In this document: one piece after another, positions 1-41,852 of the stretch | How the letters are laid out: every line of letters starts with the position of its first letter | Position numbering within the stretch: the stretch's first letter is position 1 | Source of the DNA: a virus | Length of the DNA: 41,852 nt | IMG/VR virus record: IMGVR_UViG_3300025674_000097 | Location: 1 to 41,852 of that record | Direction: 5' to 3' (one strand) | Notes under the pieces: generated by a model | Seen by the model: only the letters and a program-made list of their open reading frames with translations | Database searches by the model: none | Told to the model about the DNA's origin: nothing | Program-made: the position numbers and the translations under genes

Positions 1-51
1 TGAGTGATGATATAGTCCGCTCCCTTTGGCGACAAAGGTTAAAACACAAGG
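1..51 (+). ncRNA. 3' end of a group I intron interrupting psbA (partial)
   Basis: The bases before the last psbA exon do not continue the D1 reading frame: the codon before the conserved Asn-Ala-His is not part of a Glu-Arg context. They look like the end of a group I intron. The stretch gatatagtcc (10-19) resembles the conserved 3' P7 region of such introns. Positions 23-38 form a perfect 6-bp hairpin closed by a GCGA tetraloop, as expected for P9. The intron would end with G at 51, restoring Arg|Asn-Ala-His if the upstream exon ends in CGT. A psbA intron with an adjacent homing endonuclease gene is known from cyanophage S-PM2. The 5' part of the intron lies outside the window, so the splice site is inferred. 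Confidence 0.72.
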
Positions 52-129
52 AATGCTCACAACTTCCCTCTTGACCTCGCAGCAGCAGAATCTACTCCCG
101 TAGCACTTACTGCTCCTACCATTGGTTGA
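52..129 (+). CDS. psbA: Photosystem II D1 protein, last exon (partial)
   Basis: The translated segment reads NAHNFPLDLAAAESTPVAL followed by TAPTIG and a stop, the unmistakable C-terminus of the photosystem II reaction-centre protein D1. It covers the tail after the last membrane helix, including the carboxy-terminal extension that CtpA removes during assembly of the oxygen-evolving centre. Only the last 25 codons lie in the window, and the rest of psbA is upstream of the intron. Phage D1 replaces photodamaged host D1 so that photosynthesis continues during infection. psbD lies downstream, separated by two homing endonuclease genes. The identity is certain; the exact start of the exon depends on the intron model. 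Confidence 0.95.
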   Translation, partial: NAHNFPLDLAAAESTPVALTAPTIG

Positions 130-153
130 GAAAACTAAAAACTGAATAAACAG

Positions 154-180
154 AAAAGGAACCTTCGGGTTCCTTTTTTT
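154..180 (+). terminator. Intrinsic terminator of psbA
   Basis: A 10-bp perfect stem (aaaaggaacc paired with ggttcctttt) closed by a TTCG tetraloop runs into a T tract 25 bases after the psbA stop. This is a textbook Rho-independent terminator. Confidence 0.93.
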
Positions 181-184
181 ATGG

Positions 185-199
185 TATAATGTATAAATA
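185..199 (+). promoter_or_regulatory. -10 box followed by a perfect late-promoter box
   Basis: TATAAT at 185-190 is directly followed by TATAAATA at 192-199, identical to the T4 late-promoter consensus. It lies 25 bases before the start of the endonuclease gene at 225. No good -35 hexamer lies 16-18 bases upstream of the TATAAT, so the late-type reading is the stronger one. Confidence 0.6.
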
Positions 200-224
200 G
201 TTATACACGAAAGAAAGCACGAAA

Positions 225-650
225 ATGACTAAATTGTATTCTGATCTCTATAGAACTTGTATGACTTGTGGAGAAGAAAAAAGTATTCTTGAATTTTATT
301 TTCGGGATAAGAAAACTGGTAGAAGACATTCTGCCTGTAAAGAATGTGATAAAGCAAGAGTAAAGGCAAGACATCAAGTAAACCCAGAACGCACAAGAAA
401 TAATGATCTAAAAAGAAACTATGGTATAACTCTTGAAGAACATACAAAAATGTATGAAGAGCAAAATGGACGATGTGCTATTTGTGATAATGAAGGTAAT
501 GGTAAGTGGAAAAAGTTATGTGTAGACCATTGTCATACTACTGGTAAAGTTAGAAAACTACTCTGTCATAACTGCAACACCGCATTAGGTCTTGTAGGAG
601 ACAATACCCAAATCCTCCAAAGTATGATAGAATACTTGAAAGAACCCTAA
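225..650 (+). CDS. Endonuclease VII-type free-standing homing endonuclease (F-CphI-like)
   Basis: The 141-aa protein carries two zinc-ribbon pairs at its N-terminus (C12/C15 and C38/C41) and a C-terminal recombination endonuclease VII domain. That domain shows C84-x-x-C87, the catalytic D101-H102-x-H104, then C114-x-x-C117 and N118. This is the arrangement of T4 endonuclease VII, with zinc held by four cysteines and Asp/His/Asn at the active site. F-CphI, a known cyanophage homing endonuclease beside psbA in S-PM2, uses the endonuclease VII motif and cuts intronless psbA at the intron insertion site. The position here, directly behind an intron-bearing psbA, makes the same role likely: it would spread the neighbouring intron in trans. 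A terminator upstream and a late-type box 25 bases before the start suggest its own transcription. The family is clear; the target is inferred from position. Confidence 0.88.
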   Translation: MTKLYSDLYRTCMTCGEEKSILEFYFRDKKTGRRHSACKECDKARVKARHQVNPERTRNNDLKRNYGITLEEHTKMYEEQNGRCAICDNEGNGKWKKLCVDHCHTTGKVRKLLCHNCNTALGLVGDNTQILQSMIEYLKEP

Positions 651-656
651 TAACTT

Positions 657-1304
657 ATGATTCAAAACAATCCAGTTAATATTATTAATGAAATTTTTTC
701 TGAAGTTAAAAATATTTCTGCACGATACAATAAAATTAAAAATTATTATGTCTATGTGACATTTTTTGATGATGGTTATTTTTATATTGGATCTAGAATT
801 TGTGAATGTAAACCGGAAGAAGATGTAAGTTATTTTGGATCATATAAAAATAAAAATTATTTTAATCCAAATAAAGTTATTATTAAAGAATTTTTTGATG
901 AGAGTGAAATGATTTTTTGTGAGAACTCTTTAATTGAAAAATATTTAAATAATGTTTATTGTATAAACCAAAATAAAGTTCCTAGAGCTTTAAGTAATCA
1001 TACTAGTAATAATAATGTTTTGATTGAGGGTCTTATTTATACTAAAGAATTGATGTCAGAATATAAATGTGGACCATCAACAATGTCAAATTGGTGCCGT
1101 GTTGCCGAAATTGATAGAATAAAAATTGGAAAAAAATTTTATATTAAAAATGAAGATAAAAAACAACTCGATGAATTAAATGATTATCTTAAAAGTGGGT
1201 ATGGATATATTGATTATTTAAAAAGTAAAAATAAAAATTTTGATGAAACTAAAAAAATAATTTCAATCGTTAAAGGTAGTTTCATAAAGTTTCCTGAAAA
1301 CTGA
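657..1304 (+). CDS. GIY-YIG family endonuclease, probable second homing endonuclease
   Basis: The 215-aa product has an N-terminal GIY-YIG-like nuclease core. Tyr-Val-Tyr at 31-33 and Phe-Tyr-Ile-Gly at 42-45 are followed by Arg47, a Phe-Gly-Ser at 60-62, a glutamate in the helix at 89-94 and an Asn near 104, all in the family's order. The second half contains a helix-turn-helix-like stretch around residues 131-150, plausible for DNA recognition. The gene follows the endonuclease VII-type gene after six bases and ends just before its own terminator. It is distinctly more AT-rich than psbD, with long runs of A and T, which suits a recently acquired selfish gene. Its cutting site is unknown; psbD, psbA or another intergenic site are all possible. 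Confidence 0.75.
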   Translation: MIQNNPVNIINEIFSEVKNISARYNKIKNYYVYVTFFDDGYFYIGSRICECKPEEDVSYFGSYKNKNYFNPNKVIIKEFFDESEMIFCENSLIEKYLNNVYCINQNKVPRALSNHTSNNNVLIEGLIYTKELMSEYKCGPSTMSNWCRVAEIDRIKIGKKFYIKNEDKKQLDELNDYLKSGYGYIDYLKSKNKNFDETKKIISIVKGSFIKFPEN

Positions 1305-1313
1305 ATATTCTTC

Positions 1314-1340
1314 AAAAGAGACCTTCGGGTCTCTTTTTTT
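1314..1340 (+). terminator. Intrinsic terminator after the GIY-YIG gene
   Basis: The stem aaaagagacc / ggtctctttt with a TTCG loop and a T tract starts 10 bases after the stop at 1304. It is nearly the same as the psbA terminator at 154-180, which raises the possibility that the endonuclease block arrived with or between duplicated terminators. Confidence 0.92.
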
Positions 1341-1357
1341 ATGAGTAGAATTTCTCA

Positions 1358-1391
1358 TTGATATAAATTGTAAAGTAATGTAAAATAAATA
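1358..1391 (+). promoter_or_regulatory. psbD promoter: sigma70-type plus overlapping late-type box
   Basis: TTGATA (1358-1363) and TAAAAT (1381-1386) are exactly 17 bases apart, each one mismatch from the sigma70 consensus. AATAAATA (1384-1391), one mismatch from the T4 late box, overlaps the -10. Together they could allow psbD expression by host and late phage polymerase. A leader of about 85 bases follows. Confidence 0.55.
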
Positions 1392-1477
1392 TGTTAAATT
1401 CACAAGCAAACTATTATCAAATTTTGGAAAGGTATATAACATTTCCAAACATTTTTAAAAAACTAAGGTAAATTAAA

Positions 1478-2539
1478 ATGGTTTCATCAACACTTTCACA
1501 ACCTATTCAACAGAGGGGATGGTTCGATGTCTTGGACGACTGGCTTAAGCGTGATCGTTTCGTATTTGTTGGATGGTCTGGACTTCTTCTTTTTCCCTGT
1601 GCTTATCTTGCTCTTGGTGGCTGGCTTACTGGAACAACTTTCGTTACGAGTTGGTACACTCACGGGCTTGCATCTTCCTATCTTGAAGGTGCGAATTTTC
1701 TTACAGCAGCAGTTTCTACTCCAGCAGATTCTCTGGGTCATTCTCTTCTTCTTCTCTGGGGTCCTGAGGCTCAGGGCGACTTCATCCGCTGGTGTCAGTT
1801 GGGTGGACTCTGGGCTTTTGTAGCACTCCACGGAGCATTTGGTCTGATTGGATTTATGCTTCGTCAGTTTGAAATTGCACGTCTAGTCGGTATTCGTCCC
1901 TACAATGCTATTGCGTTTTCTGGTCCTATCGCTGTCTTTGTGTCTGTCTTTCTCATGTATCCTCTCGGACAGTCCAGTTGGTTCTTTGCGCCGTCGTTTG
2001 GCGTTGCGGCGATTTTTAGATTCCTCCTATTTCTCCAAGGGTTCCATAACTGGACGCTCAACCCCTTTCATATGATGGGAGTTGCTGGTATTCTGGGTGG
2101 AGCACTTCTCTGTGCTATTCATGGAGCAACAGTGGAGAATACACTATTCGAAGATGGTGAAGGTTCAAATACTTTCAAGGCATTTGAACCGACCCAAGAA
2201 GAAGAGACTTATTCAATGGTTACCGCCAATCGTTTCTGGTCTCAGATCTTTGGTATTGCTTTCAGCAATAAACGTTGGTTGCACTTTTTTATGCTTTTCG
2301 TTCCAGTTATGGGTCTTTGGACCTCTTCCATTGGTATTATTGGTCTTGCTCTCAATCTTCGTGCCTACGACTTCGTATCACAAGAACTAAGAGCAGCAGA
2401 GGATCCTGAATTTGAAACTTTTTATACAAAAAATATCTTGCTCAACGAAGGACTTCGTGCCTGGATGGCACCAGTGGATCAACCACATGAAAACTTTGTA
2501 TTTCCTGAGGAGGTTCTTCCAAGAGGAAATGCACTCTAA
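1478..2539 (+). CDS. psbD: Photosystem II D2 protein
   Basis: The 353-aa protein matches cyanobacterial D2 along its whole length, one residue longer than the usual 352. It keeps the redox-active tyrosine in Arg-Pro-Tyr-Asn near residue 161, the chlorophyll- and iron-binding histidines in [14 protein letters not shown] (about 198 and 215), the iron-binding His in Arg-Trp-Leu-His (about 269) and the conserved C-terminus PRGNAL. Five membrane helices are evident. The protein is an integral thylakoid protein forming the reaction-centre heterodimer with D1. It has its own promoter (1358-1391) and terminator (2559-2586). Expressed late with psbA, it should support photosystem II repair during infection. 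All key residues are present, so the gene looks functional. Confidence 0.99.
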
Positions 2540-2558
2540 ACCACTTCCCAAAGTGTCC

Positions 2559-2586
2559 ACCGCCTCTTCACAGGGGCGGTTTTTTA
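2559..2586 (+). terminator. Intrinsic terminator of psbD
   Basis: The stem accgcc (2559-2564) pairs with ggcggt (2575-2580) and runs into TTTTTATT. The loop contains TTCACA, which can serve as the -35 of the promoter described at 2567-2595. Confidence 0.88.
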
Positions 2587-2595
2587 TTGTATAAT
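2567..2595 (+). promoter_or_regulatory. Sigma70-type promoter with its -35 inside the psbD terminator loop
   Basis: TTCACA (2567-2572, 5 of 6 consensus) lies in the terminator loop and TATAAT (2590-2595, 6 of 6) lies exactly 17 bases downstream. It would start transcription just before the gene at 2617 and drive the cluster of small genes to 4293. Confidence 0.58.
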
Positions 2596-2616
2596 AACCT
2601 CATACGAAACAAACGC

Positions 2617-3024
2617 ATGACTTACGAAGCAACCGTTCAACTCAAGTTTGATGCTACCTACACTCATGATTATAATCGTGGGTTTGCTTCCCATCTTGGT
2701 GATGATGACATGCTCCCTGAAGAGCATTATCTGATCACTGCACCTGCTAATGATCTAAACTGCCGACAATACTTCAAACTATTTGAGAAGTTCTTGTTGT
2801 GTGTCGGCATGTCTCCCGAAAATATTCGTAGTGGTGCTATGTCTCTTGTCTTCAATGATTGTGTACGTGAGGAAGATCAGCGCAAGGTATGCGCTGAGTA
2901 TGAACTAACTATGGATGAAGATCTCCGTAGTAAGTTTGAGCAATGGAAAAAAGACGAAGAGGAGATTGATCAAATTATTAAAAACACTCAAAATGTAGTT
3001 GATGGATGTTTCAACAATGACTGA
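2617..3024 (+). CDS. Conserved-type cyanophage protein of unknown function (135 aa)
   Basis: The product starts MTYEATVQLKFDATYTHDYN. I recognise no catalytic motif. It is acidic, with a helical, charged C-terminus rich in Glu, Asp and Lys (about residues 90-125), and lacks membrane spans. The ATG at 2617 is chosen over an in-frame TTG at 2587 because the latter lies inside the terminator-promoter unit. It is the first gene of a run of eight overlapping small genes behind psbD, so it is probably expressed early with them from the promoter at 2567-2595. Its stop overlaps the next start by eight bases. A soluble host-takeover protein would fit, but nothing shows this directly. Confidence 0.72.
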   Translation: MTYEATVQLKFDATYTHDYNRGFASHLGDDDMLPEEHYLITAPANDLNCRQYFKLFEKFLLCVGMSPENIRSGAMSLVFNDCVREEDQRKVCAEYELTMDEDLRSKFEQWKKDEEEIDQIIKNTQNVVDGCFNND

Positions 3025-3214
3025 ATTTGTGAAGAACCCTGATGAGATTGTGCTGGAAGATGTACGCATGGTCCACTTCGAAACAATGGAAGAAGGACGT
3101 GCTGTGTGGTTGGGCATCTACATGAATGATGGTAAGATGTACCACATGAATATCGGTGGTGACAATCTGTATGTCAATTACTCTTATGAGGGTAGCATCA
3201 ATGACAATCCCTAA
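3017..3214 (+). CDS. Small protein of unknown function (65 aa)
   Basis: It starts at the ATG at 3017 (MTEFVKNPDEIVLEDVRM), overlapping the previous gene by eight bases; an in-frame ATG at 3002 would add five residues. The composition, with alternating polar and hydrophobic residues, the pattern VWLGIYMNDGKMYHMNIGG and no membrane span, suggests a small soluble beta-sheet fold. No family is recognised. The next gene begins inside its last codons, which points to translational coupling. Confidence 0.6.
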   Translation: MTEFVKNPDEIVLEDVRMVHFETMEEGRAVWLGIYMNDGKMYHMNIGGDNLYVNYSYEGSINDNP

Positions 3215-3365
3215 TTTCAAAAACCAAGAAGACTACCAAGAGTTTCTCAATCTATTTGATGATCGTTGGCAAGCAAAGTTTGAACTTATCACTGAGTTAT
3301 GTGATAGAATAGAGCAGTTGGAAAAGGACATCGAACTACTCAAATCTTATGCTTGGGAAGTATGA
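3201..3365 (+). CDS. Small MTIPNF-family protein, short paralogue (54 aa)
   Basis: The ATG at 3201 overlaps the previous gene by 14 bases. The first 23 residues (MTIPNFKNQEDYQEF, then a Leu-Phe-Asp-x-Arg-Trp motif) are closely matched by the first 23 residues of the gene at 3520, so the two are paralogues. The rest is a charged helix, probably a short coiled coil, from about residue 28 to 50. The function is unknown. The 54-aa form may be a truncated copy of the longer paralogue or a separate small regulator. Confidence 0.62.
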   Translation: MTIPNFKNQEDYQEFLNLFDDRWQAKFELITELCDRIEQLEKDIELLKSYAWEV

Positions 3366-3523
3366 CTGAAATGACACGAAATCCTTTATTTTATCTTATC
3401 CTCGTCTTTGGTATCATTGCCATGATGAAGATAGTCTATAAATCCGACAATAATCGACAAATGCAATGTATTCAACGCATTTGTACCACACTACCTCAAC
3501 CTCATCCCGATTGTAACAAATGA
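3362..3523 (+). CDS. Small single-span membrane protein (53 aa)
   Basis: An open frame from the ATG at 3362 (overlapping the previous stop as ATGA) to TGA at 3521-3523 encodes MTEMTRNPLFYLILVFGII and onward. One hydrophobic segment spans about residues 9-24. It is followed by a positively charged, Cys- and Pro-containing tail with two cysteines in the last third (Gln-Cys-Ile-Gln and Arg-Ile-Cys). The arrangement resembles spanin- or holin-sized membrane peptides, but no family is recognised. Tight overlap on both sides (ATGA at 3520) supports it as a real gene. Confidence 0.6.
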   Translation: MTEMTRNPLFYLILVFGIIAMMKIVYKSDNNRQMQCIQRICTTLPQPHPDCNK

Positions 3524-3840
3524 CAATTCCTAATTTCAAATCCCAAGAAGATTGGGAAGTATTCACTATGCTGTTTGATTCACGTTGGCATTGTAAGAAA
3601 GCATTGCTGGATCGTGTGAAGGATGATATGTTTCCTGGATACAACTGGGATCAACTCCAAGGACAAACACTTGAAACTATCAATGACATCACACAGTCTC
3701 TTCTGTATGATGTAGAGTATACATTCAAAGACAAGTATCCAGAGTATAAGACTGACGATGATGAATGTTTCATTCCTCGTTCTTCATTCAAAGAGACTGT
3801 AACTGAAGCACTCAAGGAAGCATTGGAGAACAATGACTGA
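3520..3840 (+). CDS. MTIPNF-family protein, long paralogue (106 aa)
   Basis: The first 23 residues repeat those of the gene at 3201 (MTIPNFKSQEDWEVF, Leu-Phe-Asp-Ser-Arg-Trp), and the DNA is also very similar there. The remaining 80 residues are unique to this copy, mostly helical and acidic, with no catalytic motif I recognise. It overlaps the upstream membrane-peptide gene by four bases and the downstream gene by eight. The function is unknown. The shared N-terminal module may be a docking peptide for one common partner. Confidence 0.68.
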   Translation: MTIPNFKSQEDWEVFTMLFDSRWHCKKALLDRVKDDMFPGYNWDQLQGQTLETINDITQSLLYDVEYTFKDKYPEYKTDDDECFIPRSSFKETVTEALKEALENND

Positions 3841-4066
3841 CAAAACATGGCAGGTAATGAATGATCTTGAAGAAGCATTCAGTCAAATTACTACATTCTC
3901 ATTTCTTCTTGACCAACTACAAGAAGCAGTAGATACTAACGACACACAACGCATTGTTGATACCACTGCTGCACTGAATGCTTTCTATTCTCCTTATTGT
4001 AATAACTGGGATAATAAATTCTTAAAGGCTTGGGAACATGTTGTGAAAGAAAACAATGCACAATGA
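3833..4066 (+). CDS. Small acidic helical protein of unknown function (77 aa)
   Basis: The protein starts MTDKTWQVMNDLEEAF. It is predominantly helical by pattern (heptad-like Leu/Ile spacing over about residues 10-50), acidic, and ends in a Trp-rich segment (NNWDNKFLKAWEHVV). It overlaps the genes on both sides, so it belongs to the same transcription unit. No known family is recognised. Confidence 0.65.
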   Translation: MTDKTWQVMNDLEEAFSQITTFSFLLDQLQEAVDTNDTQRIVDTTAALNAFYSPYCNNWDNKFLKAWEHVVKENNAQ

Positions 4067-4169
4067 TCCAGAACCAATACCAAAGTGGGTCTATGTTGCT
4101 GGCATAGGTATTATGATCTTTACAATATTCTGTTTTGGTATTATGTTACTTGGAATGCTTACAAACTAA
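4056..4169 (+). CDS. Small single-span membrane peptide (37 aa)
   Basis: The ATG at 4056 lies inside the end of the previous gene and the frame runs to TAA at 4167-4169. The peptide has a short polar N-terminus (MHNDPEPIPKW) and one hydrophobic span over about residues 12-35 containing Gly-x-Gly and Phe-Gly motifs. No family is recognised. Its size matches small photosystem or membrane-targeting peptides common behind psbD in cyanophages, but this is only positional. Confidence 0.5.
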   Translation: MHNDPEPIPKWVYVAGIGIMIFTIFCFGIMLLGMLTN

Positions 4170-4172
4170 ATA
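4165..4172 (+). promoter_or_regulatory. Late-type box ACTAAATA
   Basis: ACTAAATA overlaps the stop codon of the 37-aa gene and lies 19 bases before the ATG at 4192. It is one of five NCTAAATA boxes in the window at comparable spacing. Confidence 0.4.
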
Positions 4173-4191
4173 CTGAAAATACGGAGAGTAA

Positions 4192-4293
4192 ATGAATCCT
4201 GGTAGTATTCGCCCCGTCATCACAACGATGGCGGGGTATTTTATTGGAATGGCAACAATTGCACTTCCTGTGCTGATCGTGTTATTATTGTAG
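4192..4293 (+). CDS. Small membrane peptide (33 aa)
   Basis: The ATG at 4192 follows a ggag ribosome-binding site with proper spacing. The 33-aa product (MNPGSIRPVITTMAGYFIGM, then a leucine- and valine-rich end) is one continuous hydrophobic segment. A strong hairpin (4212-4236) falls inside the frame, so the region may double as a terminator. The function is unknown and the gene is moderately secure because of the good ribosome-binding site. Confidence 0.5.
   Translation: MNPGSIRPVITTMAGYFIGMATIALPVLIVLLL
4212..4245 (+). terminator. Hairpin inside the 33-aa gene, possible terminator before talC
   Basis: CCCCGTCAT (4212-4220) pairs with ATGGCGGGG (4228-4236), with one G-T wobble, and is followed by TATTTTATT. 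It is GC-rich against an AT-rich background, but the T tract is interrupted and it lies inside a reading frame. It may therefore be a partial terminator or an attenuator. Confidence 0.42.
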
Positions 4294-4321
4294 AGATATA
4301 TAAGAGAGATATTCAAACAAC

Positions 4322-4984
4322 ATGAAAATTTTTCTGGATACTGCTGATACTCGTGAGATTCGTCACTACTATCAAACTGGACTTATTGATGGCGTGACAA
4401 CAAATCCTTCTTTGATTATGAAGAGTGGTAGAAAACCTGATGATGTATATGAAGAGATCAAAGAGATTGGCATTCGAGATATCAGTATGGAGGTTGTTGG
4501 AACTCAACAACAAATGGAAGAAGAGGGGATGAGACTTTTTGAAAAGTTTGGTTTATGCACGACTGTGAAAGTTCCTTGCACAAGACAAGGAATTGGAGCA
4601 TGTAAGAGATTGAGTGATGCTGGTATTAATGTTAATGTAACTCTTATTTTCTGTACCGCTCAGGCAGTTCTTGCCACTAGAGCAGGAGCAAAGTATGTGT
4701 CTCCTTTTGTCGGAAGACTTGATGATCAGTCTGTTGCTGGTCTTGAGGTAGTTCGTTCTATCTCAGAACTTTATCGTATTCAGGGTGCTCCGACAGAAGT
4801 TCTTGCTGCTTCGATTCGTAGTGTTCAGAGAGCAGTAAGGTCTTGGTATAATGGTGCATCTACTGTTACAATGCCGCCAAAAATCTTTGATCAAATGTAT
4901 GATCACATTCTGACTGATAAGGGTTTGGAAATTTTTGATAATGATTGGAAGAATATTGGATTGACCTTAGCATTAGATAAATAA
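4322..4984 (+). CDS. talC: Transaldolase, TalC type
   Basis: The 220-aa protein is a short class I transaldolase of the TalC / fructose-6-phosphate aldolase family, a single TIM barrel of standard length. It shows the N-terminal FLDTAD motif (residues 4-9), TTNPSL (26-31) and the Schiff-base lysine K83 in Val-Lys-Val-Pro. SPFVGR and the C-terminal barrel strands also match. The enzyme moves a dihydroxyacetone unit between sugar phosphates in the pentose phosphate pathway. In cyanophages it is thought to shift host carbon from the Calvin cycle to NADPH and ribose-5-phosphate for nucleotide synthesis. It stands alone between the small-gene cluster and the fibre locus. The late-type box for the next gene overlaps its stop codon. 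Confidence 0.97.
   Translation: MKIFLDTADTREIRHYYQTGLIDGVTTNPSLIMKSGRKPDDVYEEIKEIGIRDISMEVVGTQQQMEEEGMRLFEKFGLCTTVKVPCTRQGIGACKRLSDAGINVNVTLIFCTAQAVLATRAGAKYVSPFVGRLDDQSVAGLEVVRSISELYRIQGAPTEVLAASIRSVQRAVRSWYNGASTVTMPPKIFDQMYDHILTDKGLEIFDNDWKNIGLTLALDK
4976..4983 (+). promoter_or_regulatory. Late-type box GATAAATA before the lectin-fibre genes
   Basis: GATAAATA overlaps the talC stop codon and lies 19 bases upstream of the ATG at 5003. It matches NATAAATA, the late-promoter pattern of T4-like cyanophages. Confidence 0.55.
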
Positions 4985-5002
4985 AGAAAAATATAAAGGT
5001 TA

Positions 5003-6277
5003 ATGGCGACTTTTTATAATAACGCAATATTTGGTGATGGAATAGTAGCTTGTTTTGATGCAGAATCACCAAAATCTTATGGTGGAACTGGATCTATTTG
5101 GTCAGATGTTGGTGGTGGTAATGATGGAACTATAAATGGAGCAACATTTGTTGGTGCTCATACTACAAATTACATTGGATTAAATGGTTCTTCTTCCATA
5201 AATTATACTGATGCGTCATATGCTGCAGCATTTGGAACAGAAGATTTTACTGTAGAGTTTTGGATTTATAATCAACATAATAATTTCTACAGTAGATTTA
5301 TGTCTACTTCCGTATGGAATATTGAACTTGGTAATGGAAAAACTTCATGGCAAAACAGTTCATATAATTTTAATGTATCTGGTCCTTCTAATAATGTATG
5401 GACACATGTTGCATTCACTAGAGAAGGAACTAATTTAAAATTATTTTATAACGGAACACAGCAAGGAACTACTGTTACAGATTCTACGAATTATACAACT
5501 GCTGGTGGTGATGTAAGTCTTGGTAATTTTCTTAATCCCAGTGCGTTTTGGCATATTGGATTGGTGAGTAATCTTAGAATGTCTAGAGGTATTGCTAGAT
5601 ATACTGCTTCTGGATTTACACCGCCACAAGGTCCTCTTGAAGCAGATGCATATACTACATTTTTGATTGGTCAAGCAGCTCCTTTTAGTGATAATTCTAT
5701 TAATGGATATAGTTCCTATATTCAATCTGGAACTCCAACTGAAACAAAGATAGCAAATTATTTTGATTTTAATGGAAGTAACAATTTTATTACTTTATCA
5801 TCAGACCCTGACATAGTTGGAGTTGAACTTACTTTTTCTGCATGGAATTATGGAGTTGATTTGAGACAGAGTTCCATTATTTATCTAGAGAGTTCTTCTG
5901 GCATTAGAGTTCTTAATGTTCATTTGCCTTGGAGTGATAGTAATGTTTATTTTGATGCGGGAAATGGTTCTAGCACTTATAATAGAATATCTAAAAATGT
6001 TTCTTCATCAGAATATCAAGGATGGCATAATTGGGTATTTACCAAAAATGCCTCAACTGGTCAGATGAAAATTTATTTGGATGGAACTTTGTGGCACAGT
6101 GGAACTGGTTTAACACAAACAATAGGAACTCCTAATGGAGCAAAATATATTGGATTTTCAGGTGGTAGTAATTATCATAGGGGAAGAATAGGTGTTTTGC
6201 ATTTATATAATAGAGAATTATCTGCAACAGAAATAACGCACAATTTTAACGTAATGCGAGGGAGGTATGGAATCTAA
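5003..6277 (+). CDS. Virion adhesin with two LamG/concanavalin A-like lectin domains (424 aa)
   Basis: Two jelly-roll lectin-like domains follow one another (about residues 15-210 and 245-420). Each has the signature pattern of the LamG family: a FTVEFWIY or TFSAWNYG strand, a Trp-Thr-His-Val-Ala-Phe or Trp-His-Asn-Trp-Val-Phe strand, Leu-x-Leu-Phe-Tyr-Asn-Gly or Met-Lys-Ile-Tyr-Leu-Asp-Gly, and a terminal Leu-Tyr-Asn-Arg-Glu-Leu. Such domains bind carbohydrates. The gene opens the fibre locus, is coupled to the next gene through TAATG, and has a late-type box at 4976-4983. A role in recognising the host surface is inferred. No signal peptide or membrane span is seen, as expected for a phage structural protein. 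Confidence 0.82.
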   Translation: MATFYNNAIFGDGIVACFDAESPKSYGGTGSIWSDVGGGNDGTINGATFVGAHTTNYIGLNGSSSINYTDASYAAAFGTEDFTVEFWIYNQHNNFYSRFMSTSVWNIELGNGKTSWQNSSYNFNVSGPSNNVWTHVAFTREGTNLKLFYNGTQQGTTVTDSTNYTTAGGDVSLGNFLNPSAFWHIGLVSNLRMSRGIARYTASGFTPPQGPLEADAYTTFLIGQAAPFSDNSINGYSSYIQSGTPTETKIANYFDFNGSNNFITLSSDPDIVGVELTFSAWNYGVDLRQSSIIYLESSSGIRVLNVHLPWSDSNVYFDAGNGSSTYNRISKNVSSSEYQGWHNWVFTKNASTGQMKIYLDGTLWHSGTGLTQTIGTPNGAKYIGFSGGSNYHRGRIGVLHLYNRELSATEITHNFNVMRGRYGI

Positions 6278-7968
6278 TGGGACAAGCATTTGGGCCAGCA
6301 AAATGGTGGGCAACAGGAACGGAAGGAGGTAGAAATTACATTGCCGCAAATGGTTTAATTTCTAGTGGATTAATCCTTAATCTTGATGCGGGTGCGACAG
6401 ATTCATACTCTGGATCTGGAACAACTTGGAATGATGCTGTTAATAGTTTTAATGGTAGTTTAGTAAACGGTCCTACTTATAGCACTAATAACGGAGGATA
6501 TTTAATTTTTGATGGTTCAAATGATTATGCGTGGTCAAACACTACAAATATTGATAGTCAATTTCCAACTGATGCTGTAACAGTATCAATTTGGGTGTAT
6601 CCAACTACAAGTGGAGATATTGTTGCTGAAAGAGGTCAATATCCTGCTTTAACTGGTTCTTGGTATGATACTTGGATTGGATTAGAAACTGACGGAACAT
6701 TTAAGTTTAGAACTTGGGGATCTGGAGCTACTTGGCAAACAATAAGTTCTACTGCTCAGCAATTCAATCAATGGTACAATCTTGTATTAACGCATGATGA
6801 TACAACATGCCGAGCATATATTAATGGAATTCTTTATGGTGAACAATCTTACGGTAGAACATCTCCTAGCACGAATATTTTGCATTTTACGATGATGGCA
6901 ACATCGCCAACAAGTTTAATTGCATCACCAAGATATACTGCAGGATATGTATCTCAGTTTGCTGTTTATAATCGAGCATTAGATGCGAATGAAGTTTATA
7001 CGAATTACGTAGCAACAAAAAATAGATACCCTGAAGCTACTTTAACTGCTCCAAGTTTAGATCCTCCATTATATAGTTTTACTAGTCATACATTTACCAA
7101 TTGCTCTGCTACTGGTAGAACTGGTCCTACTTTAGCTAATTGTACATCTGCATATAGTTCTACAACTTGGGCTTCTAATACTGCATATTTCAATATGACA
7201 ACTCAAGGAATTCAGGAGTGGACTGTTCCAGAAACTGCTGATTATACATTTTCTGTAAGAGGTGCTGGTGGTGGTAGAGGATATACAACCGGCAATGCTA
7301 ATAATAGAGGAGGATACCCTCGCGTAGTATCAGGAACAGTTAGTTTATTGAAAAATGATGTCATCAAAATTGCTGTGGGTCAACAAGGAGATGATAGTAA
7401 TGGAACTTCAAATTGTTCTGGGTCTAGCGGTGGTGGAGGTGGTGGAACCTTTGTTGTTACTGGAACAACTGTTTTATTTGTAGCTGGAGGTGGTGCAGGA
7501 GGTGCAACATACAACTCTACCCTCGCTGATGCACAAAACAGTGAAAATGGTTCTACTGCTCCTGGTTCAAATACTGTTCCTGGGGGAACTAGTGGTGGTG
7601 GTGGTACCGGAGCAAACTCTGGTACATATGGATGTGTTGCTGGTGGTGGTGGAGGAGGAGGATATAGTGGAAATGGTGGTAATGCAGGTGGCAATGGTGG
7701 AGCTTCTTTTACAAATGGCGCTAATGGTGGAACTAATAATAGAAATGGTGGTTTTGGTGGTGGTGGAGCTAGTGGGCAATTTAGTGGTGGAGGTGGTGGC
7801 GGATATAGTGGTGGCGCCGGAGGCGGTCTTCCTTCATGCACTTGCGGTTCCTTAGCGAAAGGTGGTGCTGGTGGATCTTATATAACTCCAGCAGCATCTA
7901 GCACTTCAAGTTCTCAATATACTACGGATTGGAATATTGATGGTCAGGTAGTTGTTACGAAAGTATAA
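6277..7968 (+). CDS. Lectin-domain adhesin with glycine-rich C-terminus (563 aa)
   Basis: The N-terminal third (about residues 25-245) is a LamG-type domain like those of the previous gene (VTVSIWVYP, WYNLVLTHDD, a late Val-Tyr-Asn-Arg-Ala-Leu). A linker leads to a C-terminal domain from about 330 that begins with a beta-rich segment and becomes a long glycine-rich region with (Gly)n-Ala/Tyr-Ser-Gly blocks to about 530. Glycine-rich tips of this type resemble gp38 receptor-recognition adhesins of T-even phages, where hypervariable loops sit between polyglycine helices. The start overlaps the previous stop (TAATG). The function as a host-recognition tip is inferred. The Pro-rich reading on the opposite strand is a shadow. 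Confidence 0.82.
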   Translation: MGQAFGPAKWWATGTEGGRNYIAANGLISSGLILNLDAGATDSYSGSGTTWNDAVNSFNGSLVNGPTYSTNNGGYLIFDGSNDYAWSNTTNIDSQFPTDAVTVSIWVYPTTSGDIVAERGQYPALTGSWYDTWIGLETDGTFKFRTWGSGATWQTISSTAQQFNQWYNLVLTHDDTTCRAYINGILYGEQSYGRTSPSTNILHFTMMATSPTSLIASPRYTAGYVSQFAVYNRALDANEVYTNYVATKNRYPEATLTAPSLDPPLYSFTSHTFTNCSATGRTGPTLANCTSAYSSTTWASNTAYFNMTTQGIQEWTVPETADYTFSVRGAGGGRGYTTGNANNRGGYPRVVSGTVSLLKNDVIKIAVGQQGDDSNGTSNCSGSSGGGGGGTFVVTGTTVLFVAGGGAGGATYNSTLADAQNSENGSTAPGSNTVPGGTSGGGGTGANSGTYGCVAGGGGGGGYSGNGGNAGGNGGASFTNGANGGTNNRNGGFGGGGASGQFSGGGGGGYSGGAGGGLPSCTCGSLAKGGAGGSYITPAASSTSSSQYTTDWNIDGQVVVTKV

Positions 7969-7976
7969 TAATATGA

Positions 7977-7984
7977 TCTAAATA
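7977..7984 (+). promoter_or_regulatory. Late-type box TCTAAATA before the HNH gene
   Basis: TCTAAATA lies 20 bases upstream of the ATG at 8005, in the same position relative to the gene as other N[A/C]TAAATA boxes here. Confidence 0.42.
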
Positions 7985-8004
7985 GTTGCAAGTCGCAAGA
8001 TTTT

Positions 8005-8376
8005 ATGCAAATTCCACATTCACCTCAGCACTACCTCTTCAACTTAGATACAACAAGTCCAGGAGAGGCAAAGCGAATGTGGAGACGAAAGATAAAAGAT
8101 AAGTGGGATAATCAATGCGCCTATTGTGGAGATAATGAACAACTTACTATTGATCATGTAGTTCCAAGATCAAAAGGTGGAACTGATTTTACTCGAAATG
8201 TTGTATGTGCTTGTCACGATTGTAATCAGGATAAAGGTCATACTCCTTGGGAAGAATGGTATTTTTCTCAGGAGTTTTTTAGCATTGAAAGGTATGAGAA
8301 AATAAAAGAATGGATGAAACCAGATCCACCAACAAATCTCTATATGTATCGTAAAAGAAGAAATAATGCCAGTTGA
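8005..8376 (+). CDS. HNH endonuclease (123 aa), probable homing endonuclease
   Basis: The protein contains one complete HNH zinc-finger nuclease domain: C38-x-x-C41, the catalytic D50-H51, Asn65, C70-x-x-C73 and N74 with K77. The remainder is a short basic N-terminus and a charged C-terminal tail with Arg/Lys (about residues 115-121), plausible for DNA contact. The length of 123 aa is typical for free-standing phage HNH genes. It sits alone between two fibre genes with its own upstream box and a late-type box for the next gene behind it, so it probably inserted there. It could promote gene conversion of the surrounding fibre region. The family is secure; the target is not known. Confidence 0.88.
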
Positions 8377-8381
8377 TGTTT

Positions 8382-8389
8382 TATAAATA
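8382..8389 (+). promoter_or_regulatory. Perfect late-promoter box TATAAATA
   Basis: TATAAATA, identical to the T4 late consensus, lies in the 63-base gap after the HNH gene and 50 bases before the structural gene at 8440. The leader of about 40 bases contains no evident hairpin. Confidence 0.65.
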
Positions 8390-8439
8390 AATCAAAGGCA
8401 GTATATACTGTTGTTTCTGGTAAATACCGATTATAATAA

Positions 8440-11400
8440 ATGGCAACTCCGATTCGGATAAAAAGGTCAGCCGTACCTGGAAAAAAACCAACTGTAGATC
8501 AACTCCAGCTAGGCGAGTTAGCTGTAAACTTCTATGATGGTAAACTGTTTTTTAAACAAGATCAAGGAAGTGTTGGTGTTGGAACTAGAATTATTGAAGT
8601 TGGCGGTGGAAATAATGTAGGCAAGACAATATATGTAACCTCAAATGGTGATGATGGTAATACTGGATTGAGTGATGCTGATGCAAAAGCATCCATAAAA
8701 TCTGCATCAACAATTGCATTACCTGGTGATACGATTAAGGTTTATCCTGGAACTTATGTAGAAAATAATCCAATTTATTTGCCTGATAATGTTTCTGTTG
8801 AGGGAGCAGAACTTCGCCGTTGTTTAGTTACTCCTAGATATCTTAACCAAGATTTATTTTATGTCGGTGAAGGATGTCATGTAACTGACATAAGTTTTGT
8901 TGGTGGAGAAGCTAGTGATGGAGCTGCTGTAGTATCATATAGACCACTTGCTGGAGTTTCGACTGATAGATTTTTTGATGCTGCTAGATTAATACGAGAA
9001 AATCTAGATTTTATTGCTCAAGAGACTGTAGGATATATTACAAGCACGGATTATAAAAATCCTGCAATTAATATTGATTCTACAAATTGTGCTGATGATA
9101 TTAAGGATGTTTATCGAGCAATATGTCATGATATTACTAGAGGTGGAAATTCTAAATGTATTGGTGCAGGAAAATCATATTTTGATATAAATGGTAATTT
9201 AGATCACATTGTTGGTTTTGGTGCAACAACAATTGATGCATTTATGCATTCTAGACAAATTGTTAGATCAATTATTAACAATGCTACTTGGGCATCTTCG
9301 AAAGGAAGTAATGATTCTGTTAATATTTCATTGGCACAATATGATAAGACAACTGGTATATTAACTGTAACTACTGATGGTGAAAATGGTTTTCTAAAAG
9401 GAAATGCAATAGAATTAGAAGGGTTAGAATTTACTTGTCCTGGAGGATCTGGTATTACGACCACAATATTTCCTGATGGAACATTTGGCGATACTTTCCC
9501 GGTACATTCAGTTTTAAGTTTACCTGCTAATAGTTTTGAAGTAATTGTTGGTGTATCAACGATAGATCACACTTATGTAAGTGGTGGAACAGCAACTTTA
9601 AAGCAAAATTATCAAACAACATATACACAAGTAAAGGATTTATCAATTCAACCAGATTACTTGACTGGATTTAATAATGGAGTTAATGGTTGTAGAAACG
9701 TCGTATCTGCAATTTATACCTGTGTCGGTATTGTTACAGGAATTATACAAAATGGTGTGGATGGATTACCTGCGACAACAGGATTTACTACAACATACCC
9801 TGGAAATTCTGGATCTGGAACTTCAAATAAAGACGAGATTACTGGAGCAACATATAATAAATTAACAGGAATTGTTGATTTATCGTTATCAAATGCTTCT
9901 GATTATAGATCTGGTGATAGAATTGAATTAAGAGATTTAGTGTTCTCTTGTGACTCTGGATCTGGAATTGGAACAACCACAGGATTGTTCCCATCAGGCG
10001 CTTATGGATATGAATTTTCAATTGAAAGAATTAATGCCGATGGAACACTTGCTGTTCAAGTAGGAATGTCTACTCTAGATCATACTTATGTAAGTGGTGG
10101 ATTTATTATTGATAGATCGTTAGATGTATCTTCAGCTACTTATGATAATGCTAGTGGAATTGCTACAATTACTGCTACTGGTTTAAGTGCAAAAATTGGG
10201 CAGTTTATAGAATTAAGAGATCTTGAGTTTTCCTGTGATCCAATATATGTTGGAGTTACTTCTACACTATTCCCTTCAGGAAATAATGGTTATAAATTTA
10301 AAGTAATAGAATCATCAACTGATCAAGTTGTTGTAAATGTTGGTGTTAGCACAATTGTTCATACTTATGTAAGTGGAGGAAAAATATACCCTCCATTTGG
10401 ATCTGGTGTTGGAGTAATTACCAAGGGTCCGTATGTTCGTAACTGCACCAACTTTATTCCAAAGAGTATTGGATCTAAAGTTGATGGGTTCAATGCTGAT
10501 GAAGGAGATTTAATCAATAATATAGGTGTTCAAGGTTCTTATAACGTTGATTCATATACTCAATTTAATCAGGGTGGAATTGGAGTATCAGTTACCAATG
10601 GTGCTTATTGTCAGTTGGTTTCTATTTTCACTATTTGTGATGATACTGCAATTTATTCTGGTCAAGGTGGTCAATGCGATTTAACAAACTCAAACTCTTC
10701 TTTTGGAGTAAGAGGATTAGTTTCTCAAGGAGTTGGTGATCAAACAAGTAAGTGCTCTGATCGTTATACTGCTGAAGCAACTATAACGGCGCCTGTTAGC
10801 ACTGCTGAAGTTGTTTTAACTGGTGTTGGTGATAATCGCCCATATCAAGGTCAAGCAGTTTATTTTGATCAAATTTATAATGTTGTTAGTGAAATTGTCA
10901 TTGATGATCCAGGTTCTGGATATAGCACTCCACCAACTATAACTATTGATGCTCCTACTGGTCCTGGAATTGCAATTCAGGCTCAAGCAACTGCAACAAT
11001 AGATGCTTCTGGTTCTGTTAATGGAATTACGATTCTTGCTGCAGGATCTCAATATATTGGAACGCCAAATGTCTTTGTAAGTGGTGGAAGCCCCTCTACT
11101 CCAGCATCTCTTTCTGCTAGAGTTCAACCAATTTATTATGCTATTGATTCTGCTACTTTACCATCATCTGGTATCACTACAGTCACTTTAGTTCAGACTC
11201 TAAATAATGAAGTAAGTGCAGGAACAACGGCATATTTTTCTCGACAGAGTTTCCAGATTGTAAGCTCTCATTCTTTCCAATATATTGGTGCTGGAAATAC
11301 TATTGAAACTGCATATCCATCTAGAGGTGGAGTTACAATTCAAGAAAATGAAGTAATTAAACTTGACGGTGGTGATATTGCATATACAAGCACAGATCAA

Positions 11401-11532
11401 GCAGGTAACTTTAGAATTGGTGATGGAGTTGTAATTGATCAGCAAACAGGATCTATTTCCGGTGCTGATTATGTGAAGAGTTTATTTACACAGGTAACCC
11501 CATTTATTCTAGCATTAGGAGGTAATGAATAA
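8440..11532 (+). CDS. Large virion structural protein with beta-helix and triplicated domain (1030 aa)
   Basis: The N-terminus (MATPIRIKRS, then GELAVNFYDGKLFFK near residues 27-41) is a docking region I associate with cyanophage tail-fibre or baseplate proteins. Residues about 65-150 have the pattern of a right-handed beta-helix (pectate-lyase-like: TIYVTSNGDDGNTG, then DTIKVYPGTYVEN). A segment of about 75-95 aa recurs three times in the middle (near 300-390, 465-560 and 565-650). Each copy has IEL-x-x-LEFSC or a close variant, Phe-Pro-Ser/Asp-Gly and a terminal HTYVSGG. The last third is beta-rich and ends with IRIGDGVVIDQQTG-like sequence. It is coupled to the next gene (TAATG). It probably forms part of the baseplate-proximal fibre. 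The precise T4 equivalent is unclear. Confidence 0.78.
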   Translation: MATPIRIKRSAVPGKKPTVDQLQLGELAVNFYDGKLFFKQDQGSVGVGTRIIEVGGGNNVGKTIYVTSNGDDGNTGLSDADAKASIKSASTIALPGDTIKVYPGTYVENNPIYLPDNVSVEGAELRRCLVTPRYLNQDLFYVGEGCHVTDISFVGGEASDGAAVVSYRPLAGVSTDRFFDAARLIRENLDFIAQETVGYITSTDYKNPAINIDSTNCADDIKDVYRAICHDITRGGNSKCIGAGKSYFDINGNLDHIVGFGATTIDAFMHSRQIVRSIINNATWASSKGSNDSVNISLAQYDKTTGILTVTTDGENGFLKGNAIELEGLEFTCPGGSGITTTIFPDGTFGDTFPVHSVLSLPANSFEVIVGVSTIDHTYVSGGTATLKQNYQTTYTQVKDLSIQPDYLTGFNNGVNGCRNVVSAIYTCVGIVTGIIQNGVDGLPATTGFTTTYPGNSGSGTSNKDEITGATYNKLTGIVDLSLSNASDYRSGDRIELRDLVFSCDSGSGIGTTTGLFPSGAYGYEFSIERINADGTLAVQVGMSTLDHTYVSGGFIIDRSLDVSSATYDNASGIATITATGLSAKIGQFIELRDLEFSCDPIYVGVTSTLFPSGNNGYKFKVIESSTDQVVVNVGVSTIVHTYVSGGKIYPPFGSGVGVITKGPYVRNCTNFIPKSIGSKVDGFNADEGDLINNIGVQGSYNVDSYTQFNQGGIGVSVTNGAYCQLVSIFTICDDTAIYSGQGGQCDLTNSNSSFGVRGLVSQGVGDQTSKCSDRYTAEATITAPVSTAEVVLTGVGDNRPYQGQAVYFDQIYNVVSEIVIDDPGSGYSTPPTITIDAPTGPGIAIQAQATATIDASGSVNGITILAAGSQYIGTPNVFVSGGSPSTPASLSARVQPIYYAIDSATLPSSGITTVTLVQTLNNEVSAGTTAYFSRQSFQIVSSHSFQYIGAGNTIETAYPSRGGVTIQENEVIKLDGGDIAYTSTDQAGNFRIGDGVVIDQQTGSISGADYVKSLFTQVTPFILALGGNE

Positions 11533-11876
11533 TGGCAATTGCAGCAGCAGCAGTTAACGTATTCCAGACAGTTACGTCTGTTGTGGGAACAAGTACAGTC
11601 GGAATTTATACTGCACCAGTAGGATATACTGGAGTAGTTCTTTTGGCACAAGTAACTAATACTGGTGGATCTACCAGTAGTATTAGTTTTGGTCATCGTC
11701 GTGATGGAGTAGACACTGAAATTGTAAAAAATTTAGCAATACCATCTAGTGATACTGCTAATCTTCTTCCTGGAAAATTAGTTGTTGAAACAGGAGATGT
11801 GTTAACAATTGTTGGTGATAATTTTGCTGGTGAACTCAAGTTTTTGACAAGTATTCTAGAAACCTCTAATCTCTAA
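11532..11876 (+). CDS. Small virion structural protein (114 aa)
   Basis: The start ATG overlaps the previous stop as TAATG. The 114-aa product begins MAIAAAAVNVFQ and is a compact beta-sandwich by pattern (alternating hydrophobic strands such as GVVLLAQVTN, LVVETGDVLTIVG and LKFLTSIL), with no Cys and no catalytic motif. Proteins of this form sit behind the large N-terminally docked fibre gene in cyanophages and are probably attachment or collar proteins for fibre trimers. Its tight coupling to the 1030-aa gene and its position before the 1389-aa fibre suggest a connector role. Confidence 0.68.
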   Translation: MAIAAAAVNVFQTVTSVVGTSTVGIYTAPVGYTGVVLLAQVTNTGGSTSSISFGHRRDGVDTEIVKNLAIPSSDTANLLPGKLVVETGDVLTIVGDNFAGELKFLTSILETSNL

Positions 11877-11884
11877 TATAAGAA

Positions 11885-14800
11885 ATGGTAGCTCCAATTA
11901 GATTCCTTAGCGGCAGACAGCAGCAGCAAAAAATTGGTATTGTTGGCGAAACTGGCAGTGAAAAGGTATTAGAAGTTGTCGGTTTAGTAGGAATTGGTCA
12001 AACAATCTTTGACCCAAAAGCAGCGTTAGATATTCGCGGAAATGCTGAAATTTCTGGAATTTTAACATCTATTGATTTATCAGTAGATTCGTCAGCAAAT
12101 CTTGGGTCTCTATCTGTTGGTGGGCTATCAACTTTTACTGGATTATCTACTTTTCAAAGTTCAGTTTATCATAATTCATTTAGTTATTATCCAGATAGTG
12201 CTGGAATTTATTTTGGCGATTCTAATGAGTTAGCAATATTTCATGGTGGATCTGAAAATTATATTCAGATAAGTGAAAGCAATCCTTACGATTTAATAAT
12301 TGGTTCTGCTTCTTCTACTATAGCTGGATTTGGTTATACAAATGGTTCTTACCTTTACTATAGGAATTCTAGAAAGTTTGAAACCACTGGATATGGAGTA
12401 ACTGTTTATGATACTTTACAGACAACTAATTTAAATATAAGTGGAATATCATCATTAACTACGGTTGGAATCGGAACTACAAATCCAACGGCGGTTTTAG
12501 ATGTCAATGGTCAAACGGAACTTGATGATTTAAATGTATCTGGTCTTTCCACTTTTTCTGGAATATCTTCATTCTTCAATGACGTTTATGTAAATCAGAA
12601 TATTTACGGAATCTCCACGGTATCAATTTATGGAGATCCAATTCAATTAATTGGTTTGGCATCTACAGATTATTTGCTTACTGCAAATTCTGGTGCTGGT
12701 GTTACTTTATACTATAATAATGTTGAAAAAGTTTCGACTACAAGTTTTGGTGCAACTGTATACGGAACTTTAGAATCGCAACAACTTAATATAACTGGAT
12801 TATCAACATTAACTACGGTTGGAATTGGAACTACAAATCCAGTAGGAACTCTTGATGTAGTTGGTCATACTGAACTTGATAACTTAAATGTATCTGGCGT
12901 ATCTACTTTTGGCGATACTGTTTTTGTTGATGCTAATTTAGGTATTGCGACAGCAAATCCAAAACAACGATTTCAAGTAGGTGAACTTTTTGTAGTTACA
13001 TCTAATTCTGATGTTGGTATTGGAACTACAAATCCAAATGCTGAACTAGATGTATTTGGGCATACTGAATTAGACACTTTAAATGTATCTGCTGCCTCTA
13101 CATTCACTGGCGATATTGACGCTAATGGAAATTTAGACGTTGATGGTCATACTGAACTTGACAACTTAAATGTATCTGGTGTATCTACTTTTGTTGGATT
13201 AGTTGGATTCGCAAATACTCAAAGATATGTTGGAAGTTACTTTGCAGAACTTCATGAAAATCCTCGTATTGAATTTGCAGTAATTACTGACACAAAAACA
13301 AGTGAAAATAGATTTGATGGTGTGGGGTCACCAATTACATACTTTATAAATGGAAAAGAATCTCCTTATTTAACTTTTGTTTCTGGCAAAACTTATAGAT
13401 TTATTCAGGAGGATCCTTCAAATACTAATCATACTCTAAGATTCTATACAGATTCTGCTAGAAGTATAGAGTATTCTACGGATGTTACAGTTACTGGAAC
13501 ACCTGGAAATAGTGGTGCTTATACTGAAATCGTAGTAACTGAAAATACCCCTGCATTACTTTATTATGAATCTGATAATGATGATACTATGGGAAACCAA
13601 GCACAAATTGGTGGATCATCAGTATTTTTTAATAATGTTGGATTGGGAACTACAAACCCGACACAACAACTTCAAGTTGGATCTGAATTTGTAGTTGATT
13701 CTAATGGAAATACTGGAATTGGAAGTTTAACACCAGTAGGAAAACTAGATGTTAATGGTCAAACGGAACTTGATGATTTAAATGTATCTGGTGTTGCAAC
13801 GATAACAACTCTTGGTGTATCTGGAATTACTACTACTAACAATTTAATTGTAAGTGGAGTTTCTACTTTTAGTGGTTTTTCTACTTTTAGTGGAGATACT
13901 TCTTTTAATCAAGATATTGATATTGTTCTTCCTTCTGATGGATCGGCAATAGGTATTGGAACTACTGCTTTTGATACTACTTCTGGATATATTATAGATA
14001 TTCGTGGAAATGTTAATATCACTGGAGCATTAGATGTTGGTGGTCAAAACATACAAGAAGAAGTAACATCTGAACAAGGAACATTTGCTGGAGTTGCTGT
14101 TACTAATTTATATGTAACAGGATTTGCAACTTTCTTGAATAATCCTGTAGAGATGCAAGCAGGATTAAATGTTACTGGTGGAGATATTAATTTTGATAAT
14201 GAAACATTTTATTTGCAATCAGCAGAAAATCAAATAGGTATCGGAACTACAAATCCAGAAGCAACTCTGGATGTTGTAGGTGATGTTGCTATTGATGGTA
14301 ATTTAAATATTACAGGATATACTACAACAACATATCTTACTGTTGGTCTTTCTACAGATCCATATACTTTCCCAGAATATGATGGAGTATCTAATTCTTT
14401 CTTACAGTCTGATGGAAATGGAAACGTTGATTGGTTTGTCAATGAAGATCTTCGTCAAGTAACTGAATTCTCTGCTGGTGCTGGTCAGACAACTTTTAAT
14501 GTTACTTATGCTCCTGGATTAGTAGATGTTTTCTTAAATGGTGTTAAATTATCGAGTAATGATTATGTTGGAACAAGTGGAACAACAATTGTTTTAAATG
14601 TTGGAGCAGCATCAACAGATAGATTAGAAGTAGTTGCTTTTAGCACTAGTAGAATTGCCTCAAGATCAATCAATTTATATTGGCAAGGTGATGATGTTGG
14701 AAATATTTTCAACTTGAATGATAATGTTGGTATTGGTATGACTTTACCAACAGCAAAACTTGATGTTGATGGGGATGCAAGAATTCGTGGTGGATTATAT

Positions 14801-16054
14801 GATGTTGGTAATAATTCTGGTGCAGTTTCTCAAGTTCCTGTTGCAGATGGTGCTGGTGGATGGACATGGAGTGGTGTTCCTGCTGTAGGTGTTTCTACTG
14901 CTGGAGGATCTCCAAAAAATATTCAATTCCATAATGCTATTGGTGTTATTGGGGGATCTAATGAATTTAATTTTGACTTTAATACGAATAGAGTTGGTAT
15001 TGGATCTACAACTCCTAGAGAAAAGTTAGACGTTAGAGGAAAAGTTTATATTGAAGATGAAATTAGAATTGCTGGATTAGCATCTGTTGGTATTGGAACA
15101 ACTAATTTTGTTAATATTTCCTCCGGTATTATTACTGCATATGATGGCATTATCACTTATTATGGTGATGGATCTCAATTATCTGATATTAATGCAGGGA
15201 ATATTACTTCTGGAACAATTGGAACAGATAGACTTTCTGGAACTTATAATATTAACATTTCTGGTTCATTAAGTGGTGATCTAGCTGGTAATGGTGCTGT
15301 AGTTGGTATTTTGACAGTAACGGATCAAGTCATAGTTGGATCTGCAGCAACTTTTAATATAGATGCATCTACTGGAAATCTATTTGTTGCTGGAATTACA
15401 ACACTGGGAGTTGTTGGTGTAACTTCTATTATTGTAGGATCTGGAGTAGGAGTAACAACAATCTTAGATGAAGATGATCTTACTTCTAATAGTGATACTT
15501 CTCTTGCTACTCAACAATCAATTAAAGCATATGTAGATGCTACTGATTTAAGTATTTCTGCTGATAGTGGATCTGGAAATGTTATTCTTGATACAGAAAC
15601 ATTAACTATTTCTGGAACAGCAAATGAGATTGAAACATCGGCGCTAAATGAAACAATTACAATTGGATTACCTGATAATGTAATAATTTCTGGAATCATT
15701 ACATCAAACACTGGTTTTGCGAATACAATGACGTATTCCAATACCATTACTGGAATTACAACTGATACTAATCCAACTGCATTGTATGATGATTTGGATG
15801 CCACTGTTTATCGAACAGTTGAGTATTCTGTTCAGGCAACTGAAGGAACAAACTATCATTTCACTAAGTTACTTGCTGTTTCTGATGGAACAGCAGCATA
15901 TGTTTCCGAATATGGTACTGTTTATAATAATTCTTCTGTAGCATCATTTAATGTCGATGTTGCTGGAGGATATATTCGTATCGTAGCAACTGCTGGAGCA
16001 GCTACAACAACAAATTATGTGGTCAATTTCACTGCTAATAAACTTTTCCCATAA
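11885..16054 (+). CDS. Long tail fibre with repeated GIGTTNP/LDV-G segments (1389 aa)
   Basis: The body is built from about ten copies of a beta-solenoid-like segment: VGIGTTNP, then x-LDV-x-G-x-TELD-x-LNVSG and STF. The first copies appear near residue 195 and they continue to about 1065. A different domain interrupts them at about residues 451-578 (TYRFIQEDPSNTNHTLRFY and following), resembling cupredoxin-like sequences inserted in marine phage fibres. The C-terminus (about 1270-1389) is a beta-rich head ending in Asn-Lys-Leu-Phe-Pro, without a peptidase S74 domain. It is probably a trimeric tail fibre. The gene follows the small structural gene by eight bases and shares its transcript. The fibre assignment is secure; which of the virion's fibres it forms is not. 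Confidence 0.85.
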   Translation: MVAPIRFLSGRQQQQKIGIVGETGSEKVLEVVGLVGIGQTIFDPKAALDIRGNAEISGILTSIDLSVDSSANLGSLSVGGLSTFTGLSTFQSSVYHNSFSYYPDSAGIYFGDSNELAIFHGGSENYIQISESNPYDLIIGSASSTIAGFGYTNGSYLYYRNSRKFETTGYGVTVYDTLQTTNLNISGISSLTTVGIGTTNPTAVLDVNGQTELDDLNVSGLSTFSGISSFFNDVYVNQNIYGISTVSIYGDPIQLIGLASTDYLLTANSGAGVTLYYNNVEKVSTTSFGATVYGTLESQQLNITGLSTLTTVGIGTTNPVGTLDVVGHTELDNLNVSGVSTFGDTVFVDANLGIATANPKQRFQVGELFVVTSNSDVGIGTTNPNAELDVFGHTELDTLNVSAASTFTGDIDANGNLDVDGHTELDNLNVSGVSTFVGLVGFANTQRYVGSYFAELHENPRIEFAVITDTKTSENRFDGVGSPITYFINGKESPYLTFVSGKTYRFIQEDPSNTNHTLRFYTDSARSIEYSTDVTVTGTPGNSGAYTEIVVTENTPALLYYESDNDDTMGNQAQIGGSSVFFNNVGLGTTNPTQQLQVGSEFVVDSNGNTGIGSLTPVGKLDVNGQTELDDLNVSGVATITTLGVSGITTTNNLIVSGVSTFSGFSTFSGDTSFNQDIDIVLPSDGSAIGIGTTAFDTTSGYIIDIRGNVNITGALDVGGQNIQEEVTSEQGTFAGVAVTNLYVTGFATFLNNPVEMQAGLNVTGGDINFDNETFYLQSAENQIGIGTTNPEATLDVVGDVAIDGNLNITGYTTTTYLTVGLSTDPYTFPEYDGVSNSFLQSDGNGNVDWFVNEDLRQVTEFSAGAGQTTFNVTYAPGLVDVFLNGVKLSSNDYVGTSGTTIVLNVGAASTDRLEVVAFSTSRIASRSINLYWQGDDVGNIFNLNDNVGIGMTLPTAKLDVDGDARIRGGLYDVGNNSGAVSQVPVADGAGGWTWSGVPAVGVSTAGGSPKNIQFHNAIGVIGGSNEFNFDFNTNRVGIGSTTPREKLDVRGKVYIEDEIRIAGLASVGIGTTNFVNISSGIITAYDGIITYYGDGSQLSDINAGNITSGTIGTDRLSGTYNINISGSLSGDLAGNGAVVGILTVTDQVIVGSAATFNIDASTGNLFVAGITTLGVVGVTSIIVGSGVGVTTILDEDDLTSNSDTSLATQQSIKAYVDATDLSISADSGSGNVILDTETLTISGTANEIETSALNETITIGLPDNVIISGIITSNTGFANTMTYSNTITGITTDTNPTALYDDLDATVYRTVEYSVQATEGTNYHFTKLLAVSDGTAAYVSEYGTVYNNSSVASFNVDVAGGYIRIVATAGAATTTNYVVNFTANKLFP

Positions 16055-16057
16055 ATA
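16050..16057 (+). promoter_or_regulatory. Late-type box CATAAATA before the 1987-aa fibre gene
   Basis: CATAAATA overlaps the stop of the 1389-aa fibre and lies 34 bases upstream of the TTG start at 16092. AGGGGAT at 16077-16083 is the ribosome-binding site. Confidence 0.6.
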
Positions 16058-16091
16058 TAAAAAAGTAAACTAGCATAGGGGATAGTGAACC

Positions 16092-19000
16092 TTGGCTGAT
16101 CAGAATTTTAGAGTAAAGCGCGGTCTAGAAATTGGCGTAGGTGGCACTGTATTACTTGCAGAAAGTGGTGGTAATATTGGTATTAATAGTGTTTCTCCAA
16201 CATCTACGGTTGATATTGTTGGAAATGTAAAAATTGATGGTGATTTAACTGTAGGTGATGTTTCTTTTTCTGATGGAGCTTTAAATAGTTTAAATGTTAC
16301 TGGTTTATCAACATTTAATGATGATGTAACGTTTACTGAAGGAGTAAATAATATTGGGATTGGAACTACAAATCCCTTACAATATATTCAAATTGGAACT
16401 GCAAATACTTTAGGTGTTAATTCGAATGGTGATGTTTTAGTAATAACATCTGATCTTAGTGTTGGTATTGGAACTACAAACCCAACAGCAAAATTGGATG
16501 TTGATGGTGATGTTGATATTAGCGAAAGTGTTGATATTGGTAGTAATTTAAGTGTTTCTGGAATTTCTACTTTAGGAGTTACTACTGCTACAGATTTAAC
16601 AGCGCAGCAAATTAATGTTTCTGGAGCCTCAACTTTAGGAACAGTTCAAGTTTCTTCTGGTATTATTACTGCAACATCTGGTGTTGTAACTTATTATGGT
16701 GATGGAAGTTTCTTAACAGGTGTTGCTGCTGCAGTATTTACTTTAGATGATGATGAGAATTTGCAAGCAGGAACTGGTGCTGGAGGAACTTATAGCGCTG
16801 CATCTGGTAGTGCTTGTTGCAATGTTTCAATTGGATATTCTGCAAACTATTGTATCACTCCAAATGCTACTGGGGATAATAATATATTCTTAGGATCTAA
16901 GTCTGGATTCCTTGGGAATGGAGAGAGTAGTGGAATTGGAACTGATAATATTTTTGTTGGAAGATGTGCTGGATATTATACAGAAAATGGCTCTGATTTC
17001 CAGAATATTGCTATTGGTGCAGAAGCTGGATACTGTTTAAGGTGTAGTAGTATTGAGAGTGGAAATTGTAATGTATATATTGGTGTTTGTGCTGGTAGAC
17101 TGAGCCATACTGATAGTAATGTTGCTATTGGATATAAAGCTGGTTGTCAAGCATGTCCTGCTAATGGAGGAGCAAATGTTTTCTTAGGTGGACATGCTGG
17201 TGAAAACCATGGAACTAATACTTTAAGTATTTTTATTGGATGTGATGCAGGATGTAATACACAATGTTGCACTAATAATGGTTACTTTATTGGTTATAAA
17301 GCAGGACGTAATGCTTGTAAAGTTAGTGAAAGCACTTTTATAGGGTGTTACGCTGGATCAGAATCCCTTTGTCAAAGAGGTTCAATTTTTATTGGTAATG
17401 CTACTGGTGGTGATGCTAACTATGGGGCTTGTAATATATTTTTGGGAAACGAGTCTGGAAGACAAACTACATGCTCAGACTTCAACATCTATGTGGGTCA
17501 ACAGTCTGGATGTAATGATTGTTATGGTTGTTATAATACATTCCTTGGTTATATTGCAGGAAGAGATCATGGTCTCAATAGCACAACTGGTGGAAACTTT
17601 AATAACTTTCTTGGATATGGGGCTGGTCATAAATCATGTATTGCTTGTAATAATAACTGGATAGGATGTGAAGCGGGTGCTTATGCTAGATGCGGACATT
17701 ATAATAACTTCTTTGGAAATGCTGCTGGATATAGTGGAACTAACTCCAAATATAATAATATATTTGGTGATCAAGCAGGTCGCAATTTAGGAGCTTCTTG
17801 TTATAATATTTTTATGGGTCAATGTGCTGGTTATGGTGATTCCAACATAGGTAACAATAGTTTTTATAGTAATATTGCCATAGGTTGTAAGGCTGGATTT
17901 AATCTTTCAGATAGTTTTGATAATATTTTTCTCGGTAGGTGTGCTGGATTTTCTAATACTTCTGGGGAAAGAAATGTTGCTATAGGAGAATGTGCTCTTG
18001 CTACAAATACTTGCAATGTAGGAAATATTACTATTGGATATGAATCTGGATTCTGCTTAGCAAATAAATTAGGCAATGATGCAAATACTATAATTGGTTA
18101 TTCTGCAGTTTCGAATCCTAATGCTTCGAATGGATGTGTTAGCTACTCAACAGTTATTGGTTATCTTGCTGGTAGCAATTTAGGTTGTGCAAAAGAATCT
18201 ACTATAATTGGTTTCTGTGCAGGAATTACTGCTTGCACATGCAAATCTGTTATGATTGGATGTCTTGCTGGTAGCGATTCTCGCGGACAAGAGAATGTAA
18301 TGTTAGGTTCTCTTGCTGGTTGTGCAAATTGTGGCAGTTATAATATTTTATTTGGTAAGCAGGCGGGAGCACTTTTACAATCATCTTCTTGCCATAATGT
18401 AGCTATTGGATACTTAGCAGGTATTTGTTGTGGTGGTGATTGTAATGTTTTACTTGGTAAAGAAGCAGGATTTTGTAATAAAACTGATCATAATGTTGCA
18501 ATTGGTGCTTTAGCACTTTATGGAGGATCTGGTGGGGTTACTGGAACTCATAACATAGCGATTGGTGAAAGTGCAGGATTTCGCAACACCTCTGGAGCTT
18601 ATAATAATTTCTTTGGTAAAAGTGCTGGACACAATAACATTACTGGAAGTTATAATAACTTCTTTGGAACACTGGCAGGGTGCTGCAACGATAGTGGAAA
18701 TCATAATAACTTCTTTGGTTCTTACGCAGGTCTATGCAACACCACTGGGTGTTATAATAACTTCCTTGGGCGTTATGCAGGAGTCAGCAACACCACTGGA
18801 TTTGATAATAACTTCATTGGTAATCAAGCAGGACGCTCCAATTCCACTGGATGTTATAATAACTTCATTGGTCGTTATGCAGGATGCGACAACAGCACTG
18901 GATCTTTGAATAACTTCATTGGTCAAAGAGCAGGAAGATGCAACACCATTGGAGGTAATAATAACTTCATTGGTAATCAAGCAGGATGCTCCAACACCAC

Positions 19001-22000
19001 TGGATGTCATAATACCTTCATTGGTAATCAAGCAGGAAATCTCAACCAAACTAATAGTCACTCAATCGCTATTGGTAAGGAAGCAGGATTTTGGAACCAA
19101 GGCGACAATAATATTTACTTAGGTGAATGCGCCGGTAAAAGCTCCAGTAGATCTGCTTGCACTACTGGATCCAATAACGTAGCAATAGGTAAGAGTTCTG
19201 GTGCAAATATTACTACTGGAATTGTTAATAACTTCATTGGTTTATATGCAGGATACTGCAACACCACTGGATGTTCTAATAATTTCTTTGGTCGTTGTGC
19301 AGGATTTCGCAACACCACTGGAGATTATAATACCTTCATTGGTGGTGAAGCAGGATTTGGCAACACCACTGGAGGTTTTAATAACTTCATAGGTCAAAGA
19401 GCAGGATACTGCAACACCACTGGAGGTTCAAATAACTTCATTGGTGCTAATGCAGGATACTGCAACACCACTGGAAGTCAAAATAACTTCATTGGTTCTC
19501 AAGTAGGAAAATTCAACACTACTGGAAGTTTTAATACCTTCTTAGGTCATAGAGCAGGATGCAATAACACCACTGGAAGTAATAATAACTTCATTGGTCA
19601 ATGTGCAGCATACTGCAACGAAACCAATAGCAACTCAATCGCCATTGGTTGTCAAGCAGGATTCTGGAACCGAGGTGACAATAATATTTACTTAGGTGAA
19701 AACGCTGGTAGGAGCTTAACTAGAACTGCTAACACTACTGGAACTGATAACGTAGCAATAGGTAAGAGTTCTGGTGCAAATATTACTACTGGAGGTTGTA
19801 ATACCTTCATTGGTCAATGTGCAGGATACTATAACACCAGTGGATGTTATAATAACTTCATTGGTTGTGGTGCAGGAAAATGCAACACCACTGGATCTCT
19901 TAATAACTTCATAGGTCTATGTGCAGGAGGAAGCAACGACACTGGATGTAATAATAACTTCTTTGGAACTAATGCAGGAAAAACCAACGACAGTGGAAGT
20001 AATAATAACTTCTTTGGTAGTCAAGCAGGATTCTGCAACAGTATTGGATGTAATAATAACTTCATTGGAAACCAAGCAGGACAAAACAATGACACTGGAA
20101 GTAATAATAACTTCTTTGGTCAACTAGCAGGATTCTCCAACACCACTGGATGTTATAATAACTTCTTTGGTCGAAATGCAGGAAGATCCAACACCACTGG
20201 AAGTGATAATAACTTCTTTGGTAATCAAACAGGATACAACAACACCTCTGGAGGTTGTAATACCTTCATTGGATCATGTGCAGGATACTGCAACACCACT
20301 GGATGTTATAATAACTTCTTTGGTGATAATGCAGGAAGATTTAATATCAGTGGATGTTATAATAACTTCTTTGGTAATCAAGCAGGATACTGTAACCAAA
20401 CCAATAGCAACTCAATCGCCATTGGTAATGAAGCAGGATACTGGAACCGAGGTGACAACAATATTTACTTAGGTGAAAACGCTGGTAGAAGCTCCAGTAG
20501 ATCTGATTACACTACTGGATCCAATAACGTAGCGATAGGTAAGAGTTCTGGTGCAAATATTACCACTGCATATCATAATATCTTTATTGGTCGATGTGCA
20601 GGATACTCCAACACCACTGGAAATTATAATAACTTCTTAGGTCGAAATGCAGGAAGATGCAACACCATTGGAGGTAATAATAACTTCTTAGGTGACTATG
20701 CAGGATCCTCCAATATCACTGGAGGTTATAATAACTTCTTAGGTAATCAAGCAGGAACAAATAACGAAAGTGGATCTTATAATAACTTCTTTGGTTTATT
20801 TGCAGGATATTGCAACACCACTGGATCTTGTAATAACTTCATTGGCTATCTATCAGGATTCTCTAACACCACTGGATCCCATAATAACTTCTTAGGTTTC
20901 TGTGCAGGATATGAGAACAGAACTGGATGTCATAATACCTTCATTGGTTGTCGAGCAGGAAGTATAAACACCACTGGATCCCATAATAACTTCCTTGGTT
21001 TATTTGCAGGATACTGCAACACTGATGGAAATTATAATAACTTCTTTGGTAATAGTGCAGGATACTGCAATACCGGAGATAATAATAACTTCATTGGTTC
21101 TTCTGCAGGTCTATGCAACACCACTGGATCTTGTAATAACTTCTTTGGTAATCGTGCAGGATGCGACAACACTACTGGATGTTATAATAACTTCATTGGT
21201 AGTTGTGCAGGAAGAAACAACACCACTGGATGTTATAATAACTTTTTAGGTCGAGACGCAGGATACAGCAACACTACTGGATGTTATAATAACTTCATTG
21301 GTTTTTCTGCAGGATACTGCAACACCACTGGAGATAAAAATAACTTTATTGGTGATGGAGCAGGAAGATTCACCACCACTGGATCTTGTAATAACTTCTT
21401 TGGTGCGTGTGCAGGATACAAGAGCTGCTTGGGAAATGCTAATAACTTCTTTGGTAATAAAGCAGGATTCTACAATAATGGAGATTATAATAACTTCATT
21501 GGATATTTTGCAGGATTATGCAACACCTCTGGATGTTATAATAACTTCTTTGGTTATCAAGCAGGATGCAACAACACCACTGGATGTGGTAATATCTTCA
21601 TTGGTCGAAATGCAGGAGAGGACAATTGCACTGGAAATTTAAACGTTGTTATTGGTGCAAGAAATCTTCCTATTATAAATGGAAGTAATCAATTAGCAAT
21701 TGGTGCTGGATCCACTAATTGGATTACTGGTGATAGTTCTTATGATGTTACAATGCCAGGAAATCTTTCTGCTCTTTCTGTAACATCAACTTCTGATAGA
21801 AGTAAGAAGAAGAACATTAGACCAATTGAAAATGCATCCGAACTTGTGAAGCAACTTGAAGGTGTTAGATTTGATTGGGTAGATAATGATAAACCATCAA
21901 TTGGATTGGTTGCACAAGACGTTGAACAAATCATTCCAGAAGTTGTAAATACTGCAAGTGATGGAACAAAATCAGTATCTTATGGAAATTTGGTTGGATT

Positions 22001-22055
22001 GTTGGTTGAAGCAATCAAGGATCTGCAAAATCAAGTTAACGAACTGAGAGGTTGA
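16092..22055 (+). CDS. Giant tail fibre with 17-residue repeats and S74 self-cleaving chaperone domain (1987 aa)
   Basis: Translation probably starts at TTG 16092: the N-terminus reads (M)ADQNFRVKRGLEIGVGG, a docking sequence typical of cyanophage fibres, no in-frame ATG lies nearby, and AGGGGAT precedes at good spacing. Two or three GIGTTNP segments follow (to about residue 170). Irregular Cys-rich FLG/AIG-x-x-AG repeats run from about 235 to 820. A near-perfect array of 51 units of 16-17 residues with three inserted 55-residue blocks covers about 821-1850. The C-terminal 88 residues are a peptidase S74 intramolecular chaperone with Ser at about 1901 in Ser-Asp-Arg-Ser-Lys-Lys, keeping the Ser and the Lys five residues on that carry out self-cleavage. 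It should trimerise, cleave itself and give a very long, repetitive, Asn-, Gly- and Cys-rich shaft. Confidence 0.88.
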   Translation: MADQNFRVKRGLEIGVGGTVLLAESGGNIGINSVSPTSTVDIVGNVKIDGDLTVGDVSFSDGALNSLNVTGLSTFNDDVTFTEGVNNIGIGTTNPLQYIQIGTANTLGVNSNGDVLVITSDLSVGIGTTNPTAKLDVDGDVDISESVDIGSNLSVSGISTLGVTTATDLTAQQINVSGASTLGTVQVSSGIITATSGVVTYYGDGSFLTGVAAAVFTLDDDENLQAGTGAGGTYSAASGSACCNVSIGYSANYCITPNATGDNNIFLGSKSGFLGNGESSGIGTDNIFVGRCAGYYTENGSDFQNIAIGAEAGYCLRCSSIESGNCNVYIGVCAGRLSHTDSNVAIGYKAGCQACPANGGANVFLGGHAGENHGTNTLSIFIGCDAGCNTQCCTNNGYFIGYKAGRNACKVSESTFIGCYAGSESLCQRGSIFIGNATGGDANYGACNIFLGNESGRQTTCSDFNIYVGQQSGCNDCYGCYNTFLGYIAGRDHGLNSTTGGNFNNFLGYGAGHKSCIACNNNWIGCEAGAYARCGHYNNFFGNAAGYSGTNSKYNNIFGDQAGRNLGASCYNIFMGQCAGYGDSNIGNNSFYSNIAIGCKAGFNLSDSFDNIFLGRCAGFSNTSGERNVAIGECALATNTCNVGNITIGYESGFCLANKLGNDANTIIGYSAVSNPNASNGCVSYSTVIGYLAGSNLGCAKESTIIGFCAGITACTCKSVMIGCLAGSDSRGQENVMLGSLAGCANCGSYNILFGKQAGALLQSSSCHNVAIGYLAGICCGGDCNVLLGKEAGFCNKTDHNVAIGALALYGGSGGVTGTHNIAIGESAGFRNTSGAYNNFFGKSAGHNNITGSYNNFFGTLAGCCNDSGNHNNFFGSYAGLCNTTGCYNNFLGRYAGVSNTTGFDNNFIGNQAGRSNSTGCYNNFIGRYAGCDNSTGSLNNFIGQRAGRCNTIGGNNNFIGNQAGCSNTTGCHNTFIGNQAGNLNQTNSHSIAIGKEAGFWNQGDNNIYLGECAGKSSSRSACTTGSNNVAIGKSSGANITTGIVNNFIGLYAGYCNTTGCSNNFFGRCAGFRNTTGDYNTFIGGEAGFGNTTGGFNNFIGQRAGYCNTTGGSNNFIGANAGYCNTTGSQNNFIGSQVGKFNTTGSFNTFLGHRAGCNNTTGSNNNFIGQCAAYCNETNSNSIAIGCQAGFWNRGDNNIYLGENAGRSLTRTANTTGTDNVAIGKSSGANITTGGCNTFIGQCAGYYNTSGCYNNFIGCGAGKCNTTGSLNNFIGLCAGGSNDTGCNNNFFGTNAGKTNDSGSNNNFFGSQAGFCNSIGCNNNFIGNQAGQNNDTGSNNNFFGQLAGFSNTTGCYNNFFGRNAGRSNTTGSDNNFFGNQTGYNNTSGGCNTFIGSCAGYCNTTGCYNNFFGDNAGRFNISGCYNNFFGNQAGYCNQTNSNSIAIGNEAGYWNRGDNNIYLGENAGRSSSRSDYTTGSNNVAIGKSSGANITTAYHNIFIGRCAGYSNTTGNYNNFLGRNAGRCNTIGGNNNFLGDYAGSSNITGGYNNFLGNQAGTNNESGSYNNFFGLFAGYCNTTGSCNNFIGYLSGFSNTTGSHNNFLGFCAGYENRTGCHNTFIGCRAGSINTTGSHNNFLGLFAGYCNTDGNYNNFFGNSAGYCNTGDNNNFIGSSAGLCNTTGSCNNFFGNRAGCDNTTGCYNNFIGSCAGRNNTTGCYNNFLGRDAGYSNTTGCYNNFIGFSAGYCNTTGDKNNFIGDGAGRFTTTGSCNNFFGACAGYKSCLGNANNFFGNKAGFYNNGDYNNFIGYFAGLCNTSGCYNNFFGYQAGCNNTTGCGNIFIGRNAGEDNCTGNLNVVIGARNLPIINGSNQLAIGAGSTNWITGDSSYDVTMPGNLSALSVTSTSDRSKKKNIRPIENASELVKQLEGVRFDWVDNDKPSIGLVAQDVEQIIPEVVNTASDGTKSVSYGNLVGLLVEAIKDLQNQVNELRG
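18552..21641 (+). repeat. 3090-bp array of 51-bp repeats (51 units plus three 165-bp blocks)
   Basis: The unit encodes NN-F-[IFL]-G-x-x-AG-x-x-NTTG-x-x and is also conserved in DNA (a core like aacttcattggt, then gcaggat, then aacaccactgga). Reading the translation, I count 10 units, a 55-residue block starting SIAIG, 8 units, a second such block, 12 units, a third block, then 21 units. Forty-nine units are 17 residues and two are 16. The total is 1030 residues, which matches the span exactly. The block starts (ctcaatcgc at 19061, 19634 and 20411) are 573 and 777 bases apart, a difference of exactly four units. Confidence 0.92.
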
Positions 22056-22059
22056 AAAA

Positions 22060-23298
22060 ATGACTTTTAAAGTTGGAGTTACAACTGTTATTGATTATGG
22101 AACTTATGTTCATGAGTCTTTTTCTAGAGTTGGAGTTGGAACTACTGAGAATAAAAAAATACTTGCTTCTGATGGTGCTGCTAATGATTTTTTTGGATAC
22201 TCAGTCGCAGTAGGATCCGGTAGGATCGTTGCTGGTGCTTATGGTCATAATGTTGGTTCTAATGCTGATCAAGGATCAGCATACATCTTTGATCTTAATG
22301 GTAACCAATTAGGAATTATTACTGCTTCTGATGGTGCTGCTGATGATCAATTTGGATTCTCAGTCGCAGTAGGAAACGGTAGAATCGTTATTGGTGCTCG
22401 TAATGATGATATTGGTTCTAATCTTAATCAAGGATCAGCATACATCTTTGACCTTGATGGCAATCAATTAGGAATTATTACTGCTTCTAATGGTGCTGCT
22501 GATGATCGTTTTGGATCGTCAGTTGCAGTAGGATGTGGTAGGATCGTTGTTGGTGCTTATCTTGATGATGTTGGTTCTAATGTTAATCAGGGATCGGCAT
22601 ACGTCTTTGATCTTGATGGTAATCAATTAGGAATTATTACTGCTTCTGATGGTGCTAATGGTGATTCTTTTGGATATTCAGTTGCAGTAGGAAATGGAAG
22701 AATTGTTGTTGGTGCTCCTTTTCATGAGGTTGGTTCTAATAATAATCAAGGATCAGCATACATCTTTGACCTAAATGGTAATCAATTAGGAATTATTACT
22801 GCTTCTGATGGTGCTGCTGATGATCAATTTGGATTCTCAGTTGCATTAGGAAGCGGTAGGATCGTTGTTAGCTCTCCTTTTAATGATATTGGATCTAATA
22901 ATAATCAAGGATCAGCATACATCTTTGACCTAAATGGTAATCAATTAGGAATTATTACTGCTTCTGATGGTGCTGCTAATGATAATTTTGGAAGATCAGT
23001 TGCAGTAGGATCCAGTAAGATCGTTGTTGGTGCTTATGCTGATGATGATAATGGTGGTGCATCTGGATCAGCATACATTTATGATCTAGATGGAACCAAT
23101 GAAGTTAAAATAACTGCTTCTGATGGTGCTGCTGTTGACTGGTTTGGATACTCAGTTGCAGCAGGATCTGGTAGGATCGTTGTTGGTGCTTCTCGTGATG
23201 ATGACAATGGTAATGAATCTGGATCAGCATACATTTTTAATTTACCACAAGATCAAAGTTCATATTTTGATGAGATCTTGGAAACCTATAAATACTAG
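22060..23298 (+). CDS. Seven-bladed FG-GAP beta-propeller protein, copy 1 (412 aa)
   Basis: The body consists of seven tandem repeats of about 53 residues with the consensus ITASDGAADDQFG-x-SVAVG, then GRIVVGA, then GSAYIFDL. Phe-Gly and Gly-Ala in each unit are the hallmark of integrin-type FG-GAP repeats, and seven units would close a seven-bladed propeller. Asp-rich loops (such as DDDNG) may bind calcium. The N-terminus MTFKVGVTTVIDYG resembles the docking peptide MAIKVAGTTVI of the 608-aa fibre at 30044, so the protein could attach to a fibre. It begins five bases after the giant fibre gene and two near-identical relatives follow. A host-binding adhesin role is inferred. Confidence 0.85.
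   Translation: MTFKVGVTTVIDYGTYVHESFSRVGVGTTENKKILASDGAANDFFGYSVAVGSGRIVAGAYGHNVGSNADQGSAYIFDLNGNQLGIITASDGAADDQFGFSVAVGNGRIVIGARNDDIGSNLNQGSAYIFDLDGNQLGIITASNGAADDRFGSSVAVGCGRIVVGAYLDDVGSNVNQGSAYVFDLDGNQLGIITASDGANGDSFGYSVAVGNGRIVVGAPFHEVGSNNNQGSAYIFDLNGNQLGIITASDGAADDQFGFSVALGSGRIVVSSPFNDIGSNNNQGSAYIFDLNGNQLGIITASDGAANDNFGRSVAVGSSKIVVGAYADDDNGGASGSAYIYDLDGTNEVKITASDGAAVDWFGYSVAAGSGRIVVGASRDDDNGNESGSAYIFNLPQDQSSYFDEILETYKY
23287..23294 (+). promoter_or_regulatory. Perfect late-promoter box TATAAATA
   Basis: TATAAATA overlaps the last codons of propeller copy 1 and lies 17 bases before the ATG of copy 2, so copies 2 and 3 may be expressed separately from copy 1. Confidence 0.55.
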
Positions 23299-23311
23299 AA
23301 AAATGTGAAGT

Positions 23312-24541
23312 ATGTCTTTTGCATTTAAAACGAATAATAGTATTATCGTTGATAACAATTCTTTTTTTATAGGAACAACTGGGTTTAGTACGAATATCTA
23401 TTCTTCTGAGGTTGGCATTATAACTGCTTCTGATGGTGCTGCTGGGGATGATTTTGGAGCCTCAGTTGCAGTAGGATCCGGTAAGATCGTTGTTGGTGCT
23501 CGTAATGATGTTGTTGGTTCTAATGCTGATCAAGGATCAGCATACATTTATGATATCAATGCTGGTATTGGAACTACTGAGAATAAAAAAATACTTGCTT
23601 CTGATGGTGCTGCTAATGATCATTTTGGAGACTCAGTTGCAGCAGGATCCGGTAGGATCGTTGTTGGTGCTTCTCAAAATAATAATCAAGGATCAGCATA
23701 CATCTTTGATCTTAATGGCAATCAACTAGGAATTATTACTGCTTCTGATGTTGCTGCTGGTGGTGAATTTGGATACTCAGTTGCAGTAGGATCCGGTAGG
23801 ATCGTTGTTGGAGCTCCTTCTGATGATGTTGGTTCTAATAATGCTCAAGGATCAGCATACATCTTTGACCTTAATGGTAATCAACTAGGAATTATTACTG
23901 CTTCTGATGGTGCTGCTGGTGATTTTTTTGGATTCTCAGTTGCAGTAGGATCCGGTAGGATCGTTGTTGGTGCTATTGCTGATGATGTTGGTTCTAATGT
24001 TGCTCAAGGATCAGCATACATCTTTGACCTAAATGGTAACCAATTAGGAATTATTACTGCTTCTGATGGTAGTGCTACAGATCTTTTTGGAAACTCAGTC
24101 GCAGTGGGATGTGGTAGGATCGTTGTTGGTGCTTATAGTCATGATGTTGGTTCTAATGGTAATCAGGGATCAGCATACATCTTTGACCTAAATGGTAATC
24201 AATTAGGAATTATTACTGCTTCTGATGGTAATCCTGGTGATAATTTTGGAATCTCAGTTGCAGTAGGAAACGGTAGAATCGTTGTTGGTGCTCGTTATGA
24301 TGATATTGGTTCTAATAATAATCAAGGATCAGCATACATCTTTGATCTTGATGGCAATCAACTAGGAATTATTACTGCTTCTAATGGTGCTGCTAGTGAT
24401 TATTTTGGACAATCAGTCGCAGTAGGATCCGGTAAAATTGTTGTTGGTTCTAGAGATGTTGCAGTTAATACTCAAGGATCAGCTTACATTTATGATACTC
24501 CAAAACAAACACATTTTTTAGATCAACTAGATGGGAGATAA
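23312..24541 (+). CDS. Seven-bladed FG-GAP beta-propeller protein, copy 2 (409 aa)
   Basis: Seven FG-GAP repeats again fill the protein after a different N-terminus (MSFAFKTNNSIIVDNNSFFI). Nearly all blades are of the type ending QGSAYIFDLNGNQLGI with loops containing Gly-Ser-Asn. Between blades 1 and 2 lies NAGIGTTENKKI, the same segment that precedes blade 1 in copy 1, which places the copies in a shifted register. The DNA similarity to copies 1 and 3 is high, so recombination between them is likely. A perfect late box lies 17 bases upstream. The role is the same as for copy 1: probably an alternative or additional adhesin head. Confidence 0.84.
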   Translation: MSFAFKTNNSIIVDNNSFFIGTTGFSTNIYSSEVGIITASDGAAGDDFGASVAVGSGKIVVGARNDVVGSNADQGSAYIYDINAGIGTTENKKILASDGAANDHFGDSVAAGSGRIVVGASQNNNQGSAYIFDLNGNQLGIITASDVAAGGEFGYSVAVGSGRIVVGAPSDDVGSNNAQGSAYIFDLNGNQLGIITASDGAAGDFFGFSVAVGSGRIVVGAIADDVGSNVAQGSAYIFDLNGNQLGIITASDGSATDLFGNSVAVGCGRIVVGAYSHDVGSNGNQGSAYIFDLNGNQLGIITASDGNPGDNFGISVAVGNGRIVVGARYDDIGSNNNQGSAYIFDLDGNQLGIITASNGAASDYFGQSVAVGSGKIVVGSRDVAVNTQGSAYIYDTPKQTHFLDQLDGR

Positions 24542-24544
24542 TAA

Positions 24545-25783
24545 ATGACTTTCAAAGTTGGTGTAGGAACTGCTATCAGAGCAGCATATACTGATAATGG
24601 TGTTCCTTATATGTGGGAAAGTGGTGATGTAACTACTATTCCATCAAATGAGTTTAAAATTAAAGCATCTGATGCTGCTGATGATGATTATTTTGGAAAC
24701 TCAGTTGCAGTAGGATCCGGTAGGATCGTTGTTGGTGCTTATGCTGATGATGATAATGGTGCTGGTTCTGGATCAGCATACATTTATAATATCAATGCTG
24801 GTATTGGAACTACTGAGAATAAAAAAATACTTGCTTCTGATGGTGCTGGTGGTGATAATTTTGGATGGTCAGTCGCAGTAGGATCCGGTAGGATTGTTGT
24901 TGGTGCTTATGGTGATGATTATAATGGTAATTTAACTGGATCAGCATACATCTTTGACCTAAATGGTAACCAATTAGGAATTATTACTGCCTCTGATGGT
25001 ACTGCTGGTGATTATTTTGGATGGTCAGTCGCAGTAGGATCCGGTAAAATTGTTGTTGGTGCATTTTTTGATGATGATAATGGTAATGCCTCTGGATCAG
25101 CATACATTTATGATCTAGATGGAACCAATGAAGTTAAAATCAGAGCATCTGATGGTGCTGCTAGTGATTTTTTTGGATTTTCAGTCGCAGTAGGATCCGG
25201 TAAAATTGTTGTTGGTTCTTATGGTGATGATGATAATGGTAGTGCCTCTGGATCAGCATACATTTATGATCTAGATGGAACCAATGAAGTTAAAATAACT
25301 GCTTCTGATAATTTTGCTGGTGATCAATTTGGAAGATCAGTCGCAGTAGGATCCGGTAGGATCGTTGTTGGTGCTCCTTTTGATAATGATAATGGTAGTG
25401 ATTCTGGTTCAGCATACATTTATAATCTAGATGGAACCAATGAAGTTAAAATAACTGCTTCTGATGGTTCTGCTGATGATAAATTTGGATGGCCAGTCGC
25501 AGTAGGATCCGGTAGGATCGTTGTTGGTTGTAGTGGGGATGTTAATTCCAATAAAGGAGCAGCATACATTTATGATCTAGATGGCAATCAACTAGAAATT
25601 ATTACTGCCTCTAATGGTGCTTCTGGTGATAATTTTGGATACTCAGTCGCAGCAGGATCCGGTAAGATCGTTGTTGGTGCTCGTCTTGATAATATTGGTT
25701 TTAATAATCAAGGATCAGCATACATTTATGATACTCCACAGGTTTACACTCTTTATGATGCAATTGATCTTCAATATGGATAA
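24545..25783 (+). CDS. Seven-bladed FG-GAP beta-propeller protein, copy 3 (412 aa)
   Basis: It starts MTFKVGVGTAIRAAYTDNGV, so it shares the first residues with copy 1, and then has seven FG-GAP blades. Most blades are of a second type with DDDNG-x-x-SGSAYIYDLDG and Thr-Asn-Glu-Val-Lys-Ile, suggesting stronger calcium-binding loops. NAGIGTTENKKI lies between blades 1 and 2 as in copy 2. It follows copy 2 after three bases and was probably made by duplication followed by blade exchange. No membrane span or signal peptide is seen. An adhesin role is inferred from the fold and the locus. Confidence 0.84.
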   Translation: MTFKVGVGTAIRAAYTDNGVPYMWESGDVTTIPSNEFKIKASDAADDDYFGNSVAVGSGRIVVGAYADDDNGAGSGSAYIYNINAGIGTTENKKILASDGAGGDNFGWSVAVGSGRIVVGAYGDDYNGNLTGSAYIFDLNGNQLGIITASDGTAGDYFGWSVAVGSGKIVVGAFFDDDNGNASGSAYIYDLDGTNEVKIRASDGAASDFFGFSVAVGSGKIVVGSYGDDDNGSASGSAYIYDLDGTNEVKITASDNFAGDQFGRSVAVGSGRIVVGAPFDNDNGSDSGSAYIYNLDGTNEVKITASDGSADDKFGWPVAVGSGRIVVGCSGDVNSNKGAAYIYDLDGNQLEIITASNGASGDNFGYSVAAGSGKIVVGARLDNIGFNNQGSAYIYDTPQVYTLYDAIDLQYG

Positions 25784-25792
25784 TACCTTTCA

Positions 25793-25800
25793 CATAAATA
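25793..25800 (+). promoter_or_regulatory. Late-type box CATAAATA
   Basis: CATAAATA lies in the 55-base gap after propeller copy 3 and 38 bases upstream of the ATG at 25839. Confidence 0.55.
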
Positions 25801-25838
25801 TCTTTATAGATAACCAAAAAAGTACGATATTTTAAGCG

Positions 25839-28800
25839 ATGACTAACAACAGAGAGCTCTCTCAATTTGGGTCGGTTTTAAACTTTGATGAAGACAGTAA
25901 CTTTATAGGAATTAATACCCTAGTTTCTGAGACTCAGTATACTGTTGGAATTGGAACGTCAATTTTATTTTTTGGTTCTACTGGTATTTTAAGTGCTACT
26001 GCAATTTATGCAAACGGTGAAAATATTATTGATATCATTGATGCAAAAGCAGCAGAAGCAGCAGCTTTTGCAACAACAGCTGGATTCTCTACTTATGCTT
26101 CTTTTGCAGGATTTGCAACTGATGCAGGTATTTCGACAAATATAAAAGGAGGAGATACTGGAGATATACCATATCAATCTGCTGCAGATACAACAACATT
26201 TTTAGACGCTAGCTCAGCATCAACTGGTCAAATTATTCTTTGGAGTGGATCTGCTCCAATATGGAGTGATGTAAGTGCTGCTTCTGGATCTTTTGGTGGT
26301 ATTACAATCCAAGAAGATGGATCTACTGTTGGAACAGCGGATAGCGTTTCAATTGTTAATTTTGGAAGTGGATTAATTGCAAGTTCTTCAGGAATTGGTG
26401 CAACAATTATTGCACAAGTTGGTTTAGGATCGGATACGACTGGTGATTATGTCGATTCTATTACAGGAACTGCTGGTCAAATTGATGTAACTGGTGGAAC
26501 TGGAGAAGGTTCAACACCAACAATTTCACTAGCCAATAATACATCAATACCTGGAAATCCGACAATTGCTGGAGATTTGCAGGTCAATTCAAATTTGAAT
26601 GTATCTGGAAATATTACTCTTGGTGGAACAACTGCTTTTGTCACCGAAACAATTCTGAGAACTACAAACCCAGATGTTATTGTCGGATATACGACAAATA
26701 TTGATGGTGATGATGCGTCTACAGATATTACTGCTAATAGTGGTGGTATTGCCATTGCTTCTACAGAAGGAACACCTTTAGTTGATTTAGTTATTGCTGG
26801 AATTGAAACTCTTCCAGTAACATATAAAAAGATACAATGGTATCGAGCTGGAGCATTTAGTGGATTAGGAACTGATGCATTTTTAATTAACTATGCTCTT
26901 GGTGTTGGAACTACTGAATTCCAAAGTGGAGTAAGGTTGGCAGTTGGTTCTGGCATTACAATGTCAGATACAAATATTTCTGCAACAAGTTTTAATGGAA
27001 CTACTTTTACGGGAACTACATTTGATGGAACTACATTTACTGGAACAGCAAATGCAGTAAGTAATAGTTTAACAAAGGGAAATTATGTTACTTATAGTTC
27101 TGGAACAACATATAATGGATCTGCTGCGATAACAATTGGTGTTGATGCAACTTCTGCCAATACAGGAGATAAAATAGTTGTTCGTGACTCTGGTGGTAAT
27201 TTTAGTGCAGGAGTAATTACTGCTACTACTTTTGATGGAAATGCAGGAACTGCAACTTCACTAGCAACTGCTAGAAATATTGGTGGAGTATCATTTGACG
27301 GAACTGCTGATATTGATCTTCCTGGTGTTAATACTTCTGGTAATCAAGATACATCTGGAAATGCTGCAACAGCAACGGCTTTAGAAACTGCTAGAAATAT
27401 TGGTGGAGTATCATTTGACGGAACAGGAGACATTGATCTTCCTGGTGTTAATACTTCTGGTAATCAAGATACATCTGGAAATGCTGCAACAGCAACAAAT
27501 GCTGGATTAGCAACAGATTTAAGTATTAATGCTACAAATGAGTTAGTACTACAAACAGGAAATAATGCTACTTCTACGTTAACAAACGGAACGAGCGGGT
27601 ATCTTCTTCAAAGTAATGGATCTGGAAGTTCTCCAACATGGGTAAATTCTGCCACTTTCTCAGTAAGTTCTGCTTCTACAACTACAGATGTTATTGGTGG
27701 AATTGCTTCTGTTACACAACTTTCTGTTTCTGGAGTTTCTACTTTAGGAACAGTTGAAGTTTCTTCTGGTATTATTACTGCAGCATCAGGTATTGTAACT
27801 TATTATGGTGATGGTCAATATCTGACTGGATTGGGATTCAAAGAAGATTCTGATTTCAATTTATTTGCAGGTTCAAATTCCGGTGGTGGATATGATCCTG
27901 CAGTAAATCAAGGAAGATTTAACGTTGCAATTGGATATTCTGCCGCATATAATTTAAATGAAGGTGATAGTAACGTATTTTTAGGAAGATATAGTGGATT
28001 CTGTAATACTGATGGATGTTATAACGTATTCTCTGGGCATCAATCTGGTTATAGAGTAACTACTGGAAATAATAATATTTCTTTAGGATTCTGTGCAGGA
28101 TATGGTTCTGTAGATTCAACAGGATCTTATAATATATTCCTTGGAAATTGTGCAGCATATTCAATTACTTCTGGTGCAAGTAATATTGTTTTAGGAAATT
28201 GCGCAGGTCATAATTTAACAACTGGAGATTCCAACGTTTTTATTGGATGTAAATCTGGATATAATCATACTGCTTTCGGAAATAATGTTTTCTTAGGAAC
28301 TCAAGCAGGTGAATGCTCCAATGCATCTCAAATAAATGTTCTTATTGGTGCGGCAGCAGGTCAAGGCATTAATGATGGATCCAGGAATGTAATGCTAGGA
28401 TCAAGATCTGGTACAAATATCAATAATGGATCTTCAAATACTTTCGTTGGTGATGATTCTGGATGTCTATCTGTTGATGCTTGTTTTAATACATTTTTAG
28501 GTAGACAATCTGGTTTACGTAATACCAGTGGTAATTCTAATGTTTTCTTGGGTTGTGGTGCAGGATGTTTAAATTGCACTGGAAGTAATAATGTATATCT
28601 AGGTAATAATGGTGGATCACTTAATTTCCCAATTTTAAATGGAAGTAATCAACTTCTCGTTGGTAGTGGATCCACTGCTTGGATTAATGGTAATTGTGAT
28701 TACAATGTTGGTATTAATTCCACTGCTCCGCAAGAAAAACTAAGTGTTATCGGAAAAATACATCTTGATAATACATGTGGAAGTGTTTTCTTAGGGCAAG

Positions 28801-29999
28801 GAAATCATCAATCTGGAACTTCTGGATCATTTGATGTTGCGATTGGATGCAATGCAATGAGATGTTTCAATGGAACATCAAGTTGTTCCGTTGCTATTGG
28901 ATATCAAAGTATGTGTTGTGTTCAAGCATCATCCAATAGCATTGCTATAGGTAATGGCGCCGCGATATGCAGTTTCTGTAATAGCGATTCTATTTTCATG
29001 GGAACTTGTGTAGGTGGTGATTGCGTAAGTAATACTTGCGGATCAATTTACATAGGTGCTTGTGCTGGTCGTGGAGATACTGGATGCTCTACTAACACCG
29101 GAACTAATAATATATTCCTCGGAACGTTAACTGGATCTAATAATTTCGTTTCTGTATCAAATGTTTTCATTGGTGATTGTGCTGGAGCAGGTAGTGCAAA
29201 TTCAATAAACAACGGTAATTGTAATATTTTCGTTGGAAAACAGGCTGGATGCAACATTTGCACGGGTGATCATAATATTGCTCTTGGGACGTTGTCTGGA
29301 TGTGGAACTTCAAGTGGATGGGCGGGATCTAATAATATCTTCCTTGGAAATAATTCTGGAAGACAGATTGATGAAGGAAATTACAATATTGCAATTGGCA
29401 GATGTGCTGGATATACGAATCAAGATGGGTGTTGCAATACTTTCCTTGGATTTGATGCTGGTCTTTTAACAACGGGAAGTCGAAATACATTCCTGGGTTC
29501 ATGTGCAGGAAAAGATCATACCAGTGGATCTGGTAATGTAATTATTGGAGACCAGATGAAGCAAGCCTGGTCTAAAACTGGAGATCATCAACTAGTTGTT
29601 GGTGCTGGGGGAACTTCTTGGATTGAAGGAGATTCTTCATTTAATGTTGGTATTGGAACTGCCTTACCTACAACAAAACTTCAAGTCATTGGTGAAGTTA
29701 CTGCAACTGATTTCAATACAACGTCGGATCGAAATCTAAAGACAAATATTGCAACTATTAGTGATCCAATTTTGAAGATAAATCAACTTCGTGGTGTATC
29801 TTTTAATTGGTTAGAAAATTCCAAACCAGCGATGGGCGTTATTGCAGATGAAGTTCAAGAAATTATTCCAGAAATTGTAAATGATACTGATCCAAAAACT
29901 GTTAATTATAATGGTTTAATCGGTCTTCTGATTGAAGTTGTTAAAGATCAACAATCTCAAATTAATGAACTGAGAGATCAACTTTCCAAATTAAACTGA
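25839..29999 (+). CDS. Long tail fibre with FDG repeats, FLG/AG repeats and S74 domain (1386 aa)
   Basis: The N-terminus (MTNNRELSQFGSVLNF) is of the cyanophage fibre type. A stretch with ARNIGGVSFDGTADIDLPGV occurs twice (about residues 480-550), matching the phage tail-fibre repeat seen in T4-type long fibres. From about residue 690 to 950 and 980 to 1250 there are FLG-x-x-AG/SG repeats related to those of the 1987-aa fibre, Cys-rich but less regular. The C-terminal 92 residues form a peptidase S74 chaperone with TSDRNLKTNI near 1295-1304, keeping the catalytic Ser and the Lys five residues on. The protein should trimerise and be trimmed by self-cleavage. It is probably a receptor-binding fibre alternative to or partnered with the giant one. 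Confidence 0.88.
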   Translation: MTNNRELSQFGSVLNFDEDSNFIGINTLVSETQYTVGIGTSILFFGSTGILSATAIYANGENIIDIIDAKAAEAAAFATTAGFSTYASFAGFATDAGISTNIKGGDTGDIPYQSAADTTTFLDASSASTGQIILWSGSAPIWSDVSAASGSFGGITIQEDGSTVGTADSVSIVNFGSGLIASSSGIGATIIAQVGLGSDTTGDYVDSITGTAGQIDVTGGTGEGSTPTISLANNTSIPGNPTIAGDLQVNSNLNVSGNITLGGTTAFVTETILRTTNPDVIVGYTTNIDGDDASTDITANSGGIAIASTEGTPLVDLVIAGIETLPVTYKKIQWYRAGAFSGLGTDAFLINYALGVGTTEFQSGVRLAVGSGITMSDTNISATSFNGTTFTGTTFDGTTFTGTANAVSNSLTKGNYVTYSSGTTYNGSAAITIGVDATSANTGDKIVVRDSGGNFSAGVITATTFDGNAGTATSLATARNIGGVSFDGTADIDLPGVNTSGNQDTSGNAATATALETARNIGGVSFDGTGDIDLPGVNTSGNQDTSGNAATATNAGLATDLSINATNELVLQTGNNATSTLTNGTSGYLLQSNGSGSSPTWVNSATFSVSSASTTTDVIGGIASVTQLSVSGVSTLGTVEVSSGIITAASGIVTYYGDGQYLTGLGFKEDSDFNLFAGSNSGGGYDPAVNQGRFNVAIGYSAAYNLNEGDSNVFLGRYSGFCNTDGCYNVFSGHQSGYRVTTGNNNISLGFCAGYGSVDSTGSYNIFLGNCAAYSITSGASNIVLGNCAGHNLTTGDSNVFIGCKSGYNHTAFGNNVFLGTQAGECSNASQINVLIGAAAGQGINDGSRNVMLGSRSGTNINNGSSNTFVGDDSGCLSVDACFNTFLGRQSGLRNTSGNSNVFLGCGAGCLNCTGSNNVYLGNNGGSLNFPILNGSNQLLVGSGSTAWINGNCDYNVGINSTAPQEKLSVIGKIHLDNTCGSVFLGQGNHQSGTSGSFDVAIGCNAMRCFNGTSSCSVAIGYQSMCCVQASSNSIAIGNGAAICSFCNSDSIFMGTCVGGDCVSNTCGSIYIGACAGRGDTGCSTNTGTNNIFLGTLTGSNNFVSVSNVFIGDCAGAGSANSINNGNCNIFVGKQAGCNICTGDHNIALGTLSGCGTSSGWAGSNNIFLGNNSGRQIDEGNYNIAIGRCAGYTNQDGCCNTFLGFDAGLLTTGSRNTFLGSCAGKDHTSGSGNVIIGDQMKQAWSKTGDHQLVVGAGGTSWIEGDSSFNVGIGTALPTTKLQVIGEVTATDFNTTSDRNLKTNIATISDPILKINQLRGVSFNWLENSKPAMGVIADEVQEIIPEIVNDTDPKTVNYNGLIGLLIEVVKDQQSQINELRDQLSKLN
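27266..27496 (+). repeat. Tandem 120-bp repeat in the fibre gene
   Basis: A 111-bp segment at 27266-27376 is repeated with few differences at 27386-27496, giving a 120-bp (40-residue) period. It encodes the ARNIGGVSFDG fibre repeat. Confidence 0.88.
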
Positions 30000-30002
30000 T
30001 TG

Positions 30003-30010
30003 TCTAAATA
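30003..30010 (+). promoter_or_regulatory. Late-type box TCTAAATA
   Basis: TCTAAATA lies just after the stop of the 1386-aa fibre and 33 bases before the ATG at 30044. A ribosome-binding site gagga follows near 30031. Confidence 0.45.
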
Positions 30011-30043
30011 CTAAAAACTACCCAGTGTATACGAGGACGGTAG

Positions 30044-31870
30044 ATGGCAATCAAGGTAGCAGGAACAACTGTAATTAGTGATGATCGCAACTTAAATAAT
30101 GTTGGGATTATAACAGCATCTTCAATTGTAAAATCTTCTGGAACTAGTTCTCAATTTTTGAAAGCAGACGGAAGTGTTGATTCCAATGCTTATGTGACAT
30201 CTTCGGGAAGTGTTGCTTCTGCTACAGATGCTACAAATGCAGCGAACGTTGCAATTACTAATGATACTTCATCAACTTCTACACATTATGTTCATATTGG
30301 AGATGCAACAACTGGTAATGATGGCGTAAAGGTTTCTAATACTAAACTAACATTTCAACCTAGTACTGGAACATTAACTGCAACGTGTTTTAGTGGTGAT
30401 GGATCTGGTCTTACAGGAGTTTCTGCTGGATTTTCGCAAGATGCTGATGGAAATTTATTTGGCGGAACAGGAGCTGGTGGAAGTTATAATGCTTCTTCTG
30501 GAACTGCATGTCTTAATATTGCGATAGGATGTAATGCTGGTGGTGGTGGATCATTTGGTTCTGGTGGTGATTATAATATATTCTTAGGTGAGATATCTGG
30601 ATATTGTATAACAAGTGGTTGTTATAATGTTGCAATTGGAAGATGTTCTGGTCATCGTTTAACTACTGCTAGTGGAAATTCTTTTCTTGGTAGATATGCT
30701 GGAGAAAGAACAACAGGAAATAATAACTCTTTTCTAGGTATTAATGCAGGTAGATATAACACAAGTGGGTGTTGTAATGTTTTCCTTGGAGTAAATTCTG
30801 GATATTGTAATGGTGCAGGTAATGATAATGTCGCCGTTGGTAAAGAGTCTTTACGATTTCAAACCAGCGGAAATAATAATAGTGCTGTAGGAGATAGCAG
30901 TTTATATTGCACAACAGGTGGCGATTACAATTCTGCTCTTGGATTTAACGCTGGTCGTTGCAATTTAACTGGATGTTGCAATACATTTTTGGGAGTATCT
31001 GCTGGTTGTAATTTAACATCAGGAAATTCTAATGTTGCAATTGGAGCTGATATTGATTTTCCAAGCACAACTGCCAGTTGTCAATTTGTCGTTGGTCAAG
31101 GAACAAATTATTGGCTTTCAGGCGACAGTTCATTCAATCTTGGAGTTGGTGGAATCACATCTCCTGCAGCTAAATTGCATGTTGCTTGTTGTGCTATAAT
31201 TTCTCCAACAAGCGCATCAGCATCAAATAGACTTACAATTAAATCATATACGACAAATAACGGAACTCTGAGTGTGGAGGGAAATTCAGGTCAAGTTTTC
31301 TCTGTTAATAATAATCTTTCGAGTGGATCTATATTTTCCGTTAATGATATTTCAGGTATTGCAAAAATTAATGTTGATGCGAGCGGAACAACAACAATTG
31401 TTCCTACGATTGCTTCTGATTATCTTGGTGTTGGTGTTGCTAATCCTACTGCAAAACTTCATGTTGTTGGTAGCGTATTTTTAGATGGTGGATTAAGAGA
31501 AAAAGTAAATGTTGTATCTAATCGTTTAAGTAGTAGCACAAATATTAATCTTGAAGATGGAATGGTTCATTTATTTACAGTGGCAGAAAATACAACATCT
31601 ACGCCAAATATTAGATATAACTCTAGCACTTCATTGAATAGTGTGATGGGAGTTGGTGAAGCAATCACTGTAAGTTTAATTACAACTGCTGCTTCTGCTG
31701 GATATTCTGCACAACTTACTATAGATGGATCTAGTCAAACAGAATATTGGAATGGTGGAAGTGCTCCTTCTACTGGAGGTGCTAGTGGTAGAGATATATA
31801 CACTTATACAATAATTAAAACTGCAAGTGGTGTTTATACAGTTCTTGCTAATTTAACCAACTTCTCATAA
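30044..31870 (+). CDS. Tail fibre with AG repeats (608 aa)
   Basis: The N-terminus MAIKVAGTTVISDDRNLNNV is a docking sequence typical of cyanophage fibres. A short linker leads to FLG/AIG-x-x-AG repeats with frequent cysteines (about residues 160-350). The C-terminal domain from about 490 (VHLFTVAENTTSTPNIRYNS, later YTIIKTASGVYTVLANLTNF) is a beta-rich head common among cyanophage fibres, replacing the S74 domain of the longer fibres. A good ribosome-binding site precedes the ATG, and the glycine-rich gene follows after four bases. The shared repeat type with the genes at 16092 and 25839 shows a family of related fibres of 608 to 1987 residues. Confidence 0.85.
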   Translation: MAIKVAGTTVISDDRNLNNVGIITASSIVKSSGTSSQFLKADGSVDSNAYVTSSGSVASATDATNAANVAITNDTSSTSTHYVHIGDATTGNDGVKVSNTKLTFQPSTGTLTATCFSGDGSGLTGVSAGFSQDADGNLFGGTGAGGSYNASSGTACLNIAIGCNAGGGGSFGSGGDYNIFLGEISGYCITSGCYNVAIGRCSGHRLTTASGNSFLGRYAGERTTGNNNSFLGINAGRYNTSGCCNVFLGVNSGYCNGAGNDNVAVGKESLRFQTSGNNNSAVGDSSLYCTTGGDYNSALGFNAGRCNLTGCCNTFLGVSAGCNLTSGNSNVAIGADIDFPSTTASCQFVVGQGTNYWLSGDSSFNLGVGGITSPAAKLHVACCAIISPTSASASNRLTIKSYTTNNGTLSVEGNSGQVFSVNNNLSSGSIFSVNDISGIAKINVDASGTTTIVPTIASDYLGVGVANPTAKLHVVGSVFLDGGLREKVNVVSNRLSSSTNINLEDGMVHLFTVAENTTSTPNIRYNSSTSLNSVMGVGEAITVSLITTAASAGYSAQLTIDGSSQTEYWNGGSAPSTGGASGRDIYTYTIIKTASGVYTVLANLTNFS

Positions 31871-31874
31871 TACT

Positions 31875-32768
31875 ATGTCTCCAATTTTAGGTCTCAATGG
31901 TTTTGGTGGTGGAGTAAGTTCAAATCTTAATGTAACTCCAATTCAAATCATTCCTGAGGGTCAACAATCATTTCAAACAAATGGAACATTTAATTGGTCA
32001 GTTCCATCTGGTGTCAATTCAGTTTCTGCTGTTGTAATTGGTGCTGGTGGAGGTGCTAGTGGATCTCCTGGAACTAGTGCTTGGTCAGGAGCTGGTGGAG
32101 GTGGTGGAGGTCTTGCATATGGAACTTTTACTGTTACACCGGGAGAAACTTTAACTATTACCGTTGGTTTACGTGGAAATGGTGGAAGTGGCACTGGTGC
32201 TGGAGGGCAAGGTGGATTTAGTCAGATTGCTAGAGGGGCAACATCACTATTGAGAGCAAATGGTGGTAATGGTGGAACTAATGCTTCAAGTGGAGGAAGT
32301 GGAGGAAGTGGTTCTGGAACTGAAAGAGATGGTGGTGGTTCTGGTGGTCTTGGTGGTTCTTCACAAAATAATAATGGCGGTGGCGGTGGCGGTGGTGCTG
32401 CTGGATATTCTGGTAATGGAGGTAATGCAGGAACTGGTAACGGCGGTCGTGGCAATGCTGGTACTGGTGGCGGAGGCGGAGGCGGAGGCGGACAATCAGG
32501 TGGTGGAACGCAAAATAATGGTGGAGGCGGTGTAGGTCTAAATGGTCAAGGAATAAATGGTAATGGTGGCAACACTGGTAATCCCGGAACTGGTGGATCT
32601 GGTGGAAGCAGTGGAGCATCTGGTGGAAATGGTGGTGGTTACGGTGGAGGTGGCGGTGGAGCTGAAGATGATACAAATCGTGCAGGTGGTGTTGGAGGTC
32701 AAGGTGCTGTAAGAATTATTTGGGGGGCAGGGAGATCTTATCCAAGCACTAACACTGCAGATGTATAA
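31875..32768 (+). CDS. Glycine-rich adhesin-like protein (297 aa)
   Basis: A beta-rich N-terminal domain (about residues 30-110; FNWSVPSGVNSVSAVVIGAG) is followed by a highly glycine-rich region (110-270) made of Gly-Gly-x blocks with Asn, Ser and Ala. The end is a distinct GAVRIIWGAGRSYP, then Asn-Thr-Ala-Asp-Val. Polyglycine-sandwich tips of this form are the receptor-recognition gp38 adhesins of T-even phages. The same kind of domain closes the 563-aa protein at 6277. It follows the 608-aa fibre by four bases and probably caps it. The Pro-rich and His-rich reverse-strand readings are shadows. Confidence 0.8.
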   Translation: MSPILGLNGFGGGVSSNLNVTPIQIIPEGQQSFQTNGTFNWSVPSGVNSVSAVVIGAGGGASGSPGTSAWSGAGGGGGGLAYGTFTVTPGETLTITVGLRGNGGSGTGAGGQGGFSQIARGATSLLRANGGNGGTNASSGGSGGSGSGTERDGGGSGGLGGSSQNNNGGGGGGGAAGYSGNGGNAGTGNGGRGNAGTGGGGGGGGGQSGGGTQNNGGGGVGLNGQGINGNGGNTGNPGTGGSGGSSGASGGNGGGYGGGGGGAEDDTNRAGGVGGQGAVRIIWGAGRSYPSTNTADV

Positions 32769-32774
32769 TAAATA
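32767..32774 (+). promoter_or_regulatory. Late-type box AATAAATA before the modification cassette
   Basis: AATAAATA overlaps the stop codon of the glycine-rich gene and lies 18 bases upstream of the sulfotransferase start at 32793. Confidence 0.5.
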
Positions 32775-32792
32775 AAAAAAAATATATTATTA

Positions 32793-33686
32793 ATGAATAA
32801 GAAATTTTATTTTATGGCTGGTCTTCCTAGATCTGGAAGTACTTTGCTTTCGTCTATTTTAAATCAAAATCCAAATTTTTATTCGGGACCATCAAGCCCT
32901 GTTCTTGGTGCAATGTATGCTGTGGAGGAAAATTTCACAAGCAATGAGTTGTATCATGGTTATCCAAAACCAGATCAAGTAAGAGAAATTATAGGCAGCA
33001 TTCCATATCATTTTTACAGTGATATAAAAAAATCAGTTGTATTTGACAAAAATCGTGCATGGACTGCTAGAGTTCCGTATATTGAGAACTACATTGGTCA
33101 ACAAGCAAAGATTCTTGTTCCAGTTCGTCAAATAGATGAAATCCTTGCATCTATTCTTTCAATGGTTCATCGCAATCCTTTTCGAGAGGGTCAACCAAGA
33201 ATCAATTTCGTTGATGAACAACTTGTAAAAACAAATACACCAATTAATGATTATAATCGTTGTATGTATCTTTTGAATGGTGGTGGTATTGTTTATGAAT
33301 CTTTAAATGCTATCATGGAAGGATTCGTTCAAGGTATGCGTGACAAAATGCACTTCATAGATTATAATGATCTTGTAGAAAGACCTGAAGAAACAATGTC
33401 AAAGGTTTATGAGTTTCTTGATGAGGAACCATATGAACATCATTTTGATTCTCTTCATAATTCAAATAGAGAAGATGATATTTCAACATATGGTTTAGCA
33501 GATATGCACGAAGTTCGCTCAGAATTGAGAAAGACTTCAAAAAATCCATCATCTGTTCTTCCAGAAGAAATTTTAGATCTCTATAAACAAAACAAACAAC
33601 GTCTTGAGTTTTGGGGAACTCCCGACATTGTTTCTCTAAAACCAAAAGCACCCCTAACCAAGGATAATAAAATTATAGTGAGTTAG
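32793..33686 (+). CDS. Sulfotransferase family protein (297 aa)
   Basis: Near the N-terminus the motif GLPRSGSTLLSSIL (about residues 10-23) is the 5'-phosphosulfate-binding P-loop of PAPS-dependent sulfotransferases. ILVPVRQIDEILASILS near 109-125 fits the 3'-phosphate-binding strand and helix (usually Arg-x-x-x-Asp/Glu followed by a Ser). The length is usual for the family. The acceptor is unknown; a glycan, a lipid or a protein tyrosine are possible. It is the first of three closely coupled genes (sulfotransferase, glycosyltransferase, carbamoyltransferase), a combination typical of polysaccharide or small-molecule decoration. Its own late-type box suggests expression with virion proteins. 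Confidence 0.85.
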   Translation: MNKKFYFMAGLPRSGSTLLSSILNQNPNFYSGPSSPVLGAMYAVEENFTSNELYHGYPKPDQVREIIGSIPYHFYSDIKKSVVFDKNRAWTARVPYIENYIGQQAKILVPVRQIDEILASILSMVHRNPFREGQPRINFVDEQLVKTNTPINDYNRCMYLLNGGGIVYESLNAIMEGFVQGMRDKMHFIDYNDLVERPEETMSKVYEFLDEEPYEHHFDSLHNSNREDDISTYGLADMHEVRSELRKTSKNPSSVLPEEILDLYKQNKQRLEFWGTPDIVSLKPKAPLTKDNKIIVS

Positions 33687-33687
33687 T

Positions 33688-34587
33688 ATGGCAAAACAAA
33701 AGTATTCGATATTTCATGTTCAAGGTGGATTTGGTAAACATATTGCTGCTACAGCAGTAGCTAAATGCATCAAGAATAATCATCCAAGTAGGCAACTCAT
33801 TCTATGTGCTGTTTATCCTGAAATTTTTACAAATCTACCGTTCATTGATCGAGTTTATCAATTAGGAAATACGAGTTATTTCTATCAAACTTATATTGAA
33901 GATCAAGACTCTTTAATTTTCCACAACGAACCATATTTTACTACAGACCATATTCATAAAAGACTTCCTCTAGTTCAAAGCTGGAGTAAAATGTATGGTC
34001 TTGAATATAAAGGAGAGATGCCAGAAATCAAATTCAATCCTTTACAGAAAAAGATTTCTAAAGAGTTTTGGAATGGTCGTGCAAACGGCAAACCTATTAT
34101 GGTTCTTCAAACTAATGGTGGATTGTATAGTGAGCAGAGACCATATTTATGGGCAAGAGACATGCCTGTAGCATTGGCTCAGAGATTGGTTGATCATTAT
34201 TCTGATGATTATCATATCTTCCAAGTTAAGAAACCCACCAGTGAGACTCTAGACGGCGTAGAAGTCATTCAAGATCCAATGAGTAACATGGAACTGGTCA
34301 GTGTTCTTTTGCATAGCAGTAAAAGAATTTTAATTGATAGTTGCTTACAACACGCTGCAACAGCACTTAAACTTCCATCTGTTGTTCTATGGAATGGAAC
34401 TAGTCACAAAGTTTTTGGGTGGGATATGCACACAAATATTCAAGCAGAGAAACCAGCAAACTTTAAACTTCCAAATAGTTATCTATTTGATTTTGATTTT
34501 ACTGGTGTTGAAGCAGAATACCCATATGTAGATGAAGATGAAGAGATCTTCGATTTTGATAAAATTGTAGAAGCAGTTGACAAATGA
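33688..34587 (+). CDS. Glycosyltransferase, GT9 (heptosyltransferase)-like (299 aa)
   Basis: The fold pattern is GT-B. An N-terminal Rossmann half (IFHVQGGFGKHIAATAVAKC) resembles the glycine-rich entry of family 9 transferases. The C-terminal half has the nucleotide-sugar site ILIDSCLQHAATALKLPSVV followed by Leu-Trp-Asn-Gly-Thr near residues 214-240, matching the Asp-Ser-x-x-x-His-x-Ala-x-Ala-Leu pattern of heptosyltransferases. The length of about 300 aa is somewhat short for the family. The donor sugar is not determinable from sequence. It sits one base after the sulfotransferase and overlaps the carbamoyltransferase (ATGA), so all three should work together. Confidence 0.78.
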   Translation: MAKQKYSIFHVQGGFGKHIAATAVAKCIKNNHPSRQLILCAVYPEIFTNLPFIDRVYQLGNTSYFYQTYIEDQDSLIFHNEPYFTTDHIHKRLPLVQSWSKMYGLEYKGEMPEIKFNPLQKKISKEFWNGRANGKPIMVLQTNGGLYSEQRPYLWARDMPVALAQRLVDHYSDDYHIFQVKKPTSETLDGVEVIQDPMSNMELVSVLLHSSKRILIDSCLQHAATALKLPSVVLWNGTSHKVFGWDMHTNIQAEKPANFKLPNSYLFDFDFTGVEAEYPYVDEDEEIFDFDKIVEAVDK

Positions 34588-36269
34588 ATGTAATTGGTCT
34601 TTATGGTGCGATTGGTTGGAATGTTTTAATCTCCGACAATCCAAAATTAAAAAATCAAATGAATGAAAGTTGGACACATGGATCTAGTGTGACTTTGTTC
34701 ACAAATGGAAATCATGTGTCAAGCATTAGTGAAGAAAGGTTGAGTGGAATTAAATATGATGGAAATTTTCCACGCAAATCTATCGATTATTGTCTTTCTG
34801 CTGGAGATCTTTCTAAAGAAGATATTGATGTAGTTGTCATTCCATCAATGGCAAATTCTAATTTTTATAAAAACTATATCAATAAAACACTTCACTCCAA
34901 GATTAAAAGATACTTTCCTAAAGCTAAAGTTGAGATAGTTTCTCATCACCTTTGCCATGCATACTCTTCTGTATTTTCTTCAAATTATAATGAAGGAACA
35001 TTTATTACAATGGATAATGCTGGATCAATTCTTTTTGATGCTCCTGGAAATCCTTTTGCAACTGAAAATCATTCAATTGGATATTTTAATAAGGAAAGGG
35101 GAATCTTCAGGTATTATCCTGGAATTCCTCAGATGAATAACTTTGGCAATTATTATTGGGTATGGGCATATAAAATCTATACCGAAATGATTAAAAAGAA
35201 TATTGATATTACTGATCCAAAGTATCGTGAAACTTTTTGTGGAAAGGTTATGGGTCTTTCTGCATATGGTAATGTAAAAGAATTTAAACAAGATTATCGT
35301 CAGAGTTTTGAGGGTATTCCTTCTCTTACTTTTAATTCTTTTCCTGGGCAAGATTTTGTTTTTGGAAATATGACTCCAGAAAATAAAGCAAAAACTTTGC
35401 AGCATAATTTTGAAGAAGGTATGCTTGCTTATATGAAATCACTTAAAGAGGGTGGATACATTGATAATAATCTTTGTTTAGCAGGCGGTGTTTTCTTAAA
35501 TATTCTTGCAAATTCTGTTATTCGTAAGAATAATATTGCAGAGAATATTCATATTCCACCATTTCCAGATGATACTGGTCTTTCCTTTGGTGCAGCATGT
35601 TATGGTGTGTTCAAGGAAAAGGAGAAGGTAACTCTTCCACATAATATTTCACTTCTCGGACGCACGTATAGTGATAAAGAGATTGAAGAGTCACTTGATG
35701 GGTGGGAATATCAGAAATTTGAAACCTTTGAGGATATTTGTCAAATTACTGCAGAATATCTTGCGGATAATAAGATTGTTGGATGGTTTCAGAATAGATC
35801 AGAATTTGGTCCTAGAGCACTTGGATCCAGATCTATCCTTATGAATCCAACTCCCAAAGAAAATAAGGAAACACTGAACACCAGAATTAAGCATAGAGAA
35901 GAATGGAGACCATTTGCAGGAATTATGCTTGAAGACTACCAAGAAGATTATTTTGTGGATATCTATCCAAATGAATATATGCTTTATTCTCTAACAGTAA
36001 AACCACATCAAAGAAAGAAACTTGGTGCGATCACTCATAAAGATTTTTCTTGTAGAATTCAAACTGTAAATGAAAAGTTACATCCAGAAGTAACTTTACT
36101 TCTGCAAAAGTATAATGAGAAAACGGATTGCCCCGTTCTTTTAAATACTTCTTTTAATGATAATGGTCAACCAATTGTTGAGACACCAAAAGATGCAATT
36201 AAAACTTTTGAAAATATCGACTTGGATTATCTTGTAATTGGAAATTATCTTGTAATTAAAAAAATCTAA
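34584..36269 (+). CDS. Carbamoyltransferase, NodU/CmcH family (561 aa)
   Basis: The protein has the two-domain layout of O-carbamoyltransferases. An N-terminal Kae1/HSP70-like ATPase domain includes the metal-binding HHLCH motif (H121, H122, H125), ITMDNAG near 138-144 and LCLAGGVFLN near 293-302. A C-terminal YrdC-like domain follows with WFQNRSEFGPRALGSRSI (about 401-418) and NTSFN near the end. Such enzymes transfer a carbamoyl group from carbamoyl phosphate to sugar hydroxyls. The length is typical. The start overlaps the glycosyltransferase stop as ATGA. All expected motifs are present, so the enzyme looks active. The substrate is likely made or displayed by the preceding two enzymes, as inferred from the cassette. 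Confidence 0.93.
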   Translation: MNVIGLYGAIGWNVLISDNPKLKNQMNESWTHGSSVTLFTNGNHVSSISEERLSGIKYDGNFPRKSIDYCLSAGDLSKEDIDVVVIPSMANSNFYKNYINKTLHSKIKRYFPKAKVEIVSHHLCHAYSSVFSSNYNEGTFITMDNAGSILFDAPGNPFATENHSIGYFNKERGIFRYYPGIPQMNNFGNYYWVWAYKIYTEMIKKNIDITDPKYRETFCGKVMGLSAYGNVKEFKQDYRQSFEGIPSLTFNSFPGQDFVFGNMTPENKAKTLQHNFEEGMLAYMKSLKEGGYIDNNLCLAGGVFLNILANSVIRKNNIAENIHIPPFPDDTGLSFGAACYGVFKEKEKVTLPHNISLLGRTYSDKEIEESLDGWEYQKFETFEDICQITAEYLADNKIVGWFQNRSEFGPRALGSRSILMNPTPKENKETLNTRIKHREEWRPFAGIMLEDYQEDYFVDIYPNEYMLYSLTVKPHQRKKLGAITHKDFSCRIQTVNEKLHPEVTLLLQKYNEKTDCPVLLNTSFNDNGQPIVETPKDAIKTFENIDLDYLVIGNYLVIKKI

Positions 36270-36272
36270 ATA
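36265..36272 (+). promoter_or_regulatory. Late-type box TCTAAATA before the glutaredoxin gene
   Basis: TCTAAATA overlaps the stop codon of the carbamoyltransferase and lies 25 bases before ATG 36298. It is too close to ATG 36280 for a promoter of that start. Confidence 0.42.
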
Positions 36273-36297
36273 AGAAAAAATGTATCTTGAAAAGAAA

Positions 36298-36534
36298 ATG
36301 AATTTTGTAGTATATTCTAAAGAAGGTTGTCATCATTGCTATAAAATTAAGCAAGTTTTAGAATTGACATCAAGTAAACATGTTGTTTATACTTTAGATA
36401 AAGAATTTACTAAGGAGCAATTTTATTCTGAATTTGGGGAGGGTTCTACTTTCCCTCAAGTTGTTTGCGATGAAAAAAAAATAGGAGGATGTGTTGATGC
36501 AATCAAATTCCTCAGAGAACATAGAGTTTTCTAA
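36298..36534 (+). CDS. Glutaredoxin
   Basis: The 78-aa product (from ATG 36298) has the thioredoxin fold of small glutaredoxins: the active site C11-H-H-C14 after FVVYSKEG, the cis-proline in Thr-Phe-Pro-Gln-Val near residue 53, and the glutathione-binding Ile-Gly-Gly-Cys near 63-66. The CHHC site differs from the common CPYC. The enzyme keeps phage or host ribonucleotide reductase reduced for DNA synthesis. The start at 36298 is preferred because the family begins right before the first strand; an in-frame ATG at 36280 would add six residues. The next short frame begins inside its 3' end. Confidence 0.9.
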   Translation: MNFVVYSKEGCHHCYKIKQVLELTSSKHVVYTLDKEFTKEQFYSEFGEGSTFPQVVCDEKKIGGCVDAIKFLREHRVF

Positions 36535-36709
36535 AACAAACATAAATAAAAATAAGAACCACAAGAATCGTGGTGTTGAATTCATTCTTAATGGAGGTAA
36601 AAGAAAGCACACTCAACCATTTCACGTTATTTTCGAAAAGATGGTTTGCTTTCTAAATCGGGAAGTAACTATCTATTTCGAATTTTCCTTTAAATTTAGG
36701 AAAAATTAG
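36497..36709 (+). CDS. Possible small protein overlapping the glutaredoxin gene (70 aa)
   Basis: A perfect ribosome-binding site AGGAGG (36483-36488) lies eight bases before ATG 36497, inside the glutaredoxin frame. The product is basic, rich in Asn and Lys (FSKTNINKNKNHKNRGVEF and following) and matches no family I know. Its end lies inside a large inverted repeat (36659-36720). The AGGAGG also encodes Gly-Gly in the glutaredoxin, so it may be chance. The frame could therefore be spurious, and a late-type box inside it (36541-36548) suggests that the stretch may be leader for the next gene. Confidence 0.38.
   Translation: MQSNSSENIEFSKTNINKNKNHKNRGVEFILNGGKRKHTQPFHVIFEKMVCFLNREVTIYFEFSFKFRKN
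36541..36548 (+). promoter_or_regulatory. Late-type box CATAAATA
   Basis: CATAAATA starts shortly after the glutaredoxin stop (36534). It could drive the membrane-protein gene at 36731 through a leader of about 170 bases that contains the inverted repeat. Confidence 0.42.
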
Positions 36710-36720
36710 ATAGTATCCCG
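36659..36720 (+). repeat. 62-bp imperfect inverted repeat next to a ribosome-binding site
   Basis: CGGGA (36659-36663) pairs with TCCCG (36716-36720), ACTATCTA (36668-36675) with TAGATAGT (36707-36714), and an inner TTTTCCT with AGGAAAA. No T tract follows. The right arm touches the ribosome-binding site GGAGG (36720-36724) of the gene at 36731. Confidence 0.8.
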
Positions 36721-36730
36721 GAGGAAGAAG

Positions 36731-36964
36731 ATGTTAGCACTTAGTTTAGTTTTTGGTGTATTATTCACCATTTTATTTCTTGTTGTGGGACTTGTAACAG
36801 GTTGGGTAGCAAGAGAATATATGATGAACTATCGGGAAGTGCCAAGACCTCATCCCGAAATGTTTGACAACCAAGGGAATTTAATACCTGATGAAGTAAT
36901 CGCATTTAATTTTGAAAACTATCATGACAACAGTATCGAAGAAGACGACGACGAAGATTCCTGA
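36731..36964 (+). CDS. Single-span membrane protein with acidic tail (77 aa)
   Basis: An N-terminal hydrophobic helix (about residues 1-26; MLALSLVFGVLFTILFLVVG) is followed by a cytoplasmic-type, positively charged junction (ARE) and a long polar tail ending in an acidic cluster (EEDDDEDS). GGAGG six bases before the ATG is an excellent ribosome-binding site, though a large hairpin abuts it. I recognise no family with known function. The next gene starts inside its 3' end, suggesting coupled translation with the 189-aa protein. Confidence 0.75.
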   Translation: MLALSLVFGVLFTILFLVVGLVTGWVAREYMMNYREVPRPHPEMFDNQGNLIPDEVIAFNFENYHDNSIEEDDDEDS

Positions 36965-37493
36965 TCTTCCAAATAATCCTTTAGCATTTGAAGTTCTAAG
37001 TCTTGCATCAAAGCAAAGATCAAAAGCTAAAAAAGTAGAAATTTTAAAAAAATATGAGCATCCTTCTTTAAAATCAATTTTTATTTGGAATTTTGATGAA
37101 AGTGTTATTTCAATGCTTCCAGAAGGTGAAGTTCCTTATTCTGGATATGATGATCAAAATGTCTATAGTGGAACACTGAGCACTAAGATTACTGAAGAAG
37201 TTCGTAAAATGTATGAGACTGGATCTTTTTCATTAGGATCTAGTGATAAGCAAGGTCGTACTACAATTCGTAGAGAATATAAGAATTTCTATCATTTTAT
37301 TAAAGGTGGAAATGATGCGATGAATAATATTCGTCGTGAAACAATGTTCATCAATATTCTTGAAGGTCTCCATCCTCTTGAAGCAGAAATTGTATGTCTC
37401 ATTAAAGACAAAAAACTTTCTGATAAGTATAGTATAACTAAAGAAGTTGTAGCTGAAGCATATCCAGATATTCATTGGGGAGGTCGTTCGTGA
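36924..37493 (+). CDS. Conserved-type phage protein of unknown function (189 aa)
   Basis: The ATG at 36924 overlaps the preceding gene by 41 bases. The protein has a helical N-terminal part (FEVLSLASKQRSKAKKVEIL), a conserved-looking LKSIFIWNFD and LPEGEVPY near residues 48-70, and a C-terminal helix pair (MFINILEGLHPLEAEIVCLI) ending in a lysine-rich segment. I associate this pattern with an uncharacterised family frequent in T4-like cyanophages (DUF6433-like, from memory). A DNA- or RNA-binding role is possible from its charge but not shown. It is coupled to the next gene by TGATG. Confidence 0.72.
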   Translation: MTTVSKKTTTKIPDLPNNPLAFEVLSLASKQRSKAKKVEILKKYEHPSLKSIFIWNFDESVISMLPEGEVPYSGYDDQNVYSGTLSTKITEEVRKMYETGSFSLGSSDKQGRTTIRREYKNFYHFIKGGNDAMNNIRRETMFINILEGLHPLEAEIVCLIKDKKLSDKYSITKEVVAEAYPDIHWGGRS

Positions 37494-37837
37494 TGGCAAA
37501 CAATCTGGCAGATCCGCCAAAGAAAAAAGAAAAAACTATGGAACAACCTAGCATTAAACCATTAGGTCCAAAGTATGGATGTGAGGTTTTGCAAGAAAAA
37601 ACAACACGCCAGTTAGCAAACGATAAGACCCTCCCAAATGATGCGTATTTGATTACATATGTTGTTGATGGAGAAACTTATATGGATTTGACTCGTTGTA
37701 AGAGTCAGGTTAGTTTGTTTGATATGTACTATGATACTTATGGTGCATTATCAGTAAAAAATATCGAGTATGGATATGGCACAGTCAATCCAAAACTCTG
37801 GGGCAATAAGGCACCCGAAACCAAAAAGCGAAAGTGA
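37493..37837 (+). CDS. Conserved-type phage protein of unknown function (114 aa)
   Basis: The ATG at 37493 overlaps the previous stop (TGATG); a second Met 15 residues in could also serve as start. The N- and C-termini are lysine-rich and probably disordered (PPKKKEK; ETKKRK). The middle is compact and hydrophobic (LPNDAYLITYVVDGETYMDL, then SLFDMYYDTYG). No enzymatic motif is seen. It is the last gene before the regulatory region at 37838-38046, and an 11-bp inverted repeat with a T-rich right arm (37904-37936) may end its transcript. Confidence 0.72.
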   Translation: MANNLADPPKKKEKTMEQPSIKPLGPKYGCEVLQEKTTRQLANDKTLPNDAYLITYVVDGETYMDLTRCKSQVSLFDMYYDTYGALSVKNIEYGYGTVNPKLWGNKAPETKKRK

Positions 37838-37903
37838 TTCCCAAAATCGGCGGAAAAAAATCCCGGTAAAAATTTGCTCTCTAAGATTTTTTAAAAATTG
37901 TAA

Positions 37904-37936
37904 TACAAAAAGTTGTATCAAACCGAACTTTTTGTA
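37904..37936. repeat. 11-bp perfect inverted repeat, possible terminator
   Basis: TACAAAAAGTT (37904-37914) pairs perfectly with AACTTTTTGTA (37926-37936) around an 11-base loop. Its own right arm supplies five T residues. It may terminate transcription of the upstream operon or act as a protein-binding site. The 66 bases before it (37838-37903) show nothing else. Confidence 0.6.
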
Positions 37937-37982
37937 GTGGTTAATACAACCACTTGACTATATAGAATATCGGGTCTATAAT
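37936..37982 (+). promoter_or_regulatory. Strong sigma70-type promoter with abutting inverted repeat
   Basis: TTGACT (37954-37959) and TATAAT (37977-37982) are exactly 17 bases apart, 5 of 6 and 6 of 6 matches. AGTGGTT (37936-37942) and AACCACT (37948-37954) form a perfect 7-bp inverted repeat touching the -35 box, well placed for a repressor or activator. This is the best host-type (early) promoter in the window. Confidence 0.75.
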
Positions 37983-37989
37983 AGACCTG

Positions 37990-38046
37990 TCGTTCATCGG
38001 GGAAACCCGACGCAAGTAAGTCGCGGAACGGAGCATCGTTCATCCC
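37990..38046 (+). promoter_or_regulatory. Structured leader with two mutually exclusive hairpins
   Basis: TCGGG-GAAA-CCCGA (37997-38010) is a perfect 5-bp hairpin with a GNRA loop. CGAC (38008-38011) can instead pair with GTCG (38020-38023), sharing bases with the first stem. The nonamer TCGTTCATC occurs at 37990-37998 and again at 38036-38044 just before the start codon. It may control translation or decay of the early transcript. Confidence 0.5.
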
Positions 38047-38217
38047 ATGTTTGAATTATTACTTTATACAACCTTAAATTGCTCTGAAGCAAGAGAATTA
38101 ATTTCTTCTATCAGAGATCATTCGGATCTACCTGATGCCGTAAAGGTTGAGCTTGTAGAAACGATTAAGGACGCTGTAACAGTAAGAGATTTTTGTAACT
38201 GGGACGCAAACGACTGA
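38047..38217 (+). CDS. Small protein of unknown function (56 aa)
   Basis: The frame from ATG 38047 to TGA 38215-38217 encodes MFELLLYTTLNCSEARELIS and onward to a terminal Trp-Asp-Ala-Asn-Asp. Small proteins of this form, ending in Trp-Asp-Ala-Asn-Asp, are familiar to me from cyanophage genomes, but no function is known. It is helical and acidic. It is the first gene behind the strong sigma70-type promoter, so early expression is likely. The nearest GGAG lies 14 bases from the ATG, so translation may depend on the leader structure. Confidence 0.65.
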   Translation: MFELLLYTTLNCSEARELISSIRDHSDLPDAVKVELVETIKDAVTVRDFCNWDAND

Positions 38218-38236
38218 AGGAACGGGAATACGGATC

Positions 38237-38248
38237 CTGCGTAAGCAG
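38237..38248 (+). promoter_or_regulatory. GNRA hairpin between two small genes
   Basis: CTGC-GTAA-GCAG forms a short perfect hairpin with a GNRA-type loop in the 67-base spacer before the gene at 38285, followed by the near-palindrome aaggttaacttt. It could stabilise the message or mark a processing site. Such short hairpins can also occur by chance. Confidence 0.35.
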
Positions 38249-38284
38249 AGAAGGTTAACTTTCCATTTCTTTAGGAGTAAAATC

Positions 38285-38434
38285 ATGGCAAAGGTAGTTT
38301 ATCGTGGTGTAACATACGACACCGTAGAGCGTCGTGAAAAGCAACACGCAAACCAACAAAAGCGTTGGTTTAGTGAAATTTATCGTGGTATTAAGCATGA
38401 TAAACAGGTAATAATTGTAGGAGGAGAAGAATGA
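38285..38434 (+). CDS. Small basic protein with a Tyr-Arg-Gly motif (49 aa)
   Basis: The frame starts at ATG 38285 behind a good ribosome-binding site (aggag, 38273 region). The product begins MAKVVYRGVTYDTVERREKQ and has a second Tyr-Arg-Gly at about 34-36. It resembles short cyanobacterial DUF4278-type proteins (Tyr-Arg-Gly-x-x-Tyr), also found in cyanophages, whose function is unknown. It is basic. Its end contains AGGAGGAG, the ribosome-binding site of the next gene, and overlaps that gene's ATG. Confidence 0.65.
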   Translation: MAKVVYRGVTYDTVERREKQHANQQKRWFSEIYRGIKHDKQVIIVGGEE

Positions 38435-38529
38435 TCTTTCAACTCTTGGGACTTAGTTCTTTGGGTATGATAGCATTCATTAGTCTAATTTACGGAGAAG
38501 TTTTACTTCTTAGTAAAATTCAAAAATGA
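38431..38529 (+). CDS. Very small single-span membrane peptide (32 aa)
   Basis: The ATG at 38431 follows a strong AGGAGGAG ribosome-binding site and overlaps the previous stop (ATGA). The peptide MIFQLLGLSSLGMIAFISLI continues to Leu-Leu-Leu-Ser-Lys-Ile-Gln-Lys: one membrane helix with a Lys-Ile-Gln-Lys end. The size, single span and Leu-Leu-x-Lys-Ile-Gln ending recall the cytochrome b6f subunits PetM and PetN, but the similarity is short. The strong ribosome-binding site and overlap make it a likely gene. It is directly followed by a terminator. Confidence 0.6.
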   Translation: MIFQLLGLSSLGMIAFISLIYGEVLLLSKIQK

Positions 38530-38538
38530 TCTTAGAGT

Positions 38539-38564
38539 GGGGGGTTGACTTCCCCCTTTTTTTT
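38539..38564 (+). terminator. Intrinsic terminator with a promoter -35 in its loop
   Basis: GGGGG (within the six G at 38539-38544) pairs with CCCCC (38552-38556), followed by eight T. The loop contains TTGACT, the -35 of the promoter at 38545-38573. Confidence 0.9.
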
Positions 38565-38573
38565 GTCTAAAAT
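38545..38573 (+). promoter_or_regulatory. Sigma70-type promoter overlapping the terminator
   Basis: TTGACT (38545-38550, in the terminator loop) and TAAAAT (38568-38573) are 17 bases apart, 5 of 6 matches each. The same -35 hexamer is used at 37954. It would serve the small genes at 38595 and 38746 and probably thyX. Confidence 0.6.
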
Positions 38574-38594
38574 GTGAGTAGTAAGAACCTTTTT

Positions 38595-38753
38595 ATGGAC
38601 AGAGAAAGACTTAAATTGATTGTTCGAAACCTAGAACTATTGGTAGACTCACTAAAAGCAGAAATTTTGTCCGATGTTGACGCATATAAATATGAAAGTC
38701 AAGTCGATCCTTATGTAAGTTACGACGAAGTTTTTGAGGACGACGATGACTGA
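38595..38753 (+). CDS. Small acidic protein (52 aa)
   Basis: The frame from ATG 38595 to TGA 38751-38753 encodes MDRERLKLIVRNLELLVDSL, a helical start, and ends in an acidic tail (VFEDDDD). No family is recognised. It is the first frame behind the terminator-embedded promoter, and its end overlaps the next start (ATGACTGA), suggesting coupling. Similar pairs of very small acidic and basic helical proteins upstream of thyX occur in cyanophages, to my knowledge without assigned function. Confidence 0.6.
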   Translation: MDRERLKLIVRNLELLVDSLKAEILSDVDAYKYESQVDPYVSYDEVFEDDDD

Positions 38754-38910
38754 TAGAGCAACTAAACTTTTAAAACTCCTGAAAAGAATGCTAAAACAGG
38801 AGCATCTTTATACCGAAGAACAAATTATAGAGATGAAAAGAAATATTCGTTCGGTAGAAGAAGAACTTGATAGAATTAAACTAGAAACATCAAAAGGATT
38901 TAAGAAATGA
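38746..38910 (+). CDS. Small basic coiled-coil protein (54 aa)
   Basis: The frame from ATG 38746 to TGA 38908-38910 encodes MTDRATKLLKLLKRMLKQEH followed by a second charged helix (IEMKRNIRSVEEELDRIKLE). Heptad-like Leu and Ile spacing suggests a helical hairpin or coiled coil. It is basic in its first half and could pair with the acidic 52-aa protein encoded just upstream. It overlaps thyX by four bases (ATGA). Confidence 0.62.
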   Translation: MTDRATKLLKLLKRMLKQEHLYTEEQIIEMKRNIRSVEEELDRIKLETSKGFKK

Positions 38911-39542
38911 ATGCAAAACTGGTAAGTATCACTCCCGATGCCGAAAAGACCATGGCATATATTGCCCGTGTGTCGAATCCAAACAATCAAGATAATGAGA
39001 ATTTTTCTGGATTGTTGAAGTATTGTATCAAGCACAATCACTGGTCTGTATTTGAGCAGAGTTACATGACACTGGAACTCAAGTGTTCCCGTGCAATCGC
39101 AGCCCAAGTGCTTCGCCATAGATCCTTCACATATCAAGAATTTTCACAACGCTATGCGGATTCAACTCTTCTTGGTGAAGAGATTCCTATTCCAGAATAT
39201 CGTCGTCAAGATGTAAAAAATCGTCAAAATTCGATTGATGATCTCGATCCAGTAACTGTGGATAAACTGGAGCGTCAGACAAAGACATTATTTGATTCTG
39301 CCATGGCACTCTATGGTCAAATGCTTGATCTTGGCGTGGCAAAGGAATGTGCTCGTATGGTGCTTCCTCTAGCAACTCCCACCAAAATCTACATGACAGG
39401 ATCATGTCGCTCATGGATTCATTACATCACTCTGAGAACAGGTAATGGCACTCAGAAGGAGCATATGAAACTTGCACTGGATTGTAAGCAAGTGTTTACC
39501 GAACAGTTCCCTACAGTCTCTGAGGCTCTAGAGTGGATCTAA
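38907..39542 (+). CDS. thyX: FAD-dependent thymidylate synthase
   Basis: The 211-aa protein is a ThyX (class III) thymidylate synthase. The signature RHRxxSxxxxSxR appears as RHRSFTYQEFSQR (about residues 71-83), with Thr in place of the first Ser. MVLPLATPT near 150-158 and the C-terminal Arg-Ser-Trp-x-x-Tyr-Ile-Thr-Leu-Arg (dUMP binding) are also present. It makes dTMP from dUMP with NADPH, FAD and methylene-tetrahydrofolate, independent of ThyA. The length is normal for the family. It overlaps the preceding small gene by ATGA. In the phage it supplies thymidylate for its AT-rich DNA. Confidence 0.96.
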   Translation: MNAKLVSITPDAEKTMAYIARVSNPNNQDNENFSGLLKYCIKHNHWSVFEQSYMTLELKCSRAIAAQVLRHRSFTYQEFSQRYADSTLLGEEIPIPEYRRQDVKNRQNSIDDLDPVTVDKLERQTKTLFDSAMALYGQMLDLGVAKECARMVLPLATPTKIYMTGSCRSWIHYITLRTGNGTQKEHMKLALDCKQVFTEQFPTVSEALEWI

Positions 39543-39545
39543 ATA
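39538..39545 (+). promoter_or_regulatory. Late-type box TCTAAATA
   Basis: TCTAAATA overlaps the thyX stop codon and lies 23 bases upstream of the ATG at 39569, so the small gene and phoH may also be read late. Confidence 0.42.
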
Positions 39546-39568
39546 GAAATATCTTGATATTCTGACTT

Positions 39569-39811
39569 ATGGCAATTTATCCTATTATTCATAAAGAAAC
39601 TGGTGAGAAAAAAGTTATCGAAATGAGTGTTCATGACATTTCGCAATGGTATAAAGAAAATCCAGAATGGCATCGAGATTGGTCTGAAGGTTGTGCTACT
39701 CCAGGAGAAGTTGGAGATTGGCAGAATAAACTGGTTTCAAAACACCCTGGATGGAATGATGTTCTTGGAAGAGCATCCAAAATGCCCGGTTCAACAGTAA
39801 AAAAGATTTAA
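39569..39811 (+). CDS. Conserved-type small protein of unknown function (80 aa)
   Basis: The protein starts MAIYPIIHKETGEKKVIEMS and contains a Trp-rich middle (ISQWYKENPEWHRDWSEG) and a lysine-rich end with Met-Pro-Gly-Ser. Its N-terminal hairpin resembles that of small FmdB-like phage proteins, but the zinc-binding cysteines are missing. It precedes phoH by one base and is probably co-expressed with it. The function is unknown. Confidence 0.72.
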   Translation: MAIYPIIHKETGEKKVIEMSVHDISQWYKENPEWHRDWSEGCATPGEVGDWQNKLVSKHPGWNDVLGRASKMPGSTVKKI

Positions 39812-39812
39812 C

Positions 39813-40571
39813 ATGGCAAGAAGAAAAAGATCATCTGTAGAGCAACCAATTGGGGTTGGTCTCACGGCAAAGCAGATGAAGAGGAGAAAACCTCTGAGTC
39901 AAGAATACTTGGTTGATATTGATCCACTTACGGAAAATCAAAAAAGATTATTTGATTCTTATAAAGAAGGAAAACATCTAGTTGCATATGGTTGTGCAGG
40001 CACTGGTAAAACATTCATTACACTTTATAATGCCCTGATGGATGTGCTTTCAGAGCACACACCATATGAAAAAGTATACCTTGTAAGATCACTGGTTGCT
40101 ACCAGAGAAATTGGATTTCTTCCTGGGGATCATGATGATAAGGCAGATATTTACCAGATTCCATACAAGAATATGGTCAAGTATATGTTCCAAATGCCTT
40201 CAGATGCAGATTTTGAGATGCTTTATGGAAATCTTAAATCTCAAGAAACAATTAAGTTTTGGAGCACATCATTCCTTCGTGGAACTACTCTTGATAATGC
40301 TATTCTGATTGTCGATGAATTTCAAAACATGAATTTTCATGAGTTGGATTCTATTATTACTCGTGTTGGGGAAAATACCAAAATTTGTTTCTGTGGAGAT
40401 GCAAGACAATCCGATTTAACTAAATCAAATGAGAGAAATGGTATCATTGATTTCATGAATGTATTGCGTAAAATGCCATCATTTGATATAATTGAATTTG
40501 GAATCGAAGATATTGTTCGATCCGGTCTTGTTAAAGAATACCTTACAGCAAAAATTGATGCAGGTTTTTAA
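39813..40571 (+). CDS. phoH: PhoH-like ATPase
   Basis: The 252-aa protein has the P-loop ATPase core of the PhoH family: Walker A GCAGTGKT (about 60-67), an arginine-containing VYLVRSLVATREIGFLPG stretch (88-105), Walker B ILIVDEFQN (164-172) and the sensor-like ICFCGDARQSDL near 191-202. A basic N-terminal extension (MARRKRSSVEQ) is added. PhoH proteins are common in marine phages and linked to phosphate-stress regulons in bacteria; family members have RNA helicase- or ATPase-type domains, but the role in phages is not settled. It is coupled to the exonuclease gene by TAATG. Confidence 0.95.
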   Translation: MARRKRSSVEQPIGVGLTAKQMKRRKPLSQEYLVDIDPLTENQKRLFDSYKEGKHLVAYGCAGTGKTFITLYNALMDVLSEHTPYEKVYLVRSLVATREIGFLPGDHDDKADIYQIPYKNMVKYMFQMPSDADFEMLYGNLKSQETIKFWSTSFLRGTTLDNAILIVDEFQNMNFHELDSIITRVGENTKICFCGDARQSDLTKSNERNGIIDFMNVLRKMPSFDIIEFGIEDIVRSGLVKEYLTAKIDAGF

Positions 40572-41296
40572 TGTTTAATCATATTGATTTGAATCTTCCA
40601 TCTCTCGACAGAGAAACTATTGATGGAGTTCGTTATTATAAAGTTCCAAATCAAGAAGATCTTATTAGACTGGTTTCCATTACTTCGGTGACCAGTCATT
40701 TTAATAAGGAAATTTTTATTAATTGGAGAAAAAAAGTAGGTGAAGAAAAAGCTAATCAGATCACTAAAAAGGCAACTAGCCGTGGTACTGATATGCACAC
40801 TCTCGTTGAGCATCACCTTAAAAATGAAGACCTACCTAAAGTTCAACCAATTTCAGATTTTTTATTCAAAATTGCGAAACCAACACTTAATAATATAAAT
40901 AATATTCATGCTTTAGAAAGTTCCCTATATAGTAAGGAACTTGGTATTGCTGGAACTGTTGATTGTATTGCCGAATATAACGGTGAGCTAGCGATAATCG
41001 ACTTTAAGACATCTGCAAAACCAAAACCAGAAGATTGGATCGAGCACTATTTTGTTCAATGTATGGCATACGGATGTATGCTTTACGAAATGACTGGAAT
41101 CATGGTCAAAAAACTTGTAATTATTATGTCTTGCGAAAATGGAGAATGTGTAGTTTATGAACAAAGAAATAAAGCAAAGTACATCAAATTGCTCGACAAA
41201 TATATTAGAAAATTTGTTGGAGATAAACTTGAACTTTATGGAAAAGAACAAGGAACTGGAACAGGTAATAGAAAAGAAGTTTCTAACACCATCTAG
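40571..41296 (+). CDS. PD-(D/E)XK exonuclease, MGME1/RecB-like (241 aa)
   Basis: The protein shows the ordered motifs of RecB/Cas4/MGME1-type nucleases: His76 in RGTDMH, Glu116 in Ala-Leu-Glu, Asp131 in Gly-Thr-Val-Asp, Asp144-x-Lys146 in IIDFKTS, and Gln163 in Gln-x-x-Ala-Tyr. These residues form a two-metal nuclease site. The size is close to that of MGME1, a single-strand DNA exonuclease. It overlaps the phoH stop (TAATG) and is followed by the gp33- and gp59-like genes. It probably takes part in recombination or processing of replication intermediates. The lack of an iron-sulfur cysteine cluster speaks against Cas4. Confidence 0.85.
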   Translation: MFNHIDLNLPSLDRETIDGVRYYKVPNQEDLIRLVSITSVTSHFNKEIFINWRKKVGEEKANQITKKATSRGTDMHTLVEHHLKNEDLPKVQPISDFLFKIAKPTLNNINNIHALESSLYSKELGIAGTVDCIAEYNGELAIIDFKTSAKPKPEDWIEHYFVQCMAYGCMLYEMTGIMVKKLVIIMSCENGECVVYEQRNKAKYIKLLDKYIRKFVGDKLELYGKEQGTGTGNRKEVSNTI

Positions 41297-41498
41297 GTTT
41301 GCCCTAGAGATTGAAAAAATTGTTGCAGAAGAAAAATTCAATTATATTGATGCTATTTGCCACTATTGCGAAATCAATGAAGTTGAAGTAGAATCGGTTG
41401 CAAAGTTAGTTTCAAAACCACTGAAAGAAAAACTGAAGTGGGATGCGACTCAACTTAACTTTATGAAAAAAACTTCGAGAGCAAAACTTCCTATATGA
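41238..41498 (+). CDS. 33: Late-transcription coactivator, gp33-like (86 aa)
   Basis: The product from ATG 41238 (MEKNKELEQVIEKKFLTPSR) has the form of T4-type gp33-like coactivators. FLTPSRFALEIEKIV is followed by FNYIDAICHYCE and a C-terminal LKEKLKWDATQLN, then a hydrophobic tip Lys-Leu-Pro-Ile. In T4, gp33 binds RNA polymerase and through its C-terminus the sliding clamp, enhancing late transcription. The start at 41238 limits the overlap with the exonuclease to 59 bases; an in-frame ATG at 41157 would lengthen the protein to 113 aa. It overlaps the gp59-like gene as ATGA, the order seen in cyanophages. It probably acts at the N[A/C]TAAATA boxes of this window. Confidence 0.75.
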   Translation: MEKNKELEQVIEKKFLTPSRFALEIEKIVAEEKFNYIDAICHYCEINEVEVESVAKLVSKPLKEKLKWDATQLNFMKKTSRAKLPI

Positions 41499-41852
41499 TC
41501 GTGACACCATTTGAAACATATCAACATTATTTGTCACTCAAAAATCACTTTACAAATCCAAAATACGATTTCTTTAAGTACGGAGCAAAAACCCGTGCTA
41601 GTATGACATCCTTTAATAAAAGAAAGGATAAGTACTGGTTTGAGAAGACTTCTCGTAAGTATTCTGATAAAGAAATCGTAGATTTTTTAGTATCTAATTT
41701 TGTTGCATCAGACACACCAGGTAATTTATGGATTGGAGAAATTATCAATTCTGGCGAAAGAAACTACGCCGAGTGGATGAAACGACAGCAGAGTTTGAGT
41801 TACTTGTACAAAGAACAAATGCAAGAATTCTTCTCGGAAAACAAATTAGAGG
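41495..41852 (+). CDS. 59: DNA helicase loader, gp59-like (partial, 3' end outside)
   Basis: From ATG 41495 the frame stays open to the window end (119 codons). The sequence KYDFFKYGAKTRASMTSFNK followed by Arg-Lys-Asp-Lys-Tyr-Trp-Phe-Glu-Lys parallels the N-terminal HMG-like domain of T4 gp59 (KYDVIKYNW, later RRDKYFFQKL). LWIGEI corresponds to its Ala-Trp-Ile-Gly-Asp-Ile. gp59 loads the gp41 helicase on forked or gp32-coated DNA and couples it to primase and recombination. The position after a gp33-like gene supports the call. The C-terminal domain is not in the window. Confidence 0.88.
   Translation, partial: MIVTPFETYQHYLSLKNHFTNPKYDFFKYGAKTRASMTSFNKRKDKYWFEKTSRKYSDKEIVDFLVSNFVASDTPGNLWIGEIINSGERNYAEWMKRQQSLSYLYKEQMQEFFSENKLE

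Follow-up and report, generated by a model that had tools for sequence, protein, structure and literature searches.

Three tandem genes lying between fibre genes of an uncultured cyanophage-like myovirus each encode seven FG-GAP_2 blades, and the three proteins are probably paralogous, integrin-alpha-like receptor-binding heads of the cyanomyovirus tail or fibre apparatus, whose docking ends are fixed and whose blades are exchangeable and diversified. The fold prediction, the conserved trio, the three terminal classes, the lost blade orthology and the single variable face behind this reading were all obtained computationally. Host recognition by cyanomyoviruses is poorly resolved because long, repetitive fibres make assignment difficult; the cassette offers a few candidate binding proteins whose face is predicted residue by residue.

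The window, that is, the whole 41.9 kb stretch of DNA that was analysed, is a cyanophage-like myovirus record from IMG/VR. It carries psbA, with the best phage matches in Synechococcus phages, and this gene suggests that the host is a Synechococcus. Other genes in the window include a transaldolase, a Nol-like carbamoyltransferase, PhoH and several fibre genes, and the host is probably cyanobacterial. Four further IMG/VR contigs were 100% identical to the window over 21 kb, trio included, so the repeat array is not an artefact of a single assembly. Identical trios were also found in other sample sets and, together with the five identical contigs, ruled out a repeat-driven assembly artefact.

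Three propeller genes and their fibre neighbours

Propeller genes A (22060..23298, 412 aa), B (23312..24541, 409 aa) and C (24545..25783, 412 aa) are intact open reading frames on the + strand, as are all features described below. Their limits agreed exactly with the span proposed by a sequence-only reading of this DNA, which had described three tandem seven-repeat genes, and each protein gave seven matches to the Pfam family FG-GAP_2 (PF14312). Whole-protein E-values were 2e-101, 1.3e-85 and 1.2e-105 for A, B and C, respectively, which show that the seven-repeat pattern is not due to chance; the corresponding scores were 332, 282 and 346 bits, the curated cut-off being 23 bits. The FG-GAP label was thus correct in the form of FG-GAP_2, and not as classical FG-GAP, since PF01839 gave no match. 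Successive repeats were spaced by 53, 53, 53, 53, 53 and 52 residues in gene A, by 57, 48, 53, 53, 53 and 53 in gene B and by 56, 52, 52, 52, 52 and 50 in gene C. Along its length, gene B aligned with A at 64% identity and with C at 62−64%. A T4-type late promoter, TATAAATA, near gene B (23287) was considered and dropped, as the window contains six copies compared to 4.8 expected.

The placement of the trio between fibre genes was confirmed. The upstream fibre (16092..22055, 1987 aa) ends 5 bp from gene A and the downstream fibre (25839..29999, 1386 aa) lies 56 bp from gene C, each with a C-terminal S74 intramolecular chaperone domain (PF13884, E=4.4e-14 and 1.3e-13, respectively).

AlphaFold2 models of genes A and C, built on 27-row alignments, were closed rings (pLDDT 89.2 and pTM 0.88 for A; 88.5 and 0.90 for C), so the closed seven-bladed ring on which the sequence-only reading had staked its structure was borne out for both. 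The strand pattern of the two models corresponded to seven four-stranded blades, with an N-terminal strand ahead of blade 1 and blade 7 having three strands of its own. Based on the DSSP order in the gene A model, the N-terminal strand (residues 30−34; 22147..22161) was read as the putative fourth strand of blade 7, and in both models the order of strands suggests velcro closure of the ring. A short C-terminal helix was present behind blade 7, and model confidence was low in parts of the first 25 residues (residues 12−25 in gene A). The top Foldseek matches in the PDB were integrin alpha heads (E 6e-18, query-normalised TM 0.69). A profile search of PDB sequences also returned integrin alphas only, at a weak E of 0.1, and a single-sequence phmmer search of the PDB gave no match. 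The best viral match was a 'virion structural protein' of cyanophage S-TIM5 (E 1.8e-34).

Calcium dependence of the integrin type, which had been suggested for these heads, was not upheld. Integrin calcium sites sit in the AB turns, and these turns were about two residues long in the gene A model. The DxDxDG calcium motif did not occur in any of the three window proteins, and integrin-type binding was rejected on that ground.

Recurrence of the trio and its three terminal classes

Profile-guided scans of IMG/VR produced 73 loci, among which three tandem propeller genes were found in at least eight distinct uncultured phages (the window, L010, L012, L013, L017, L022, L027 and L032). Every trio gene in these eight phages had seven blades, giving 24 genes and 168 blades. 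Variants on this arrangement were four propeller genes in tandem (L041), three diverged propeller genes (L073) and a class-alpha propeller abutted by an S74 fibre at a contig end (L093). In nine contigs, some being copies of one phage, about 20−23 blades were counted per whole contig, which agrees with three rings per phage. The check proposed at the outset, whether such genes lie beside fibres in other phages, showed that they recur next to S74 fibre genes: for six of the eight trios, as well as for L073, such a gene was located within 1.6 kb. In L017 the nearest lay at a distance of 5.5 kb, and the stretches covered for L041 and, in part, for L032 contained none. Among 50,697 phage records, the regions examined of matching records carried single or fused copies rather than a trio, and no cultured phage carrying the trio was found among the phage records searched. 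An origin from the cyanobacterial host was rejected, the closest bacterial relatives found being from planctomycetes, Marinicella and others at 45% identity or less, with no cyanobacterium among them.

Each trio contained one member of each of three terminal classes. Class alpha is marked by the N-terminal motif G[IVE]P[YF][ML][WY]xxGD and the C-terminal motif TPxVxTPYDxxD, class beta by HESF-like and YxDxIxxxY-like motifs, and class gamma by FFIG-like and HxLDxLD-like motifs, respectively. In the window, gene A is of class beta, with the motif DYGTYVHESF (22093..22122) in a putative docking tail of low pLDDT and the C-terminus NLPQDQSSYFDEILETYKY (23239..23295), where a helix was predicted at residues 399−411. 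Gene B is of class gamma, with IIVDNNSFFIGTT (23342..23380) in its putative docking tail and DTPKQTHFLDQLDGR (24494..24538) at its C-terminus. Gene C is of class alpha, its candidate docking tail containing GVPYMWESGD (24599..24628) and its C-terminus being DTPQVYTLYDAIDLQYG (25730..25780), with a predicted helix at residues 403−411. The N-terminus MTFKVGV, earlier taken to be docking-like, does begin genes A and C; however, gene B begins MSFAFKT, and the candidate docking signatures are the class-specific N- and C-terminal motifs instead.

As the classes had first been assigned by eye, they were verified independently by computing the best three-gene pairing between two phages from the N-termini alone and from the C-termini alone. 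The two pairings were concordant in 20 of 21 phage pairs against 3.5 expected (permutation p about 0.001), in a set where the kinship of L010 and L022 makes the phage pairs non-independent and where two C-termini had been cut imperfectly. The bodies matched the class in only 7 of the 21 pairs. Between phages, body identity was 62.5% within a class and 62.1% across classes, compared to 67.9% inside one phage, and the body tree grouped by phage (p 0.001) and not significantly by class (p 0.92). The class signal is therefore missing from the blades, and the bodies group by phage. The difference between the three ends speaks against equivalent docking at the three positions of a single threefold fibre, and would rather suggest three different sites.

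Blade exchange and the variable face

For 138 of the 168 blades, the nearest DNA neighbour was within the same phage, and for 94 of these it was in another gene. For nearly all phage pairs, blades 2−6 were no more similar at orthologous positions than when paired at random; even for the close pair L010/L022, the values were 0.780 for orthologous and 0.777 for random pairs. Paralogues had exact DNA runs of 27−114 nt in common, mostly offset by whole blades, compared to exact runs usually under 20 nt between phages. The offset runs and the lost blade orthology are the mark left by ectopic recombination, or by gene conversion, among blades. Recurrence of face haplotypes in close phages was also considered as proof of whole-blade transfer. 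No such recurrence was seen for L010/L022, and the shifted paralogue runs are the better evidence. A diversity-generating retroelement is unlikely: no reverse transcriptase (PF00078) was found in eight propeller contigs, which may be incomplete, and the codons at the variable sites were diverse.

Across the 168 blades, the variable positions were 7, 9 and 12 in the DA loop and 26, 27, 33 and 34 in the BC loop; conservation was far higher in FG, in strands B and C and in the AB and CD turns. In the established propeller topology, these two loops share one face. Tyr, Arg, Trp and Phe were frequent at positions 9 and 12, and the combination of residues at 9/12/26/27 was different in all 21 window blades. 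In L013 and L012 some face haplotypes repeat, a point against the diversification of the face. Within the window, seven of the eight most variable blade positions fell in these loops (hypergeometric P about 0.001), in keeping with the initial impression that the paralogues differ chiefly in loops.

The comparison of L010 with L022 revealed fast turnover of the propellers next to a conserved fibre. The pN values were 0.005−0.018 for the fibre start and small upstream proteins (0.005 for the fibre start itself), 0.03−0.075 for the downstream genes and 0.15−0.19 for the propeller bodies, with 0 for the propeller C-termini. Position 12 was changed in 21 of 21 blades and position 9 in 20 of 21; F10 was changed in none. 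In the fibre beside the trio, DNA identity was 97.5% across the first 870 bases and 93% across the rest that could be aligned, with length differences. Variable tail proteins are not confined to the propellers, as another fibre further upstream was strongly divergent between these phages (69% DNA identity).

Bacterial FG-GAP_2 blades (n=313) varied at the same positions as the phage blades. The variable face is therefore a property of the family and no proof of phage-specific selection, and a phage-only face was ruled out. For this reason, selection was assessed at an independently chosen set of sites, the six most variable bacterial positions. At these, dN was 1.9−6.3 times dS elsewhere in all eight phages (4.0 in the window), and phage-chosen positions gave similar ratios with bootstrap intervals above 1. 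In seven phages, all but the window, pS was also raised at the variable codons, and part of the dN may thus stem from recombination or mutation acting locally; in the window pS was flat (0.245 vs 0.221) with a pN of 0.56.

These measurements bear on whether the propellers might instead be structural, clamping or decorating the tail, baseplate or fibres, with the face a tolerant surface that drifts as blades are shuffled. This is unlikely, although class-specific ends are compatible with it, the same positions vary in bacterial family members, relatives lie within giant baseplate wedge proteins and seven-bladed propellers are structural cores elsewhere, for example in the SU10 nozzle. Drift predicts equality at most, whereas face dN exceeded dS elsewhere in every phage; the framework and the opposite face were conserved, and the adjoining fibre shaft was nearly unchanged between L010 and L022. 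A further explanation, that the rings are carbohydrate-active or lectin-like enzyme heads whose face is a substrate site for processing surface polysaccharide, is improbable. Glycan-degrading enzymes do occur among propeller folds, and the propeller of the phi11 receptor-binding protein (RBP) resembles such enzymes; however, the nearest folds to the trio were integrin alpha heads and not enzymes, none of the propeller proteins matched a Pfam enzyme family, and the face residues changed in nearly every blade, unlike a catalytic centre.

For the receptor-binding reading, the following mechanism is proposed. The flexible class-specific N-terminal tail and the short class-specific C-terminal helix would dock each ring at its own fixed site, leaving the DA/BC-loop face of all seven blades as the recognition surface touching the host. 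Blades would pass from one gene of the trio to another through ectopic recombination and gene conversion, and diversifying selection would keep the face residues different. Together, exchange and selection would renew the face as the fibre shaft stays constant. Docking to a fibre or baseplate and binding of a host-surface molecule, most likely a glycan or LPS, would both be expected of such heads, and the earlier idea of swappable heads on docking ends fits well with the three conserved classes, the exchanged blades and the diversification of one face.

A broader reading is offered tentatively, at somewhat less than even confidence: that cyanophages may have a repertoire type of recognition not described before, in which three (sometimes four) end-fixed propeller adhesins per particle draw on a common pool of about 21 interchangeable blades. 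Recombination would reshuffle these blades and one face of them would diversify, so that the host-binding surfaces are rebuilt with neither a reverse transcriptase nor a change in the fibre shaft. If binding is confirmed, this would be an adhesin repertoire made from recombining repeat units within a fixed ring. Its logic would be comparable to that of other repeat-based recognition proteins, but in a propeller and in triplicate, and it could serve as a natural model for engineered binding scaffolds.

Relation to known propellers

Phage receptor-binding propellers are known from phi11 Gp45, PRD1 P2 and possibly PhiKZ gp131C (PMC4901313). The RBP of Staphylococcus phage phi11 (Gp45) has a five-bladed propeller platform closed by an N-terminal strand, PRD1 P2 has five blades and PhiKZ gp131C has seven, its function being unconfirmed (PMC4901313). 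In contractile injection systems, beta-propeller lectins with collagen shafts have been reported (PMC12923769). The trio shares the beta-propeller with the three phage proteins, which are host-recognition proteins at the virion periphery, a place that the trio may also occupy. It differs in that each of those is one propeller per polypeptide within a multidomain protein, not three free, blade-exchanging paralogues.

Closer relatives are the free propellers of about 400 aa from the same family in cyanophages S-TIM5, S-TIM61 and S-TIM66 (seven blades, 41−48% identical) and the FG-GAP protein of Vibrio phage nt-1. Unlike the trio, each of these is a single gene away from fibres and without the three terminal classes. 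In S-MbCM6 (T4-GC_108), S-H9-1 and the IMG/VR loci L034, L043 and L046, the same fold family occurs in tail proteins of T4-like cyanophages, but covalently fused within giant baseplate or structural proteins, usually with one ring each. The annotation of the S-TIM relatives as virion structural proteins, together with the fused relatives in baseplate wedge and structural proteins and with the position of the genes, indirectly suggests a location of the trio in the virion. That the trio instead encodes secreted or intracellular host-takeover proteins, present in the fibre region by chance, is very unlikely: single FG-GAP genes do lie outside the tail cluster in nt-1 and S-TIM66, but the relatives from S-TIM66 and S-TIM5 carry a virion structural annotation, the close adjacency to S74 fibres recurs and other relatives are fused to structural proteins.

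The integrin alpha head is likewise a seven-bladed FG-GAP-type propeller and the best PDB fold match; the trio differs from it in its weak sequence match, the lack of DxDxDG calcium loops and the lack of a beta subunit. In the part of the open-access literature that was searched, no relevant paper dealt with FG-GAP proteins of cyanophages or of phage tails and none described such a cassette in cyanophages, and the three-gene arrangement seems to be new. The claim that the system was undescribed thus appears to stand for the arrangement, but not for its parts, since propeller RBPs of phages are known and single FG-GAP_2 propellers are annotated as cyanophage virion proteins. In its proposed working, the trio has a parallel in the T-even gp38-type tip adhesin, also a separate variable adhesin encoded beside a conserved fibre, although gp38 has an unrelated fold and a single copy, so that the likeness is not one of membership.

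Bottom-face variation in the trio propellers

At blade position 18, in the AB turn of the bottom face, Ser, Cys, Asn and Asp interchanged across the 168 blades of the trio propellers; residue 106 of gene A (22060-23298) is an example from the window. Between the close relatives L010 and L022 (IMG/VR loci), this position differed in 81% of blades, with the bottom face conserved elsewhere.

Small ORFs and other propeller sets

In three trio phages, a phrog_1604/2618 ORF of ~200 aa, with a start like MYARIDESGNVIEFP, was interposed among the propeller genes (L012:12454-13044, L013:8177-8776 and L017:9290-9910). Three similar 105-aa ORFs flanked the trio of L013 (6246-6563, 6596-6913 and 11260-11580), and both of the two tested matched phrog_7802.

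Locus L041 exhibited four tandem seven-bladed propeller genes (7431-12301), whose C-termini formed two class pairs differing from the alpha/beta/gamma set. Giant FG-GAP_2 proteins of about 2,600-4,200 aa with 25-30 blades were found at L044:2801-15508, L070:2-10630 and L048:2-7894, a single chain apparently holding several rings. Integrin-like FG-GAP propellers were also present among BFVD matches from giant algal and amoebal viruses, some of them within collagen-repeat proteins, which suggests that aquatic viruses have used this scaffold repeatedly.

The upstream fibre and an HNH ORF

The S74 fibre upstream of the trio (window 16092-22055, 1987 aa) comprised ~60 repeats of roughly 17 residues with the pattern NNFIGxxAGxxNTTG, similar to YadA-head repeats. 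A two-residue slot was variable in every repeat, and the protein contained 107 cysteines. Directly ahead of the fibre genes, an HNH endonuclease ORF (window 8005-8376) was observed, possibly a homing endonuclease adjoining a host-range region.
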